A DNA stretch of 64,000 nt from Indolivaga alginatilytica (GTDB lineage: Bacteria > Bacteroidota > Bacteroidia > Bacteroidales > Dysgonomonadaceae), in assembly GCF_003201355.1 (NCBI RefSeq), contig NZ_QICL01000005.1:124001-188000 (forward strand). Reading direction: 5' to 3'. Below are positions 1 to 64,000 of the stretch, piece by piece (the first letter of the stretch is position 1; each line of letters begins with the position of its first letter). Position numbers and translations under genes: made by a program. The notes beneath the pieces were generated by a model. It saw only the letters and a list, made by a program, of their open reading frames with translations, did not search any database and had not been told where the DNA came from.

Positions 1-1757
1 CCGCTGGGTTCTATAATTCCGGCATCGCCTACATATACAAACTCCTGTTCGGAATATAAATACCACAATGCACTGTTAACGATAAGACGAGGGATTGGTT
101 TCCAGATACTACCAAGATCCGAACCGAAAGCCCGGGGAACCGTCTTCCGTTCTTTATCAGTAACAACTACACGAGTATCGTTAGAATGAAATCCGAGTCC
201 TGATTTAAGATAGAATTGCAGATTATTATTTTCACTGTATATAAAGTTTAATTTAGGAGATACCAATGTTTTTTGAACACCTTTATTTTTATAAACAGTA
301 TCTAATCTGTCCTGATAATTAAATTGAAACTGATCTATTCTTAAAGCAGGTGCTATAGTTAATTTACCTAGCTCAAATTGGGCATTTGCATAGGCGAATA
401 TATTCGATTGGTCTATATCTCCAAGCATCACATGAGAAAGTGTAATGTAGCGTTCTTTAGTTCTCGATAACTCTGAGCCTTTGATTGCATCGGCACGAAA
501 TCCAACGCCTCCTTGTATAGAGGTTCTTACATCTCCCAGATCAAGAGTTTTTCCCCATTCGGTATTCAATCCAAAGATGTCTCTGCTTTCCTTTTGCCTG
601 ATCTGGTCTCCATTTATAGGATCTTCCAGAAAGAATGTAAAATTCGAATATAATTCAAATTTGTATTTGCTATAGAATGTGTTTGCTTTGAAGTAGGTAT
701 TGTCATCAATGGCTTTAAAATAAGCAGCATTGACATTCGTGCGTGAAGTATTTCCTCCTTCAGTGTCATCTACTGCACCGAACCAAGAGATAGTACCGTC
801 ATTTACAAGACGCAAAGGTATTTGTCCTGACGCATCCCACTTACTGGTGAAGTGAGAAACTGTTAAAGAGAATTTGCTGTTATCGTTGAATCTGGAAGTG
901 TATTTCCCGAAAAGATTTATTCTTTTGAAGTGCTGAGGGGCGTCGAAAGGACCATCGGTAAGGAGATATTCGGTTGCTATATAAGCGTCTTGGTTGGCTT
1001 TGTCTTGATCCAGAATATTAAACATTCCGATGATGCGTTTAGTATTGAACTGTCCTAGCTCTACTCCTACAGTACTTTTATCAAGTTTTTCTTTTGTTTT
1101 GAATGCAACATAACCGGCTGTAGCAAAATCTCCTTTATCTGCATAATAAGGGCCTTTTCCGAAGTCTATTTTATCTACTGTTTCCGGTATTAGAAAGTGT
1201 AAGTCTGCATAGCCTTGTCCATGAGCATGAGATACCATATTAACAGGCATTCCATCTACCGATATGGCTATATCGGTTCCGTGATCAAGGTCGAATCCAC
1301 GTAGGAACAACTGTTCGGCTTTACCACCTCCTGCATGTTGTCCAATAAATAATCCCGGTACTTTTCGTAGTATTTCCTGTGACGAGTTTACGGGAGTAAC
1401 TTTGAGGTCGATGGCTGTAATGAAATTTAAGCCTGCAAGTTTGGGGTGTATGACAACTTCTTCGAGGCGAAGAACATCTTCATCCAGAATAACAGTTTCA
1501 GTTTCTGATATATTTGCTTTTATTTCGAGGGTTTTATATCCTAACCCTCCGATTGATAAGATGTCGTTTTGTGCAGTCTTGTCTAATGTAAATACTCCGA
1601 ATTCATTGCTATGAGTGTGCTGATTTGTTCTGGCATTAAATATCTGGACTCCTTCAATTGGTTTGCCATTTTGATTTGTGATCTTGCCTTTAGCAATTTG
1701 CCCTGATGCTGTCACAGCAATTATCAAGAGTATAAATGTCAGAATTGCAGATTTCAT
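1..1757 (-). CDS. TonB-dependent receptor, 3' part missing
   Basis: Outer-membrane TonB-dependent receptor read on the minus strand from ATG at 1757; about 585 codons are present and the C-terminal barrel runs off the left edge. A signal peptide (MKSAILTFILLIIAVTASGQ) is followed by a carboxypeptidase-regulatory-like domain (about residues 20-100, GKPIEGVQIFNA...), then the plug (about 110-230) and barrel strands. The plug contains the His-rich stretch SHAHGQGYADLHFLIPE, a pattern I associate with receptors of the metal/chelate type rather than the SusC glycan type; the substrate is not proven. No SusD follows upstream, so a PUL role is unlikely. The 13-mer at 1772-1784 just ahead of the ATG recurs before the NikR-linked receptor at 51665. 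Confidence 0.9.
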   Translation of the reverse strand, partial: MKSAILTFILLIIAVTASGQIAKGKITNQNGKPIEGVQIFNARTNQHTHSNEFGVFTLDKTAQNDILSIGGLGYKTLEIKANISETETVILDEDVLRLEEVVIHPKLAGLNFITAIDLKVTPVNSSQEILRKVPGLFIGQHAGGGKAEQLFLRGFDLDHGTDIAISVDGMPVNMVSHAHGQGYADLHFLIPETVDKIDFGKGPYYADKGDFATAGYVAFKTKEKLDKSTVGVELGQFNTKRIIGMFNILDQDKANQDAYIATEYLLTDGPFDAPQHFKRINLFGKYTSRFNDNSKFSLTVSHFTSKWDASGQIPLRLVNDGTISWFGAVDDTEGGNTSRTNVNAAYFKAIDDNTYFKANTFYSKYKFELYSNFTFFLEDPINGDQIRQKESRDIFGLNTEWGKTLDLGDVRTSIQGGVGFRADAIKGSELSRTKERYITLSHVMLGDIDQSNIFAYANAQFELGKLTIAPALRIDQFQFNYQDRLDTVYKNKGVQKTLVSPKLNFIYSENNNLQFYLKSGLGFHSNDTRVVVTDKERKTVPRAFGSDLGSIWKPIPRLIVNSALWYLYSEQEFVYVGDAGIIEPS

Positions 1758-2382
1758 AATGTTACCTTTTAAATATTCGTGTTATTCATAACAGATAAAC
1801 ATTATTTATTGTTCAATAAGTGAAATAAGTCTTAAAATTTCAGACTCAATAGCATTGGATTAAATTTAAAGTTTACAGAATGTTTGTTATTGATTGATCC
1901 TTCTCTGGAGCAGTAAAAGCAGGTTTTAGAGTATTGAAAGGAGCTAAAGACTAAACTGTTTATATTTTAATCAAAAAATACTAAAGTGTATTTAAGTTAT
2001 TTATTTATAGTGTTTTGTGTTTTTTTAAAGATATAAGCCAAGCCTATTGAGATAATTAATTATGTTTTATAACATACTCATGCTGTGAACTAAAATAACC
2101 TTGTTGATTTAACTGTAGTCCAATTTTCAGATGACTTTTATAGAAGATTATATACAAAGCTTTTAGAAAATAGAATATACAAATATTAACAATCTGGAAG
2201 GTGTGATTACTACTTATGCTTAGGCTAAGAGAAGATAAGTTAATTCAGCTTTCTTTATCAAGTTCTTTGAGAAATAGTATCCGGAGATTATCTATATTCT
2301 ATATAAAACTTATCTAGGTTTAGATCTTGCTTCTATTTTTTGTACTTTTATGTTATTCTTCGACAGAAATATATTTTAAAAA
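1758..2382. other. 625-bp intergenic region, divergent promoters
   Basis: AT-rich spacer between the divergent receptor (1757, minus) and pdxY (2383, plus). I see no ORF of useful length, no tRNA and no strong hairpin. It must hold both promoters. The best pdxY candidate is a degenerate TTTA (2319-2322), N20, TACTTTTA (2343-2350), which falls short of the Bacteroidota consensus TTTG-N19-TAnnTTTG. Confidence 0.5.
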
Positions 2383-3207
2383 ATGAAAAATAAAATACTA
2401 TCTATACAAAGTAAGGTTGTATATGGTTATGTGGGAAATAATATTGCTGAGTTAGCAATACAATTACATGGATTAGACGTGATTTCGTTTCCAACAGTTT
2501 TTTTATCAGCACATACGGGGCATAGACCTATTCATGGTAAAGCTATATCCAAGGAATTCTTTGAAGACTTAATTCAAGGAATAGAGGAGATTGATGTACT
2601 GGACAGTATATTTTGTGCTGTTACAGGATATATAGGCTCTGAGGAAATTCTGCTTTCGTCCTCTGAGTTTATACAGAGAATTAAAAAAGCATATCCTGAA
2701 AAATTATATATTTGCGATCCTGTGATGGGCGACATAAATACAGGGTTGTATGTTCCCGAAAGTGTTGCCGCAAAGCTGATGGCTACTCTTATTCCTTTTT
2801 GCGATATATTGACCCCTAATTTTTTCGAACTTGAATATATTCTACAGCGTAAAATAACTACAATTGATGAGATTGCAGAGTCTATAAAAATAAATTCGCT
2901 TTTGAATAAAAAGATTATTATTGCAACGGGTTGTAGATTGGAAGATACACCGAAAGGACAGATTGAAACTATTGTTATAGACGGAGATAAGATAGAGAGG
3001 ATTTATTCACACAATATAGATATTGATACTGTGGGAACGGGCGATCTTTTCACTGCTATCTTTGCATCCCAGTTGGCTAAAGGTAGAGATATTGTTGCCG
3101 CAACTATAATAGCTTCCGAGACAATATGCAGTGTACTTGGCTATATAGTAGAAAAAGGCATGGATGAAATGAATGCCGAATGTTTATTGAAATATATTAG
3201 AGAGTAA
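2383..3207 (+). CDS. pdxY: Pyridoxal/pyridoxamine kinase (PdxY-like)
   Basis: Salvage kinase that phosphorylates pyridoxal, pyridoxine or pyridoxamine with ATP to feed PLP; cytosolic, ribokinase superfamily. At 274 aa it is close to the usual PdxY/PdxK length (about 285). Visible features are the N-terminal MKNKILSIQSKVVYGYVGN substrate/ATP region, CDPVMGD near residue 113, LTPNFFELE near 143 and the catalytic GTGD anion-hole motif (DTVGTGDLF) near 220. It stands alone: divergent from the receptor and convergent with the efflux operon, with a dispersed repeat (3230-3310) right behind it. PdxY rather than HMP kinase ThiD is preferred because of the QSxVVYGxxGN start; substrate preference among the vitamers cannot be read. 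Confidence 0.88.
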   Translation: MKNKILSIQSKVVYGYVGNNIAELAIQLHGLDVISFPTVFLSAHTGHRPIHGKAISKEFFEDLIQGIEEIDVLDSIFCAVTGYIGSEEILLSSSEFIQRIKKAYPEKLYICDPVMGDINTGLYVPESVAAKLMATLIPFCDILTPNFFELEYILQRKITTIDEIAESIKINSLLNKKIIIATGCRLEDTPKGQIETIVIDGDKIERIYSHNIDIDTVGTGDLFTAIFASQLAKGRDIVAATIIASETICSVLGYIVEKGMDEMNAECLLKYIRE

Positions 3208-3229
3208 GCAAAAAATAATTAGAGTAAGG

Positions 3230-3310
3230 GTAAATATTTATTGTTGCATTTTATAATTATAACTGTCTCTTGTTATTATACATGCCAGAGTGATAAATAG
3301 GTCTGAGACC
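3230..3310. repeat. 81-bp dispersed repeat, copy A
   Basis: This 81-bp stretch aligns without gaps to 57355-57435 (copy B) with 14 mismatches by my count, about 83% identity and mostly transitions. It ends in the palindrome GGTC-TGA-GACC (3301-3310), directly against the stop codon of the TolC-like gene (TAG, complement of 3311-3313). It fills the gap between the convergent pdxY and TolC genes. Identity of the element is unknown; REP/MITE-like is an inference. Confidence 0.7.
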
Positions 3311-4627
3311 CTAGTATATGTAGGATAACATTTTTCCACTAAGCTGAATTAATGATATTTCGCAAAGCTTAGTATTATATTGTGCTTCTATAAGCCGATC
3401 TTCGGCTTCTAATAGACTATTCTGTGCTTCACGTAATTCAATACCTGATAGATCTCCTAATTTATAGCGTTCAAGAGCAATAGTATAATTATCCTGAGCG
3501 GTTTGAAGATTTTCTTTCTCAAGATTGGTAAGTTCCATGTTATTTTGGTATGCCATCCACATTTTAGAAAGGTCAGTTCTTAAAGAAAGTTCTACTTGTT
3601 GGTATTCCAGTTCTTTGTTTTGAACTTCTATTCTAGCATTTTTACGTTTACGCTCTCTATTAAATCCATCAAAAATATTGAATCCTACCGTCACTCCATA
3701 GTTGAACCCTAAATTTTTCTGACGGTCAAAAGAACCTACTTCATACATGTTTTGAGTAAACCCGTATCCTGCATTTACTTTTACATAGGGGAAATATTGG
3801 CTTTGTATTGCCTTAAGATCAAGAACACTTATATTCTTATCTTTTTTGTATAATTGGAGGAAAACATTTGAAGCCTGTAAGTTTTGCCAGATGTCATCTT
3901 TGTTGAGAAATGGATTAAAATCAATGATAGAATCTGTAATCAATAAGGGATGCTCCACATCGTCCATCGCCATCAGTTGATTAATCTGCACACGTGAAGT
4001 AAATATAACTTCATTCTGTTTAATCAGCATCGAGCTATCGGCATTGAAGTCGACTTTTGCCTGTTGCAATTCGAGACGTGATCCTGCTCCTATACTATAG
4101 CGGGCTTCAACTATTCTAAGACGTTCTCTCGAAAGTTTCACTGCATACCTTAGGTTGTTCAGCCTTGTCTTTTGCTGTATATAGTTGTAATATTCATTGG
4201 AAATATTTGTAACGAAATTCTCAATGGCTAGTCTTGTATTAAGGTCTCCTATTTGTTGAAGCTCTTTCAAACGCCCGTAATTAGCTTGAATATTAAATCC
4301 GTCGAAGACAGTCCAATCTAAATTAATACCGGCATTCAGAGCTTGATTATGTACGCCGTTATTTTTAGTAATGTCTCCCGAGGTTAAGCGTTGTTCCGTA
4401 TTATTTACTGTACCCGAATAGCCACTATTCAAGTTTAGATAAGGCAAGTATCCGGCATTACCTATCGTTAAATTATTGTCAGCTATTTTTTCATCATTAC
4501 GTATAATTCTGATTTGGTAATTCCGGTCTAAACCTATTTCAATGCAGCGTTTGAGATCGAAAACATCTTGAGCAAACAGACAATAAGGTAGTGCGAACAG
4601 TAGTATAATAATGTAATGTCTTTTCAT
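3311..4627 (-). CDS. TolC-family outer-membrane efflux channel
   Basis: Outer-membrane exit duct of the tripartite efflux system encoded by this operon. It has 438 aa, typical for Bacteroidota TolC/OprM-like (OEP) proteins. A signal peptide ending CLFAQ is followed by DVFDLKRCIEIGLDRNYQIRI, the classic first OEP repeat, and two long alpha-helical repeats (about residues 25-220 and 235-430) rich in coiled-coil heptads. There is no lipobox, so it is not an OprM-type lipoprotein. It is the last gene of the operon, 29 bp after the RND pump, and its stop codon abuts repeat copy A. Confidence 0.93.
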   Translation of the reverse strand: MKRHYIIILLFALPYCLFAQDVFDLKRCIEIGLDRNYQIRIIRNDEKIADNNLTIGNAGYLPYLNLNSGYSGTVNNTEQRLTSGDITKNNGVHNQALNAGINLDWTVFDGFNIQANYGRLKELQQIGDLNTRLAIENFVTNISNEYYNYIQQKTRLNNLRYAVKLSRERLRIVEARYSIGAGSRLELQQAKVDFNADSSMLIKQNEVIFTSRVQINQLMAMDDVEHPLLITDSIIDFNPFLNKDDIWQNLQASNVFLQLYKKDKNISVLDLKAIQSQYFPYVKVNAGYGFTQNMYEVGSFDRQKNLGFNYGVTVGFNIFDGFNRERKRKNARIEVQNKELEYQQVELSLRTDLSKMWMAYQNNMELTNLEKENLQTAQDNYTIALERYKLGDLSGIELREAQNSLLEAEDRLIEAQYNTKLCEISLIQLSGKMLSYIY

Positions 4628-4656
4628 AATTCCAAGAATTCAATTTAATCAAAGCT

Positions 4657-7600
4657 TTAGGCTTTCTCTTCATTTTTTTTAGGCTTCTTTGTTCTGTCAG
4701 TAGATATATATAAATACATTACAGGTACAATAAATACGGTGAGGAACGTGGAGATAGTCATACCTCCAATTACGGCAACACCCATTGCTATACGTCCGTT
4801 CGAACCTTCTGCAGTAGCTAAAACCAGAGGTAATAAACCCAGTATGGTTGCGAAACTGGTCATAAGGATAGGACGCAGACGTTGTACTGATGCCCCTTGA
4901 ATGGCTTCGAGCCTACTCATACCTGTCTCTTGACGTTGGTTGGCAAATTCGACGATAAGTATACCGTTCTTGGCAACCAATCCAATCAGCATGATAATAC
5001 CTATCTGACTGAATATATTCATGGTGATACCCCAGATGTACATAAAAAGTAATGCTCCGGCTATGGCTAGCGGTACGGTAAGCATTATAACCAGAGGGTC
5101 TTTGAAACTCTCGAACTGTGCGGCTAGTATAAGGAATATAAGTACTATAGCTAACAGGAATGCAAACATAAGACTTGATGAGCTTTCTCTAAAATCTTTA
5201 GAGTCGCCGGCTAATGCCGTACGGAAATTTTCATCAAGAGTCTCTTTTGCTATACGATCCATCTCGTTCAGTCCGGCACCGATCGTTACTCCCGGCGAGA
5301 GACCGGCGGATACGGTTGCAGAGTTGAAACGATTGTAACGATATAGTTGCGGAGGTGCCACACTTTCCTCCAGTTCTACTAAATTGTCTAGCTGAATCAT
5401 ACTGCCATTTAGATTTTTCAGATATATAGACTTCAGATCTAAAGGTGTATTTCGTTGTTGACGGTTGATTTCCGCTAATATCTGGTATTGCTTTCCATTC
5501 ATGTAAAAGTAACCCATCCGTTGTCCGCTCAATGCATATTGAAGTGTTTGTCCAATATCACGTGTGCTGACTCCTAGTAAGGCAGCCTTATCTCTATCTA
5601 TTTTAATTCGGGTTTCGGGTTTTGTAAATTTCAGATTTACATCAGCCATCTGAAATAAGGGACTTTCATTTACCTTTTGCATGAACAAGGGAATGAATTC
5701 TTCCAATTTCTTAATGTTAGGGGCTTGCAGAACATACTGAATAGGCATACTTGTGCGTCGTCCGCCAAAAGTAGATTGTTGTTGTACAAAAGCACGGGCT
5801 TCGGTTTCTTTCCTCAGAGGAGCCGAAAGTTCATCTGCTATCTCCATCTGACTTTTTTTCCGGTCTTGAATATCGGGCAATACAACAGTTATATTTCCGC
5901 CTCCACTTCGGGCACGCATAATATTCGAAACTCTTTCGGGTACAACAGAATCCACTATTTGAGATATTTTTTCTACATAATCTCTATAGAATTCGTAAGT
6001 TGCACCTTCGGGAGCGCTCACCCTTATGGATACTTGGGATCTATCTTCCAAAGGAGCCATCTCGGATGGTATATTTTTTCCAAGGAAAATGATTCCAATA
6101 AATGTTATTATTATAATAGGCCACACCAGAAATTTATGTGCAAGAAAATAGTTTAAACCTTTACTATATGCCGAGTTCATTCCTTTGAAGAAAGGATCGG
6201 TAACGCGGTAAAACCATCCGGGCTTGTCGTTCCTTTTTAGCAATTTGGTAGCTAACATGGGGGTGAATGTCAGAGCAACAAAGGATGAAATAAGTACTGA
6301 TCCCGCAATAACCATACTGAACTCACGGAACAAACGACCCGTCATTCCTTCGAGAAAGACAATAGGGAAAAATACAGCTACCAATGTTATTGTTGTTGAG
6401 ATAACGGCAAACAGAATTTCTTTTGAACCCTCAATACCTGCTTCCAAAGGAGCCATACCCTCTTCAATCTTGATATAAATATTTTCGGTGACGACAATAG
6501 CATCATCAACTACTAACCCCACCGCCAAAACGACGGCTAACATAGACAAGACATTAATAGAATATCCTGCAACATACATCACAAAGAAAGCTCCGATCAA
6601 CGATATAGGAATCACCACACAAGGTACTAATGTAACGCGCCAGTCACGTAAAAAGAGAAATATAATGATTACTACCAGAAGGAAAGCTATATAGATTGTT
6701 TCTTCTACTTCGTGGATAGAGGTTCTGATAAATTTAGTGTTATCGAAGGCTATACCAAGCTGAACATCGTCCGGTAAGTCTTTTTTCATCTGCTCCAATC
6801 GGATCATTGTCTCATCTGAGATTTCTATCTGATTGGCTCCCGGTTGAGGGATGATGACGACACTTACCATCGGGATACCGTTTTTACGCATAATATTTCT
6901 TGGATTCTCGGTACCCAGTTCGGCTGTTCCTATATTCCCGAATCGAACAACATTATAGTTATCCTCTTTAATAACCAGATTATTAAACTCCTCGGGAGTT
7001 TCCATCAACCCCAAAGTTCGGATGGATAGTTCTATTTTGTCGCCTTCTATACTTCCTGAGGGTAATTCAACATTTTCCCTGTCGATAGCACTTTTTACAT
7101 CCATCGGAGTTATTCCGTAGGCTGCCATTTTTACAGGGTCGAGCCATAGGCGCATAGAATATCTATGTTGCCCCCATATTTCAACCGCACTAACATTCGG
7201 AATGGTTTGTAGGCGCTCTTTAATGGTGAGCTCTGCAATCTCACTCAATTCAAGCAACGATCGCTTTCCGCTTTGAACGGTCATCTGTATGATAGGGTTT
7301 GCATCGGCATCGGCTTTCGATACAGTCGGAGGGTCGCAATCGTTAGGTAAATATCTTTGAGCACGTGAAACCTTGTCTCGTACATCATTGGCGGCTGTTT
7401 CGAGATCGACATTCAGCTCAAATTCTACCGTAATATTACTTGAACCCTGACTACTGCTACTAACAAGTGAACGAATACCGGGAATGCCATTGATATTTTG
7501 CTCCAAAGGTTCGGTTATCTGACTCTCTATGATTTCAGCATTTGCTCCCGGATAAGATACGCTTACTGTAATAATAGGATTATCTATATTGGGATATTCA

Positions 7601-7704
7601 CGAACCCCCAAATATGTGTAACCGATCATCCCTAAGATAAAGATGATCAGCATAAATACCGTTGATAGAACGGGGCGTCGTATACTTAATTCCGAAATGG
7701 TCAT
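4657..7704 (-). CDS. RND efflux pump, HAE1/AcrB-like inner-membrane transporter
   Basis: Proton-driven inner-membrane pump for drugs or other hydrophobic compounds. At 1015 aa it has the standard RND layout: TM1 near residues 10-30, a first periplasmic porter/docking loop to about 335, TM2-TM6, a second loop (about 550-850) and TM7-TM12. The proton-relay Asp pair in TM4 is D400/D401 (GLVVDDAIVV), matching AcrB D407/D408, which argues for HAE1 rather than the metal (HME) type. It lies between its adaptor (93 bp upstream) and outer channel (29 bp downstream). The substrate cannot be inferred, and no TetR/MarR regulator is adjacent. Confidence 0.95.
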   Translation of the reverse strand: MTISELSIRRPVLSTVFMLIIFILGMIGYTYLGVREYPNIDNPIITVSVSYPGANAEIIESQITEPLEQNINGIPGIRSLVSSSSQGSSNITVEFELNVDLETAANDVRDKVSRAQRYLPNDCDPPTVSKADADANPIIQMTVQSGKRSLLELSEIAELTIKERLQTIPNVSAVEIWGQHRYSMRLWLDPVKMAAYGITPMDVKSAIDRENVELPSGSIEGDKIELSIRTLGLMETPEEFNNLVIKEDNYNVVRFGNIGTAELGTENPRNIMRKNGIPMVSVVIIPQPGANQIEISDETMIRLEQMKKDLPDDVQLGIAFDNTKFIRTSIHEVEETIYIAFLLVVIIIFLFLRDWRVTLVPCVVIPISLIGAFFVMYVAGYSINVLSMLAVVLAVGLVVDDAIVVTENIYIKIEEGMAPLEAGIEGSKEILFAVISTTITLVAVFFPIVFLEGMTGRLFREFSMVIAGSVLISSFVALTFTPMLATKLLKRNDKPGWFYRVTDPFFKGMNSAYSKGLNYFLAHKFLVWPIIIITFIGIIFLGKNIPSEMAPLEDRSQVSIRVSAPEGATYEFYRDYVEKISQIVDSVVPERVSNIMRARSGGGNITVVLPDIQDRKKSQMEIADELSAPLRKETEARAFVQQQSTFGGRRTSMPIQYVLQAPNIKKLEEFIPLFMQKVNESPLFQMADVNLKFTKPETRIKIDRDKAALLGVSTRDIGQTLQYALSGQRMGYFYMNGKQYQILAEINRQQRNTPLDLKSIYLKNLNGSMIQLDNLVELEESVAPPQLYRYNRFNSATVSAGLSPGVTIGAGLNEMDRIAKETLDENFRTALAGDSKDFRESSSSLMFAFLLAIVLIFLILAAQFESFKDPLVIMLTVPLAIAGALLFMYIWGITMNIFSQIGIIMLIGLVAKNGILIVEFANQRQETGMSRLEAIQGASVQRLRPILMTSFATILGLLPLVLATAEGSNGRIAMGVAVIGGMTISTFLTVFIVPVMYLYISTDRTKKPKKNEEKA

Positions 7705-7797
7705 ATGGCTGTAAACTTTTGATCGTAATTTGAAAATAACAATTCAGCTATTTTTTCTGTAGATAAGAAACTACAACAAGATAATTGGTGATGCACT

Positions 7798-8889
7798 TCA
7801 ATTTATATTATCAAGGGTAACAGGCATTCCATCCCGTAATTGCATAACTCCACTTACAAGAAGGGTATCTCCCAATTTTAGCCCGTCTAAGACCTGAATT
7901 GAAGAAGCTGTTCTCATTCCTTTTTTTAATTCTACCTGATGAGCCTTTCCTTCTTTATAGATATAGGCAATATCTCGTCCCATTTCGGCAACCGTTGATA
8001 AACTGGGAATAACCAACGTGTTTTTGATTTCCTGTAATTGTATTTCAATATTAGCAGAGTGCCCCGGCTTTAATTTTCCTCCTTCATTTTGGTAAATGGC
8101 ACGGGCTTTTAAAGTAAGTGTCTGCTTGTCAAGATTGGACTCAATAGCATATACCGAAGCTTTATATTTGTTGAGGTCGTTATCCAAGGTGAAAATAAGG
8201 GGAGTTCCTGCCTTTATATCATTAGCTTGTCTTTCGTTGACTGAAAATTCAATTTTAAGAGGTGAGATTTTTGTTAGCTTAGAGATAATTGTTGAGGAGG
8301 TAGCGTAAGCACCTTCACTCACAAGGCGTAGTCCGATAACACCTGTAAAAGGGGCTCTTAATTCTGTCTGAGCTATTTTTGATCTTACCAGCTCTATATC
8401 GGCGTTTAATTTACCTAATTCGGTGTTTACCGATTCGTATGCTTCCAGACTTACTGCGTCTTTTGCCAGAAGTGATTTTTGCCGAAAAACACGATCTTCA
8501 GCCAGAGGTTTTTGGGCTTCTAGTTTTTTTAGTTCAGCTTGTAATGGACTGTCATTTACTTTGGCTAACAAATCTCCCTTTTTGACAGAGGATCCTTCTT
8601 TAAAATAAATTTCAGTGATTTTCCCTGAGGTTTCGAATGCTAAATCAACTTCTTCATCGGGAATCAATATTCCCTTTGTTCGAAAAACGTCATTAAGATT
8701 CTCAAATTTTAATATTACTGCATTTACATTCAGCGATCTTTGTTCTCTACTTCCTCCTTTATTGCTTCCTGCGATTAGAGAATCTCCTTCTTTTGAAAGT
8801 AACATGTTTTTTATATTGGGATAAAATGCCATTCCGGCAATTATCAATACAATAGCAATTATCAGTGCAATTTTAGCCTTTTTATTCAT
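7798..8889 (-). CDS. RND periplasmic adaptor (membrane fusion protein)
   Basis: Bridges the RND pump to the TolC-like channel. It has 363 aa with an N-terminal anchor helix (about residues 6-24), an interrupted lipoyl/biotinyl-like domain (EVDLAFETSGKITEIYFKEGSSVKKGDLLAKV near 80-110 and AELRAPFTGVIGLR near 170), a short alpha-hairpin between them (about 115-165), a beta-barrel and a C-terminal membrane-proximal domain. There is no lipobox Cys, so it is held by the helix. As first gene of the operon it carries the promoter region, where a possible TATATTTG -7 box lies on the minus strand at 8938-8945. Confidence 0.93.
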   Translation of the reverse strand: MNKKAKIALIIAIVLIIAGMAFYPNIKNMLLSKEGDSLIAGSNKGGSREQRSLNVNAVILKFENLNDVFRTKGILIPDEEVDLAFETSGKITEIYFKEGSSVKKGDLLAKVNDSPLQAELKKLEAQKPLAEDRVFRQKSLLAKDAVSLEAYESVNTELGKLNADIELVRSKIAQTELRAPFTGVIGLRLVSEGAYATSSTIISKLTKISPLKIEFSVNERQANDIKAGTPLIFTLDNDLNKYKASVYAIESNLDKQTLTLKARAIYQNEGGKLKPGHSANIEIQLQEIKNTLVIPSLSTVAEMGRDIAYIYKEGKAHQVELKKGMRTASSIQVLDGLKLGDTLLVSGVMQLRDGMPVTLDNIN

Positions 8890-8937
8890 AAATATAATCA
8901 GTAAGGGACAAATATGTAACTAACGTAAGTTGTTTGA

Positions 8938-8945
8938 CAAATATA
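8938..8945 (-). promoter_or_regulatory. Possible -7 box of the RND efflux operon
   Basis: On the minus strand this reads TATATTTG, an exact TAnnTTTG match, 49 bp ahead of the adaptor ATG at 8889. No TTTG sits at the expected 19-bp spacing, so the call is tentative. Confidence 0.3.
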
Positions 8946-9096
8946 AAAACAAAAGGTTTAATTGGGTATTCGATTTTATTACTTTATTTTATTATTCAGA
9001 GTTTATGTTCAAAAAGAAAAGGTATTACGAATATACTTTGTGCCTACATTTTGTGTTCTTTGTGATTTTTATGTTGAAAAAATACATAAAACAAAA

Positions 9097-9129
9097 ACCG
9101 CCTGTTATCGGTATTGACAAACAGGCGGT
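9097..9129 (-). terminator. Terminator closing the xylan PUL operon
   Basis: Perfect 10-bp GC-rich stem (ACCGCCTGTT 9097-9106 with AACAGGCGGT 9120-9129), 13-nt loop. It lies 21 bp after the SDR stop codon, and on the minus strand a T-rich run follows the stem. This is a textbook intrinsic terminator and marks the 3' end of the operon that starts at susC. Confidence 0.85.
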
Positions 9130-9150
9130 ATCATTTATTATATAAGTATA

Positions 9151-9966
9151 TTACACTCCGCTAAAAGCCGAAAAACCACCATCTACAGGAAGAACCACCC
9201 CTGTAATAAAACTGGCGGCAGGGCTACATAGAAACTGTACAGCTCCGTTTAATTCGGTAATGTCTCCGAAACGATTCATAGGTGTTTTAGCTAAAACCTT
9301 TTGGCTTCGTTCAGTTAAAGACCCATCGGGATTGATAAGTACAGCCCTGTTTTGATCACCGATAAAAAATCCGGGAGCAAGTGCGTTTACGCGAATACCG
9401 TCTCCATATTTCAAAGCCATTTCAGTAGCTAGCCATTGAGTGAAATTGCTGATTCCTGTTTTTGCTACCGAATAACCGGGTACACGTGTAATTGCCGAAT
9501 ATGCAGCCATAGAAGAGATATTTATAATGCTTCCGCTTTTTTGTTCGGACATCACTTTTCCGAATACCATCGACGGATACACCGTTCCATTGAGGTTGAG
9601 GCTGGTGACTTTTTCCCAGTCTGAAATTTTCATATCGTGAAATGCTTGATCGGGTGCTAGTGTCGCTCCGGGCATATTTCCACCTGCTATATTCAACAGT
9701 ATATCGATACGTCCCCATTTGGCAAGAATCTCCTGTGCCACTTTTTCTAGGCTTTCTATATCGAGCACATTACCTATAATTCCGATTGCTTCGCCTCCAA
9801 TATCGGTCAATTCTTTGATTCTTACATCGAGTTGTTCCTGACGTATATCAATGGCTACTACTTTGGCTCCTGCCTCTACAAAACTTTTGGCTATGCTGCC
9901 TCCAAGAACACCTCCTGCTCCTGTAATAACAGCTACTTTTCCTGCAATACTAAATATTTCGTTCAT
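9151..9966 (-). CDS. SDR oxidoreductase, likely D-fructuronate reductase (UxuB role)
   Basis: Classical short-chain dehydrogenase, 271 aa. It shows the Rossmann motif TGAGGVLGG near residue 16-24, the NAG-equivalent NIAGG near 91, catalytic S near 150, and Y165-x3-K169 (GYSVAK). It probably interconverts D-fructuronate and D-mannonate with NAD(P)H. That assignment rests on the neighbour: it directly follows uxuA (mannonate dehydratase) at the end of a glucuronoxylan operon, and many Bacteroidota use an SDR here rather than the long-chain UxuB. Canonical uxaC, kdgK and kdgA are not in the window. A repeat element lies between it and uxuA. A gluconate 5-dehydrogenase-like activity is the main alternative from sequence alone. 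Confidence 0.85.
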   Translation of the reverse strand: MNEIFSIAGKVAVITGAGGVLGGSIAKSFVEAGAKVVAIDIRQEQLDVRIKELTDIGGEAIGIIGNVLDIESLEKVAQEILAKWGRIDILLNIAGGNMPGATLAPDQAFHDMKISDWEKVTSLNLNGTVYPSMVFGKVMSEQKSGSIINISSMAAYSAITRVPGYSVAKTGISNFTQWLATEMALKYGDGIRVNALAPGFFIGDQNRAVLINPDGSLTERSQKVLAKTPMNRFGDITELNGAVQFLCSPAASFITGVVLPVDGGFSAFSGV

Positions 9967-10019
9967 CTTATTTTTATTTATTAGAGTTTATATTCATTAG
10001 AAACACAAGGAACATCATA

Positions 10020-10105
10020 TTTTAAACGCAAAGACACAAAGACGCAAAGTCTTTTTGCTCCCTCTCAGTAGGAGAGGGTTGGGGTGAGGTGCTCTTTGCA
10101 TTTAA
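10020..10105. repeat. MITE-like palindromic intergenic element
   Basis: About 86 bp between the SDR gene and uxuA with imperfect inverted ends (TTTAAACGCAAAG at 10021-10033 against CTTTGCATTTAA at 10094-10105). Inside are tandem CAAAGACGCAAAG-type units and the hairpin CCCTCTC-AGTA-GGAGAGGG. It lies within an operon with no sign of coding function. Its phrasing resembles dispersed intergenic repeats of many bacterial genomes; this is recognition from memory, not a search. Confidence 0.55.
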
Positions 10106-10111
10106 GCTACA

Positions 10112-11287
10112 TTATTTAATTTTCAAATCATCATTTACAACAGCCATTACACCATCCAGTTGTGCAAGGGCATACATACGCCCATAAAAAGAGTAACCGG
10201 GATTATACCCTTTTTCACCATCGTCCAACATCAAACGACCGTGATCTACACGCATGGGTAACGCCGGGTTTTCTTTCTCGAATACTCTGACTACATCTAT
10301 CAAATGTCCTCTGCCTTCCAAGTGGGGAGCTTCTATAAAATTGCCATCTTTCAGAACGTCCGTACTGCGAAGGTGCACAAAGTGGGTGCGTGAAGCAAAT
10401 TTTGCAGCCAGTTCGGGTACGCTGTTATGTATCCCTGAACTTAGAGATCCTGCACAGAATGTCAATCCGTTATGAGGATTATCAACAGCTTTCAATATCC
10501 AGCTTATATCATCTCCACCGGTCACGATACGAGGGAGCCCCAACATCTGATAGGGTGGATCGTCGGGATGCACACACATATTTACACCGTACTCTTCACA
10601 AACAGGCATTATCTGCTCTAGGAAATATTTCATGTTTTGGCGTAATGTATCACGGTCTATGCCATCATAGAGCGAAAGCAGGCGTTTAAAAATAGCTACG
10701 GGGTTTTTGTCTCCTTCTTTGATATTACCGTTTATAAAACCTTGTGTCTTTACGATAATGGTATCTATCAAAGCCTCTTTTTCGACTTCGGTTATCGTTT
10801 TGCCCAGTTCTTTTACCCGTGCTAATTCTTCGGGTGTGTAATCTTTCTCAGCACCTTCGCGTTGAAGAATATAGCAGTCGAAATAAGCAAATCGGGTTTT
10901 GTCGAAATAAAGGGACGAAGTACCGTCTTCCCAAGGATATTCGAGATCGGTACGAATCCAGTCTATTACGGGCATAAAGTTATAGCACACCGTTTTAAGA
11001 CCTGCTTTGCCCAGATTTGCGAGACTTATCTTGTAGTTTGCGATCAATCTGTCTCTGTCTTCTCCTGCATATTTGATAGCTTCGCTAACAGGTAGGCTTT
11101 CTACTACCGACCATCGAAGCCCTGCATCTTCAATATATTTTTTCAGATCGAGAATAGCTTCTAAAGTCCAGACTTCGCCATTGGGTACATCGTGCAGTGC
11201 CGTGACTATGCCTTCTACTCCTATTTGCCTGAGCACCGGTAAGGTTATTTTATCTTTCTTACCAAACCATCTCCAAGTTTTTTCCAT
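10112..11287 (-). CDS. uxuA: Mannonate dehydratase
   Basis: Converts D-mannonate to 2-keto-3-deoxygluconate and water, feeding the Entner-Doudoroff branch; cytosolic TIM-barrel metalloenzyme. The 391 aa are full length for UxuA. Diagnostic stretches are MEKTWRWFGKKDKITL at the N terminus, MCVHPDDPPYQMLGLPRIV near residues 240-258, TFCAGSL near 277, HFVHLRS near 303 and the metal/catalytic MRVDHGRLM near 345-353. It sits between GH67 and the SDR in the xylan operon, so uronate carbon released by GH67/GH115 is its likely source once glucuronate has been isomerised by an enzyme encoded elsewhere. Confidence 0.95.
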   Translation of the reverse strand: MEKTWRWFGKKDKITLPVLRQIGVEGIVTALHDVPNGEVWTLEAILDLKKYIEDAGLRWSVVESLPVSEAIKYAGEDRDRLIANYKISLANLGKAGLKTVCYNFMPVIDWIRTDLEYPWEDGTSSLYFDKTRFAYFDCYILQREGAEKDYTPEELARVKELGKTITEVEKEALIDTIIVKTQGFINGNIKEGDKNPVAIFKRLLSLYDGIDRDTLRQNMKYFLEQIMPVCEEYGVNMCVHPDDPPYQMLGLPRIVTGGDDISWILKAVDNPHNGLTFCAGSLSSGIHNSVPELAAKFASRTHFVHLRSTDVLKDGNFIEAPHLEGRGHLIDVVRVFEKENPALPMRVDHGRLMLDDGEKGYNPGYSFYGRMYALAQLDGVMAVVNDDLKIK

Positions 11288-11338
11288 GATTTTAATAGTA
11301 ATTATATAATGCTATATTTTTATTAGTCGTGCCAACCC

Positions 11339-13462
11339 TTAATTGTGATGCTTCATATCCAGTTTTATCTTTTTTAAATCTTCCAGTTTATGTACAGGTG
11401 GTTCTATATCGGAAGGGATAGGACGTTTAGAAAATGTTTGAAAATAAAGCAAACATGCATCTTTCCACCAAACGGCATCTTGTGATTGTATTTCTAATTT
11501 AGATTTTACATCATTGAAACGTTGTTCGTCGATATAAGGTTGCATTTGCCTCCATGTTTGCTGAAAGCTTCGGGTTTGTTGGACCCCCGAGTTGTATTTA
11601 TAACACAACTCATCCCACATAATACGTCCGTTTTTCATTTTATAGCTCCAAGGTATATAATGGAACCAAAGTAGTAAATTTTCGGGACAACGGGAAGCAT
11701 CATTATAAATTTCTTTCAGAGGTGAGAAATATTGAGAAACAGCGTTGCTTCCTGTAATAGAACGATCAAACCCAAGTCCGACAGAGTCGGCATTGTGATA
11801 GTACCAAGGCATCCAATCGGGTCGTCCACCCGGCACATCTCCCCAAGGTTCTGGTCCATAGTGATGCCCGAATGCGAAAATATGGTGTAAGCCCATCGGC
11901 ATCATGTAATCGACAACAGCTTCACGAGATGCCAGCATGATATCTTTTACAGGATTAACGAAACCATTGTCTTTCGAAAAAGTCATCTTTATCCATTCAT
12001 CCGCAATTTGTTTCGAGGTAAGTTGATGATCCCAAGCCAAACGACCGAATGCGTACCAATTGGATTGTGCGAAATGATGTCCGCACCAGTTGGTATCTTC
12101 GCCGATATTGGCAACGGCTGCAATAGCCGTCAGTTTATGAGGACGCAAAGTACCATCCGTTATTTTAGCAATAGTTGAGCCTTTTCCGTTGGCATATGTA
12201 TCGCTATCGAGCGTTTCTTTGAATAGGGGTGCTAAATAAGCCAGATGATTCGAGAATCCGAGATACTCTTGTGTAATCTGAAATTCTACCATTTCGGGTG
12301 TTTTCTGCATAGCTCCAAACAATGGGCTGAACGGTTCACGAGGCTGAAAATCAATAGGTCCGTTTTTGATCTGAATGATTACATTATCGCGGAATTGTCC
12401 GTCCAAAGGCATAAACTCCAGATAGGCTTGTTTTGCCCTGTCTTCGTTGCTTGGGTTATAAACAAATGCACGCCACATAACAATTCCGTTATATGGTTTT
12501 AGGGCATCAGCCAACATATTAGCTCCATCGGCATGAGTACGCCCGTAATCTTGTGGACCGGGCAATCCTTCGGAGTTGGCTTTTACCAAAAATCCTCCGA
12601 AGTCGGGAATGATACTGTATATTTCTTTCGCTTTATCGTTCCACCATTTAATAACCTCTTTATTTAAGGGGTCTGAATTGGGTAATCCTCCCAATTCTTT
12701 AGGTGATGAAAAGTTGACAGCCAAGTATACTTTCAAACCATAGGGACGGAATATATCAGCCAAAGCTTTTACCTTATGAAGATATTCTTTACTCAGAATT
12801 TGAGGGCTTGCATTGACATTATTCAAGACCGTTGCATTTATTCCTATTGAAGCATTTGCACGTGCATAAGCTTCGTATCGGGGTGATAAAGTATTGGGTA
12901 ATTCATCCCATTTCCAGAGCGAATATCCGGCGTAGCCACGTTCGACAGTTCTATCCAAATTGTCCCAATGATTGAGTATCCGAATATCATATTTTGGTTT
13001 CTCTACGATATTTATAGATGCTGATAATTGATTTGTTTGGATCAACCGCAGAAAATGGAATACTCCGTAAAGTACTCCTATATCTGTATTTGAAGCAATG
13101 GTAATACTTTGTTTGCCTCCTTTGTTTATATTTCGGATAATATAGCCGTCATTACCTAAATCGTCGAAATCTTTAGAGGATATAACAGAAGTAATGTTTT
13201 TACTTTTTGAAGTACCGATAACCAAAGAACCAGCGTCGGTTGTTTTACTTGTTTGTATGTCCTTTCCTTCAAAAGATTGCCATGCAATATTTAGCTCCTT
13301 AAGAGCTTTTTCTAAAGTTGGACTGGTTTCGTCCATCGTTACTGTCGAAAAATCATAAATAGCTTCAGGTGGAGTATACCTTAACCACAATTTGCTACCG
13401 TCTTCCGCAAAAAGCGAAGAAGAAAGTATAGCAAGAATAAAGGTGTTTATTATATATTTCAT
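11339..13462 (-). CDS. Alpha-glucuronidase, GH67
   Basis: Removes (4-O-methyl-)D-glucuronic acid from the non-reducing terminal xylose of xylo-oligosaccharides; signal peptide ending LSSSLFA, so periplasmic or exported. I place the start at ATG 13462, giving 707 aa. The frame stays open upstream to 13585, but that part has no signal peptide and runs through a palindromic repeat. The N-terminal alpha/beta domain is followed by the TIM barrel; the catalytic acid is E298 in KANSEGLPGP, equivalent to E292 of Cellvibrio Agu67A, and WCGHHFAQSNWYAFGRLAWDH lies near residue 480. It complements GH115: GH67 acts on oligomer ends, GH115 on internal substitutions. Confidence 0.95.
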   Translation of the reverse strand: MKYIINTFILAILSSSLFAEDGSKLWLRYTPPEAIYDFSTVTMDETSPTLEKALKELNIAWQSFEGKDIQTSKTTDAGSLVIGTSKSKNITSVISSKDFDDLGNDGYIIRNINKGGKQSITIASNTDIGVLYGVFHFLRLIQTNQLSASINIVEKPKYDIRILNHWDNLDRTVERGYAGYSLWKWDELPNTLSPRYEAYARANASIGINATVLNNVNASPQILSKEYLHKVKALADIFRPYGLKVYLAVNFSSPKELGGLPNSDPLNKEVIKWWNDKAKEIYSIIPDFGGFLVKANSEGLPGPQDYGRTHADGANMLADALKPYNGIVMWRAFVYNPSNEDRAKQAYLEFMPLDGQFRDNVIIQIKNGPIDFQPREPFSPLFGAMQKTPEMVEFQITQEYLGFSNHLAYLAPLFKETLDSDTYANGKGSTIAKITDGTLRPHKLTAIAAVANIGEDTNWCGHHFAQSNWYAFGRLAWDHQLTSKQIADEWIKMTFSKDNGFVNPVKDIMLASREAVVDYMMPMGLHHIFAFGHHYGPEPWGDVPGGRPDWMPWYYHNADSVGLGFDRSITGSNAVSQYFSPLKEIYNDASRCPENLLLWFHYIPWSYKMKNGRIMWDELCYKYNSGVQQTRSFQQTWRQMQPYIDEQRFNDVKSKLEIQSQDAVWWKDACLLYFQTFSKRPIPSDIEPPVHKLEDLKKIKLDMKHHN

Positions 13463-13494
13463 AAGCATTAAGGTTTTAGACCTGTTAAATTGAG

Positions 13495-13609
13495 AATAGT
13501 GGGCAGAGATTTGCCTGCCCATGCTATTAAGAAATTCTAGTTGTAGGGGCAGACCTGTGTGTCTGCCCGCTGTGGGTGAACACATAGGTTCACCCCTACT
13601 GAGAACTAG
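13495..13609. repeat. Triple-hairpin REP-like element between GH3 and GH67
   Basis: Three stems follow one another: GGGCAG/CTGCCC (13501-13506, 13515-13520, flanked by AATAG/CTATT), GGCAGAC/GTCTGCC (13548-13554, 13561-13567) and GGGTGAAC/GTTCACCC (13574-13581, 13588-13595). The last two are enclosed by CTAGTT-GTAGGGG (13537-13549) and CCCCTAC...AACTAG (13593-13609). The outer CTAG overlaps the GH3 stop codon (TAG, complement of 13606-13608). It would fold as a branched structure in RNA and could stabilise or attenuate the GH3-GH67 transcript. Confidence 0.75.
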
Positions 13610-16257
13610 TCTTTAATATAAAAGGTATTTCCTGTAACCTGAACTTCTTTCTGAACCACTTGTTTTGAACTGATAGCTTTGCTGTCGGGCTGTTTTCCAC
13701 CTACCGAAAGTAATACTTTTCCGTTTGAAACCTGAGCCAGATTTTCTTTGTCACGTCCTGCCATTTGCTTTGGCGTAACGGTAAACTCAACGGTTTTAGT
13801 TTCGCCGGCTTTTAAGTGAATACGTTTGAATCCTTGTAAAGCTCTGATTGGCGTTTTCAGTTTACTGTCCGGTAGAGAAACGTATAGCTGAACCACTTCG
13901 TCGCCGTCCATTTTGCCTGTGTTTTTCACATCTACCGAAATGGTGATATTGTCTCCAGACTTAATTGTTTCGGGTGCATTTTTGACTGTATATTCGAAAG
14001 TGGAATAGCTTAATCCATATCCGAATTCATACAAAGGAGCACCTTTGAAGTAGCGGTACGTTTTACCCGTCATATCATAATCGCTGAAAGCAGGTATTTG
14101 CTTGATGTCTTTGTAGAATGTCAACGGCAGACGTCCGGCAGGATTATAATCGCCGAAAATAATATCGGCTAAGGCTGTTCCTCCCTCTTGTCCGGGATAC
14201 CATGCTTCGATGATGGCAGGCATATTCTCGGCTTCCCAATTAAATGCTAATGCACTACCGTTCAAAAATACCAATACGGTTGGTTTTCCTAATTTATGAA
14301 TCTCACGAATCAGATCGGTTTGTGTACTTGGCAATTTTATATCCAAGCGGTCGCCACCTGAAAAGCCTTCTACTTTTACAGGCATTTCCTCACCTTCTAA
14401 TAATGGGCTTAGTCCCATACAAAGCACTATCAGATCCGATGATTTAGCCAAATCGATAGCTTCCTGTTTTAAGTTCGGTTTTGGTGTACCCCAAAGCAGA
14501 CGCATAATAGCATACTCAGTATTATCCTGAACGTATTCTAAGCGGACATTATAGGCTTTGCCACCTTCGAGTTTCATCAATTCGTATACTTTGCGAGGAT
14601 GATGTACATCTTTCCATTTGGTTACTAAAGAGTCATTCAAATATAAATTAAATCCAGAAAAACCTTCACCACCTAAAGCATATTCACCCGATGTGGGAGG
14701 TACAAGTACCCCTGTCCATCGTACCGAGAATTGATCGTATTTCATATCTTTGAAAGGAGCAGTTGTCCACCAGATAAAATCTATATTCGGATCGACTTGT
14801 GTATGTGCAGCTTTTCCCTCCCATTTGATATTGGAGAAATATTCAGCTTTAAGACCCTTTTGCGATTTACTTGCATCCGTAAACAAGTATTCGGAAGGGA
14901 TAGCTTCAAAGTAGGGGAGTTTTTCAGCTAAAGCACAACCTTGTGCGTATATCACTTCGGCATTCGGCAGTTTTTCACGTAATCCCGTTAATGGTGTTTT
15001 AGGTTTAGTAGGGTAGCCGTTGTAGTTTCCTAGCAGTACCTCCAAGTCATCTGCATTTGGTCCTATAACAGCTACCTTTTTCACATCTTTGCTGAAAGGC
15101 AAAAGATTATTTTCATTTTTCAACAATACCATTGATTTTCTCGCGGCATCTAACGATAAAGCCTGATGTTCTTTGCTTTCCACCACATCATAAGGTATTT
15201 GGGCATATTTTACATCTTTATCGTTATCCATCATACCTAGTTTAAATAAGGCTAGAAGTACACGGTGAACCGAAACATCTATTTCAGCTTCGGTAATTAA
15301 GCCTTGTTCAACCGCAGATACCAAGTGTACATAAGTATCACCGCAATTGAGGTCTGTGCCTGCTTTAACTGCCATTGCCGCTGCTTCTTCGGGGGTAGCT
15401 ACTACATGATGAGCTTTTTCCTCATAAAAATCGCGAATTGCCCAGCAATCTGAAACTATATATCCTTTGAATCCCCATTTTTCGCGCAGCATACTTTCCA
15501 GAAATTTATTGCCGCAACACGGTGCTCCCCTGAAACTTTGATAAGCACACATCACCGAATATACATGAGCATCCTGTACGGTTCTTTTAAAATGAGGCAG
15601 GTATGTTTCTTCCAAATCGTAATCGTTAGGCCATACATCAAACGAGTGGCGCGTCGATTCGGGTCCGCTGTGTACAGCAAAGTGTTTGGCGGTAGCCACT
15701 AATTTAAGGTATTTAGCGTCATCACCCTGCAATCCTTTGATGAAAGGAACAGCCAGTTCAGCCGTTAAATAGGGATCTTCGCCGTATGTTTCCATTCCCC
15801 GTCCCCAACGCGGATCACGGAAAATGTTAATATTCGGAGTCCAGTAAGTTAATCCTTGATAAATGCCCCGTTTACCTCTCGAAGCGTATTCGTGATGTTT
15901 GGCACGTGCTTCGTCCGAAATGGCATCCGCAATACCGAACATTTCTTCACTATCCCACATGGCAGCCATACCGATTGCCTGCGGAAAAACGGTTGCTTTA
16001 CCCGAACGGGCGACACCATGCAGGCACTCGTTCCAGAAATTATGGGCAGGAACACCCAGACGTTCTACGCCGGGACAATCGTACCGCAACATATTTACTT
16101 TCTCCTGTAACGTCATACGCGATACAAGATCGGTTGCTCTTTCTTCAAAAGAAAGAGAAGTGTCCTGATAAGGTTCAATCTTTTTGCTGTTGCATCCCGT
16201 TAATGTAAGGATGCTTAGTGCAAGCAAAAAAGGTTTTAAGTTTTTAAATACTTTCAT
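13606..16257 (-). CDS. GH3 beta-xylosidase-type lipoprotein with PA14 insert
   Basis: Exo-acting GH3 enzyme, most likely releasing xylose from xylo-oligosaccharides. I start at ATG 16257 (883 aa) because MKVFKNLKPFLLALSILTLTGC then forms a lipoprotein signal with lipidated C22; the frame has an ATG three codons earlier. Order: GH3 N-terminal barrel (about 35-370) with the nucleophile D270 in GYIVSDCWAI, the GH3 C-terminal sandwich split by a PA14 domain (about 465-600, GLKAEYFSN...), a WYPGQEGG/PAGRLPLTFY region and a fibronectin III-like end. Gene context (GH67, GH115, uxuA) supports xylosidase over glucosidase. The stop codon overlaps a repeat. Confidence 0.92.
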   Translation of the reverse strand: MKVFKNLKPFLLALSILTLTGCNSKKIEPYQDTSLSFEERATDLVSRMTLQEKVNMLRYDCPGVERLGVPAHNFWNECLHGVARSGKATVFPQAIGMAAMWDSEEMFGIADAISDEARAKHHEYASRGKRGIYQGLTYWTPNINIFRDPRWGRGMETYGEDPYLTAELAVPFIKGLQGDDAKYLKLVATAKHFAVHSGPESTRHSFDVWPNDYDLEETYLPHFKRTVQDAHVYSVMCAYQSFRGAPCCGNKFLESMLREKWGFKGYIVSDCWAIRDFYEEKAHHVVATPEEAAAMAVKAGTDLNCGDTYVHLVSAVEQGLITEAEIDVSVHRVLLALFKLGMMDNDKDVKYAQIPYDVVESKEHQALSLDAARKSMVLLKNENNLLPFSKDVKKVAVIGPNADDLEVLLGNYNGYPTKPKTPLTGLREKLPNAEVIYAQGCALAEKLPYFEAIPSEYLFTDASKSQKGLKAEYFSNIKWEGKAAHTQVDPNIDFIWWTTAPFKDMKYDQFSVRWTGVLVPPTSGEYALGGEGFSGFNLYLNDSLVTKWKDVHHPRKVYELMKLEGGKAYNVRLEYVQDNTEYAIMRLLWGTPKPNLKQEAIDLAKSSDLIVLCMGLSPLLEGEEMPVKVEGFSGGDRLDIKLPSTQTDLIREIHKLGKPTVLVFLNGSALAFNWEAENMPAIIEAWYPGQEGGTALADIIFGDYNPAGRLPLTFYKDIKQIPAFSDYDMTGKTYRYFKGAPLYEFGYGLSYSTFEYTVKNAPETIKSGDNITISVDVKNTGKMDGDEVVQLYVSLPDSKLKTPIRALQGFKRIHLKAGETKTVEFTVTPKQMAGRDKENLAQVSNGKVLLSVGGKQPDSKAISSKQVVQKEVQVTGNTFYIKD

Positions 16258-16321
16258 AATTATCATTATTAAGGTGTGATACCTATTGTTATTTACTGTT
16301 TATATCTATATGAATAATAAA

Positions 16322-16336
16322 AAGGTCTGTGACCTT
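16322..16336. repeat. Short palindrome AAGGTC-N3-GACCTT overlapping a stop codon
   Basis: Perfect 6-bp arms around TGT. On the minus strand the SASA stop codon TAA is the first three bases of the palindrome (TAAGGTCACAGACCTT). Related palindromes occur at 3299-3310, 32052-32066 and 57424-57437, two of them also touching stop codons. Function unknown; too short for a strong terminator. Confidence 0.6.
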
Positions 16337-18269
16337 ACCAATTATCTGTTCTGAATGGGCTGGAGGGAAGACTTTCTTTATTCCGTAAGTTAGCTCCTTC
16401 GGGATTATCTGCCCAAGCATATCTTACGGCAACGGGATTTTTCACTTTGTCGCTCGATACAATAATTTTATTTCCTTCAATTTTAGCATCTGCCCAAACA
16501 AATTGTTTGTCTTTTCCTGCAATAGCAAAGCCTTTGAGTTTTTCGTTAGCGGCAAAACCATTTCCGATTTCTTTAAATGAAAGAATTATTTTATCGCCTT
16601 CTATAACCATGTTATTATATACAGGTGCTGAACTTATAATCTTTTTATCTCCGTAAGCGATTTTCATGGCGGGAAGAGCCAGACGGTATCCAACCTCTTT
16701 TTTCTTTAAAGGATGAACATCGTTCCATTCCCCTAAATCTATGGTGACTGCCATTCCTGTATTTGGAATTTCTAGTACTTTAGATTGTGCCTCTCTTAAC
16801 ATAGCCCAATTGCTTTCGGAGGGTTGTTTCTCAACTTTCATAAAGTTGGGAAGCTGCGTTATAATGAATGGTAAATCAGGTTTGTTCCATTTTGTCCGCC
16901 AATCATTGATTAACGCCGAAAGCATGGTACTATATTCAGCGGGTCTGGATGTATTTGCTTCGCCTTGGTACCAGATAACGCCTTTTATAGGGTAATTAAT
17001 CAATGGAGCTATCATGCCATTGTATAGCCCCATAGGGTTATACTGGAAAAATGTCTGGGGTTTTAAAGGACTCATTTCCGCCCCTAATTTATATTTCCAT
17101 TCTCCTGTGAGGTTTATAAGTTCATCTCCTACAATAATTTGATACGGTTTATCTTCTACGAAACCTCCTTTTCCTATGGAATTAATAACACGTAGGGTTA
17201 CGGAGTTTGTACCTTCGTGAAGAAGCCCCAAAGGGATAGTGTAAATACGGGGAGGGTATTGATAAGAAATTGTTCCTACAAATTCTCCATTGATGTATGT
17301 CGAATCGCTATCCACAATACATCCTAAACGAAGTACGGCAGGTTTACCGACCATCGAAGCGGGAACTTCAAAGTCTTTACGAAACCAAAATGATCCGTTT
17401 ATATTTCCGACTCCTTTATCTGCCCAATATCCGGGTAAACTGATTGTTCCCCAATCGGACGTATTCAGATCACTTTTAAACCAATTGGATACGCCTTTAT
17501 CATTTTTATTTAAAGTAGAATACCAATTGCTTTCCATCTTTTTTTCTCTGGTTCGAATGCTGTCTATATAGCCGGCTACCGCAAATTGATCGGCTATTTG
17601 TAAATAGGACGGGAATTGTTTTAGGGCATCTCTGCTAAGCCATGCTTCAACGGGCGATCCCCCTACACTCGAATTCAATAAGCCGATAGGTACTTTGTAT
17701 TTATCATATAATTCTTTGGCAAAGAAGTAAGCGACTGCCGAAAAATCGAGTATATTTTCAGGGGTTGCCGATTTCCACGAACCGCCATTTATGTCGTCAC
17801 TTACTCCTGTGAAGTTGTACTTTAAAGGAGTTTTCAAATGACGGATATACGGGTTGTTTATCAGACTGACTTCATCCTTATACAAATCTAATACCCTGCG
17901 GATAGGAGTTTCCATATTCGATTGTCCCGAACACAGCCATACATCGCCAATCAGAATATCATTGATCGAAATATTATTTATTTGCATCTGATATGGACCT
18001 CCTGCTTTTTGTGGAGGGAGCGTAACTTCCCATTTTCCGTTTGCATCGGCAGTCGTTTTGTATGACTTGTTCAAGAAGCTAATTTCAATACTTTCTCCTA
18101 CCGAAGCCCATCCCCAGAGTTTTAGCTCCGTATCTCGTTGTAAAACCATACCGTCGCTAATCAGTGCCGGAAGTTTTACAGATGCTCTGCCGTTAACAAC
18201 GCAAAATAAGGTGAGCAGCATTAAAAATGCTACCCGCCTCGTTGGTATATATTTATTTATGGTTTTCAT
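16335..18269 (-). CDS. SASA-family carbohydrate O-acetylesterase
   Basis: Sialate O-acetylesterase-like (SASA/DUF303) SGNH hydrolase, 644 aa; in this locus probably an acetyl-xylan esterase. A signal peptide precedes KLPALISDGMVLQRDTELKLWGWA. The nucleophile is S117 in LCSGQSNME, the Gly/Asn block is WYQGEANTSRP (about residue 437), and the Asp-His pair is in DLGEWNDVHPLKKKE (about 528). A jelly-roll like the GH2 sugar-binding domain is inserted between the catalytic halves (about 265-395, GYWADKGVGNINGSFWFRKDF), common in SASA proteins of PULs. It begins 6 bp after GH115 ends, so the pair is translationally close. CE6-type activity is an alternative label. Confidence 0.88.
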   Translation of the reverse strand: MKTINKYIPTRRVAFLMLLTLFCVVNGRASVKLPALISDGMVLQRDTELKLWGWASVGESIEISFLNKSYKTTADANGKWEVTLPPQKAGGPYQMQINNISINDILIGDVWLCSGQSNMETPIRRVLDLYKDEVSLINNPYIRHLKTPLKYNFTGVSDDINGGSWKSATPENILDFSAVAYFFAKELYDKYKVPIGLLNSSVGGSPVEAWLSRDALKQFPSYLQIADQFAVAGYIDSIRTREKKMESNWYSTLNKNDKGVSNWFKSDLNTSDWGTISLPGYWADKGVGNINGSFWFRKDFEVPASMVGKPAVLRLGCIVDSDSTYINGEFVGTISYQYPPRIYTIPLGLLHEGTNSVTLRVINSIGKGGFVEDKPYQIIVGDELINLTGEWKYKLGAEMSPLKPQTFFQYNPMGLYNGMIAPLINYPIKGVIWYQGEANTSRPAEYSTMLSALINDWRTKWNKPDLPFIITQLPNFMKVEKQPSESNWAMLREAQSKVLEIPNTGMAVTIDLGEWNDVHPLKKKEVGYRLALPAMKIAYGDKKIISSAPVYNNMVIEGDKIILSFKEIGNGFAANEKLKGFAIAGKDKQFVWADAKIEGNKIIVSSDKVKNPVAVRYAWADNPEGANLRNKESLPSSPFRTDNW

Positions 18270-18275
18270 TTTATT

Positions 18276-20783
18276 TTATTTTGATGTCTTACTTTCGGGT
18301 GCTCCCAGATAACTAGGTTTTAACCCACCTAGATCGAGCATTATTTTTTGTAAAACAATTCCGGGATCTAATACTCTGAATCGTATGGTATGCAACCCTG
18401 TTTTGTTAATTTTATGATTCGTCGTGGATTCAATAATGCTATTGGCAACCCAAACTTCTCTTTCCTTTTCAGTATACGTGTGATTGAAGTTTACTATTTG
18501 CTCTTCACTACCATCAATAGATACTGCATATCGCAAGCCTTTATTTGAATTGAAGTTGAGGGTAGGAGAGAGTAAAACAATCAAACGAGCATTACCTGTA
18601 CTTGTCAGGTTAACATCATATTCCAGATATACGTTATCGCCTTCTTTAGGGATAGCAGTTACAGGAAAAGTAGTTATAGCCGAAAGTGTTTTTCCCAAAT
18701 CAGGGATTACTTTCCACGATATATTATTTCCGTTTTTTTGACGTGTAAAATGTTCCGCTTGGATAGAGACATATCCATCCGCTTCGGTGAATATTTTCTC
18801 TTTGACCTCCATTGTGGTCGCAACATATTTAACACTAGGCATCACACTTTTTTGTGGTTGTTGCCAGTAGGTATATCCAATGCGTATCTGATCCATCATG
18901 TGAGCCCATTTACCACCCGAAATATTTTCGTTGTAATGTATTGTCAATAAAGAATCTCTTTCGAAGCATTCTTTAGCTTTATCCGCCCAATAATTTGCCT
19001 GAACATCTTGCTTTTCGGCATAATAACGGTTCTTAGCTACAGCAAAGTACATTTCATACAGGTTAGAACACGCATTGATGGGGAATAATACCAATTGATC
19101 GAAAGCGTCTTTGTAATTATTGGGAATCAGATTATATAAACGCATGGCATCTATAACCAAATTTCTATAATCGTTGACAACGGTTTCAAATTCATTGTAG
19201 TTTTCGAGGCTGTATGTTTTTTCGTTCAGCAATTCGGGTGTAACTCTGCGGTTGTATTTGGTATAAAGATTTATCAAACGAGCCGATTCTTTAGCGTATT
19301 TTTCACCGAATTGTTGTGCAGTCCATTGCTCTGTATGTTGTACCAGATTATCGGCATTGAATCGGTTGGGATTCCAAGCCATATTCAAGAAGAAACTGAT
19401 AGGGTACTCCATTGGTTTAAGATCACCTACATTTACAACCCATATTTTATCGACACCATATTGATAAGTCAGGTTCATTTGTTCCCAGATACGTTGCACT
19501 TGGCTAACATTGAGCCATTTATAATTGCGAGGCCCGCCTACGTAATCGAAATGATAATACATCCCGTATCCGCCTTTGCGTTTAGGAGCATCGAGGTCGG
19601 GAAGTTTGCGAACGTTTCCCCAATTATCATCACATAACAAGAGCGTAATATCATCGGGAACACGCATACCCTTGTCGTAATAGTCCTGCACTTCTTTGTA
19701 TAACGCCCATACTTGTGGAACTGTTTCCGCTTTTTTGCCTGTTACTTTTGATATAATATCTCGCTGATCTTTTACTATTTTTTGAAGCAGGTCGATATTG
19801 CTTTCTTCACTCATGGGTTCGTCACCATCGCCACGCATACCTATTGTAATGAGAGATTCCCAGTTCTTAGCCCGTTCTATACCAGATGTCCAGAATTTGC
19901 GGAGAACATCGCCATTTTTTGTATAATCCCAAGGACCTTCTCCACGTCTTTTCCAATCTTGTTGAGCTAATGCCATTGGTTCATGGTGCGAAGTACCCAT
20001 CACGATTCCGTATTCATCTGCTAAAGGTCCGTTAAGTGGATCGTCATCATAAAAGGCACTTCCCCACATGGCAGGCCATAGGAAATTTCCTTTTAAGCGC
20101 AGGATCAGTTCAAATACCTTTTCATAGAATTGATGATTGTAACCTCCGAAAGTAACTTTGCTCCATCCGGTTAGAGCTGGGGCTTCATCGTTGAGGAAGA
20201 TACCGCGATACTGAACGGCTGGCTCTTCTTCGGTATATGTTCCGGGTTTTACGTACAAGTCTTTTTTAGTTGACACAGGCACATCTGCCCAGTAGTACCA
20301 AGGCGAAACTCCTATTTGTGACGATAATTCATAGATACCGTATATTGTTCCCCGTTTGTCGCTGCCTGCAATTACTAAAGCGGCATCTACTCCGTCGATG
20401 GGATTCATTACGGTTTTTATGATATACTTTTCGTTTTTTCCTGTTAAGTCTTTTGCCTCTATTTTCCCTGTTTGTATCAGTTTGTCTATTATTGCCGATT
20501 TACCGACAGTACCGATAATTAAGGTAAATTTTGCAGCCCCTTGTTGGGGTGTGTTTCCTGTTACTTTCTGAAAATCTTCTTTCAGATCGTTTACCGCACG
20601 TAGTACACCTTTATAGTCCGAATCATCGGTCAGTATAGACATAGGCTTTCCATCAACAGCTAACGGAAAGTAAGAAGCATTTTTCTGTGTGAACACAAAT
20701 TGTTCTTTATCTAAAGCTGATATTGTATTCGAAAAAACAAAAAACAGCAAAAATATAGTCAGATATAAATTTTTCTTAGTCAT
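18276..20783 (-). CDS. Xylan alpha-1,2-glucuronidase, GH115
   Basis: Removes (4-O-methyl-)glucuronic acid from internal as well as terminal xylose of glucuronoxylan. It has 835 aa with a signal peptide ending SNTISA. Family markers are YRGIFLNDEAPALTGW near residue 195, GNFLWPAMWGSAFYDDDPLNGP near 235, MGTSHHEPMALAQQDW near 265, ITIGMRGDGDEPMSEESN near 310, LLLCDDNWGNVR near 385 and WVVNVGDLKPMEYP near 455. The C-terminal ~170 residues form the extra beta-sandwich domain of GH115. It is separated by 5 bp from the GH35-like gene and 6 bp from the esterase, consistent with one transcript. Confidence 0.95.
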   Translation of the reverse strand: MTKKNLYLTIFLLFFVFSNTISALDKEQFVFTQKNASYFPLAVDGKPMSILTDDSDYKGVLRAVNDLKEDFQKVTGNTPQQGAAKFTLIIGTVGKSAIIDKLIQTGKIEAKDLTGKNEKYIIKTVMNPIDGVDAALVIAGSDKRGTIYGIYELSSQIGVSPWYYWADVPVSTKKDLYVKPGTYTEEEPAVQYRGIFLNDEAPALTGWSKVTFGGYNHQFYEKVFELILRLKGNFLWPAMWGSAFYDDDPLNGPLADEYGIVMGTSHHEPMALAQQDWKRRGEGPWDYTKNGDVLRKFWTSGIERAKNWESLITIGMRGDGDEPMSEESNIDLLQKIVKDQRDIISKVTGKKAETVPQVWALYKEVQDYYDKGMRVPDDITLLLCDDNWGNVRKLPDLDAPKRKGGYGMYYHFDYVGGPRNYKWLNVSQVQRIWEQMNLTYQYGVDKIWVVNVGDLKPMEYPISFFLNMAWNPNRFNADNLVQHTEQWTAQQFGEKYAKESARLINLYTKYNRRVTPELLNEKTYSLENYNEFETVVNDYRNLVIDAMRLYNLIPNNYKDAFDQLVLFPINACSNLYEMYFAVAKNRYYAEKQDVQANYWADKAKECFERDSLLTIHYNENISGGKWAHMMDQIRIGYTYWQQPQKSVMPSVKYVATTMEVKEKIFTEADGYVSIQAEHFTRQKNGNNISWKVIPDLGKTLSAITTFPVTAIPKEGDNVYLEYDVNLTSTGNARLIVLLSPTLNFNSNKGLRYAVSIDGSEEQIVNFNHTYTEKEREVWVANSIIESTTNHKINKTGLHTIRFRVLDPGIVLQKIMLDLGGLKPSYLGAPESKTSK

Positions 20784-20788
20784 AATTT

Positions 20789-22411
20789 TTATTTATAATC
20801 ATACAGTTTTACATATTGAATATTCCATTCACCTGTCGGAATACGCAAATGTCTACCCTGGTGGTTTTGATCTCCATTCATGCGGCGGAGCGGTATCATT
20901 TTTCCATCTTTGAATTCTACTTCGTCAATAAAACCGATTCCCGTTTCTGTACCGTCTTTTTTTGTGTTACCAAATGTAACGACTATGCCCGTTCCTGCCA
21001 CAAGATATTCATTTTTTGAGAGTTCTATTATCAATGCCCCTGTTTCGGGCCATTTACTTCCATCTTTTGCCAATGGATTCCATCCTAATGTATAATCGTG
21101 TTTGAAAGTGAAGGTATAACCATTCCTTTCAACAGTACGTTCTTTTACTTCACTATCAAACCAAAATCCGTTTGTTTTGTTCTCTCCTTGCTTTTCTGCT
21201 AAGAGAGGTAATATTTGACGCAGAACTTTATAGCTCTTTGTCAGAGGATATTCTTCGGGATTTGCAGGGCTTTCTATAAAAAACGGACTGAATCCCATCG
21301 CATCGTGTTCACCGAAAGCATAGAAAACTCTTGCTGCATTCCCATCTTCCAGTCTAATTTCTGGTATGAATAAGGGATTGCCGTTTACTTGGTATTGTTT
21401 GCACCAATCGGTAAATCCGGGGTCATAAATATCGGGGGCGAGAAAGTCTATCGCAGGTGCCGATGCTCGCCAGATATCGAGTAGATGAGCCAAAGGCCCT
21501 GCACTCGGATAAGCTCCGGGTTTGCGTTCTCGACTATTCAATGCTGCGTTGAGATACATGGGTAAATTATAAGCATTTTTACCTGTTTGTGCTACTTCCT
21601 GAATAAACAAGCCGTAATTCCAAGCCATAAATAGTTCATCGGTTTCTAATCCTTCCCCAAAAAGTTCGGTCCATATCCCTTTTGTTTTAAAGCCGTTCTT
21701 TTCCCATCTCTCTAGAAGCTGAGGGCGAAGGCTTTGTTTATTTTTCACTAAATAATCGGTCAGTTGTTTGGGAACATCCGATGTAAATAGTTTATTGGCT
21801 TCCTTGCTGTAATCTCTTGCATCTTCGATCATGCCTATCTCATTTTCGACCTGTACCATAATAATAGTTTGCTGAGATTTATCGACTTCTGCCAAATGGT
21901 TCATAAAATGTTTGAATGCACGTTTGTCAATTTCCAGATTATTCTGATTAAAAGCACTTAATATTTCTAATGATTTTCCTGATTTAGTAACGGCTCTAGG
22001 GTATTTTAAATAATTTTCTTTTACCCACATCGGAGCATAGCAAGACATACTGTTTTTCCAGACTCCAAACCAGAGGAATACAATTTTGAGGTTGTGCTTC
22101 CGAGCCAATTCGATAGCACCGTCAACCAAAGTATAATCGTATTTGCCTTCTTCTGCTTCTATGAGTTCCCAATAGGCAGGTACAAGCATTGTATTCAACT
22201 GCATCTTTTGTAGTTTTTCCGATACCCGTTTCATATCCTCTAAGGAGGAAGCTGTTGAATTGCCTAATTCTCCACCAAGTATTAAGAAGGGGTTATCTTC
22301 GACTATTAATTGTGTGGCTGTACCTTTTTTTTGTAGATGTGGTATCTTCCGAGCTTCTGCAACAATAGTAAGAAGAAAGAATAAAGCAAAAGCTATACAC
22401 TTTATCTTCAT
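20789..22411 (-). CDS. GH35-like glycosidase with DUF5597 C terminus
   Basis: 540 aa with an N-terminal signal peptide (cleavage near VAEA). A GH35/GH42-type TIM barrel is recognisable from PFLILGGELGNS, the W/Y-rich LVPAYWELIEAEEGKYDY, the acid/base motif QVENEIG (E191) and the likely nucleophile E351 in FIPEIRLED. The last ~150 residues (about 390-540) look like the DUF5597 beta domain. Characterised relatives such as Cellvibrio Bgl35A are beta-galactosidases; here, first after susCD in a glucuronoxylan operon, it may remove a cap sugar from xylan side chains. Substrate is inference. It is set off from susD by a hairpin at 22437-22472. Confidence 0.8.
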   Translation of the reverse strand: MKIKCIAFALFFLLTIVAEARKIPHLQKKGTATQLIVEDNPFLILGGELGNSTASSLEDMKRVSEKLQKMQLNTMLVPAYWELIEAEEGKYDYTLVDGAIELARKHNLKIVFLWFGVWKNSMSCYAPMWVKENYLKYPRAVTKSGKSLEILSAFNQNNLEIDKRAFKHFMNHLAEVDKSQQTIIMVQVENEIGMIEDARDYSKEANKLFTSDVPKQLTDYLVKNKQSLRPQLLERWEKNGFKTKGIWTELFGEGLETDELFMAWNYGLFIQEVAQTGKNAYNLPMYLNAALNSRERKPGAYPSAGPLAHLLDIWRASAPAIDFLAPDIYDPGFTDWCKQYQVNGNPLFIPEIRLEDGNAARVFYAFGEHDAMGFSPFFIESPANPEEYPLTKSYKVLRQILPLLAEKQGENKTNGFWFDSEVKERTVERNGYTFTFKHDYTLGWNPLAKDGSKWPETGALIIELSKNEYLVAGTGIVVTFGNTKKDGTETGIGFIDEVEFKDGKMIPLRRMNGDQNHQGRHLRIPTGEWNIQYVKLYDYK

Positions 22412-22436
22412 AGTATTATATTCTTTATGTAACGAG

Positions 22437-22472
22437 AAATAAGCCGGACGAAACGAATCGTCGGGCTTATTT
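22437..22472 (-). terminator. Attenuating hairpin between susD and the enzyme genes
   Basis: A 15-bp stem with one mismatch (22437-22451 with 22458-22472, core AAGCC/GGCTT) and a 6-nt loop, starting 8 bp after the susD stop. On the minus strand it ends in AAGCCCGACGA..., TCGTCCGGCTTATTT. As an intra-operon partial terminator it would keep susCD mRNA above that of the downstream enzymes, a common PUL arrangement; that role is inferred. Confidence 0.7.
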
Positions 22473-22479
22473 ATATGGT

Positions 22480-24432
22480 TTATTTATATCCCGGATTTTG
22501 ATAAGTAGTCTTTTCTGCAGCAGTCATCTCCATTCCATTAAGCTGACCTGTGGGAATAGGACGCAGATAAAGGTATGGTTGAATGTCTCTGGTTACCTTC
22601 TCTAACTTATGATTTCCAACACCGGAACCACATATTTCATTACTGGAAGCATACTCTTTCCAGGTTTGAGTGCGTACCAGATCCCACCAACGATAACCTT
22701 CACCGAAGAATTCGCGTGAACGTTCAGCTAAAATGTAATCTATAGTGATAGTCGCAGGAGTTGCAGCAATCATAGCAGCACTATTGTCTTGTAATTTAGC
22801 CATATTACCATTGTTACTCCAACGCCACTTACCGGCACGTGCACGAAGTACATTCACCAACTCTCTGGCACTTTTACTACCTGTGGCTCCTTTTACTGCC
22901 GCTTCGGCTGCTACCAGATACAGTTCGGAGAATTTGGCTATAGGGAAAGGACGGGTGATACTACCGTTCGGTTGTCCGAGTCCGGTGCCATTGTCTGTTC
23001 GATAAGTGCCAAGCTTCCAAAGACTCGGATAAGAATAACGGCTTATGGCGCTTGGTGCTACTACAAAATCGGCTCTTCCCGGTAACACGCCGGCACCTAC
23101 ATTGCTTTTGTATTTAGAGTTAGAGTAGTCGATAGGCGTCGCAGGTTCTTCGTCAAGGAAAGTCAGGATTGCATCACCCGGATATACAGGCATACCATTT
23201 GCATTATAAAGAACCTCATTTTTTACACCAGCCTTGTTCCAGTTAGCACGGAAGGTTGTCACAAATGTTCCGTCGTAACGTGAATCATTGGCTTTATCGG
23301 CAAAAGTCTTGGTTATTGCACCTATGGTGGGGGCTATACGTGTCCATGGACGTCCGTAGGCTTGTGCTGCTTCACGCTGAACAGTTCTTATTTTAGCTCC
23401 GCTCCAATCAGCAGTAGTAGCACTTTCCATACCAGTATAATCCCATGTAACCATCCAAACTGCAAAATTTCCCGGAGATGATCCAGTACTGTATCCATGG
23501 TCTTGCTCACCATCGTAATATTGGCTTGCTTCAGTATGGTCGGCATATAGTAGCATTTCTTTATTCCGATCATTTTGTGCCAGATTAACATCATAATATG
23601 TGTCTTGCAAGCCATAAGGGCCGGGATTGGCAATAGCTGCGGTTGCTATGTCATAAGCTTGCTGATAATACCACTGGGGGTTATGATTGTCAGGATCAGT
23701 TCTGGCAGTCTCCGGATAAGTAGGTATGTTTTTTGGGTTTTCAAGCCACCAGCCATAGGTAAGATAAGCTTTGGCTAAAATCAAGCGGGCTAAAGTCTTG
23801 CTGACACCGCCGGTAACACGTCCTTTATCCGGTAAATCGTTTATTGCAATAAGCAAGTCCGGAAATACTGCCTTGGTGTATACTTCAGGAACAGTATTGC
23901 GGGCAGAAGTCCTGGTAGTAGAAGTGTTGAATTTCAACTCACCTGCTCCTAAATCCAAAGGTACTCCACCAAAAGTTTGTACCAGTGTAAAATAATCAAA
24001 TGCCCTGAAAAATCTGGCTTCAGCAATTAGTGCTGCTGAAATAGTTTCTATTTGGGTACCATTTTCAATAATACCGCTGGCAGTGTTGATGTCATAGAAT
24101 GCTCTTCCCCATAATACATCGGAACGGCTGCTGGATGGAGTAAGTGATCCCGTCCCCGAAAGATCCATATCATTGGCATTGTTATCAGCCAGACTCCCGT
24201 ATGTATACTCATCAGTTGCGGCTTCACACGCGATAAGCCAATATCCGTTTCCATAAACGTAGCGTAGATTAGCATAAAGCGAGGTTACTCCACCAATAAC
24301 ACCATTTTCGGTTTTGAAAAATTCGGGTGTATAAATACCACGTGGAGTTTCATTCAGAATATCGGAACACCCTGTAAAGAGAGATGCTAAAAGAACTGTT
24401 GCGATATATTTTTTTATATGTATTCGTTTCAT
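22480..24432 (-). CDS. RagB/SusD-family glycan-binding lipoprotein
   Basis: Surface lipoprotein that caps the SusC-like barrel and binds the glycan. 650 aa; the lipoprotein signal MKRIHIKKYIATVLLASLFTGC gives lipidated C22. SusD hallmarks are DILNETPRGIYTPEFFKTENGV near the N terminus, the TPR-like helices (EARFFRAFDYFTLVQTFGGVPL near 135-160) and the C-terminal RAGKW...ILAERSREFFGEGYRWWDLVRT (about 535-600) ending LRPIPTGQL. At 650 aa it is longer than average SusD (about 550). It begins 11 bp after susC. Predicted ligand: xylan, from context. Confidence 0.95.
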   Translation of the reverse strand: MKRIHIKKYIATVLLASLFTGCSDILNETPRGIYTPEFFKTENGVIGGVTSLYANLRYVYGNGYWLIACEAATDEYTYGSLADNNANDMDLSGTGSLTPSSSRSDVLWGRAFYDINTASGIIENGTQIETISAALIAEARFFRAFDYFTLVQTFGGVPLDLGAGELKFNTSTTRTSARNTVPEVYTKAVFPDLLIAINDLPDKGRVTGGVSKTLARLILAKAYLTYGWWLENPKNIPTYPETARTDPDNHNPQWYYQQAYDIATAAIANPGPYGLQDTYYDVNLAQNDRNKEMLLYADHTEASQYYDGEQDHGYSTGSSPGNFAVWMVTWDYTGMESATTADWSGAKIRTVQREAAQAYGRPWTRIAPTIGAITKTFADKANDSRYDGTFVTTFRANWNKAGVKNEVLYNANGMPVYPGDAILTFLDEEPATPIDYSNSKYKSNVGAGVLPGRADFVVAPSAISRYSYPSLWKLGTYRTDNGTGLGQPNGSITRPFPIAKFSELYLVAAEAAVKGATGSKSARELVNVLRARAGKWRWSNNGNMAKLQDNSAAMIAATPATITIDYILAERSREFFGEGYRWWDLVRTQTWKEYASSNEICGSGVGNHKLEKVTRDIQPYLYLRPIPTGQLNGMEMTAAEKTTYQNPGYK

Positions 24433-24443
24433 ATCGGTCTTTT

Positions 24444-27400
24444 TTAGAATGTTAGATTTAAACCTATCAGGAAGTTACGTGTTGAAGGGGTATTTGTTCC
24501 TATAACCAAAAGACGTTTCTGGTATACGGTGGTAACTGCTTGATTTTCGTTACCAAGAGAGTTTGTTTCAGGATCCATTCCCGACTCATCATGATAGGGC
24601 GAAAATAGTACAAACGGATTTTGTATCGTAGAATAAATATATAATTTATTAATACCTAAATTTTTAGATAATTGAGGACTGAAAGTATACCCTAGTGTAA
24701 TATTGCGTATTTTCAGATATGTTGCATCAAAATAGCCGAGGGTACTGCCATATTTGGGGTTGTCGTTATTTGTTATACCTCCGGGTTTAGGATATTTGGC
24801 ATTGGTATTTTCGGGAGTCCAATAATCCACTTTCACATTTCCTCTTCGTCCGTTCAACATATTGAGATATCCTGTTGAAGAATAGAGGGAACTAATGAGG
24901 ATTCCACCTCTCTGGAAAGCTCCGATGACGTTAAAGTCGAAGCCTTTGTAAGCGACACGGGTGTTGAAACCTCCTTGAAAATCAGGATTTACATCTATGA
25001 CTTGTTTATCGGCATCTCCAATCGCTCTCTTGGGTGAACCGTCCTCGTTAAACTCGCCGGTATATTTCACTTTAATCATACCTGCATTTCCTCCGGGTTC
25101 CAGAATATCACGATATTTGTCTCCTTCTTGCCAAAGACCTATCTTCTCATAATCATATATTACATTAATAGGATGTCCCACAAACCACCAGTTATCTCTA
25201 TCTTCTTCTTGTCTGGAGGTAAGTCCAACCAACTTGTTTCGATTAGTATAGAAATTGACGCCAACATCCCATGACCATCCATTGTGATTGTCTAATATAG
25301 TTCCATTAAGTGTAAGTTCAAATCCTTTATTTTGAGATTTTCCGATATTTGCCATATAACTGCCTACGCCTGTTGTTGCAGGTAGATTCACTCTAAACAA
25401 AATATCTTTAGTGTTCTGCACATAATATTCTGCACTACCTGAGATTCTGCCGTTTAGAAATGAAAAGTCTGCACCATAATTCCATGTTTCAGAATATTCC
25501 CAGCCTAAATTTTGATTTGGCAGCTCGGAAACATAGTACCCCACTGTATACTCATTCCCAAAATTGTAAGGTCTGGTACTTAGAAGTCCAAAGGTTTTGT
25601 AGGGATCTATAGATTCATTGGAAGTTTGTCCGTATCCAACTCTTAACTTCAAATTATCCATCCATGTGATACCGTCCATAAATGCTTCTTTCCTGATATT
25701 CCAGCCTGCAGATACTGCAGGATAAGTATGCCATTTATTCCCCTGGGCCAATCTGGAGGAAGCATCAGACCTAAATGCCACACTTACCATATAACGATCG
25801 TCGTAAGAGTACATGGCACGTCCCATCCAAGACATCAAACCACTCTGGTAATATCCCTGATTAGCGGGACTTACTGTAATTTCACCTGTCGCTTGTCCCA
25901 AATTGTAGAATTGAAAGGCGTCATCAGGAATACCCTTTGCCGACATCTGAGATTTGTTATATTGAGTTTCCTCTGCCGAGTATAATGCTACAACGTTTAG
26001 TGAATGTTTTTCTGAAAAAGTGCGGTCGTAAGTCACCAGATTTTCGACTGCCCAGTTAGTTGTATGTGAATTAGAGACAGTTGCTGTTGAGGGATTATTC
26101 GGATCGTAGCTGAATACACCTTCTCCCGTATAACTACCTGTATTGTTCTGGCGATAGTTTAAACCTAAGTTAAGCCTGTATTTCAATCCTTCCACACCCG
26201 GAATTTTTACTTCACCATATACCGTATTGTATGAACCAAATGCTCTGCCTTGATCTATCCATTTATCACCTAGGGCATTTATTGCATCTCTTGAATATGC
26301 CCATTGTTCGTCACCTGCCATTTTTACGGTTCTTTTCCATGTACCGTCTGCATTATAAGGGTTAGAGATTGGCGTAAGACTTAAGGTACCGTATGTACCC
26401 AAATTACCTCCATTGGAAACAGAATAGTTATTATTTGTGATGAACCCAAATTTCAAACTCTTGCCTATTGCCTGATCAAGTGTACCCCGCATTGAATAAC
26501 GGGTAAAGTTTTGTTGAGGTATCAAGGCTTCATCACGTAAATAGCCAAGGCTGAAATTATAACTTCCCTGTTCGGTACCACCTAAAATGCTTAAATCGTG
26601 ATTGGTTACCATACTGTTTTGATACAATAGGTCTTGCCAGTTGGTATTTACGTCATTCGATTCGTCTGGTCCATTTTGATATTTCCCTGCAAATTCACGT
26701 AGTTTGGCATACTCTTCTCCATTCATCATCGGATATTTGGAAAAAAGGGTTTTCAGTCCGACAAATCCATTGTAAGATACCGATGCTTTGGCTCCGGTTT
26801 GTCCCTTATTAGTGGTAATCATTAAAACTCCATTTGCTCCACGAGAACCATAAATGGCTGTTGCTGATGCGTCCTTTAGAATATCGATACTCTTAATATC
26901 ACTGGGATTAATGTCGCTTATAGATCCTGGAAACGGAATTCCGTCCAATACAATTAGCGGATCATTACTAGCATTCAAAGAACGTGTACCACGAATACGG
27001 ATTTGCATGGGTGACCCCGGTTTAGACGAGGTTTGAGACATGTCTACTCCGGCAAGGCGACCATATAGAGCCGACGAAACATCGGTGGCTGCCATTTCCT
27101 TAATGGCATCTCCTTTTATGGAAGCGACAGAACCTGTTACAGCCTCTTTACGCTGAGTTCCATAGCCGATAACTACCACCTGATCCAATACTCTTACATC
27201 TTCTTGTAGTACGACGTCAACTTTGGTTCTTCCTGAGACATCAATTGTTTGAGTAATGTACCCTAAATAAGAAAAGTCAAGTCTCGCTTTAGAGGAAACA
27301 TTCAGTGTGTATTGTCCTTCCAAGTCGGTGACGATACCATTAGTTGTACCTTTTTCCACCACACTCACTCCTATAATAGGATCACCTTGGGCATCTTTCA

Positions 27401-27500
27401 CAATTCCTTTTACAGATATATTTTGTGCAGACAACCACAGCGGAATAAAGAGGAATAATAACAAAACCCGTATGGGTTTCTTGATAATAATGTCTTTCAT
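24444..27500 (-). CDS. SusC/RagA-family TonB-dependent glycan transporter
   Basis: Outer-membrane importer for xylo-oligosaccharides (from context). 1018 aa: signal peptide ending PLWLSA, carboxypeptidase-regulatory-like domain (about 28-105, VKGIVKDAQGDPIIGVSVVEKG), TonB box region VLDQVVVIGYGTQRKEAVTGSV, plug with the SusC signature IRIRGTRSLNASNDPLIVLDGIPF and DILKDASATAIYGSRGANGV (about 165-225), then the 22-strand barrel. First gene of the xylan operon; the upstream region carries four TGTWACA-type boxes (27697-27763) shared with the GH43-GH10 promoter. Confidence 0.96.
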   Translation of the reverse strand: MKDIIIKKPIRVLLLFLFIPLWLSAQNISVKGIVKDAQGDPIIGVSVVEKGTTNGIVTDLEGQYTLNVSSKARLDFSYLGYITQTIDVSGRTKVDVVLQEDVRVLDQVVVIGYGTQRKEAVTGSVASIKGDAIKEMAATDVSSALYGRLAGVDMSQTSSKPGSPMQIRIRGTRSLNASNDPLIVLDGIPFPGSISDINPSDIKSIDILKDASATAIYGSRGANGVLMITTNKGQTGAKASVSYNGFVGLKTLFSKYPMMNGEEYAKLREFAGKYQNGPDESNDVNTNWQDLLYQNSMVTNHDLSILGGTEQGSYNFSLGYLRDEALIPQQNFTRYSMRGTLDQAIGKSLKFGFITNNNYSVSNGGNLGTYGTLSLTPISNPYNADGTWKRTVKMAGDEQWAYSRDAINALGDKWIDQGRAFGSYNTVYGEVKIPGVEGLKYRLNLGLNYRQNNTGSYTGEGVFSYDPNNPSTATVSNSHTTNWAVENLVTYDRTFSEKHSLNVVALYSAEETQYNKSQMSAKGIPDDAFQFYNLGQATGEITVSPANQGYYQSGLMSWMGRAMYSYDDRYMVSVAFRSDASSRLAQGNKWHTYPAVSAGWNIRKEAFMDGITWMDNLKLRVGYGQTSNESIDPYKTFGLLSTRPYNFGNEYTVGYYVSELPNQNLGWEYSETWNYGADFSFLNGRISGSAEYYVQNTKDILFRVNLPATTGVGSYMANIGKSQNKGFELTLNGTILDNHNGWSWDVGVNFYTNRNKLVGLTSRQEEDRDNWWFVGHPINVIYDYEKIGLWQEGDKYRDILEPGGNAGMIKVKYTGEFNEDGSPKRAIGDADKQVIDVNPDFQGGFNTRVAYKGFDFNVIGAFQRGGILISSLYSSTGYLNMLNGRRGNVKVDYWTPENTNAKYPKPGGITNNDNPKYGSTLGYFDATYLKIRNITLGYTFSPQLSKNLGINKLYIYSTIQNPFVLFSPYHDESGMDPETNSLGNENQAVTTVYQKRLLVIGTNTPSTRNFLIGLNLTF

Positions 27501-27949
27501 GATGTTGGTAATAAAATTAGTAATTAAGAGGTTACTCTTTTTTAGTTTTAAATAAGTATAGATTCTTAAAATGTGTCTATGGCATTTCTATTCATTCAGG
27601 TTTTTATTTAAATTATTTAACATTTTTCTTAACGTTTCGAAATTAGGAATAAATAAGTTATTGACTGCTCTAAAATGTATCTTGTTATTTTGATGCTGTA
27701 ACATGTTTTGTATGCTTGTTACATTTTGTTTTGTATGTGTTACATCTTATTGTTTGTGATACAATAAGCTCTGTTTTATGAGACTTTATACACTATTTTT
27801 TATTTAATAATTAGATTATTCTTTATATTTGGTGCTATAGTAATTATGTATCCTTACGAAATCTAGTATCCCGCAATCCTTATCTTTTGACTTTATCATG
27901 AAGTAGAAAGGTTTGTTGTGGAAATATTGAATGAATCAATATATAACCA
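27501..27949. other. 449-bp divergent promoter region, susC / HTCS
   Basis: Spacer between divergent susC and the HTCS gene. It holds the TGTWACA box array (27697-27763). A possible susC -7 sequence TACATTTT on the minus strand (27672-27679) would give a leader of about 170 nt. For the HTCS gene I see only a near-match (TATCTTTTG around 27881). No ORF or RNA gene recognised. Confidence 0.5.
27697..27763 (-). promoter_or_regulatory. Candidate HTCS operator array upstream of susC
   Basis: Core TGTWACA occurs at 27697-27703, 27717-27723 and 27738-27744, with a one-mismatch copy TGATACA at 27757-27763. Start-to-start spacing is 20, 21 and 19 bp, about two helical turns. Read in the susC direction the cores are TGTATCA, TGTAACA, TGTAACA, TGTTACA. 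The same core, in the same orientation to the gene and at 21-bp multiples, precedes the GH43-GH10 gene. Binding by the adjacent HTCS is inference. Confidence 0.65.
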
Positions 27950-30900
27950 ATGAAAAAATCTGCAATCTTAATACTAATTTTAATAAGTATTTTATTTAAT
28001 AAGGGAATTACTGCCCAAAACCGTGAATATTATTCTACCGACAATGGATTATCTAACAGCCTTATCAATCAGATTTATCAGGATAAGAAAGGTTTTATCT
28101 GGGTTGCTACCGAATACGGTTTAAATAGGTTTGATGGTAGTAATTTTACGATTTATAAGCATATTGACGGAGATTCTACTTCACTTAAACATAACTATGT
28201 ACGTACTTTGTTTGAAGATAGTTCAGGGAATCTTTATGTGGGAACTATATTAGGACTTATGAAATACGATTGGGCTACAGACTCTTTTGATGATATAAAG
28301 ATGTATCGTGAAGGAAAGCTTGTACGCCCTCATGTAATTTCGATAATTGAAACTCATAATGGAGATATTTGGCTGACAACTTCGGGGCAAAGTGTTTTTA
28401 TCCTGAAAAAGGGAACAGATAAGGTTTTGTCTGATCCTGCGTTAACAAAATCTCTCAGTAGTAGTTTTCTAAATTGTATTTTTCAGGATTCAAAGTTTAA
28501 TATTTGGATAGGTTCCGAAAATGACGGACTCAACCGTTATGACCCCCGAACAAAGACAACCACTATATTTAAAGCTCCGCACGATATTAGCAGCAACAAT
28601 ATATCGGCTATCAAAGAGGATATGGAAGGCAATATCTATGTAGGCACGCTTACGCAGGGTTTGAATAAATACAATCCGCATACACAAACTTTTGAGACCA
28701 TTTTATACAAGGGAAGCACGCAGTTTCTTGTAAACTCATTAATGATAAATAAAGAAGATCAGTTGTATATTGGAACTGACGGGCAGGGATTGATGCTATA
28801 TAATCGAGAAAAAAATATAATAGAAGATTATGAAGTCAACTCTCCTCCTTTTGATTTCTCTAAAGGAAAGATACATTCTATTTTGCAAGACAAGGATCAG
28901 AATCTGTGGTTAGGAATTTTTCAGAAAGGAATAATTTTCATACCGGTTTTAGAGAATAAGTTTAATTATTACGGATATAAATCATTTAAGAATAACCCTA
29001 TCGGTTCTAGTTGTGTTACTGCAATTTATAAAGATCGGGAAGGTATCACATGGGTCGGTACCGACAACGATGGTATCTATGGTATAAACAATAATGGTGT
29101 GCGGGTTGCTCATTTCTATCGGACGGCTTCTCCCCATTCGGTGCCTAATATTATACATTCTATTTTCGAAGATTCATCGGGCGATATTTGGTTGGGTTCC
29201 TATGCAAATGGGTTGGCTAAATTTAACTCGAAGACTGGATACTGTGAATACATTAATCGTTTTAGCAATGAAAGAGTGTACTGCATAACCGAAGAAAAAA
29301 ATAAGAATCTTCTCATTGGTACATATGGTTCGGGCTTTTTTATGCTGGATAAACAAGGGAAAGAATTGAGCCAGTATGAAACTTCTAAGCAAGAGAATGA
29401 CAGTCTTTCGATGGACGAATTATCAAATGACTGGGTTAATTATATGATTTGCGACAGTGATGGTTTAATCTGGATAGGGCATTATAAGGGGATTAGTTGT
29501 TTTGATCCATCCAGAAAGACATTCCTGCCTTACTTCGGCAGGAATAATTTACTTCCCGGTACTGTTGTTTTGTCTATACTCGAAGATAAAGCCGGAATGA
29601 TATGGATAGGAACTTCCTCCGGCTTATATTGCTTTGATAAGCAGACTCAGCAGATGAAATCGTATACTACCAAAAATGGCTTATCGAACGATGTTATATG
29701 TGGTATTTTAGAGGACGATCAAAATAATATATGGGTAAGTACCTATAACGGGATCAGCAAATTTAATAGTAAGGATAATCGTTTTATCAATTATTATGCA
29801 AGCGATGGATTACAGGGGAACGAATTCACCCGGGCGGCAGTATTTAAGGATAGTAACGGAAAACTATTTTTTGGAGGTATCAATGGTGTGACAAGTTTTA
29901 ACCCGAAAGAAATAGTGGAAGAAAAACGGGAGCTAAATATCTTATTAACGAACTTCTATTTATTTAACCAACCTATAAAGAAAGGGGATAAATCGGGAAA
30001 TAATGAGATAGTCTCAACATCTGTTTTAGATGCCGACTTGTTTACATTATCATATTCGGATAATACATTCAGCTTTGAATTTTCGACTCTCGATTTTATT
30101 AATCCCGAACGGATATCTTACCAGTATATGATTGAGGGTTTAAACACAGAATGGATGAGTACTTCTCCCGGAATCAGTAGGGTAACATATAATAACCTGC
30201 CTTCGGGCACCTATACATTTAAGGTAAGGGCTTACGATAATGACAATTATTCACCAGTCAAAACTATTCGTATTGTTATTACTCCTCCCTGGTACAAAAC
30301 GGTATGGGCATACGGTGCGTATGCACTTTTGTTTATTTTCCTTGTATATGGAATAGTCGGATATCTTTTTTCGAGGATTCGCTACAAACAGGAAATGATG
30401 GAAAAAGATCATGCTGAAAAAATAAGTGAAGCGAAATTGCAGTTTTTCATTAATATTTCGCATGAAATAAGAACTCCAATGACACTAATTATTAATCCGT
30501 TGGAAAAGTTGATCTCCGAAAATAAGGATGTTGATAAGCAAAAAGTGTATATGATGATTTATCGAAATTCGCAGCGTATACTTAGGTTAATCAATCAATT
30601 AATGGATATTCGTAAACTTGATAAAGGGCAGATGCAGCTTAAATGCCGTGAAACGGATATAGTCGGATTTATTGAAGATTTAATGCTGACCTTCGAATAT
30701 CAGGCGAAACGGAGCAATATAGATTTTACATTTGAACATAAGGATAAGTTGTTGAAAGTTTGGATCGACCTGAATAATTTTGATAAAGTGTTGCTGAATA
30801 TTTTCTCGAATGCTTTTAAGTATACACCCGAGCACGGAAAGATTACCGTAAAACTGACAACAGGTATAAACACTTCAACAAGAGGGCCGTTAAAAGAATA

Positions 30901-32053
30901 CTTTGAAATTAGTGTGTCCGATACAGGTATTGGTGTTGATAAAGATAAAATAGAAAAGATATTCGAACGATTCTATCAGATAAATAACGATCAGACTAAT
31001 TCTAATTTCGGTACGGGTATCGGCTTGCATCTTTCGCGTCTGTTGGTCGAATTACATCATGGAATTATCTATGCTGAAAACAGAACCGATAAGCGGGGAA
31101 GTCATTTTGTTATTCGTCTGCCTTTAGGTAATGCTCATTTCAATCAAGAAGAACTTCAGATTTTTAATGAAAGTGAAACGTTGCTTGAAAATCGTACGGC
31201 AATCAGAACTGAAACAAGTAATAAGTTTGAAGAAGAATTTGAAGAAGATTCCGGAAAACGTATTAAATCAAGGACAAGATATCGTATTCTGATAGTTGAA
31301 GACGAAGATGAGATAAGGCAATATATGAGAGATGAACTATCGTCTGAATACCGCATTAAGGAATGTAAGAATGGTAAAGAAGCTCTCGAATACATATTGA
31401 AAGAGAAACCCGATTTAATTATCAGCGATGTGATGATGCCCGAAATGGATGGTATTGCCCTTAGTCGCCGAATAAAGCAAAACATCAATATAAACCATAT
31501 TCCTGTTATACTGCTGACCGCTAAATCGAAAACCGAGGATAAGCTCGAAGGGCTCGAAATTGGTGCAGACGCCTATCTGGTAAAACCGTTTAATACCGAT
31601 ATCTTAAAACAAACGATAAGTAACCTGATTGCAAATAGAGAACGGTTGAAAAGTAAATTTACAGGTAGCCAGCACCAAGAAGATAAGATTGATAAGATAG
31701 CGATGAAGTCTGCCGATGAAATTTTAATAGAAAGGGTAATGAAGGTTATCAATGCAGACCTTTCCAATCCCGATCTGAATGTAGAGATGCTTGCAAGCAG
31801 CGTTGGAATCAGCCGTGTACACATGCACCGAAAACTAAAGGAGCTTACCAATCAGTCGGCTCGTGATTTGATTAGGGGAATAAGGCTTAAGCAGGCAGCA
31901 GCCTTATTGATAAGTAAAAAACTGTCTGTTTCGGAAGTGGCTTATGCTACGGGATTTTCCAATTTATCCCATTTTTCTAATTCATTCAAAGAATTCTATG
32001 GAATGTCGCCTTCGGAGTATATTAATTCGAATTTTACGCAGGAATCTGATTAA
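27950..32053 (+). CDS. Hybrid two-component system regulator (HTCS) of the xylan PUL
   Basis: One-protein sensor kinase plus response regulator, 1367 aa, inner membrane with periplasmic sensor. Order: signal sequence (1-22), about fourteen beta-propeller repeats of the two-component regulator type (WVATEYGLNRFDGS..., about 30-700), Y_Y_Y domain (about 705-775), TM near 783-808, HisKA with H838 in INISHEIRTPMT, HATPase (about 925-1060, including NIFSNAFKYTPEHG and GTGIGL), receiver domain (about 1110-1230) with phospho-acceptor D1160 in IISDVMMPEMDG, and an AraC HTH (about 1265-1360). It lies between the divergent susC operon and the GH43-GH10 gene, both probably its targets. Confidence 0.95.
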   Translation: MKKSAILILILISILFNKGITAQNREYYSTDNGLSNSLINQIYQDKKGFIWVATEYGLNRFDGSNFTIYKHIDGDSTSLKHNYVRTLFEDSSGNLYVGTILGLMKYDWATDSFDDIKMYREGKLVRPHVISIIETHNGDIWLTTSGQSVFILKKGTDKVLSDPALTKSLSSSFLNCIFQDSKFNIWIGSENDGLNRYDPRTKTTTIFKAPHDISSNNISAIKEDMEGNIYVGTLTQGLNKYNPHTQTFETILYKGSTQFLVNSLMINKEDQLYIGTDGQGLMLYNREKNIIEDYEVNSPPFDFSKGKIHSILQDKDQNLWLGIFQKGIIFIPVLENKFNYYGYKSFKNNPIGSSCVTAIYKDREGITWVGTDNDGIYGINNNGVRVAHFYRTASPHSVPNIIHSIFEDSSGDIWLGSYANGLAKFNSKTGYCEYINRFSNERVYCITEEKNKNLLIGTYGSGFFMLDKQGKELSQYETSKQENDSLSMDELSNDWVNYMICDSDGLIWIGHYKGISCFDPSRKTFLPYFGRNNLLPGTVVLSILEDKAGMIWIGTSSGLYCFDKQTQQMKSYTTKNGLSNDVICGILEDDQNNIWVSTYNGISKFNSKDNRFINYYASDGLQGNEFTRAAVFKDSNGKLFFGGINGVTSFNPKEIVEEKRELNILLTNFYLFNQPIKKGDKSGNNEIVSTSVLDADLFTLSYSDNTFSFEFSTLDFINPERISYQYMIEGLNTEWMSTSPGISRVTYNNLPSGTYTFKVRAYDNDNYSPVKTIRIVITPPWYKTVWAYGAYALLFIFLVYGIVGYLFSRIRYKQEMMEKDHAEKISEAKLQFFINISHEIRTPMTLIINPLEKLISENKDVDKQKVYMMIYRNSQRILRLINQLMDIRKLDKGQMQLKCRETDIVGFIEDLMLTFEYQAKRSNIDFTFEHKDKLLKVWIDLNNFDKVLLNIFSNAFKYTPEHGKITVKLTTGINTSTRGPLKEYFEISVSDTGIGVDKDKIEKIFERFYQINNDQTNSNFGTGIGLHLSRLLVELHHGIIYAENRTDKRGSHFVIRLPLGNAHFNQEELQIFNESETLLENRTAIRTETSNKFEEEFEEDSGKRIKSRTRYRILIVEDEDEIRQYMRDELSSEYRIKECKNGKEALEYILKEKPDLIISDVMMPEMDGIALSRRIKQNININHIPVILLTAKSKTEDKLEGLEIGADAYLVKPFNTDILKQTISNLIANRERLKSKFTGSQHQEDKIDKIAMKSADEILIERVMKVINADLSNPDLNVEMLASSVGISRVHMHRKLKELTNQSARDLIRGIRLKQAAALLISKKLSVSEVAYATGFSNLSHFSNSFKEFYGMSPSEYINSNFTQESD

Positions 32054-32066
32054 GGTCGCAGACCTT
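32052..32066. repeat. Palindrome AAGGTC-GCA-GACCTT overlapping the HTCS stop codon
   Basis: Perfect 6-bp inverted repeat whose first two bases are the last two of the HTCS stop codon TAA (32051-32053). Same architecture as at 16322-16336 and, on the minus strand, 3299-3310. Could act as a weak terminator (T-rich CTTATTG follows) or be a repeat remnant. Confidence 0.6.
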
Positions 32067-32165
32067 CTTATTGCTTTGGCTGGGCATAACAATTAGAGAC
32101 TGTTATGTTGATAAAATATCGCATTAAATATTTAACGCTACTTAATATAATAGGCTTCAAACCCT

Positions 32166-32241
32166 ATTTGTAACAAATAGCAAAATAAATGTTACAAATG
32201 AAATAGCTGTGGTTTCGTATTGAAAAGGATGTGTAACAAAT
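32166..32241 (+). promoter_or_regulatory. Candidate HTCS operator upstream of the GH43-GH10 gene
   Basis: Three copies of TGT(A/T)ACAAAT on the plus strand at 32169-32178, 32190-32199 and 32232-32241, starting 21 and 42 bp apart, exact multiples of two helical turns. The first is embedded in the odd palindrome ATTTGT-A-ACAAAT (32166-32178). The last ends 4 bp before the -33 TTTG. The position suits an activator; the core matches the susC upstream array. Confidence 0.7.
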
Positions 32242-32245
32242 ATTC

Positions 32246-32276
32246 TTTGGAAGTTATTGTACTCATTTTACATTTG
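32246..32276 (+). promoter_or_regulatory. Bacteroidota-type promoter of the GH43-GH10 gene
   Basis: TTTG (32246-32249), 19-bp spacer, TACATTTG (32269-32276): a perfect TTTG-N19-TAnnTTTG. The predicted start site lies about 20 nt before the ATG at 32302, so the leader is short. Confidence 0.8.
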
Positions 32277-32301
32277 CATAACATCATATTTGAATCATGT
32301 T

Positions 32302-35004
32302 ATGCAGAAAATCTTAAAGCTAATACTTATCACCGCTATCGGTTTTCAATTTAATCCTTTAGTAAATACACCTGTTTCGGCACAAACCAATCAGGCTAAA
32401 TTTGATTATTTTGAATATAAAGGCAATGACAGCCGATTCAACCGAAAAATCGATTCGAAGAATGAGTATTTTAATCCCATAGTCAGCGGATTCTATCCCG
32501 ACCCCAGTATCTGCCGCAAAGGAAACGACTACTATATGGTACATTCTACATTCTCGTATTATCCGGGAGTACCCATACTGCACAGTACCGATTTAGTCAA
32601 CTGGACACAGATTGGTTTTATATTGAACCGTCCTTCACAATTAAAGCTGGATGGCATCCGATTGTCGGGAGGAATATATGCACCCGATATACAATATAAT
32701 AAGCACAACGATACTTTCTACATGATAACTACGAGTGTAGACGGTATTGGCAACTTTATAGTAAAAACAAAAGATCCGAAGCAGAATAATTGGTCTGAAC
32801 CTATACCTCTTACCAATGTTGGAGGGATAGACCCGTCTTTGTTTTTTGATGATGATGGTAAAGCATATATTATACATAATGATGCACCCGAAGGAACTCC
32901 CGAATGGAACGGGCACAGAGCAATCTGGATACATGACTATGATACGCAGACCGATAAAACATTCGGAGAACGTAAATTGTTGCTTGACGGAGGGGTAGAC
33001 CGCAGTACAAAGCCTGTCTGGATAGAAGGTCCTCATATTTATAAAGTAAACGGAAAGTATTATCTGATGGCTGCCGAAGGAGGAACAAGTGTAAATCATT
33101 CGGAAGTAATACTTCGTTCCGACAATGTAAAAGGTACGTATGTTCCTTATGAAAATAATCCGATCTTGACACAACGCGGTATGTCTGAACCACGCCCCGA
33201 TATAGTAACCAGTGTTGGTCATGCCGATTTAATAGAAACTCCCACCGGAGAATGGTATGCCGTATTTTTAGGATGCCGCCCTTATGAGGGGAATCACTAC
33301 AATACAGGACGTGAAACGTTCCTTCTGCCTGTAAAGTGGAAAGATGGCTTTCCAATAATTTTAGATAAAGCAATTCCTGTTCCCACTGTTGTGAAGAAAA
33401 AAGGACTTACCCCGAATAGTACAAACTACTTTACAGGTAATTTCACATGGCGAGACGATTTCGAGCTAAATACTTTAGCTAAAGAATGGTTACTTATTCG
33501 TCCCCCCCGTGGTGAATGGTGGAATCTGAAAGATGGTAATCTTATACTGAATGCTATTCCACGAAGTATTTACGATGTCGATAATCCTGCTTTTATCGGT
33601 CGCCGTCAGCAACATCTTATTTTTGAGGCAGAAACAGAAGTACAATTTACTCCTAAGAATTCTCTCGATTTGGCGGGATTGGTCTGTTATCAGAACGAGG
33701 TATTTAATTTTGTCTTCGGGAAAACAATAGAAAACAATAAAGAGGTATTAGTATTAGATCGTTCGGAAAAAGAAAGGAAACGTATAGTTCAAATTCCCAT
33801 ATCTGACGAATATCTACAAAGTCCTGTAAAACTAAAAGTTACAGGTGTAAATGATAAATATAGCTTTTTTGCCTCTTTCGATGCAGGAAACACATGGCAA
33901 ACGGTTGCCGAAAATGTAGATGCGAAAAACCTGAGTACACAATCAGCAGGTGGATTTACAGGAGTAATGATCGGGATGTATGCCTCTTCGGCAAATGTAA
34001 TCCCTGCATTGAAAGAGGTATATAAGGATGATTTTCAAATGGGAGTTGCTGTATCGATGAATCATCTTGTGGGTCAGGAGGCTGCCATGATAAAGAAACA
34101 TTTCAACAGTTTAACGGCTGAAAACGATATGAAACCGGTAAACCTTTTGGTAAAGGGTGGGGGATACAATTATAAGAAAGCCGATCGTATTGCCAGTTTC
34201 GCTCGTGACAATAATATGAAACTGCGTGGACATACGTTAGTTTGGCACAATCAGACTCCCGAATGGTTTTTCTTAGATGATAATGGTAATCCGCTTGATT
34301 CAATTGCATTATACAATCGTATGGAGAAGTACATGACAGATGTAATGACTCATTTTAAAGATGATGTATATTGTTGGGATGTAGTGAATGAGGCATTATC
34401 CGATAAACCCGATGAGTTTTACCGAATCGACAGCCCTTGGTATAAGGCGTGCAAAGAAGCATTTATAGAGCGTGCTTTCAGAACAGCTCATCGTATTAAT
34501 CCCAATATAAAATTGTTTTATAACGATTATAACCTTGTACAACCTCAGAAAAGAGAGAAAGCCTATCAATTGCTTAAACGTTTGAAAGAGGCAGGTGTAC
34601 CCATTCATGGAGTAGGTATGCAGGGACATTGGAGTATGGATATCACCCGCGAAGATATTCAGAAGTCGATAGATATGTATTCATCCCTTGGTCTCGAAAT
34701 TCAGATAACAGAACTAGACCTTACGGTTTATACTACTTATCATGGGGAAGGAGTGAAAAATCAAGTAAAGGAAACCCGTGCATGGACTCCCGAACTGGCT
34801 AAACAACAATCTGATATGTATAAAATGATATTTGAAGTGTTCCGTGCCAATAGAGGGAAAATCAGCAGTGTTACTTTCTGGGGATTGGCAGATAACTATA
34901 CATGGTTGCATAATTTTCCTGTTCTGAATAGACGTGACTATCCTTTTGTGTTTGACACTGACTTAAATACGAAACAAAGTTTTTGGAATATAGTGGAATT
35001 TTAA
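32302..35004 (+). CDS. Secreted bifunctional GH43-GH10 xylan hydrolase
   Basis: 900 aa from ATG 32302; the earlier in-frame ATG at 32257 lies before the promoter and would put 15 residues ahead of the signal peptide (MQKILKLILITAIGF...VSA). The N-terminal five-bladed GH43 domain (about 50-385) has D67 (FYPDPSIC), D177 (GIDPSLF) and E242 (WIEGPHIY), so it should act as beta-xylosidase or arabinofuranosidase. A beta-sandwich (about 390-565) follows, then GH10 endo-xylanase (about 570-900) with acid/base E697 (DVVNEAL) and nucleophile E804 (QITELDL). All catalytic residues are present. Own promoter, opposite strand to the main operon. No lipobox or T9SS tail. Confidence 0.95.
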   Translation: MQKILKLILITAIGFQFNPLVNTPVSAQTNQAKFDYFEYKGNDSRFNRKIDSKNEYFNPIVSGFYPDPSICRKGNDYYMVHSTFSYYPGVPILHSTDLVNWTQIGFILNRPSQLKLDGIRLSGGIYAPDIQYNKHNDTFYMITTSVDGIGNFIVKTKDPKQNNWSEPIPLTNVGGIDPSLFFDDDGKAYIIHNDAPEGTPEWNGHRAIWIHDYDTQTDKTFGERKLLLDGGVDRSTKPVWIEGPHIYKVNGKYYLMAAEGGTSVNHSEVILRSDNVKGTYVPYENNPILTQRGMSEPRPDIVTSVGHADLIETPTGEWYAVFLGCRPYEGNHYNTGRETFLLPVKWKDGFPIILDKAIPVPTVVKKKGLTPNSTNYFTGNFTWRDDFELNTLAKEWLLIRPPRGEWWNLKDGNLILNAIPRSIYDVDNPAFIGRRQQHLIFEAETEVQFTPKNSLDLAGLVCYQNEVFNFVFGKTIENNKEVLVLDRSEKERKRIVQIPISDEYLQSPVKLKVTGVNDKYSFFASFDAGNTWQTVAENVDAKNLSTQSAGGFTGVMIGMYASSANVIPALKEVYKDDFQMGVAVSMNHLVGQEAAMIKKHFNSLTAENDMKPVNLLVKGGGYNYKKADRIASFARDNNMKLRGHTLVWHNQTPEWFFLDDNGNPLDSIALYNRMEKYMTDVMTHFKDDVYCWDVVNEALSDKPDEFYRIDSPWYKACKEAFIERAFRTAHRINPNIKLFYNDYNLVQPQKREKAYQLLKRLKEAGVPIHGVGMQGHWSMDITREDIQKSIDMYSSLGLEIQITELDLTVYTTYHGEGVKNQVKETRAWTPELAKQQSDMYKMIFEVFRANRGKISSVTFWGLADNYTWLHNFPVLNRRDYPFVFDTDLNTKQSFWNIVEF

Positions 35005-35035
35005 TTGTTAATTTCAGGTTTATGTTTTTGGTAGT

Positions 35036-35063
35036 AGGGGGTGTCCAATCTGGATACTCCCTA
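35036..35063 (+). terminator. Terminator after the GH43-GH10 gene
   Basis: Stem TAGGGGTGTCCA (35036-35047) with TGGATACTCCCTA (35051-35063), one bulge and a G-U pair, 3-nt loop, followed by TTTTATA. It lies 32 bp after the stop codon. Confidence 0.65.
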
Positions 35064-35384
35064 TTTTATAAGATTATTTCGATAAAGCTTATTTTATTAT
35101 ATTTCGATCTTTAATCCTGCTCCCACTTCATGAATCGGAATGTGCTTATTTATGCGAATCAGTAGTTGAAAAGTTCTACAAAAAAGTGACACTGGCTACA
35201 AAAAGTAAACAATTAAGGTGACAAAGGTGACTGCTGAGTGTTACTTTTTACGTTTTTATAATCATATGTATATCAGTTATTAATGTTTTAAAAGGTTACA
35301 AAAGTAACAAAAGTAACAGTTTTTTCACGAGTTATTTTTTCCTTGTTTACTGTTCACTGATCTTTACATAGATAGATAAAATAA

Positions 35385-35415
35385 TTTAACTACTGAATTA
35401 AAAACTGTAATTTTG
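35385..35415 (+). promoter_or_regulatory. Promoter of the GNAT gene
   Basis: TTTA (35385-35388), 19-bp spacer, TAATTTTG (35408-35415): one base off the full consensus, with the -7 element exact. The ATG is 20 bp further on. Confidence 0.55.
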
Positions 35416-35435
35416 AGGATTCAGCTCTAAATTAG

Positions 35436-35891
35436 ATGAAGATGATTATAAGGAAACATACCGACACGGATCGGAAAAGGATAATGGAGTTATTGAGGTT
35501 AAATATACCCGAATATTTTTCGCCTAAGGAAGAAGAGGACTTGATGGATTATTTAGATAATCATGCCGATAATTATTATGTTGTTGAGGCAGATAATGTA
35601 ATAGTGGGTTGCGGTGGCTTTAATTTATCGGAAGATGGCGAAACGGGAAAAATTTCATGGGATATTTTCGATCCCCAAATTCAGGGCAAAGGCTATGGAA
35701 GTGCATTGACGAAATTCAGAATTCAAAGAATTAAGGAAATCGAAGGAATCAAGATTATTTCAGTGAGAACATCACAATTAGTCTATCCTTTTTATGAGAA
35801 ATTTGGCTTAGAGGTTAGAGAAATAGTAAAGGACTATTGGGCAGAAGGATTTGACTTGTATAGACTCGATTCAAATATAAATCTTATTTGA
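35436..35891 (+). CDS. GNAT-family N-acetyltransferase
   Basis: 151 aa, one GNAT fold. N-terminal MIIRKHTDTDRKRIMELLRLNIPEYFSP, central beta4 VVGCGGFNL-type strand (NVIVGCGGFNLSEDG, about residues 57-70), acetyl-CoA pyrophosphate loop IQGKGYGSALTKF (Q/R-x-x-G-x-G/A, about 92-104) and a C-terminal beta-strand VYPFYEKFGLEVREI. Transfers an acetyl group from acetyl-CoA to an unknown amine. Monocistronic, with its own promoter and a spacer before the protease gene. I cannot name the substrate. Confidence 0.88.
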   Translation: MKMIIRKHTDTDRKRIMELLRLNIPEYFSPKEEEDLMDYLDNHADNYYVVEADNVIVGCGGFNLSEDGETGKISWDIFDPQIQGKGYGSALTKFRIQRIKEIEGIKIISVRTSQLVYPFYEKFGLEVREIVKDYWAEGFDLYRLDSNINLI

Positions 35892-35947
35892 TAATTGATA
35901 ATCAGTAAAAAAACAGAATAAAGAGTTTCTCTTTTGGTGCAAACTTC

Positions 35948-35955
35948 TACCTTTG
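35948..35955 (+). promoter_or_regulatory. -7 box of the S41 protease gene
   Basis: TACCTTTG, an exact TAnnTTTG, 32 bp before the ATG at 35988. A TTTC at 35926-35929 with an 18-bp spacer is the best upstream partner. Confidence 0.5.
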
Positions 35956-35987
35956 CTTTTATATGAAAAATTAACTGTTACATTATT

Positions 35988-38900
35988 ATGATTACTGGAA
36001 AAAGGATAATGTTATTTTTACTATCTGTGGCATGCTCTTTACCGCAGATTTTTGCACAAGAAGCACGTTTGTTACGTTTCCCATCTACAAATGGGCAGGA
36101 AATTGTGTTCTCTTATGCGGGTGATTTATACAAGACACCGATTAATGGCGGAGAAGCTCAGCGTTTGACTTCGCATGTTGGTTATGAAATGTTTCCAAAG
36201 TTTTCGCCCGATGGTAAAACTATTGCTTTTACAGGGCAGTACGATGGTAATACAGAAGTGTTTAGTATTCCATCATCGGGAGGAGAACCACTTCGTTTAA
36301 CCTACACTGCAACAAATAGGAGAGATGATATTGGTGACCGCATGGGACCTAACAATATTGTAATGACATGGACTCCTGATGGCAAAAATATAGTTTATCG
36401 TAATCGTATCAGTGACGGCTTTGTCGGAAACTTGAAGCTGGTTAGTAACCAAGGTGGATTATCGGAGGCTATTCCATTGCCTGAGGGGGGCTTTTGCAGT
36501 TATTCACCTGATGGAAAAAAGTTAGCATATAACCGTGTAATGCGAGAATTTCGCACATGGAAATACTATAAAGGAGGTATGGCAGATGATATCTGGATAT
36601 ACGATTCTGCGAATAAATCGGTTGAAAATATAACAAATAACGATGCACAGGATATTATGCCCATGTGGATTGGCGATGATATATATTTTATCTCCGATCG
36701 GGATCGTACGATGAATATTTTCGTTTATAATACCAAGACGAAGCAAACTTCTAAAGTTACTAACTTTACTGAGTATGACGTAAAATTTCCTAGTCATCAT
36801 GGCAATACAATCGTATTTGAAAATGGAGGATATATCTATAAACTGGATGCAGGAAACAAGCAACCGGTTAAAGTAAACATCTCTTTATCTTCTGATAATA
36901 TTTATGCCCGTAGTGAAATTAAGAACGGTGAAAAATATTTGAATGCAGCAAGTCTTTCTCCTGATGGAGAGCGCTTAGTAATTACTGCACGTGGAGAAGT
37001 CTTTAACCTTCCTGCAGATAAAGGTGTAACCAAAAATATAACACGCTCGGCGGGAGCACATGACCGTAATGCACAATGGTCGCCCGATGGCAAATCAGTA
37101 GTTTATATTTCAGATAAAACAGGTGAAACCGAATTATTTATACAGGATGCAACAGGATCGGAACCTGTACAACTGACAAAAAATAATGATACCTATATTC
37201 GTGATTTCAGTTGGAGTCCCGATTCTAAATCGATAGTTTATACAGACCGAAAGAACCGAATCAATCTGGTTGACATATCTACAAAACAAAAAGCTGTATT
37301 ACTGACCGATCCTGTTAGTGAACCAAGTGGTGTAACTTTTTCTCCTGACAGTAAATGGCTTACTTATAGCCGTATGGAGTCTAACGAGTTCAATGCAGTA
37401 TATGTGTTCAATATTGCAGAGAAAAAAGAAACAGCTATTACAGATAAATGGTACGAATCATATAGTCCGGCTTTCAGTAAAGACGGTAAATATTTAATAT
37501 TCGCTTCTGCCCGTGATTTTAATCCGATTTATGGATCTAAAGAGTGGAATCATGTATACCCAAATACAAATGGTATTTATATAGCTCTTTTATCAAAAAC
37601 AACACCTTCTCCTTTTATTGAAAAAGATGCACAAGTAAAAGTTGAAAGTAGTACTCCTAAAGCGGATGAGTCAAAAAAAGCACCATCCGAGAAGAAGGAT
37701 TCTGCGACTGTTGTAAAAATAGATTTTAATGGAATAGCCGATCGGATTGTGAAATTGCCTCTTGAGCCTTTTTATTATTGGGGCTTTTATTCGGATGGAG
37801 CAAAAGTATATTATAATAAAGGAGGATCATCTTTTGTTTTTGATTTAAAAACTCAAAAAGAAGAAACAATAGCAGAAGGTGCTACTATACATATTGAGAA
37901 TTACGATAAGAAAGCTCTGTTCTTAAAGAGTAAACAAGTATTTGTTACTAATATTCCGTCAGGGAAAGTAGACTTGAAAGATCCTGTTAATCTTTCTAAT
38001 ATGAAGATTACTACCGATTATCCTCAGGAATGGGCACAGATATTTAATGAAGCATGGCGTGTTTATCGCGATGGATTTTATGTGGAAAATATGCATGGCG
38101 TAGATTGGCCGGCTATCAAAAAGAAATATGCAGTGCTTTTACCCTATGTGAAAAATCGTCTAGACCTCAATTATGTTATAGGAGAAATGATTGGTGAGCT
38201 GAACTGTGGTCATGCGTATGTAAATCCGGGAGAAGTAGATCGTGCCGAGCGTATCAACACAGGATTGTTGGGTGCAGAGATTTCGAGAGATAACAGCGGA
38301 TTTTTCCGTATCGAAAAAATTCTTCAAGGAGCATCTTGGAATAGTAATTTACGTTCCCCTTTGACTGACGCCGGAATAGAAGCAAAAGTGGGAGATTTCA
38401 TTGTAGCAATTGATGGGATTCCGACTAACAGTGTGAATGATATGTATTCTCTATTAGTTGGCAAAGCAGGTGTTCCTACAGAGATTTCATTGAATAACAA
38501 AGCTCAACTGACAGGAGCCCGTAAAATAGTAATCAGTCCTTTGGCAGAAGAATATTCATTGTATCATAACGAATGGGTACAAAATAACCTTAAGAAAGTA
38601 GAGAAAGCCTCGAATGGAAAAATAGGTTATATCTATATTCCCGATATGGGAGTTGAAGGGTTAAATGAATTTGCTCGTTATTTTTATCCTCAATTAGATA
38701 AAGAAGGTTTGATTATAGACGATAGAGCTAATGGTGGTGGTAACGTTTCTCCAATGATATTGGAGCGTCTTGCACGTGAGCCTTACCGTTTAACAATGCG
38801 TCGTGGTTCAACCCGTATAGGTACTGTGCCTGATGCTGTTCAGGTAGGACCTAAAGTTTGCCTGATCAATAAATATTCGGCTTCCGATGGCGACCTTTTC

Positions 38901-39224
38901 CCTTGGGGATTCCGTGCTTTAGGTTTGGGTAAACTTATCGGTACACGTACTTGGGGCGGTATTGTCGGTATATCGGGTTCTTTACCTTTTATTGATGGAA
39001 CGGATATACGAGTGCCTTTCTTTACCAGTTATGATGCTAAAACAGGACAGTGGATTATCGAAAATCATGGAGTGGATCCGGATATTCTGATAGATAATGA
39101 TCCCGTTAAAGAATGGAATGGAGAAGATCAACAGCTAAATAAAGCTATTGAAGAGGTGATGAAAGATCTTAAAACCAGAGAACCTTTAAAACCGGTTCCA
39201 TCTCCAAGAGTATGGAATAAATAA
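35988..39224 (+). CDS. Tricorn-like S41 serine protease with beta-propeller
   Basis: Exported peptidase, 1078 aa. Signal peptide ending PQIFA; WD40/PD40-like propeller blades (RLTSHVGYEMFPKFSPDGKTIAFTG..., about 30-330), a second propeller (about 330-560), a linker rich in K/S/E (about 550-585), a C1-like helical part (about 690-770), PDZ (about 770-860, VGDFIVAIDGIPTN) and the S41 tail (about 880-1050). The Ser-Asp pair S966-D967 in KYSASDGDLFPWG aligns with tricorn S965-D966; IDDRANGGGN and CGHAYVNPGE supply the remaining active-site surroundings. It probably degrades peptides in the periplasm. Followed by a terminator at 39246. Confidence 0.92.
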   Translation: MITGKRIMLFLLSVACSLPQIFAQEARLLRFPSTNGQEIVFSYAGDLYKTPINGGEAQRLTSHVGYEMFPKFSPDGKTIAFTGQYDGNTEVFSIPSSGGEPLRLTYTATNRRDDIGDRMGPNNIVMTWTPDGKNIVYRNRISDGFVGNLKLVSNQGGLSEAIPLPEGGFCSYSPDGKKLAYNRVMREFRTWKYYKGGMADDIWIYDSANKSVENITNNDAQDIMPMWIGDDIYFISDRDRTMNIFVYNTKTKQTSKVTNFTEYDVKFPSHHGNTIVFENGGYIYKLDAGNKQPVKVNISLSSDNIYARSEIKNGEKYLNAASLSPDGERLVITARGEVFNLPADKGVTKNITRSAGAHDRNAQWSPDGKSVVYISDKTGETELFIQDATGSEPVQLTKNNDTYIRDFSWSPDSKSIVYTDRKNRINLVDISTKQKAVLLTDPVSEPSGVTFSPDSKWLTYSRMESNEFNAVYVFNIAEKKETAITDKWYESYSPAFSKDGKYLIFASARDFNPIYGSKEWNHVYPNTNGIYIALLSKTTPSPFIEKDAQVKVESSTPKADESKKAPSEKKDSATVVKIDFNGIADRIVKLPLEPFYYWGFYSDGAKVYYNKGGSSFVFDLKTQKEETIAEGATIHIENYDKKALFLKSKQVFVTNIPSGKVDLKDPVNLSNMKITTDYPQEWAQIFNEAWRVYRDGFYVENMHGVDWPAIKKKYAVLLPYVKNRLDLNYVIGEMIGELNCGHAYVNPGEVDRAERINTGLLGAEISRDNSGFFRIEKILQGASWNSNLRSPLTDAGIEAKVGDFIVAIDGIPTNSVNDMYSLLVGKAGVPTEISLNNKAQLTGARKIVISPLAEEYSLYHNEWVQNNLKKVEKASNGKIGYIYIPDMGVEGLNEFARYFYPQLDKEGLIIDDRANGGGNVSPMILERLAREPYRLTMRRGSTRIGTVPDAVQVGPKVCLINKYSASDGDLFPWGFRALGLGKLIGTRTWGGIVGISGSLPFIDGTDIRVPFFTSYDAKTGQWIIENHGVDPDILIDNDPVKEWNGEDQQLNKAIEEVMKDLKTREPLKPVPSPRVWNK

Positions 39225-39245
39225 AGGGAATAGGAGTAAATATAA

Positions 39246-39275
39246 AATAGGCTTGCATGAAAATGTGAGCCTATT
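39246..39275 (+). terminator. Terminator after the S41 protease gene
   Basis: A 13-bp stem with two G-U pairs (39246-39258 with 39263-39275), GAAA loop, followed by CTTTTAT; 21 bp after the stop codon. Confidence 0.75.
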
Positions 39276-39442
39276 CTTTTATATATATTTCTCAAGACTT
39301 TTATAGAGTATATTTTCTATAAAACCGGATGTTTTAAAGGAATAAACAATATCGAACAAAATAATGTTTATCATTGTTTTAAATACAATAGAATTTTTTT
39401 TACAAAGCTATTTCCCTATATATTCATCAAAATTATGCGATT

Positions 39443-39988
39443 ATGAAAAATAGAAATTTATTGATTGGTTGCTCAGCATTAGCTATAGGTGCAACTTTGG
39501 CTTTCGCTCTTAGTTCTTGTAAAACAATACCTAAGGGTGCTGTAGCTGTAAAACCATTCGATAAGGAGAAATATTTAGGAAAATGGTATGAGATTGCCCG
39601 TCTCGATTTTCGTTACGAGAAGAATATGAATAACACATCTGCTGAATATTCATTGAATGAAGACGGTAGTGTTAAAGTTGTTAATAGAGGATATAATTAT
39701 GTAAAGAACAAAGAAGAAGAGGCTATTGGTAAAGCTAAATTTGTGGGTTCACCGGATGAGGCAAAACTCAAAGTATCTTTTTTCGGTCCGTTTTATGCAG
39801 GTTATAATGTAATTGCCATAGACTCCGATTATAAGTATGCTTTAGTTGCAGGCAAGAATCTTAAGTATTTGTGGTTACTTTCACGAAAGAAAACAATGCC
39901 CGAAAAGGTAAAACAAGCTTATCTAAAAAAAGCAGAAAGTCTGGGGTATGATGTATCTAAGCTCGTATGGGTAGAACACCGTAAATAA
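39443..39988 (+). CDS. blc: Lipocalin lipoprotein (Blc type)
   Basis: 181 aa bacterial lipocalin, anchored to the outer membrane through C26 (lipobox in FALSSC). The eight-stranded barrel shows the first lipocalin signature GKWYEIARLD (G46-x-W48), DGSVKVVNRGYN (about 72-83), the second motif AKLKVSFFGPFYAGYNVIAID and the third KYLWLLSRKKTMPE. E. coli Blc binds lysophospholipids and fatty acids in stress; the same role is likely but not shown. Monocistronic between the protease and endonuclease IV genes. Confidence 0.92.
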   Translation: MKNRNLLIGCSALAIGATLAFALSSCKTIPKGAVAVKPFDKEKYLGKWYEIARLDFRYEKNMNNTSAEYSLNEDGSVKVVNRGYNYVKNKEEEAIGKAKFVGSPDEAKLKVSFFGPFYAGYNVIAIDSDYKYALVAGKNLKYLWLLSRKKTMPEKVKQAYLKKAESLGYDVSKLVWVEHRK

Positions 39989-40156
39989 GTTTATTTATAT
40001 TAAGTAGAGTGTGTTAAGTTTTATCTATTGATAATTGTTGCTGATAGACTGCAAAACTAAATAATATATGGACTATCTTTATATGCTAAAGATTGCATAA
40101 CAAGATATTGTTGATACTGAAAAAATAGAAGTATGCTAATTATACTTCATCACGAT

Positions 40157-40201
40157 AGTGTTAGATACGTCAATGTCTAGCACTGTTTTATTGTATTGAC
40201 G
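40157..40201. other. Two overlapping inverted repeats upstream of nfo
   Basis: AGTGTTAGA (40157-40165) pairs with TCTAGCACT (40176-40184) with one G-U, and CGTCAAT (40168-40174) pairs perfectly with ATTGACG (40195-40201). The two stems interleave, so they would form either a pseudoknot or alternatives. Position: 42 bp before the nfo ATG. Could be a leader structure or overlapping operators; function unknown. Confidence 0.35.
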
Positions 40202-40243
40202 AGTATTGTTTATGAGTAGTATAACTAATAAATAAACTAATAA

Positions 40244-41104
40244 ATGTTGAATATAGGATGTCATTTGTCTATATCGAAAGGCTATGAAGCCATGGGTAAA
40301 GACGCTTTAAGTATTGGAGCAAATACTTTTCAGTTTTTCACACGTAATCCTCGCGGTGGCAGTGCTAAAGAGATAGACCCGAAAGATGCTGAGGCTTTGG
40401 CTCTATTAATGGAGGAAAATAACTTTGCCCCGATATTGGCACATGCTCCATATACATTAAATTTGTGTTCTGCCGAACCCAAAACACGACAGTTTGGTAG
40501 AGAAATGATGACTGATGATTTACGAAGGATGGAACAACTGCCCTGTAAACTCTATAATTTTCATCCGGGCAGCCATACTTCTCAAACAGTGGATGTTGCA
40601 ATCGGTCAGATTATAGAAGCACTCAATAGTATTATAACACCCGAGCAAACTACAATTGTATTACTTGAAACAATGGCAGGTAAGGGTAGCGAAGTTGGCA
40701 GAACATTTGAGGAACTAAAGCAAATACTGGATGGCGTAACTTTACAAGATAAAATGGGCGTTTGCCTCGATACTTGTCATGTATACGATGCCGGTTATGA
40801 TATTGTAAATGATCTGGAGGGGGTTCTTGCCCATTTTGATGCTATAATAGGATTGGAAAGATTATACGCTATACACTTAAATGACAGTATGAATCCCAAA
40901 GGAAGCGGAAAAGACAGGCATGCCACTATTGGAGAAGGTACCATAGGCTCAGAAACGATGAAGCGTATAATTAATCATCCAAAGCTGACTCATTTACCTT
41001 TCTATCTGGAGACTCCTAACGAGTTGGATGGTCATGCAAAAGAAATTAAATTATTGAAAGAGTTATATCAGACAACAGACTGCGCCACTGTAAAAGTTAT
41101 CTGA
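40244..41104 (+). CDS. nfo: Endonuclease IV (apurinic/apyrimidinic)
   Basis: Zn-dependent AP endonuclease for base-excision repair, cytosolic TIM barrel, 286 aa (family about 280). Metal ligands are visible: H67 (LAHAPY, E. coli H69), the H in FHPGSH near 107, E in [13 protein letters not shown] near 143, D-x-x-H in [13 protein letters not shown] near 177-180, H in [24 protein letters not shown] (about 214-229) and E in FYLETPNE near 259. All of these are conserved, so it should be active. Own transcription unit. Confidence 0.96.
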
Positions 41105-41262
41105 TAGATATATAAGTGACCAGTCAAAGTCAGTAAGGATATATTTTCAGTTTACATTAACTCTTTACGAAAAAGATATTGAAACCTTTTAGAACAAATC
41201 AAAGGACTTTGTTCTAATTGAGGCGTGAGTTGATTGTTAGTCAATAGTTCTATTAGGTAATA

Positions 41263-41724
41263 TTAAAAGTGATATACCATCTCACCTTTAGCATCTATAA
41301 AACCATATTTTACATAAACGGATCTGCCTGCATCTGTAGCATTTAATAAGACTTTCTTATAACCTAGACTTTTAGCTTCATTCATTATTAATGAGAAAAG
41401 ATGGGAAGCTATTCCTTGCCCCCGAAAGTTTGGTAATGTATACATATTGCTAATATAGCCCACTTTACCATCGGGGTAATCTCTATTGGGAGGCAACAGA
41501 TAAAGAGTTAATCCGCTTGTTGCAGCAATCTCATTGTTGTCTAAAGCTATCCATGCCACAAAACTATTGTTATTAAGAGCATTTTCGAAGTATACTTTAT
41601 TATTTATAAATAATTCTTCGCTATCTGTATTTGTACTGATGTTGTTTACTTCATTCAGAAAGTCAACTCTTGTTCTGGTCAGTAAAGAAATGTCATCTGT
41701 GGTAGCCCTGCGATATTCTATCAT
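41263..41724 (-). CDS. GNAT-family N-acetyltransferase
   Basis: 153 aa. Start IEYRRATTDDISLLTRTRVDFL, central strand VAWIALDNNEIAATSGLTLY, YISNMYTLPNFRGQGIASHLFSLIMNEAKSLG with the R-x-x-G-I/Q-G/A acetyl-CoA loop RGQGIA (about 104-109), and the C-terminal VKYGFIDAKGEM strand. The specific substrate is not recognisable. It is convergent with nfo and divergent from the small ORF at 41878, and stands alone. Confidence 0.88.
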   Translation of the reverse strand: MIEYRRATTDDISLLTRTRVDFLNEVNNISTNTDSEELFINNKVYFENALNNNSFVAWIALDNNEIAATSGLTLYLLPPNRDYPDGKVGYISNMYTLPNFRGQGIASHLFSLIMNEAKSLGYKKVLLNATDAGRSVYVKYGFIDAKGEMVYHF

Positions 41725-41830
41725 ATTCTATTCAATATTTTATAATTATAAGATATAAGGAAGACTAAATATAGGAAGTTTTTGATAATTATTTTAAAAA
41801 TTGCGACATAGGGTTGTCATAAACTCCATC

Positions 41831-41838
41831 TATTTTTG
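41831..41838 (+). promoter_or_regulatory. Possible -7 box for the small ORF at 41878
   Basis: TATTTTTG, an exact TAnnTTTG match 39 bp before the ATG. No TTTG lies at a 19-bp spacing. Confidence 0.3.
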
Positions 41839-41877
41839 TTGTCGATAAGATAATAACTGAAATAAAAACAGACAGTC

Positions 41878-42021
41878 ATGAAATTGAAATTACATTTCAT
41901 GGTTTTCTCCTTAGAACGTTTTGTACGGTGGTATCTTTCTTTTTTAGATATAGCTAAAGTTTCGTATCCTAAGGAATTAAAAGAAATTATTAAGGCAAAA
42001 GTAGCTAGAGTGAAATTATAA
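41878..42021 (+). CDS. Possible 47-aa small basic protein
   Basis: ATG 41878 to TAA 42021. The product is amphipathic and basic (MKLKLHFMVFSLERFVRWYL... ending in AKVARVKL), with a hydrophobic/aromatic N-terminal half and a Lys/Arg-rich C-terminal half. A TAnnTTTG box lies upstream. Its last codons form the left arm of the terminator at 41997-42053. I recognise no family; it may be a real short protein or chance. It lies between a GNAT gene and the end of the fimbrial operon, in 334 bp otherwise without a gene. Confidence 0.35.
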   Translation: MKLKLHFMVFSLERFVRWYLSFLDIAKVSYPKELKEIIKAKVARVKL

Positions 42022-42053
42022 ATAGATTCTATAGTTTCACTTTAGCTACTTTT
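41997..42053. terminator. Bidirectional terminator, 3' end of the fimbrial operon
   Basis: A 19-bp stem (41997-42015 with 42035-42053, one G-U pair, core GTAGCT/AGCTAC), 19-nt loop, with A-rich left and T-rich right flank. It terminates the minus-strand fimbrial operon (stop at 42059) and can also serve the plus-strand small ORF. Confidence 0.8.
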
Positions 42054-42058
42054 ATATT

Positions 42059-44590
42059 TTAAGGTGTCACCCCTAATGCTGTATTTGTAACCCATGCCCA
42101 TAGATTGGCAATCAACCTCGAAGCATCGCTATTGATAATACCCGTCGTATTCTGAATATAATTATTTGTATTTGCATTATTTCCTGCTAATGCACTAAAA
42201 AGGTCAATATCACCGACATAAACTATTCTTCTAGTATAATCAACACCTAACAGAGAGTTTCCGTGAGGTCCTCGTAAGATAGGTGTAATATTCGGATACG
42301 AAGTAGTATTAATTTCGCCATAATATACATCATAATTACGGAAACTAAACGGGTTGGTTATCGCCTTGTTCGGATAAGCGGTAAAAGGTCCCGTATTACT
42401 AAAATATTGTGTATCACTATTAAACTGCATCGGATAAGTTCCCTGTGTATCTACATAATAAGTTACATTGGTTATCCCTAAAGCATTCAACATATTTGCA
42501 TTTGTATTTAGGTCATATCCTACAATCAATACCCTTTGAGGATTGCCGTTCAGCCAGTTGAGTGCTGCTGTTGCCCCAGCTGCATTCACATCAGTTACTG
42601 CCCCGGGTAAATTCATATAGAGAATATTAATATTAGCCAGAGTAGTAGCATTTAGAGTATGTGGTAAAACTGTACTTTCCGAAAAATTAAAGCCATTCAT
42701 ATTCACGCTGCCGGCCAATCCGAAATTAGCCGCCCTTGTAAGAATGCCTTTTAATCCTTGTGCTCTGGCATCAGCCGTTCCTATGGTCGGTCCGGCCCCC
42801 AGAAATGCAAAACCACTGCGTAAAGAGTATACATTCAGAACTGTATTATTAGGAATATTTTGTTGGAAAGGCACAGATATCTGTTCCCCATCCAGATTTT
42901 TGACTAAAAGGTTCCCTGTCCGTAATGAAGATGTTGTATTTTGAGTGGCAGTCCATTTAAGAGTGTCCCCTACGCCTGTAGTAGCACTAAACCAGCTTTG
43001 ATTGCTGATACCTCCCCAAAGGCTACTGCTGGTCACCAGTGCATAACCTGCTCCTCCACTTGCTGATATGATAATAGGGTTTGGAGTAACTTTAAATCTG
43101 GGTTGGCTGATAGACAGTAATATACGCATTCCGTATGCTGAAATCAACACATGGTCGTTAAAAGGAAAGGGCAGTGTGTTCTCTGTTAATGCTGTAAATC
43201 GGATAGTTGCTCCTCCATTTAATTGTTCTACCCTGAATACGCCATTATCTAAAATCGTGGATGATGGTGATCCATCACCTGTTCCATCCGATTTAGACCA
43301 TTCCATTGTATACTCGGATACATTTGTATTTACAGTTAAATCACTGAAAGATCCCGGAAGAGATCCGAGTATAACCGAACGGGAAGAAACTTCAAAATAG
43401 TAATTACCTTGGAAATTGAGGCTCATACTGTTTATATCCCAATCGAGTACTTGTGCTGTAATTCCCGTAGGCTTATTATTAGCTGCCTCGACAGCTGTTT
43501 CTGCTCCGGGCAGACTTATATCATTAACCCTAAATAAGTATTGATAATTGCGAAGTATCTGACCAAAAGGATTTGCAGATGATCCGGGATTAAAATCCAT
43601 ACGATAGTAGGTTATTATGGTACTACCATTAAAATAGCCTCCGATAACTACACAGGTTGCTTCGCTTAACTGATTCGCCACCGTTGGCGCTGCCGATTCG
43701 GGAAGATATAATTGAGATGTAGAGGATATATCAGTAGTAGTGGGGGTTATGACCGTTGTATGTATGTTAGCTAAGCTTCCTGACGGAATACTTGGGGCGG
43801 TAACCATTACATTTGACATGCTATCGGGTATAAGCTGTACAGAATTATTAACTCGGAAAGCTTGGATACTGACTAATTGAAAGTTCCCCGAGACATTACT
43901 CGCATCTACATCTATACGTGCTATAGTACGTAGAAGGCTAATACTGGTTATACTTCCAATGCTTCCGTTTAAACCGTTTGCAGACGAGTATACTCCAAAC
44001 ATCGGAAAATTACTGTTTATCCCACTAGATGCAAATGCAGAAGTTAGCTTTTCTCTTACAGCGGCTTTGCTATCTCCTATTGTCAGCGGATTGTTCACTA
44101 TAATGTCATCTGCATTAGCCAGAAAATAAATATCTACAGGAGATGAGGTCGTTTGAAAATAGGTATTCAAAGTTGTAACTCCACCTGAACTATTGATGTT
44201 TTGAGGAATTGCGGTATATCTATATTCATTATTTTCGAATACCAGGATTGCTAATTCCTGAACATTACTTTCTGCATCGGTCTGGGCACGGGTTTGTAAA
44301 GAATTAGATATCGGAGAAGGAGACAGAAGTCGCAGAGTCACTTTAATTTTAGCTCCTTCTTCTATTCTGCTATCCATAGGATCAATATCCTGACAGGAAC
44401 TGAAAAAAAGAGAGAATATAAATAATAAGCCATAAAAAAGATGTTTTATGGGATTCCTGAAAGCATACTTAACCCTTTCATCCAAACTATCGGATAAAAG
44501 ATTGCCTTTCTTTGAAGTTGTATGGTAAGAAAGCATATTCTTCTTTTTTTGTATACTGTTCATTGTTTTTTTTAAGTCTTCTTTTTTCAT
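42059..44590 (-). CDS. Fimbrial accessory/tip lipoprotein 2, BACON-like domain
   Basis: 843 aa, paralogue of the next gene upstream. Hydrophobic segment and lipobox SLFFSSC (C66) follow an unusually long 50-residue N-terminal extension, so the true start may lie further in (M19, or a non-ATG codon). Order: fimbrillin-like two-sandwich region (about 85-390, QELAILVFENNEYRY, TIARIDVDAS), a spacer, a BACON-like domain (about 510-590, SASGGAGYALVTSSSLWGG ... VPFQQNIPNN) and a C-terminal alpha/beta domain of about 245 residues (VLNVYSLRSG ... RVLIVGYDL ... RIVYVGDIDLFS ... ANLWAWVTNTALG). It is last in the fimbrial operon, 3 bp after its paralogue. Tip/adhesin role by position and size. Confidence 0.75.
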   Translation of the reverse strand: MKKEDLKKTMNSIQKKKNMLSYHTTSKKGNLLSDSLDERVKYAFRNPIKHLFYGLLFIFSLFFSSCQDIDPMDSRIEEGAKIKVTLRLLSPSPISNSLQTRAQTDAESNVQELAILVFENNEYRYTAIPQNINSSGGVTTLNTYFQTTSSPVDIYFLANADDIIVNNPLTIGDSKAAVREKLTSAFASSGINSNFPMFGVYSSANGLNGSIGSITSISLLRTIARIDVDASNVSGNFQLVSIQAFRVNNSVQLIPDSMSNVMVTAPSIPSGSLANIHTTVITPTTTDISSTSQLYLPESAAPTVANQLSEATCVVIGGYFNGSTIITYYRMDFNPGSSANPFGQILRNYQYLFRVNDISLPGAETAVEAANNKPTGITAQVLDWDINSMSLNFQGNYYFEVSSRSVILGSLPGSFSDLTVNTNVSEYTMEWSKSDGTGDGSPSSTILDNGVFRVEQLNGGATIRFTALTENTLPFPFNDHVLISAYGMRILLSISQPRFKVTPNPIIISASGGAGYALVTSSSLWGGISNQSWFSATTGVGDTLKWTATQNTTSSLRTGNLLVKNLDGEQISVPFQQNIPNNTVLNVYSLRSGFAFLGAGPTIGTADARAQGLKGILTRAANFGLAGSVNMNGFNFSESTVLPHTLNATTLANINILYMNLPGAVTDVNAAGATAALNWLNGNPQRVLIVGYDLNTNANMLNALGITNVTYYVDTQGTYPMQFNSDTQYFSNTGPFTAYPNKAITNPFSFRNYDVYYGEINTTSYPNITPILRGPHGNSLLGVDYTRRIVYVGDIDLFSALAGNNANTNNYIQNTTGIINSDASRLIANLWAWVTNTALGVTP

Positions 44591-44593
44591 TAT

Positions 44594-46987
44594 TTAAGGT
44601 GTCACCCCTAATGCTGTGTTTGTAGCCCATCCCCATACATTACCGATTAATCTGGAAGCATCGCTGTTGATAAGACCTGTTATATTTTGTATATAGTTGT
44701 TTGGAGTGGCATTGTATCCTGATCCTGAGCTAAATATGTCAATGTCTCCAACGTATATAACTCTTCTGGAATAGTCTACCCCAAGTAAACAATTTCCATG
44801 AGGACCTTTTAGAATAGGAGTAATGGAAGGGTATGCGGCTATCGAAAGTTCTGCATAATTGGCATCATAATTGCGGAAACTGAATGGGTTTTTGATAGGG
44901 CTACCCGGATAGGATGTAAATGGTCCCGTATTACTGAAATACGTTGTATTACTATTAAACTGCATTGGATAAGTTCCTGCTACATCTCCATAATAAGTAA
45001 TATTAGTTACTCCCAGAGCATTCATTATATTTGTATTTGCACTTAGGTCAAAAGCAACAATCATTACCCGCTTTGGATCTTCTTCGAGCCAAGTCACAGA
45101 GGCAGCAGCTCCCGCCGTACTGATCTCTGATATGCCACCTACCAGATTTATGTAAAGAATATTAATATTGGCAAGAACCGTTGCATTAAGAGCATGCGGT
45201 AGAACTGTACTTTGAGTAAAATTAAAACCGCCACAATTGACTTTACCCGACAAACTGAAATTTGCTGCGTTAGTGAGTATTCCTTTAAGACCTTGTGCTC
45301 TGGACTCGGCAGTATTTACTGCAGATCCCAGACCTAAATAGGCAAGTCCACTTCTTAAGGAATACACATTAAGAACAGTATTATTCGGTATATTTTGTTG
45401 GAAAGGTATGGATGCCTGTTCACCGTTCAAATTATTAACCACAAGATTTCCTGTACGTAGAGTCGATCCTGTGTTTTGCGTAGCAGTCCATTTAAGAGTA
45501 TCTCCCACGGAGGCATTTGCAGTAAACCAACTTTGATTGCTGATACTTCCCCAAGGACTGCTGCTGGTGACCAATGCATAACCTTCACCTCCACTGGCTG
45601 ATATGGTAATTGAACTTGGGATGACCCCAAAGGCTGTCTGTCTAATAGTTATAAATAACGATAAGCTATTATTGTCGTTGCTTCTCAGTAGTATATATTG
45701 TACAATATCTGTAGTAAGGCTGTTTGCTGTTAATGCAGTAACCTGAATACTTGTACCACCGTTTATTTGTTCTACACTGAATATACCATTATTTAAAGAG
45801 GTGGATGGTGTTCCCGTACCTATTCCCTCTGAGCTGGCCCATTGCATTGTATAAGTAGTGTTTGCATCAATAAGTGAGGTGTTTGTTGAACCTATGCCGG
45901 AAGCTAGAAATATCGGATTTTTAGAAATACCAAGATAATATTGCCCGTCGGTAACCATATTGGTGGTATTGCTATCCCAAACTATTATTGAAGAGGAAAT
46001 TCCTGATGAAGAAGGATTCGTTGCTGCAGCTTCTGCTGTCGGATATCCAACAAGAGATACACTTTCTATATTAAATGTATACTGATAATTACGTAGGATT
46101 TGCCCAAAAGGATGCCCTGAAATTCCTGAATCAAAATCCATGCGATAGTAGCTTATTGTAGAACTGCCATTATAGTAACCTCCAATCACTACGCAAGTTG
46201 CCTGACTTACTTGATCAGCCTCCGAAGGAGCAGCCGATTCGGGTAAGTAGAGCTGAGATAAAGACGATGCCTCGGTAGTAGTAGGAGTGATTACCGTTGT
46301 ATTTATATTGGCAGTACTACCCGATGGAATACTTGGTACAGTAGCAGAATTCGACTCTCTGCTTTGTGGTATAATCTGAAGCGAGTTGTTGGCTCGAAAA
46401 GCCTGAACACTGGCTAGTCGAAAGTTACTTGTAACAGCATTTGCATTAACATCAATGCGTGCAATACTGCGTAGGAAGTTAATGCCTGTAATGTTATTAG
46501 CAATTAATGCATCCAAACCCGAAGGTAAAGAATAGGATGCAAACATTGGAAAATTACCATTGATACCAGCCGCTGAAAATGTATTTTTGAGTTTTACAGC
46601 AACCTCACTCTCTGTATCTCCAACTTCCAGAGGTGGATTATTAGCGAGAATATCAGTTCCGTTTGCGAGAATAAAAAGGGTTACAGGAGAAGCTGTAGAA
46701 TATAATAGTGCATTAAATTCAACATTTCCCGATGAAGTGGTAAGATTTTTTCCTGTAACAGTATATTGATAAGCTCCACTTACAAATACTACTATTTCAA
46801 TATCATTAATCTCTTTTTCTCCAGATGTTTGTGATCTTAATTTGGGAATACTGAAATTAGAATATTGAATGGTGAAGCTGGCTTTTATTTCTTTTCCTTC
46901 TACTATTTTTCCGGTATTCAATGTTTCTTCTTGTTGGCAGGATGCTAACATGAAAATGAAAAATAAGGTATATGGAATAACTTTCAT
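44594..46987 (-). CDS. Fimbrial accessory/tip lipoprotein 1, BACON-like domain
   Basis: 797 aa from ATG 46987, where MKVIPYTLFFIFMLASC gives a normal lipoprotein signal (C17); the frame is open to 47203 but that extension has no signal or similarity. It shares the whole architecture with the next gene: fimbrillin-like N-terminal part (about 35-330), BACON-like domain (about 460-545, ISASGGEGYALVTSSSPWGS) and the C-terminal alpha/beta domain ending NVWGWATNTALGVTP. The two genes clearly arose by tandem duplication, with the C-terminal domains most conserved. 313 bp separate it from the FimB/Mfa2-like gene. Surface ligand unknown. Confidence 0.78.
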   Translation of the reverse strand: MKVIPYTLFFIFMLASCQQEETLNTGKIVEGKEIKASFTIQYSNFSIPKLRSQTSGEKEINDIEIVVFVSGAYQYTVTGKNLTTSSGNVEFNALLYSTASPVTLFILANGTDILANNPPLEVGDTESEVAVKLKNTFSAAGINGNFPMFASYSLPSGLDALIANNITGINFLRSIARIDVNANAVTSNFRLASVQAFRANNSLQIIPQSRESNSATVPSIPSGSTANINTTVITPTTTEASSLSQLYLPESAAPSEADQVSQATCVVIGGYYNGSSTISYYRMDFDSGISGHPFGQILRNYQYTFNIESVSLVGYPTAEAAATNPSSSGISSSIIVWDSNTTNMVTDGQYYLGISKNPIFLASGIGSTNTSLIDANTTYTMQWASSEGIGTGTPSTSLNNGIFSVEQINGGTSIQVTALTANSLTTDIVQYILLRSNDNNSLSLFITIRQTAFGVIPSSITISASGGEGYALVTSSSPWGSISNQSWFTANASVGDTLKWTATQNTGSTLRTGNLVVNNLNGEQASIPFQQNIPNNTVLNVYSLRSGLAYLGLGSAVNTAESRAQGLKGILTNAANFSLSGKVNCGGFNFTQSTVLPHALNATVLANINILYINLVGGISEISTAGAAASVTWLEEDPKRVMIVAFDLSANTNIMNALGVTNITYYGDVAGTYPMQFNSNTTYFSNTGPFTSYPGSPIKNPFSFRNYDANYAELSIAAYPSITPILKGPHGNCLLGVDYSRRVIYVGDIDIFSSGSGYNATPNNYIQNITGLINSDASRLIGNVWGWATNTALGVTP

Positions 46988-47300
46988 TTTATTAATTGAT
47001 AAATGATTTATTACCTTAAATTTTCCACATAATATTTTGATTCGGTCAGAATAATACAATAATTGTTCGCAGGGAACAGATGCTCCCTTTGAATGTCGAT
47101 TATATGTCAACATCTTGTATACGACAATTAATGCATGTGTAATATTCATCTGAATGATTTTTATAATATTTGTTATCACATTTAAGAAAACTCTGAGCTG
47201 CAAAGATTTTTTTCTTTCCTATTCAAAAGGTTACAAACAAAATAATAGTGTCTTGGCGACTTTGTGTTTAATATAAGATTTGTCGCTCATTGTTTTCAGT
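46988..47300. other. 313-bp spacer inside the fimbrial operon
   Basis: Between the anchor gene and accessory lipoprotein 1. On the minus strand AATCTTTG (47201-47208) is one base off the -7 consensus, so a secondary promoter for the accessory genes is possible. No hairpin or ORF I would call. Confidence 0.4.
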
Positions 47301-48212
47301 TTAGAGTTCTTGGTCTATATTTACTACACCCCATTGGCTTATTGTAAAGGAAACATTAATTCCTGCTCCTGTTCCCTTCAATATGATAAGAACTTGTAGT
47401 AGTTTTCCAGCCTCTAATTTGAAAGGATTTCCATCTGAATCTGTTCTGGCATTATATACCAGTGTTGTCCCCTTGTATATTTCTATTGTTATATATTCAT
47501 CTGCCGAATGAAAGGTATTAAAAATAGGAGCTATAAAGTTTCCATTAGCCTCGAATAATGTATTAGGTTGGTAATTCACTTTTGTACCTGTCAATTCGGC
47601 CTTAAAGTCCATAGAATCATAAGTACTCTTAACTACGTAACTAAAATCGGTATCGTTGGTTCCAACCCATTCTTGCAAGCCTTTTGTAACGATATAGGCA
47701 CTGGATATTTTACGGGTCAAATTTATTACATGTGTAATAGTTTGTCTGTTTTTTCCAGTCAGATCAATCTCTAAATAACCTTGAAAGAGATCAGCCGGAG
47801 AGCGAGCATAACGCATCGAGTTTATTCCTGTGCTTGTTTTAAGAGCTACTCTTGCATCATTTAATGATGAGCCTACATGAGGGAGCGGTATGTTTTGTTC
47901 TTCACCAAGGCTGTTTCCCCATCCAACCACGGTTATTTTACTATGATTTGGATAATTCAGTTTTACGATGGCGTTCATTTCAATATCAGCTCTGGTCGAT
48001 AGGGCCGGTGCATGAACTACTATTGTATCCAGAAACAATTGATTTTCATCAAAGACATATAAGACGGCATCCGAAACACCGACAGCTTTAACCTGTAACA
48101 GATGTGTGTCGAGACAATCCTCCGGATCTCCATCTTTGATACAGGATGGCAGAAATAATATTAGAAATATGTATAATAATACATTAATTCTTAAAATACG
48201 ATTTCTTTGCAT
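47301..48212 (-). CDS. FimB/Mfa2-family fimbrial anchor lipoprotein
   Basis: 303 aa lipoprotein (lipobox LFLPSC, C24, then IKDGDPEDCLD). The pattern of a short Cys-Asp/Glu-rich start, a VSDAVLYVFDENQLFLDT strand and MRYARSPADLFQGYLEIDLTG fits the FimB/Mfa2 family, which in Porphyromonas terminates the fimbrial shaft and anchors it to the outer membrane. The C-terminal strand TISQWGVVNIDQEL resembles that of the shaft subunit next door. Second gene of the operon, 75 bp after the shaft subunit. Confidence 0.85.
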   Translation of the reverse strand: MQRNRILRINVLLYIFLILFLPSCIKDGDPEDCLDTHLLQVKAVGVSDAVLYVFDENQLFLDTIVVHAPALSTRADIEMNAIVKLNYPNHSKITVVGWGNSLGEEQNIPLPHVGSSLNDARVALKTSTGINSMRYARSPADLFQGYLEIDLTGKNRQTITHVINLTRKISSAYIVTKGLQEWVGTNDTDFSYVVKSTYDSMDFKAELTGTKVNYQPNTLFEANGNFIAPIFNTFHSADEYITIEIYKGTTLVYNARTDSDGNPFKLEAGKLLQVLIILKGTGAGINVSFTISQWGVVNIDQEL

Positions 48213-48287
48213 ATCTTTTTTTATTTCCAGATTGAGAATTATCCCTATACATTATCAGGTGTATAGGGATATGTTTCTTTATAGGGG

Positions 48288-49406
48288 TTAATTAAATTCC
48301 TGATCAATTGATACGATAGGATTCCATGTTGCAGTTGTAATAGTTACATCAATAGCTGCAGGGCTTAAAGGTGCATAAGGATCGGTTGCTCCAAAACCTT
48401 TGATGATAGCTCTTACATTATAGATGTTTCCTCTTGTAACGGTAGATGATTTATTTCCACCGTTGGTGCTTCCACCGGGGCCTGTTCCGTTTAAGTCTCC
48501 ATTAATTACTATCGGATAATAGTATGTATTTCCACTTAATGATCCTTCAATAACAACTATAGTCGGGAAAGTACTCGAATTTTCCCATACATAGAAATAG
48601 TTATTTGCAAATCCTTTTCCGGTAGTGACATCTGTCATGTTAAGGATCGAGTTGAAAGAGTTGGTTGCAGGAGGAACCGGTAAATAACTACCCGAAAAAG
48701 TGAAGGTGTCTCCCAGCCCATTAAAAAATGAATTTACATGTTGCGTCAAAGAGACATTGGATGCAGATGAAAACCAGTCAGATTCGCTTTTCACATTCAG
48801 CAAATAAGCTCTTGTTACCTCAAAACCTGCCATTATCGGTGGCAGTTGGCTTAAATCCCAGTCCATACTAACTCGTGAAGCCACAAAATTAAGATTTACG
48901 CTGGCCGTAGCAGGTGACGATACTGTAGCATTACTGGCATTGACACCTAGAGTGAAACCACTCATTGCCAGATTACTTCCATTTTGACTGGTAAGATCAG
49001 CTTTACTGGTTAAGTTATACAAATCGGATACTTGTGTTATACTGTGGAAATCAGATAATGTATTATTAGCTACAACATAGATATCACGTGGACCTGCAGT
49101 AATGGGTACAAGTACTGTAGTAGTACCTCCTGTAAAATCGAAGGTGGCGTATCCGTCAAGGATATTATTTCCCGCTCCGGCTTTAAATACCATGATGGTT
49201 CCCAATCCTATATGCGATTCGTTTATTCTGGTAGGAGTGCCGCTAGCCCGGGTTGAATTCTCAATCAGACTCTTGAGCTCGATTCTTAACATTGCAGGAG
49301 TTCCAACTTCAGGGATTCCTGAATCAGAATTAGTCTCTGAGTTACTGCATGAACTCAAGAGTGCCGCAGCTATTAGAGGTAAAAAGAGTAGTTTTAACTT
49401 CTTCAT
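48288..49406 (-). CDS. Mfa1/FimA-like major fimbrial subunit (fimbrillin)
   Basis: 372 aa. Lipoprotein signal AALLSSC (C20), then two beta-sandwich domains typical of Bacteroidales fimbrillins: LRIELKSLIENSTRASGTPTR (about 42-62), IMVFKAGAGNNILDGYATF, VPITAGPRDIYVVANN (about 100-115), SRVSMDWDLSQLPP, FEVTRAYLLNV. The C-terminal VTITTATWNPIVSIDQEFN is a likely donor strand. In Porphyromonas an Arg-gingipain removes the first strand so that donor-strand exchange can proceed; Arg residues at 54-62 are candidate sites here. First gene of the operon and so probably the shaft. Confidence 0.85.
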   Translation of the reverse strand: MKKLKLLFLPLIAAALLSSCSNSETNSDSGIPEVGTPAMLRIELKSLIENSTRASGTPTRINESHIGLGTIMVFKAGAGNNILDGYATFDFTGGTTTVLVPITAGPRDIYVVANNTLSDFHSITQVSDLYNLTSKADLTSQNGSNLAMSGFTLGVNASNATVSSPATASVNLNFVASRVSMDWDLSQLPPIMAGFEVTRAYLLNVKSESDWFSSASNVSLTQHVNSFFNGLGDTFTFSGSYLPVPPATNSFNSILNMTDVTTGKGFANNYFYVWENSSTFPTIVVIEGSLSGNTYYYPIVINGDLNGTGPGGSTNGGNKSSTVTRGNIYNVRAIIKGFGATDPYAPLSPAAIDVTITTATWNPIVSIDQEFN

Positions 49407-49900
49407 GACTTTTACTTTTTTTAATGTGTAAGGGTTAAGGATATTTAGTTTTATAATATGAATTTATATTTCTAAATAAATTATGACGGCTTATAGTAAC
49501 CATTAGTGATTAATAATGAATATCTCTAGTTTAGTTGTGTGAAAAGTGTTATAAATATGTATTGTAATATTCTTTATTGTTAAATATTACGACAATCTTG
49601 ATCTTTCTGATAACTTAGTCTATAAATTTAAGTTAAAGTGAATGTTTTTTTATTCTATTTCTTGTATTAAAACATTCCGAACACATTAAAGTTCATTAGA
49701 TATTAATGTTTTTTTTCTAAACTTTAAGAATAATAATATTACGTATATACAAGAATGAAAAAATGAAATAAAACTTATAATTTCTGAATATAAAATAATT
49801 TATTTTGCGATTAGATGAAAATAGGACATTTAAAGAAAAAGACTAAATTCACAACTTGAAATTTGACTCACCAATAATATTAGCAATAAAATATTGACAG
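49407..49900. other. 494-bp divergent promoter region, fimbriae / phzF-like
   Basis: Very AT-rich spacer. I found no exact TAnnTTTG on either strand. It contains TTAAAGTT and AACTTTAA arms (about 49687 and 49723) and a run of eight T at about 49709. No long inverted repeats of the kind that flank invertible promoters. No ORF. Confidence 0.45.
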
Positions 49901-50686
49901 ATGGAACAGAGAATATACCAAATAGATGCCTTTACAGATAAAGTTTTTTCGGGAAATCCCGCAGCAGTTTGTCCACTTAACAAATGGTTGAGTGATAGTG
50001 TGATGCAAAAGATAGCCATGGAGAACAATCTAGCCGAAACCGTTTTTTATGTAAAGCAGGACAATCACTATGAAATAAGATGGTTTACACCTTCAGTAGA
50101 AGTTGACCTTTGTGGGCATGCAACTCTTGCTGCTGCTTTTGTTTTGTTTAATTATGAAAGCTATAAAGAGAATATCATTCACTTTTATTCTCCGAGAAGT
50201 GGTAATCTTACGGTAGCTAAGCAGGGTGAGTTATTAACTTTAAACTTTCCTACTGATGTATTTGAATCTATACCATTGACAAATGAATTAACTGACGTAT
50301 TTAATATTACCCCTGAATTTGCCTTTAGAGGTAAGACCGATTATTTGCTAGTATTTACTAATGAAGAGCAAATAAAGCAACTAATTCCGAGATTTGATCG
50401 AATTTCAAAACTAGATGGACGGGGAGTCATAGTTACAGCCAAAGGAGATGAGGTGGACTTTGTTTCGCGTTTTTTTGCTCCGCAATCAGGAATTGCCGAA
50501 GATCCCGTAACGGGTTCGGCGCATACAACATTGACTCCCTACTGGTCAGATATACTAGGTAAGGATGAATTGACAGCCATTCAATTATCGGAGCGTAGAG
50601 GGTATTTGAAATGCAAATATTTGAATGATAGAGTTGAAATAAGTGGACAGGCAAGAATGTATTTAAAAGGCGAAATTTATCTGTGA
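49901..50686 (+). CDS. PhzF-family isomerase/epimerase
   Basis: 261 aa, the usual length for the PhzF/DapF-fold family. N-terminal YQIDAFTDKVFSGNPAAVC, catalytic E46 (NNLAETVFYV), EVDLCGHATLAAAFVLF (about 67-84) and the second-half signature EDPVTGSAHTTLTPYW (about 202-217). Cytosolic; PhzF isomerises DHHA in phenazine synthesis, but isolated homologues such as this one have unknown substrates, and there are no phenazine genes nearby. Stand-alone gene, divergent from the fimbrial operon. Confidence 0.9.
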   Translation: MEQRIYQIDAFTDKVFSGNPAAVCPLNKWLSDSVMQKIAMENNLAETVFYVKQDNHYEIRWFTPSVEVDLCGHATLAAAFVLFNYESYKENIIHFYSPRSGNLTVAKQGELLTLNFPTDVFESIPLTNELTDVFNITPEFAFRGKTDYLLVFTNEEQIKQLIPRFDRISKLDGRGVIVTAKGDEVDFVSRFFAPQSGIAEDPVTGSAHTTLTPYWSDILGKDELTAIQLSERRGYLKCKYLNDRVEISGQARMYLKGEIYL

Positions 50687-50849
50687 AAAAGAGTTTGAAA
50701 GAAGGATGATTCTATGTTGTTTTTCCCGGATAATATATATTCGAATATATAAGATATCGAACAAAACTTTCTTTCTTCTTGTTTTATAGTAATATTGACA
50801 GACTTCTACAATTGGAGTTTACACAATTATTAATTAAAATATTTAGATT

Positions 50850-51107
50850 ATGGAAGGTTATGGAATTATATGGTCGATAATTATTGGTGTTGCCGCAGGA
50901 GCCATTGCCGGTTGGATAATGAAAGGGAATGGTTTCGGCTTTATTGTTAATTTGATAGTGGGACTGGTTGGTAGTGTCCTGGGAGGATGGATTTATGGTT
51001 TACTCGGTATTACTACAGGAGGAATCTTAGGAGTATTGATAATGTCTGTAGTAGGAGCTGTTGTCTTGCTTTGGATTATATCTCTGTTTCGAAAGAAAAA
51101 TGTCTGA
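50850..51107 (+). CDS. GlsB/YeaQ/YmgE-family small membrane protein
   Basis: 85 aa with three hydrophobic segments (about 7-24, 30-48, 55-77) and Gly-rich packing: IIGVAAGAIAGWIMKGNGFG, NLIVGLVGSVLGGWIYGLLG, GVLIMSVVGAVVLLWII. The GxxxG pattern and the xAGWI...G...VGxxGxxxGG spacing are those of the transglycosylase-associated / GlsB stress family. Inner-membrane, function poorly known, often stress-induced. Ends in a basic tail (FRKKNV). Followed by a perfect 20-bp terminator. Confidence 0.9.
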   Translation: MEGYGIIWSIIIGVAAGAIAGWIMKGNGFGFIVNLIVGLVGSVLGGWIYGLLGITTGGILGVLIMSVVGAVVLLWIISLFRKKNV

Positions 51108-51664
51108 TCATAATAAAGACAAGTAAGTTATATTGATTATAATTTTGAAATATTATACAGAATAGAAAAAGGCAGATTTATCTGCCTTTTTCTATTCTGT
51201 ATTCTTATTATATTATAAGTACCTAAACGATCTGGAGAATAATGTATATAAGTTTAGTTATCTTCTTTTAATGCGGATATCATTGGATTGAAAGGGGAAT
51301 ACTCATATATTATTTTTATGTTTTTCTAAAAAGGTAAATGATTCAACTTATTTCTTTCGGATTTAGTTAAAGCTTAGAAGCTACTGTCAGAATTAGTATA
51401 TTTTTTGATTCTTTGTCTTTTTTTTCTATTATACGTGATAATCAATCATATGTATATTAGTTTCATTTAAATATATGTACTCTATGGATTGTTTTGTTAA
51501 CATATGGATGAGTTTTATTCACATTTCTATCACTAAAGCACAAAACAAAATCATAGGATATTTGTTCTTAAATGAGGGTAGCAAAAAAAGAATATTCGTG
51601 TTACTATTGAGAAGTCGGTGTTGAGTTTAAGAAAATAAGTTTAATGTAAATACATGCCGTATCC
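51108..51664. other. 557-bp intergenic region with terminator and metal-operon promoter
   Basis: After the terminator (51157-51200) the DNA is AT-rich without an ORF. The last 120 bp should hold the promoter and a NikR site for the downstream operon. GATATTTG (around 51557) is one base off the -7 consensus, and the 13-mer at 51591-51603 is shared with the receptor at 1757. I see no convincing E. coli-type NikR palindrome (GTATGA-N16-TCATAC). Confidence 0.45.
51157..51200 (+). terminator. Perfect 20-bp terminator after the GlsB-like gene
   Basis: Stem 51157-51176 with 51181-51200, loop TTTA, perfect complementarity; core AAAAAGGCAGA/TCTGCCTTTTT gives a T-run on both strands. Confidence 0.9.
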
Positions 51665-53824
51665 ATGAGGAAAATATTGTTAACTACATTTCTAGCCTTT
51701 GTATTATCTTTGTCTTATGTGCATTCTCAAGAAGCACCGTTAGAATCTGATAGCGTTAAAAGTGTTACTCTACTAGAGGTTACTGTAAAGGCTCAGCCCT
51801 ATAAGAAATACAATTTGGATAATATCTCCAGTAGTTTGAGAATACAAGGAGAATTGCTTAAGGCTCCCCAAAATATTCAGATAATCAATGCTTCCGTATT
51901 AAAAGATCAGCTGTCGTTAAATTTAACAGAAAGTGTTACAAGGAACGTAAGTGGAACGTTTCGGGAAGAGTTGCATAACGGAGTTTCTCCTGATATATAT
52001 ACACGTGGAGGGTATATCAGCGCCCAACGTAATGGAGTTGATCTTCGGCCTTTATTGAAAGGTCCGATTGGCGATGATGTTGCAATAATTGAGAGTGTAG
52101 AGTTTATAAAAGGTCCGTCGGGTTTTATGAATTCAATAGGCGACCCTGCCGGATCATACAATATTATCACTAAAAAGCCAACAGGCACGAATCGAAAAAC
52201 TTTCAGAATGATTCAGGGAAGTTTTGGATTGATAAGAGCTGAAGCCGACTTGGATGGTGCGGTAGATGAGGATGGAAAGTTATTATACCGTTTCAATATA
52301 ATGGGAATGAATAAAAAAAGCTTTCTACAATTCGATAATAATGACCGTATATTGATTGCTCCCTCTCTTAAGTATATAATCGATAATAAAACCTCATTGT
52401 CAGTCGATTATATCTACCAACGATTGAATTATATGTTTCTGAGTGAAGCACAAATTTCACCTAATGGCTTTGGTTCATTACCGGGAGATTTTAGTATAAG
52501 CGACCCAAGTTTGAGACCATATAGAGCTAACGATCATAATATTTTTGTGAATTTTCAAAGGAAATTCAATGAAAATTGGGCTTTTACTACACAGGTATCA
52601 AATATAAATAGTCAATCGGAAGGAACTATTTTTTGGGTATATGGGAAAAATGAAACAGACCCCGATATTCTCGACCGCTATTATGTTTATGATGGTATGA
52701 AGTATAACATCTTTTCTACACAGGCTTTTACGCAAGGTAAATTTTCGACCGGACAAGTAAAGCATGCATTTCTTGCTGGCGTAGATTTTAACCACAAACG
52801 AAACAAAACACAAGATACCTGGAATACGGCAACTACTATCTATCCATTAAGCATGTCTAATCCGATATATTCCAATGTCATTAATAATAATGGGATAGGG
52901 GGCGATTTTGATTCGGAAAATGGAATTGATGCTCCTGAAAATTTGACTGACAGCAGATTGTATTATACTTCTGCATATGTGATGGATGAAATATCTCTGT
53001 TACGTGATAAGTTGAAAATTACGGCAGGATTAAGAATGACTCAATCGGATGCCGATTTCAATCAGTATGGAGAAGAGACTGACGCTTCAGATTGGGTGCT
53101 TACACCAAGATTAGGAGCCAATTTCCTTTTAACGGAATCTTTCAGTGTTTATGGATTATACGATAATACTTTTATTCCTCAGGCAGGGATCGCTTATGAC
53201 AAAACTGCATTGAAACCTCTCCGGGGAGTGAGTTATGAGGCGGGATTGAAAAAGGATTGGTATAATAAAGCGTTGAGTACAACTCTGTCTTTTTATCATA
53301 TTACGCGTAGTAATAATATTGTTAAAGACCCTGTGAATAATGATTTCTATCAATCGGGCGAAAACGAATCAAAAGGAATAGAATTTGATATTCGTGGGCG
53401 TATTGCAAGAGGTCTGAATGTAATTATCAATTACGCTTATACCGATTCGAAGATTACTAAAGATGATAAGAATCCTGCTATGGTGGGAATGGCTACACCT
53501 AACCGCATCAAGCATATACAGAATACTTGGGTTAACTACGAATTACCATTTAAGGCACTTAATAGTTTTAGCCTGTCTTTAGGGTATCAATATATGGCAG
53601 GAAGAGCTGAAAGGTTTACGTCTATTGATCCTCAGGAATTAAAAGACTTTTTCAGAATGGATGGCGGAATTGCTTTTACCAAAAAGAAATTCAGTGTAAA
53701 CCTGATGGTGAATAATATCTTGGATACACATCAATATTCGACAGGTTGGAAGAAAAATGATATGTATTATTGGGTACAATTACCTCCAATCAATTACCGT
53801 TGCTCAGTAACTCTAAACCTTTAA
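51665..53824 (+). CDS. TonB-dependent metal/chelate receptor of the nickel operon
   Basis: 719 aa outer-membrane receptor of the siderophore (FhuA/FpvA-like) class. Signal peptide ending YVHS, then directly TonB box/plug without a carboxypeptidase-regulatory-like domain: SVTLLEVTVKAQPYKKYN (about 33-50), plug (about 55-175, VESVEFIKGPSGFMNSIGDPAGSYNIITKKP), barrel to the terminal aromatic-rich VTLNL. First gene of a run with binding protein, permease, ATPase and NikR, so nickel, or a nickel-binding chelator, is the likely cargo; iron-siderophore import is the alternative from sequence alone. 10 bp before the binding-protein gene. Confidence 0.9.
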   Translation: MRKILLTTFLAFVLSLSYVHSQEAPLESDSVKSVTLLEVTVKAQPYKKYNLDNISSSLRIQGELLKAPQNIQIINASVLKDQLSLNLTESVTRNVSGTFREELHNGVSPDIYTRGGYISAQRNGVDLRPLLKGPIGDDVAIIESVEFIKGPSGFMNSIGDPAGSYNIITKKPTGTNRKTFRMIQGSFGLIRAEADLDGAVDEDGKLLYRFNIMGMNKKSFLQFDNNDRILIAPSLKYIIDNKTSLSVDYIYQRLNYMFLSEAQISPNGFGSLPGDFSISDPSLRPYRANDHNIFVNFQRKFNENWAFTTQVSNINSQSEGTIFWVYGKNETDPDILDRYYVYDGMKYNIFSTQAFTQGKFSTGQVKHAFLAGVDFNHKRNKTQDTWNTATTIYPLSMSNPIYSNVINNNGIGGDFDSENGIDAPENLTDSRLYYTSAYVMDEISLLRDKLKITAGLRMTQSDADFNQYGEETDASDWVLTPRLGANFLLTESFSVYGLYDNTFIPQAGIAYDKTALKPLRGVSYEAGLKKDWYNKALSTTLSFYHITRSNNIVKDPVNNDFYQSGENESKGIEFDIRGRIARGLNVIINYAYTDSKITKDDKNPAMVGMATPNRIKHIQNTWVNYELPFKALNSFSLSLGYQYMAGRAERFTSIDPQELKDFFRMDGGIAFTKKKFSVNLMVNNILDTHQYSTGWKKNDMYYWVQLPPINYRCSVTLNL

Positions 53825-53834
53825 ACTATTTATC

Positions 53835-54848
53835 ATGCGTATTATTTTTCTATTCTTAAGCTTAATACTTCTGGCAGGTTGTAATAATCAAAACTCGAAT
53901 GACAAAAAATCGGATAGTTCTTCTGCTATTTCGGTGACAGATATTCAAGGAAATGAGATTAATTTGGCTAAGCCGGCAGAAAAAATTGTATGCTTGTTCG
54001 ATCCATCGGTAGATGTGATTTATATGTTACAAGCCCAAGACAAACTGATCGGAATACCTGCTGAAACTTATTTTGACAGTGAATTATATGATTATTACAA
54101 GCATATTGATTCCCGTATTTTAAATAAAGAACTGGCCACACCGGGAAGTAATGAGTTGGCGAGCTTAGAAAGTATTATTCAATTGAATCCCGATTTAGTT
54201 ATTGCTCAGCAATTGCCCGAAAGCGTGATTAAAACCCTTCAGGGAATGAATATTCCGGTCTATATTGCTGCTGCCGCAAGATATGAAGATTTGGTGAAAG
54301 AAATGAAAGACATTTCTATTCTGACAGGTAAAGCAGAAAGAGGAGAGGAGTTAATTACTTATGCAAAAAATAAAATAAAAGATTTAGAGGAGCGTACAGC
54401 TTTACAAGGAGCATCACCTCACAAATCAGTATATTTTACTTGGGCAAATGGAAGAATCTTTTCTACTGCCGGTCGTAATAGCATGATGAATGATTGCCTC
54501 GATTTAGCGGGAGTAGAAAATGCTTGCCCATTCGAAATGGATAAGCCGAACATTAATCCGGAAACATTGATTGATTGGAATCCTGATATGATCGTTATGT
54601 GGAACGATAGTCCCGACTTGTTTTACAATAAAAAAGAGTTAGGAGGTATTACCGCAATTAAAGAAAAACAAATTCACAATCTCATGCCTATGTTCTATTA
54701 CAATCCCCATACATTTAAGTCGCTATGTGCAGCAGTTGCTATTCATAATTGGGCTTATGATTCCAAAGATGGAACAAATGAGATAAAAGAAATACTTGCA
54801 GAGCTTTACGGAACAGAAACCAGTGAAAAACTTATAAAATATTTATAA
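53835..54848 (+). CDS. ABC substrate-binding lipoprotein (FecB/BtuF type)
   Basis: 337 aa, lipoprotein by LLAGC (C16). Class III periplasmic-binding fold: VTDIQGNEINLAKPAEKIVCLFDPSVDVIYMLQAQDKLIGI, then NELASLESIIQLNPDLVIA (about 112-130), linker helix and C lobe (YFTWANGRIFSTAGRNSMMNDCLDLAGVENA; WNPDMIVMWN). It delivers a metal chelate or free metal to the FecCD-type permease encoded two genes on. His/Met-rich spots such as NLMPMFYYNPHTFKSLCAA may line the site. Its stop codon overlaps the next start (TAATG). Confidence 0.9.
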   Translation: MRIIFLFLSLILLAGCNNQNSNDKKSDSSSAISVTDIQGNEINLAKPAEKIVCLFDPSVDVIYMLQAQDKLIGIPAETYFDSELYDYYKHIDSRILNKELATPGSNELASLESIIQLNPDLVIAQQLPESVIKTLQGMNIPVYIAAAARYEDLVKEMKDISILTGKAERGEELITYAKNKIKDLEERTALQGASPHKSVYFTWANGRIFSTAGRNSMMNDCLDLAGVENACPFEMDKPNINPETLIDWNPDMIVMWNDSPDLFYNKKELGGITAIKEKQIHNLMPMFYYNPHTFKSLCAAVAIHNWAYDSKDGTNEIKEILAELYGTETSEKLIKYL

Positions 54849-55540
54849 TGATAACAGAAATAGCTAAATATTGGGACAAACAGAGTGCCATCTGGAGTGA
54901 AGAAAAGAAAGAAGCATGGACTTTGCCCGAAACCACATATTGGTTAGAATATTTTAAATCGCTTTTACCTAATTTACCCGGTAACAAGGTTTTGGAAGTG
55001 GGAACAGCTTCGGGTTATTTTGCAAATATTCTCCACCTTGCCGGATACGAAGTCACAGCAGTTGATTTATCTCCTAATATGGTTGAAGAGGCACAGAAAG
55101 TTTCTGCAGATCTGGGTCTTTCAATTAACTATCATGTTATGGATGCACAAGAACTGGAGTTTTCGGAGAATCAATTTGATTTGGTATTTACACGCTTAAT
55201 GACTTGGACAACTCCCGATGTAGAGAAGTTTTATGCTGCAAGTTTCAAGGTTTTACAACCAAAAGGCTTGTTCTTAAACTTTGATGGGGATTTTGGTAAC
55301 ATGCGTTTTTCGCAAGAAGGTCATGAAAAATATCCTGCCGGAATAATGGAAGAAGCTAACGTTATTAAAAGCAAGTTGGATATAAGTAAGTACAGCCGTC
55401 CCAAAAGAGATCTTGAATTATTAGAGAAGGTCGGATTTAGTAAAGTGGAGGTGGACGAGGAAGCACAAAACCGACTTTTACACAAGCCGGAAGATAATTC
55501 GTCCCTGTTTCAGTTAACGGCTATTAAACCTCAATCTTAA
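54848..55540 (+). CDS. Class I SAM-dependent methyltransferase
   Basis: 230 aa Rossmann-like methyltransferase. YWDKQSAIWSEEKKEAWTL at the N terminus, motif I VLEVGTASGYF (48-58), motif II VTAVDLSPNMVEEAQ (about 70-84), YHVMDAQELEFSENQFDLVFTRLMTWTTPD (about 98-125). It overlaps the binding-protein gene by one base and precedes the permease by 19 bp, so it is co-translated with a metal ABC transporter. Function unknown. It could modify a metallophore or a cofactor, or belong to the operon by chance. SAM binding is well supported, the substrate is not. Confidence 0.88.
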   Translation: MITEIAKYWDKQSAIWSEEKKEAWTLPETTYWLEYFKSLLPNLPGNKVLEVGTASGYFANILHLAGYEVTAVDLSPNMVEEAQKVSADLGLSINYHVMDAQELEFSENQFDLVFTRLMTWTTPDVEKFYAASFKVLQPKGLFLNFDGDFGNMRFSQEGHEKYPAGIMEEANVIKSKLDISKYSRPKRDLELLEKVGFSKVEVDEEAQNRLLHKPEDNSSLFQLTAIKPQS

Positions 55541-55559
55541 CACCCTAAATATATCTGCT

Positions 55560-56573
55560 TTGAATAGGAAAATTGCTAATATAATCTGTTTTGGACTGCC
55601 TTTGCCTATGTTGGTAATTTCCTTGTTCATTGGCTCATCAGCCCAAGTTAATGTTTTTGACTATTTACCTTTATTATACAAAAAATTGGCTGATGGCATC
55701 ATGAATGTAGATGAAGCTGCACAATATGAAATGATTTCAAATATCCTTTTCAATGTGCGAATGCCGCGAATTTTGCTTACCTTTTTAGTAGGTGCGGCTT
55801 TGTCTACATCCGGTGGTGTATTGCAGGGAATATTCCGCAATCCTTTAGTAGATTCCTATATTCTGGGTATTTCATCGGGTGCAGCTTTTGGAGCATCATT
55901 AGCAATTGTTTATTCATTAAGTTTCGTAAATGTTTATGCGTTTGTGGGTGGCTCTATAGCAGTTGTTCTAACTTATATGATTGCCGGTTCCCATAAGCAA
56001 ATATCTACGGTCTCCATTATTCTTTCGGGGATGATAATTTCCGGAGTCTTTATGGCTCTGCTTACTATGGTTCAGTATATAAGTAATCCTTATAAATTAC
56101 AGGCGATTGTGCAATGGGCAATGGGCAATTTACATGCGGCTTCCTGGATAGAGCTAAAGCAAGCTTTTTTGCCGATACTGATTTGTTTGATTATTGTTTT
56201 TGTATATCGTTGGCGAATAAATTTATTAGCATTAGGAGATGATGCCGCTAAATCGGTAGGTGTAAATCCTGCTTTTGATAAACTTATTTTGATTATCTGT
56301 GCTACCTTAATGACTACTACAACCGTTGCCGTTGCAGGTATTATTAGCTTTTACGGGTTGTTCTTACCGCATATAGTAAGAATGTTATTGGGTTCGGATA
56401 ATAGTAAATCTATTCCGGGAAATATTTTCTTAGGAGGAAGTTTTCTTTTATTAATTGACAACTTATCGAGGGCTTTATTTGTTTTTGAAGTACCAATAGG
56501 AATTTTTACAACTATACTGGGTGGTGCTTTCTTTGTTTTTTTAATGAGAAAAAATAAACTTAATTGGAATTGA
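55560..56573 (+). CDS. FecCD-family ABC permease
   Basis: 337 aa inner-membrane permease for metals, chelates or B12, about ten TM helices. Typical blocks: NVRMPRILLTFLVGAALSTSGGVLQGIFRNPLVDSYILGISSGAAFGAS (about 62-110), GMIISGVFMALLT (about 160), QWAMGNLHAASW (about 188) and IISFYGLFLPHIVRMLLGSDN (about 260-280) with the ATPase-contact loop. The start is TTG at 55560; no in-frame ATG lies between the previous stop and this point, and TTG gives a full N-terminal helix. It overlaps the ATPase gene by 10 bp. Confidence 0.92.
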   Translation: MNRKIANIICFGLPLPMLVISLFIGSSAQVNVFDYLPLLYKKLADGIMNVDEAAQYEMISNILFNVRMPRILLTFLVGAALSTSGGVLQGIFRNPLVDSYILGISSGAAFGASLAIVYSLSFVNVYAFVGGSIAVVLTYMIAGSHKQISTVSIILSGMIISGVFMALLTMVQYISNPYKLQAIVQWAMGNLHAASWIELKQAFLPILICLIIVFVYRWRINLLALGDDAAKSVGVNPAFDKLILIICATLMTTTTVAVAGIISFYGLFLPHIVRMLLGSDNSKSIPGNIFLGGSFLLLIDNLSRALFVFEVPIGIFTTILGGAFFVFLMRKNKLNWN

Positions 56574-57343
56574 TTACAGAAGCTATACATATTGAAGACC
56601 TGCACTATGCATATGGCGACAAACCAGTGCTTAATGGTGTGAATGCTATATTCCCCGAAAATAAATTTTCGGTTTTGCTTGGTATTAATGGGGGAGGGAA
56701 GTCTACCCTGTTTAAAATCATTGCCGGTTTACTGAAAGGTGATCAAGGTAGTATTCGTATCTGCGGTCAGGAGATTGATAAACTGCGTTTCAAAGATCGG
56801 GCTTCATTAATAGGCTTTCTTCCTCAATTTACACAATCGGTTTTTTCGTTTACAGTCGAAGAGATTCTATTAACAGGACGTACTGCTTTTTCCGGTTTTG
56901 CTCCTAAAAAGGAAGATCGCTTGTTAGTTGATAAAATATTAAAGGATTTATCCATTACACGATTAAAGGACAAACCCTTTACTCAGCTCTCGGGAGGTGA
57001 ACAGCAAATTGTTATGATTGGGCGTTTATTGATGCAAAAGCCAAAAATCTTACTTTTGGATGAACCAACTAATCATTTAGATGTTTATTATCAACATTAC
57101 TTAATGGAAAAACTGAAAGACTACTCAGAGAACGATTTTACGGTAATTGCTATTATGCATAATCCGACTCTTGCTTTTCAGTATGCAGACCATTTTTGTT
57201 ATTTGCATCATGGAAACATATATACTCCAAGCAATCCGAAAGAACCTAATGTTGAATTGCTTGAAAAGGTATATAGTATGAGCTTTGTGGAGTTTATGAG
57301 AGAGGGTAAAAAATTTATGTTGCCCTTTGGTGAGATTCACTGA
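56564..57343 (+). CDS. ABC transporter ATP-binding protein (FecE/BtuD type)
   Basis: 259 aa ATPase partner of the FecCD permease. Walker A GINGGGKST (about 42-50), Q-loop LPQFTQS (about 86-92), signature LSGGEQQ (about 143-149), Walker B ILLLDEPTNHLD (about 162-173), H-loop IMHNP (about 199). The start is TTG 56564, inside the end of the permease gene (translational coupling), with another TTG two codons on. A dispersed repeat (57355-57435) separates it from nikR. Confidence 0.94.
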   Translation: MELITEAIHIEDLHYAYGDKPVLNGVNAIFPENKFSVLLGINGGGKSTLFKIIAGLLKGDQGSIRICGQEIDKLRFKDRASLIGFLPQFTQSVFSFTVEEILLTGRTAFSGFAPKKEDRLLVDKILKDLSITRLKDKPFTQLSGGEQQIVMIGRLLMQKPKILLLDEPTNHLDVYYQHYLMEKLKDYSENDFTVIAIMHNPTLAFQYADHFCYLHHGNIYTPSNPKEPNVELLEKVYSMSFVEFMREGKKFMLPFGEIH

Positions 57344-57354
57344 GTTAAGTAATT

Positions 57355-57435
57355 GTAAATGTTTATTATTACATTTTACAGCTATAACTATCTCTCGTTA
57401 TCATACTTACCAAAGAAATAAATAGGTCTGAGACC
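57355..57435. repeat. 81-bp dispersed repeat, copy B
   Basis: Gapless counterpart of 3230-3310, 67 of 81 bases identical by my count, same orientation, ending in GGTC-TGA-GACC. It lies between the ATPase gene and nikR, so nikR is probably transcribed through or from beyond it. Confidence 0.7.
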
Positions 57436-57477
57436 TTATCTCAAGGTTAGAAAAAATATTTAGAAAAAAATAAAGCA

Positions 57478-57876
57478 ATGAAAGTAGTTCGATTTGGAGT
57501 ATCCGTAGAGAAAGATGTATTGGATTTATTAGATAATTATATTATCAGCAATAAATTTCCTAACCGCTCACAAGCTATTCGCCACCTGATAAAAAAAGTA
57601 GAAGTTGAAAGTCAGTTGGATTCCGATAAAATTGTCGGTGGTTCTATCACTTTGTCATTTGACCACCATAAAAGGGAGTTATTGGATAGAATAACGGAGA
57701 TACAACACCATTTTTATCATGTCATCCTTTGCTCTCAACACATTCATCTTGATCATGATATTTGTATGGAAATTATTGCACTGAAAGGAAATGCTTCGGT
57801 ACTGAAAGATTTAGCGAATCAGTTGACTGCTGTAAAAGGTATTATTCATGGAGACTTATCAATAACAATGGTATAA
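57478..57876 (+). CDS. nikR: Nickel-responsive ribbon-helix-helix regulator NikR
   Basis: 132 aa, NikR length. N-terminal ribbon-helix-helix (VVRFGVSVEKDVLDLLDNYI ... RSQAIRHLIK, residues 3-39) and C-terminal ACT-like nickel-sensing domain. Aligning QHHFYHVILCSQHIHLDHDIC to E. coli QHHHHD...HVHINHDDC places H77, H88, H90 and C96 exactly on the square-planar ligands H76, H87, H89 and C95. It should repress (or activate) nickel uptake when nickel is bound; the operon upstream is the obvious target. Convergent with the HTCS gene at 58002. Confidence 0.95.
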   Translation: MKVVRFGVSVEKDVLDLLDNYIISNKFPNRSQAIRHLIKKVEVESQLDSDKIVGGSITLSFDHHKRELLDRITEIQHHFYHVILCSQHIHLDHDICMEIIALKGNASVLKDLANQLTAVKGIIHGDLSITMV

Positions 57877-58001
57877 TAAGAAAGGTTAGCTGAGCGGATG
57901 ATTGATATTTAAACCTAGCCTTCAATCTCACTATCAAAGCACTTGCAGATTCCATTTATCTGTGATGAGTAAAACCGTTATCCTCAGAGAATTTATTTTA
58001 A

Positions 58002-61000
58002 CTACTGATTCGTATTATTAATTATTTGCTTGATATATTCAGACGGAGGCATCCCGAATTCTTCTTTGAAACATAGCCTGAAATAAGTCATACTATTTAT
58101 GCCGACCATATAGGCAATTTCGGTGATGGTATATTTTCCGGTCAGTAATAGTTGCTCTGCATTGCTTATTCTGATTTTTCTTATAAATTCATTTACTGAT
58201 ATACCTGAAAGAGCCTTGACTTTCCGATATAGTGTCGAATGGCTCATATTCATTTTGTCAGCTATGAATGCGACATCAATTTTATCGGAATCCAAATTCT
58301 CTTCTATTATGGAAGTTATCTTTGCGATAAATTCGTTATCAATCTTATTTAAAGAGTCTACTATAATTGCATTTTTATTTGTTGTGTTCTTATTTATCAT
58401 TTCGGCTTGTTTTCTTCTGGCTTCAAGTAGGTTGAATATGCGGCTTTGTAATAAATTTGCACTAAATGGCTTAGTTATATACGATTCTACTCCAATGGTA
58501 TAGCCTTCTGTCCGATCTTGAATAGAGTCTTTTGCTGTTAGAATAATAATGGGGATATGGCTTGTTCTGACATCCTCTTTTAATATTCTACTTAATTGAA
58601 AACCATCCATTTCAGGCATCATAATATCACTTATAATAATATCAGGTATATAAGCGTATGCTTTTTCCAAACCATCTCTCCCATTAATAGCTGTGTATAT
58701 TATATACTGTTCGGATAACGAATTATTAATATAATCCAGAATATCTCTGTTGTCTTCAATAACCAGAATAATTTGTTTGCTATTTGTACCAGACGCAGTA
58801 TCTTTCTCAAGGTTTCTTTCTAAGATATCCCGGGGTTTAGTATCCATGTGTAAGGCATTGGGGTAAACATTGTCCGACTTGATTCTGAAACGGAAACAGG
58901 TTCCTTTTCCGAGTTCACTATCCACGAATATTTCTCCCTCGTGTATAGATACTAAATTGTAAACCAGAGCCAATCCGATACCTGTTCCCGATACTTGCCG
59001 GTCTCCGGCGGCTTGATAATAACGGTCAAATATTTTTGATATAGAATCAGCAGAAATACCTCTGCCTGTATCTCGAACTTCAATTTCGGTATACTTAATA
59101 TCTTTTTCTTTAGTATCTCTCAAGGTCAGTATAATATTACCCTCTTGTGTATATTTGAATGCGTTTGATAAAAGATTTTCCAATATCGTTGTTATTATAT
59201 CAGAGTCAAAACATAGTTTTTTATCAGGGGTATCTATAATAATCTTAAATGTGATTTTTGCATTGGAATTCAGCTCTTTATATTTTAATCCGACTTCTTG
59301 TATCAATTGCGAAAGATTACTTTTAGATACGGAAAGTTTTTTATTCTGAGTTTCGGTTTTCCGAAATTCAAGAATCTGATTTATAAGAATTAATAAGCGG
59401 GTAGCACTCCGATAAATCAGCGATATTTTAGCAGAATGTTTATCTGAAAGACCGGTATCTATATGTAAATCCTCCAGAGGCCCCAAAATCAAAGTCAAAG
59501 GTGTTCGCAGTTCGTGGGTGATATTAGTGAAAAAGCGGAGTCTTTCATCGTTTAATTTTTGCTCTTGCATGTGATTTCTTTTCTCTAGGGTAAGAGAATT
59601 TTCAAGGTCAAGCTTGCGTTTATAAAAGCGTATAATAAGAAAAATTATTGCCAGAATTATAATTGAGTAGCATGTTTTAGCCCACCATGTTAACCATAGT
59701 GGTGGCTTTATTATGATTTTTAAAGAGGTAATATCTCCCGTCCATTCCTGATTCTTGATTCGGGATTTTATTAATAGTTCATATGTCCCGGACGGGATAT
59801 TACGAAATGTAATGGAATTCTCTCCCTGAGTGTTGTACCATAAATTTTCCAATCCTTTAAGCATATACGTATAATCGACTAATTGATTGAGGGCGTAATC
59901 TAAAACGTTGAAAGAGATACTGAATGTATTCTGATTATAATCTAATTTAATAGTGGATGTTATTGGCATATCAATTTCGTTCTCGGACAACTTTAATTGA
60001 TTGTTGTAAACTTTAAAATTAGTGATAATAATTGGAGGTAAATCTATGTGGGTTGGAATCGATTTGGGATCAAAATAACACACCCCATTTTGTGATCCGA
60101 AAAATATTTTGCCTTTTGAATCCTTGGTAACCGATCCACTCATAAATTCACCCAAAGGAACTCCATGATAGCGATTGTAGTTATAGAACTTGCTACCCTC
60201 GGCTATAAAACGACTAATACCTCCGTTAGTGCTGAGCCATATATTACCATCCGAATCTTCGGTTAAAGCTCTTATATGTGCATTGTTAAGTCCGTCTTTT
60301 TCGTTAAATACAATATATTCACGGGGATTGAGTGGTGTTTTAAAACAAACTAAACCTTCGCCGGTTGCAATCCACATTTGCCCCTTTTTATCTTTATATA
60401 TATGATTTACCGTATTGGATGGTAATCCTTCCTCAATTTTCAGACGTCTAACGGTTTTCATATTCTTATCAAGAATAACTAAGCCTTCTCCGAAAAAGCC
60501 AATCCATATTTGCCCATCATTATCTCTCGAAACCGCACGAACGAGGTTATTAGGTAGTTCCGAATTTTTCTTAGAAAATAGCTGTCCTTTATTTGTTTCT
60601 ATATTATAACGATATAAGCCGTTGGAATATCCTATCCACATGTTTTTTTCGTTGTCTTCGTAAAAACATCTGATATCTATGCTTTCTCCATCGATCAAAA
60701 ATTGTGATATAGCTTTATTTTTAGGATTAAAGATATTTATACCTCCCCTGAATGTTCCAAACCATAAATTATTATTTGAATCTCTGATTGCTGCTAAAAT
60801 AGCATCATCAGTTAGCTTATTGTTTTTATTATCAATAATCTGTATTCTTTCACCATTTTCGAAGACATTGATTCCTCCCCCGTCTGTGCCAACCCATATG
60901 CGATCATTTTCATCTGTGCACATGCCCCATGCTATGGGGTATGTTAAGATGTTATCCAATGTCGGAACAGGAGAATAAGCCCATGTATTAAAATAAGGAG

Positions 61001-62060
61001 GATGGTGGCTTATAAAGTTAACTCCACCTCCATATGTGGCCACCCATATATTCTTGAACGAATCCTGATAGATACTTCTTATCGTACGATTTGAGACTCC
61101 TCTGTTGTCATCGCTGTAAGTAATATTATTAAATGAGACATTTTGGGGAATCAAAAACATACTCTGATTGATATCTAAAATGCTTATTCCTCCTTTCTCA
61201 GTTCCTATCCATAGTTTGCCATCATGAAGCTGATTTATAGTGAAGATGTAATTGGAGAGAAGAGATTTATTGTTTTGGGCATTATGTCTGAAAACAATAA
61301 AAGACTCCTTCTCTCTATTGAAAAGAGCCAGTCCGTTATTCGTGCCCACCCATATATTATCGTTTTTGTCAATATAAATTGTTCTGACCTCGTCTCCGGG
61401 TAGACTATTATTATCAAGAGGATTATGTCTGAAATTTTTTATCCTTTTGTCTTTTAATGAAAGAACACTTAGTCCCGAAGTTACATGGCCAATGTATAGA
61501 AAACCTCTATTGTCCTCATTTACCGACCATACATTATCACTGACCATATTGCGGATAGTGACCTTATTGTAATGTTCAAATGCTTTGTTTTTTTTATTAA
61601 AGTATTCAATACCCCTGTAAAATGTTGATATCCATAAATTGCCGTCTTTAGAATTTATAATATCGGTAATATCATCGGTTACGATTCCTGATGGATTATT
61701 AGCATCATGCCTGTAATGGGTAAAAGTTTCCGTGTTGCAATCAAACATATTTAAACCTTCACGCTGTGTTGCTATCCATACCAGATTGTCATATGCATCA
61801 GCATATACTTTGTTCAGTTCATTCCCACTTATGCAATTTGTAGCCAGTGGATTGTTTTTTTTATAAACTTTAAATTTATTGCCATCAAATCGGTTAAGAC
61901 CCGATTCTGTTGCAAACCATAAGAATCCCTTCTTATCTTGGGTTATACTTACTACATAATTATTAGAAATTTCATGTTCGATTCCAAGCTTTTTGATATC
62001 GAAGTTTTGAGCTTGTATAAAAAAAGGAAAAATAAAAATAAGCCAGAAAAGTGGTTTCAT
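58002..62060 (-). CDS. Second hybrid two-component system regulator (HTCS)
   Basis: 1352 aa, same architecture as the HTCS at 27950: signal peptide ending FFIQA, propeller repeats (WFATESGLNRFDGN..., about 25-690), Y_Y_Y (about 700-765), TM near 785-805, HisKA H849 (NITHELRTPLT), HATPase (about 945-1065, ENLLSNAFKYTQEG, GTGIGLAL), receiver D1145 (IISDIMMPEMDG), AraC HTH (about 1245-1345). Divergent from a susC-like gene at 62636, so it should sense the glycan handled by that PUL, which lies mostly beyond the window. Confidence 0.95.
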   Translation of the reverse strand: MKPLFWLIFIFPFFIQAQNFDIKKLGIEHEISNNYVVSITQDKKGFLWFATESGLNRFDGNKFKVYKKNNPLATNCISGNELNKVYADAYDNLVWIATQREGLNMFDCNTETFTHYRHDANNPSGIVTDDITDIINSKDGNLWISTFYRGIEYFNKKNKAFEHYNKVTIRNMVSDNVWSVNEDNRGFLYIGHVTSGLSVLSLKDKRIKNFRHNPLDNNSLPGDEVRTIYIDKNDNIWVGTNNGLALFNREKESFIVFRHNAQNNKSLLSNYIFTINQLHDGKLWIGTEKGGISILDINQSMFLIPQNVSFNNITYSDDNRGVSNRTIRSIYQDSFKNIWVATYGGGVNFISHHPPYFNTWAYSPVPTLDNILTYPIAWGMCTDENDRIWVGTDGGGINVFENGERIQIIDNKNNKLTDDAILAAIRDSNNNLWFGTFRGGINIFNPKNKAISQFLIDGESIDIRCFYEDNEKNMWIGYSNGLYRYNIETNKGQLFSKKNSELPNNLVRAVSRDNDGQIWIGFFGEGLVILDKNMKTVRRLKIEEGLPSNTVNHIYKDKKGQMWIATGEGLVCFKTPLNPREYIVFNEKDGLNNAHIRALTEDSDGNIWLSTNGGISRFIAEGSKFYNYNRYHGVPLGEFMSGSVTKDSKGKIFFGSQNGVCYFDPKSIPTHIDLPPIIITNFKVYNNQLKLSENEIDMPITSTIKLDYNQNTFSISFNVLDYALNQLVDYTYMLKGLENLWYNTQGENSITFRNIPSGTYELLIKSRIKNQEWTGDITSLKIIIKPPLWLTWWAKTCYSIIILAIIFLIIRFYKRKLDLENSLTLEKRNHMQEQKLNDERLRFFTNITHELRTPLTLILGPLEDLHIDTGLSDKHSAKISLIYRSATRLLILINQILEFRKTETQNKKLSVSKSNLSQLIQEVGLKYKELNSNAKITFKIIIDTPDKKLCFDSDIITTILENLLSNAFKYTQEGNIILTLRDTKEKDIKYTEIEVRDTGRGISADSISKIFDRYYQAAGDRQVSGTGIGLALVYNLVSIHEGEIFVDSELGKGTCFRFRIKSDNVYPNALHMDTKPRDILERNLEKDTASGTNSKQIILVIEDNRDILDYINNSLSEQYIIYTAINGRDGLEKAYAYIPDIIISDIMMPEMDGFQLSRILKEDVRTSHIPIIILTAKDSIQDRTEGYTIGVESYITKPFSANLLQSRIFNLLEARRKQAEMINKNTTNKNAIIVDSLNKIDNEFIAKITSIIEENLDSDKIDVAFIADKMNMSHSTLYRKVKALSGISVNEFIRKIRISNAEQLLLTGKYTITEIAYMVGINSMTYFRLCFKEEFGMPPSEYIKQIINNTNQ

Positions 62061-62088
62061 AGATTAAATACATTACTAATAATTCAAT

Positions 62089-62096
62089 CAAAAGTA
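62089..62096 (-). promoter_or_regulatory. -7 box of the second HTCS gene
   Basis: On the minus strand TACTTTTG, an exact TAnnTTTG, 29 bp before the ATG at 62060; TTTA at 62115-62118 (complement) with an 18-bp spacer is the nearest -33. Confidence 0.45.
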
Positions 62097-62205
62097 GCGG
62101 TTATCCCGCATGTATAAACAGCCAAACTGGCGATTGACCGATTCCGTGTTTATTAATGACTAATTTGAGCCTGTCTATAATCTCTCCCCCTATATACATT
62201 TGTGA

Positions 62206-62245
62206 AATAATTACAAAAAGCTTTAAATTATTACATAAACCTTAA
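62206..62245 (+). promoter_or_regulatory. Candidate operator of the second HTCS: 20-bp direct repeat
   Basis: Two adjacent 20-bp units (62206-62225 and 62226-62245) match at 16 of 20 positions around a TTACA core (62211 and 62231). Same period (about two turns) as the boxes at the xylan PUL, different sequence. Confidence 0.45.
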
Positions 62246-62635
62246 AATCTGATTTCATGAAGACAAAAAAAAGTTTTGGCTAACTGCTCATCTTTCCGTG
62301 TATATCTATTCCTATTACTATAATGTAGGGGCGATTAAATGTTGATGGATACCTTCCGGTACACTTTAAATTATTAATCATGGCAATTAATCACGGGTGT
62401 GAGTTTTATAATAAGATTAGACGATAAAGACAAACCCTGTTCGATCACTCTCGTATCAGCTACTAATGCTAAGAATGGACATAATTTTACAAATTGAATC
62501 TACCAAAAAATGAAAAAACCGTTTCTCCAATATAAGATATAATCTCCCGTGGAGAACACAAAAAAGAAACCTTAAGGAATAAATACGAACTACAAAAAGG
62601 ATAAACCCTATTCGTTAATTTTAAAATTAATATTT

Positions 62636-64000
62636 ATGAAGCATCTTAAAATTATTTTTATGTGCACCCTTTTGTTGTTGATCCCAACAATGGTATATGC
62701 ACAAAGTAAAATCACGGGCAAGGTCGTGGATATAAAGAATGATCCACTAATTGGGGTCAGTGTTCTTATTAAAGGGACATCTAACGGTACTGTTACCGAT
62801 GTAGATGGAAATTTCTCATTGAATGCCGATAGTGGCATACTGACTATCAGCTATATCGGTTATAGATCACAAGAGATACCGATAACCGGTAAAACTAAAT
62901 TTAATATTGTTCTGGAAGAAGATTCTAAAATGTTAGAAGACATTGTAGTTGTAGGGTATGGTACTCAATCGAAAAGAAATCTGACAGGTGCTGTCAGCGA
63001 CATTAAATCGGATGAGTTGACCCGTACTGCTTCCACAACTACAGCAGGAGCGTTAGCCGGGAGAATACAGGGAATATCTGTAAGGGCAAAAGATGCCAGA
63101 CCCGGAAGAGGAGCTGTACTTGAAGTTCGTAATATGGGTAATCCTCTGTTTGTAATCGATGGTATTCCATATGGAGGGCAGACAGGAGGAGACTGGGTAC
63201 AATCGTCGAATGTTTCGGGTACTGATATTTTCAATTCACTCAATCTGGAAGATATAGAGAGCATATCTATATTGAAAGATGCCTCGGCTGCTATCTATGG
63301 GTTGCGTGCTGCGAGTGGAGTTGTGCTTGTAACAACAAAGAAAGGGAAGAATGACGAAAAAGTCAGAATTAATATAAACGGGCAGTATGGCTGGCAAAAC
63401 TTAACCCGGTTTCCCAAAATGGCAAGTGCGGCACAATATACCAGAGGATGGGTAGAAGCTGAACAAAATGCAGGAGTAGATCCCAGTAAATATACATATA
63501 GCCCCGAAGAATTGGCAAAATGGCAGGCAGGTACTGAACCCGGATATAAAGGCTATGATTATTATGATCTAACGATGAGGAAAAACATACCTCAGTATCA
63601 GATTAATGCAAATGTGACCGGAGGCTCCAAGAACTCCAATTATTTCCTATCGGTTTCGAACACCGGTCAGGATGCTCTTATGGAGGATTTTTCTTATGAA
63701 AGAACTAATGTACAGGCAAATCTTGAGGCTAAACTACTTAAGGGGTTGACAATTGGTACACAGATCAGTGGAAAACAGGAGAATAGCAAGGATGTCGGTC
63801 TTCCGGGTGGAGATGGTTATTTTGCGGCTATACTTGGCATGTTTTCAAACCGTCCTACGGTAGGGCCTTATGCAAATGATAATCCGAATTATATTAATCA
63901 TACGAACGATTTTTCCCGCAATCCTGCATTATTCCATCGGGATATTGCCGGATATAAAGACAACCTTTATCGAAATGCCAATATAAATTTATATGCTCAA
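62636..64000 (+). CDS. SusC/RagA-family TonB-dependent transporter, 3' part missing
   Basis: 455 codons from ATG 62636 to the right edge. Signal peptide ending TMVYA, carboxypeptidase-regulatory-like domain (SKITGKVVDIKNDPLIGVSVLIKGT, about 24-100), TonB box region MLEDIVVVGYGTQSKRNLTG, plug with NPLFVIDGIPYGGQTGG and SISILKDASAAIYGLRAASGVVLVTTKKG (about 165-240), then barrel strands. First gene of a second PUL paired with the HTCS at 58002. The glycan cannot be told from this part. Confidence 0.93.
   Translation, partial: MKHLKIIFMCTLLLLIPTMVYAQSKITGKVVDIKNDPLIGVSVLIKGTSNGTVTDVDGNFSLNADSGILTISYIGYRSQEIPITGKTKFNIVLEEDSKMLEDIVVVGYGTQSKRNLTGAVSDIKSDELTRTASTTTAGALAGRIQGISVRAKDARPGRGAVLEVRNMGNPLFVIDGIPYGGQTGGDWVQSSNVSGTDIFNSLNLEDIESISILKDASAAIYGLRAASGVVLVTTKKGKNDEKVRININGQYGWQNLTRFPKMASAAQYTRGWVEAEQNAGVDPSKYTYSPEELAKWQAGTEPGYKGYDYYDLTMRKNIPQYQINANVTGGSKNSNYFLSVSNTGQDALMEDFSYERTNVQANLEAKLLKGLTIGTQISGKQENSKDVGLPGGDGYFAAILGMFSNRPTVGPYANDNPNYINHTNDFSRNPALFHRDIAGYKDNLYRNANINLYAQ

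Follow-up and report, generated by a model that had tools for sequence, protein, structure and literature searches.

Regulators of the HTCS type rank among the most common at plant-fibre loci of gut Bacteroidota. Direct repeats of 21 bp were already predicted as operators for 16 HTCSs in 2013 (PMC3878776), a body of work that the earlier note underrates in stating that few HTCS operators are known at base level. In B. thetaiotaomicron, the predicted operators are direct repeats averaging 21 bp, located before susC and further PUL genes and assigned to an AraC-type HTH; monomers were proposed to lie on one helix face, and similar HTH domains share similar motifs (PMC3878776). In the available part of that literature, HTCS sites are two-box predictions without promoter context, the B. 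thetaiotaomicron operators being described without promoter register (PMC3878776). The promoter of sigma-ABfr consists of TTTG around -33 and TAnnTTTG at -7 (PMC7366714). A functional counterpart is the HTCS of xylan PUL 43 in B. xylanisolvens XB1A: according to RT-qPCR, its mutation lowered the expression of that PUL and also of genes (GH67, GH10) in a second xylan PUL (PMC4855328); no operator is described in the available part of that paper. The predicted xylan PUL 17 of Dysgonomonas mossii, placed here in the same genus, combines an HTCS with GH10, GH43, GH67 and GH115 and was compared by gene content; it comes from a paper on esterases, in the available text of which the word 'promoter' is absent (PMC8040265).

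The locus described here lies in a window of 64,000 nucleotides, this being the whole stretch of DNA that was analysed, and carries an array of TGTWACA boxes on either side of an HTCS gene. According to Pfam, a single chain encoded by this gene combines sensor, HisKA, HATPase, receiver and AraC-type HTH; it matches the response-regulator part of a solved HTCS (PDB 12aw chain A, E 1.1e-53, receiver and AraC-type HTH in common) by sequence alone. At the HIP position of the S/CHIP-DK interdomain motif of HTCSs (PMC11253607) it reads NHIP, the first residue differing from S/CHIP, and the D-K pair was not located. Pfam further identifies SusC/SusD together with GH10, GH43, GH67 and GH115, the composition of a glucuronoxylan PUL, the substrate being a prediction. 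The relevant features are listed below; slot motifs are given on the gene strand.

9151..24432, minus strand: rest of the presumed susC operon (SusD, GH35-like/DUF5597, GH115, SASA esterase, GH3, GH67, UxuA, short-chain dehydrogenase), gaps 5-145 bp
24444..27500, minus strand: susC-like TonB-dependent transporter gene, first of the presumed target operon
27638..27645, minus strand: susC -7 element TAATTTCG, one mismatch to TAnnTTTG, 30 bp past slot D
27640..27746, minus strand: entire susC array, 39.5 bits with a profile trained on relatives, E 2.2e-11 in the window
27676..27682, minus strand: susC slot D (proximal), degenerate AGATACA, 21 bp from C (scan and relatives)
27697..27703, minus strand: susC slot C, TGTTACA, 20 bp from B (sequence reading and scan)
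27717..27723, minus strand: susC slot B, TGTAACA, 21 bp from A (sequence reading and scan)
27738..27744, minus strand: susC slot A (distal), TGTAACA (sequence reading and four-slot scan)
27757..27763, minus strand: fourth susC box of the earlier note, TGTATCA, 19 bp from its neighbour (relatives)
27950..32053, plus strand: HTCS with Reg_prop propellers, Y_Y_Y, HisKA, HATPase_c, Response_reg and AraC-type HTH (HTH_18) by Pfam, the presumed regulator
32167..32279, plus strand: entire GH43-GH10 array, 34.9 bits with the profile, E 6.1e-10 in the window
32169..32175, plus strand: GH43-GH10 slot A, TGTAACA (sequence reading and scan)
32190..32196, plus strand: GH43-GH10 slot B, TGTTACA (sequence reading and scan)
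32211..32217, plus strand: GH43-GH10 slot C, degenerate core GGTTTCG (4/7), GAAAA half-site retained (scan and profile)
32232..32238, plus strand: GH43-GH10 slot D, TGTAACA (sequence reading and scan)
32246..32249, plus strand: TTTG at the -33 position of the GH43-GH10 promoter
32269..32276, plus strand: GH43-GH10 -7 element TACATTTG, 30 bp past slot D
32299..35004, plus strand: GH43-GH10 bifunctional enzyme gene, second target

Both arrays are real and far from chance. The four-slot-plus-promoter scan gave them a score of 31, with no other match reaching 25 and a maximum of 27 over 20 dinucleotide shuffles. The exact pair TGTWACA-N13-15-TGTWACA occurs at four places in the 5.12-Mb genome, three of them within the window; the fourth (G000:C2:210401) lies within an ORF and is not among the 26 profile matches. 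Upstream of GH43-GH10, exact TGTWACA was read at all three positions where cores had been reported (32169, 32190 and 32232, spaced 21 and 42 bp), and the degenerate slot C sits inside the 42-bp gap. Upstream of susC, the exact cores at 27697, 27717 and 27738 stand, whereas the box at 27757 is probably no site: its core is lost in the orthologous promoters of the two nearest species (G034 and G032) and its spacing is 19 bp. The conserved fourth slot is instead AGATACA at 27676-27682, which was absent from the earlier list of boxes and is identical in all three close species. The TTTG-N19-TACATTTG promoter claimed at GH43-GH10 is present, 19 bp separating TTTG (32246-32249) from TACATTTG (32269-32276), with the last box ending 7 bp and not 4 bp before TTTG. 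As TGTWACA is its own reverse complement, the core cannot reveal the common orientation relative to each gene that had been read from it; the longer profile does have both arrays pointing at their own gene, the susC array scoring 39.5 bits compared to 10.7 bits in the reversed reading.

The arrays share with the published HTCS operators a 21-bp spacing upstream of PUL genes and a conservation that tracks the orthologous HTCS, by which they probably belong to the same class. They differ from the B. thetaiotaomicron motifs, with their two conserved sites, in having three to four units, usually with a degenerate proximal one, in another family, and in the constant 30 bp that separate them from the -7 element (PMC3878776). 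What is known are thus the 21-bp direct-repeat HTCS operators of 2013; what is new is most likely this operator with its extended four-site layout. Neither a TGTWACA array nor a box-to--7 register of HTCSs is described among the matches listed from the open PMC literature; one hit, TGTTACA in a Porphyromonas RprY paper, is a 16S primer.

On the gene strand, the better model of the operator would be one of four slots spaced 21-20/21-21 bp, of which the proximal one is usually degenerate, followed 30 bp later by a TAnnTTTG -7 element. Distances from box to -7 element peak at 58, 78/79, 99/100 and 37 bp over 26 loci, a count that proves the register only in part, 7 of these loci coming from pattern or model matches, and that includes a small unexplained group of 4 at 44 bp; the profile cannot prove it, because its training promoters came from a scan requiring the -7 element. 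In 21 promoters, chosen with this element in view, TAnnTTTG is exact in 19 and has one mismatch in 2. Compared to the sigma-ABfr promoter (PMC7366714), the -7 element is thus retained, whereas TTTG at -33 (N18-21) is missing in 20 of the 21, including that of susC. The sole carrier is the window's GH43-GH10 promoter, so that the 'perfect' -33/-7 promoter of the earlier note exists and is peculiar to that gene.

The claim of four slots is weaker than that of three boxes, slot D being degenerate in susC and slot C in GH43-GH10. The arrays could therefore be HTCS sites at which one dimer occupies two slots, the other boxes being spare or alternative and no four-fold complex being formed. This agrees with the two sites per operator of the published predictions (PMC3878776), with the degenerate slot D of most promoters, with the two exact boxes in each of the promoters of G092 and G001 and with the single one in a further promoter of the window species, on contig C6. 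The degenerate slots nevertheless stay in register: slot D is found 37 bp ahead of the -7 element, and 14 of 19 promoters have an A as the third base of this slot. Four-slot arrays with the 21-20-21 pattern also recur in several genomes; we consider occupation by one dimer somewhat unlikely. To the broader proposal of a strict promoter grammar of one HTCS subfamily over several Bacteroidales families (four head-to-tail sites at 21-20/21-21, a proximal site weakened to TGAWACA, a -7 element exactly 30 bp away and the lack of a -33 element) we give slightly less than even credence. If it holds, two stacked HTCS dimers would form a cooperative, all-or-none stand-in for the sigma contact at -33, and the choice of TGTWACA could be read off from SRVH in the first recognition helix.

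Judged from sequence comparison, the arrays are very probably the operators of the adjacent xylan HTCS, including the proposed four-slot activation of three targets. A xylan-derived oligosaccharide would be sensed in the periplasm by the HTCS (27950-32053), which would then phosphorylate its own receiver domain. The AraC-type HTH would bind head-to-tail, one monomer per 21-bp unit, with one helix-turn-helix reading TGTWACA and the second an A-rich, GAAAA-like patch that begins some 11 bp further along; as many as four monomers could fill slots A to D, all on one DNA face and possibly cooperatively. The proximal unit, whose box stops 30 bp short of the -7 element, would occupy the place of the -33 element, and the bound regulator would therefore replace the missing -33 contact and recruit RNA polymerase. 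The absent -33 element in this way suggests a concrete activation mechanism, one that would bring RNA polymerase to both window targets, the susC operon and GH43-GH10, and also in trans to a GH10-GH43 gene at another place in the genome. Such control of distant xylan genes, proposed here for the C6 gene, would resemble that by the XB1A PUL 43 HTCS (PMC4855328), a likeness of function and not of established orthology. A word repeated every two helix turns and lying at a constant distance from the promoter thus marks xylan genes most likely switched by a membrane sugar sensor, and the array is a well-resolved case of this predicted type of switch in a gut bacterium and its relatives. Sites, spacing, -7 register and a genome list of three targets are now defined enough for testing, and the array definition allows xylan regulon prediction in unstudied genomes.

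The probable HTCS regulon of the earlier note is supported by the scarcity of such arrays in the genome and by their conservation at orthologous loci. Hereto, we used a profile trained on 19 promoters from 13 relatives, from which the window species and its two nearest relatives were left out; the genome searches were heuristic, with part of the first-look candidates scored (36 per family genome, 9 in the order-wide search) and rough E-values, and HTCS searches covered 6 candidates per genome in the family and 2 per genome outside it. In the 5.12-Mb genome (150 of 6723 first-look candidates scored), three places matched at E<=2.6e-7, the next reaching 0.12. These are both window arrays and a site 75 bp upstream of the GH10-GH43 xylanase gene on contig C6, which adjoins GH8, esterase and GH127 genes, so that each precedes xylan genes. 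Around 14 further HTCS genes of this genome, stretches of 20 kb contain no exact box pair 8-90 bp apart.

Among 88 family genomes outside training, the profile matched in 8 of 11 HTCS-positive and 0 of 77 HTCS-negative ones, the held-out genomes being partly dependent (G003 and G092 resemble a training promoter, G032 and G034 the window). The three positives without a match (G005, G006 and G063) have an HTCS 37-46% identical; G025 and G090 have weak matches only (E 1e-4 and 1.7e-5), that of G090 preceding an FAD oxidoreductase. A profile match stands beside all 18 family HTCS matches of at least 47% identity, 12 of the 16 genomes concerned having supplied training promoters. Besides the 19 training promoters, the 44 family matches comprise 25 others, of which 8 precede a SusC homologue, 10 a GH43 and 1 a GH10-GH43 gene; 6 of the 44 have no homologue of a window-PUL protein behind them (among them one GH43, one GH32 and one antisense of a true array). 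Both arrays were found in Dysgonomonas sp. HGC4 (L035), and the named contigs L036 and L037 (GH43 about 60% identical), covered whatever their HTCS status, gave no match at E<=0.01. In one relative, GH43-GH10 is inverted and lies about 13 kb from the HTCS, with its array intact. Outside the family, matches at E<=1e-6 occur in 8 of 19 HTCS-positive genomes compared to 2 of about 368 others; at E<=1e-3, 28 of the approximately 368 HTCS-negative genomes of the order also match.

The two-turn spacing is borne out across these relatives: in 25 stretches from 17 HTCS loci, all 44 exact-box pairs 8-90 bp apart are spaced 20-21, 41-42, 63-64 or 85 bp, and seven control heptamers gave one pair in total around the 17 loci. 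The boxes accompany SRVH in the first recognition helix at 17 of 36 loci compared to 1 of 26, an exact pair being missing from the other 19 SRVH loci. In a blind k-mer test, the top words of this HTCS group were GTTACA (15/30 loci) and TGTAACA (12/30), each counted 0 times in control spacings; two control HTCS groups of 30 loci each yielded nothing comparable (best 5/30). Self-similarity at lag 20-21 upstream of TAnnTTTG was unremarkable in its best scores (26 versus 28 at lags 17-19; mean 8.3 versus 7.4-8.0) in 62 upstream regions, 60 near the same 14 further HTCS genes and two being the window promoters. Neither this result nor the control groups extend the conspicuous exact array to HTCSs at large.

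It is very unlikely that the boxes bind another regulator, for instance a global carbon regulator of the Crp type (like BT4338) or another dimeric reader of TGTWACA, with the HTCS acting elsewhere. The self-complementary TGTWACA would fit a two-fold dimer, and ATGTT is like half of the Crp-like motif TATGTTnTAnAACATA (PMC3878776, PMC11501099). The arrays are however direct repeats with an asymmetric second half-site and follow one HTCS subfamily rather than all genomes, and a global regulator would be expected to have sites in many promoters, yet the profile has three matches in 5.12 Mb. The only perfect match of TATGTTnTAnAACATA in the window lies at 2061-2076; the best at the arrays (27734-27749) has 3 mismatches, a level reached 17 times in the window versus 10.3 expected.

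The reading of the arrays as chance AT-rich words or a local duplication, which could point to the slight excess of single TGTWACA boxes in the window (15 versus 9.6 expected, with at least 15 in 7 of 100 shuffles, so that enrichment is not clear), is already refuted by a register conserved across several genera and families, by spacings that without exception lie close to 21-bp multiples and by a window score unreached in 20 shuffles.

The locus, part of a 5.12 Mb assembly of 73 contigs, is a glucuronoxylan-type PUL, its substrate being predicted from the enzyme families. The presumed regulator, an HTCS, is encoded between two arrays of TGTWACA boxes, whose places on the gene strand are called slots, from A (distal) to D (proximal). 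The genes and the susC promoter features from the four-slot scan are as follows.

24444-27500, minus strand: susC, followed at 9151-24432 by further minus-strand genes for SusD, GH35-like/DUF5597, GH115, esterase, GH3, GH67, UxuA and a dehydrogenase (gaps of 5-145 bp)
27645-27638, minus strand: susC -7 element TAATTTCG, kept in the two nearest relatives, G032 and G034
27676-27682, minus strand: susC slot D, kept in G032 and G034
27950-32053, plus strand: HTCS gene
32299-35004, plus strand: gene of the GH43-GH10 enzyme

The six exact boxes that the earlier note had read in the two arrays are all present at their places. The fourth susC box proposed at 27757 is to be dropped, as it lies at a spacing of 19 bp with its core lost in the two nearest species, and 7 bp instead of 4 bp separate the last GH43-GH10 box from TTTG. 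Single boxes show no clear enrichment in the window (15 vs 9.6 expected, with 7 of 100 shuffles reaching 15), whereas pairs do: TGTWACA-N13-15-TGTWACA has four locations genome-wide, three of them in the window and the fourth within an ORF.

A register scan asked for four slots and a -7 element in the window and in relatives. Both window arrays scored 31 and were the window's sole ones at 25 or more (maximum of 20 shuffles, 27), and the layout in relatives matches theirs, A-21-B-20/21-C-21-D-30-TAnnTTTG. Slot D is mostly TGAAACA or TGATACA (its third base is A in 14 of the 19 promoters analysed), and the 42-bp gap of the GH43-GH10 array contains a degenerate slot C that retains a GAAAA half-site. 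Distances from exact box to TAnnTTTG (518 TAnnTTTG sites at 26 loci, 7 of these brought in by pattern or model matches) peak at 58 bp (18), 78/79 bp (19), 99/100 bp (12) and 37 bp (6), with a mean of 0.83 per distance and an unexplained count of 4 at 44 bp. The '-33/-7' promoter claimed for GH43-GH10 is peculiar to this gene: its -33 TTTG is there, and at N18-21 such a TTTG is missing from the other 20 of 21 promoters.

The proposed two-turn spacing holds in the HTCS loci of relatives, where all 44 exact-box pairs 8-90 bp apart (25 stretches around 17 HTCS loci with matches of at least 47% identity; overlapping stretches deduplicated by context, nested pairs included) fall near multiples of 21 bp, at 20 (8 pairs), 21 (18), 41 (8), 42 (6), 63 (2), 64 (1) and 85 bp (1) and at no other distance. 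In the same test, seven control heptamers together yielded a single pair. No exact-box pair was found in four stretches whose HTCSs are 41-46% identical, nor around 14 other HTCS genes of the source genome (located via Reg_prop).

A sequence-only profile of the array was trained on 19 aligned promoters of 13 relatives, left from 31 listed scan rows outside the window after removal of 7 rows duplicating a place, 4 G032/G034 rows and 1 near-identical sequence. Among the candidates scored in the whole source genome (150 of 6723 first-look candidates), it matched three places, with E-values of 1.9e-9, 4.9e-8 and 2.6e-7, the next being 0.12. The two best are the window arrays, each oriented as its gene; the third (contig C6, 5553-5644) lies 75 bp upstream of a GH10-GH43 gene and by eye shows boxes at 21-bp intervals, one exact and two near, with TACTTTAG 30 bp past the last box. 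The C6 cluster (L139, 3199-10298) is of arabinoxylan type, with esterase, GH8, GH10-GH43 and GH127, and is distant from the window locus. Control of a distant xylan gene by an HTCS has a precedent in B. xylanisolvens, where, according to the accessible text of PMC4855328, genes belonging to two xylan PULs are expressed at lower levels in an HTCS mutant.

HTCS homologues (E<=1e-250) gave at least 30 matches in at least 23 of 101 family genomes, with 6 candidates scored per genome. Conservation at orthologous loci was supported, a profile match lying beside 18 of 18 homologues of at least 47% identity (12 of their 16 genomes had supplied training promoters); below this identity, G030 (40%) has an adjoining array and the rest have no, a weak or a distant match. 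Across the 101 genomes the profile gave 44 matches (E<=1e-3) in 21 genomes, 20 of them with the HTCS. Among the 88 genomes outside training, matches occur in 8 of 11 HTCS-positive vs 0 of 77 HTCS-negative ones (Fisher 2.6e-9, which overstates independence because several of these eight genomes lie near the training or window species and two of the matches are weak); the positives lacking a match are G005, G006 and G063. An order sample of 393 genomes, scored at 2 candidates each, holds the HTCS (E<=1e-300) in at least 24. Beyond the family (387 of these genomes, assuming that the six family members in the order listing are all), HTCS-positive and other genomes have matches in 8/19 and 2/368 at E<=1e-6, and in 15/19 and 28/368 at E<=1e-3, a level that thus has background.

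Behind the 44 family matches, which include the three of the source genome and the 19 training promoters, stand, as first genes, mainly 20 SusC homologues, 14 GH43 genes (one by Pfam) and 1 GH10-GH43 gene, besides an esterase homologue, a GH35-like gene, two HTCS genes (one of these matches reads a susC array in reverse) and five others (FAD oxidoreductase, GH32, antisense of an array, a 203-aa unannotated ORF, and no ORF in reach). For the 25 matches outside training the tally is 8 SusC, 10 GH43 and 1 GH10-GH43, plus the reverse reading and those five others. The array travels with its gene, since in G034 (C1:3325629-3345687) GH43-GH10 sits inverted at ~13 kb from the HTCS and retains its promoter array.

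Exact-box pairs were found at 17 of 36 loci whose HTCS has an SRVH-like first recognition helix (VH at third and fourth place) vs 1 of 26 others (66 HTCS loci, 62 with readable helices; flanks of 1.5 kb searched for most), a correlation that is confounded by ancestry; the sole non-SRVH locus with a pair belongs to a genome that also holds SRVH-type HTCSs. AraC-type HTH domains contact two successive grooves. Head-to-tail AraC-type monomers, each taking up two helix turns, fit the spacing, the asymmetry and the HTH type. The proximal unit overlies the place of the -33 element, which is missing from these promoters, and this fits direct recruitment of RNA polymerase. Self-phosphorylation of the HTCS is predicted from its family membership.

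Operators of 16 B. thetaiotaomicron HTCSs were predicted in 2013 to be two-site direct repeats of 21 bp on average (PMC3878776, accessible text), and HTCS receiver-HTH proteins shifted susCD promoters in gel assays (PMC11253607, accessible text). The window arrays are a further example of these predicted operators. In the open-access passages searched, we found nothing on a four-unit layout, a weak proximal unit, a fixed -7 distance or an absent -33; these are seen for this HTCS group, and their generality for HTCSs is unsupported.

The receiver of the window HTCS (27950-32053) has NHIP where, in the accessible text of PMC11253607, most HTCSs reportedly have S/CHIP, a position said there to keep the DNA-binding domain inactive. 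The window also encodes a second HTCS (58002-62060, minus strand), from which a susC-like gene diverges at ~62636 and continues past the window end; no exact TGTWACA pair lies around this HTCS. At another HTCS locus of the genome (L230, contig C27), the promoter of the susC gene at 11949 likewise carries a 21-bp direct repeat, GTCYGATTTTAAGACATTGT, built on another core word. Finally, a perfect match to a Crp-like (BT4338) palindrome, TATGTTnTAnAACATA, lies at 2061-2076, ~0.3 kb upstream of a phosphomethylpyrimidine-kinase/PfkB-like ORF (2383-3207).
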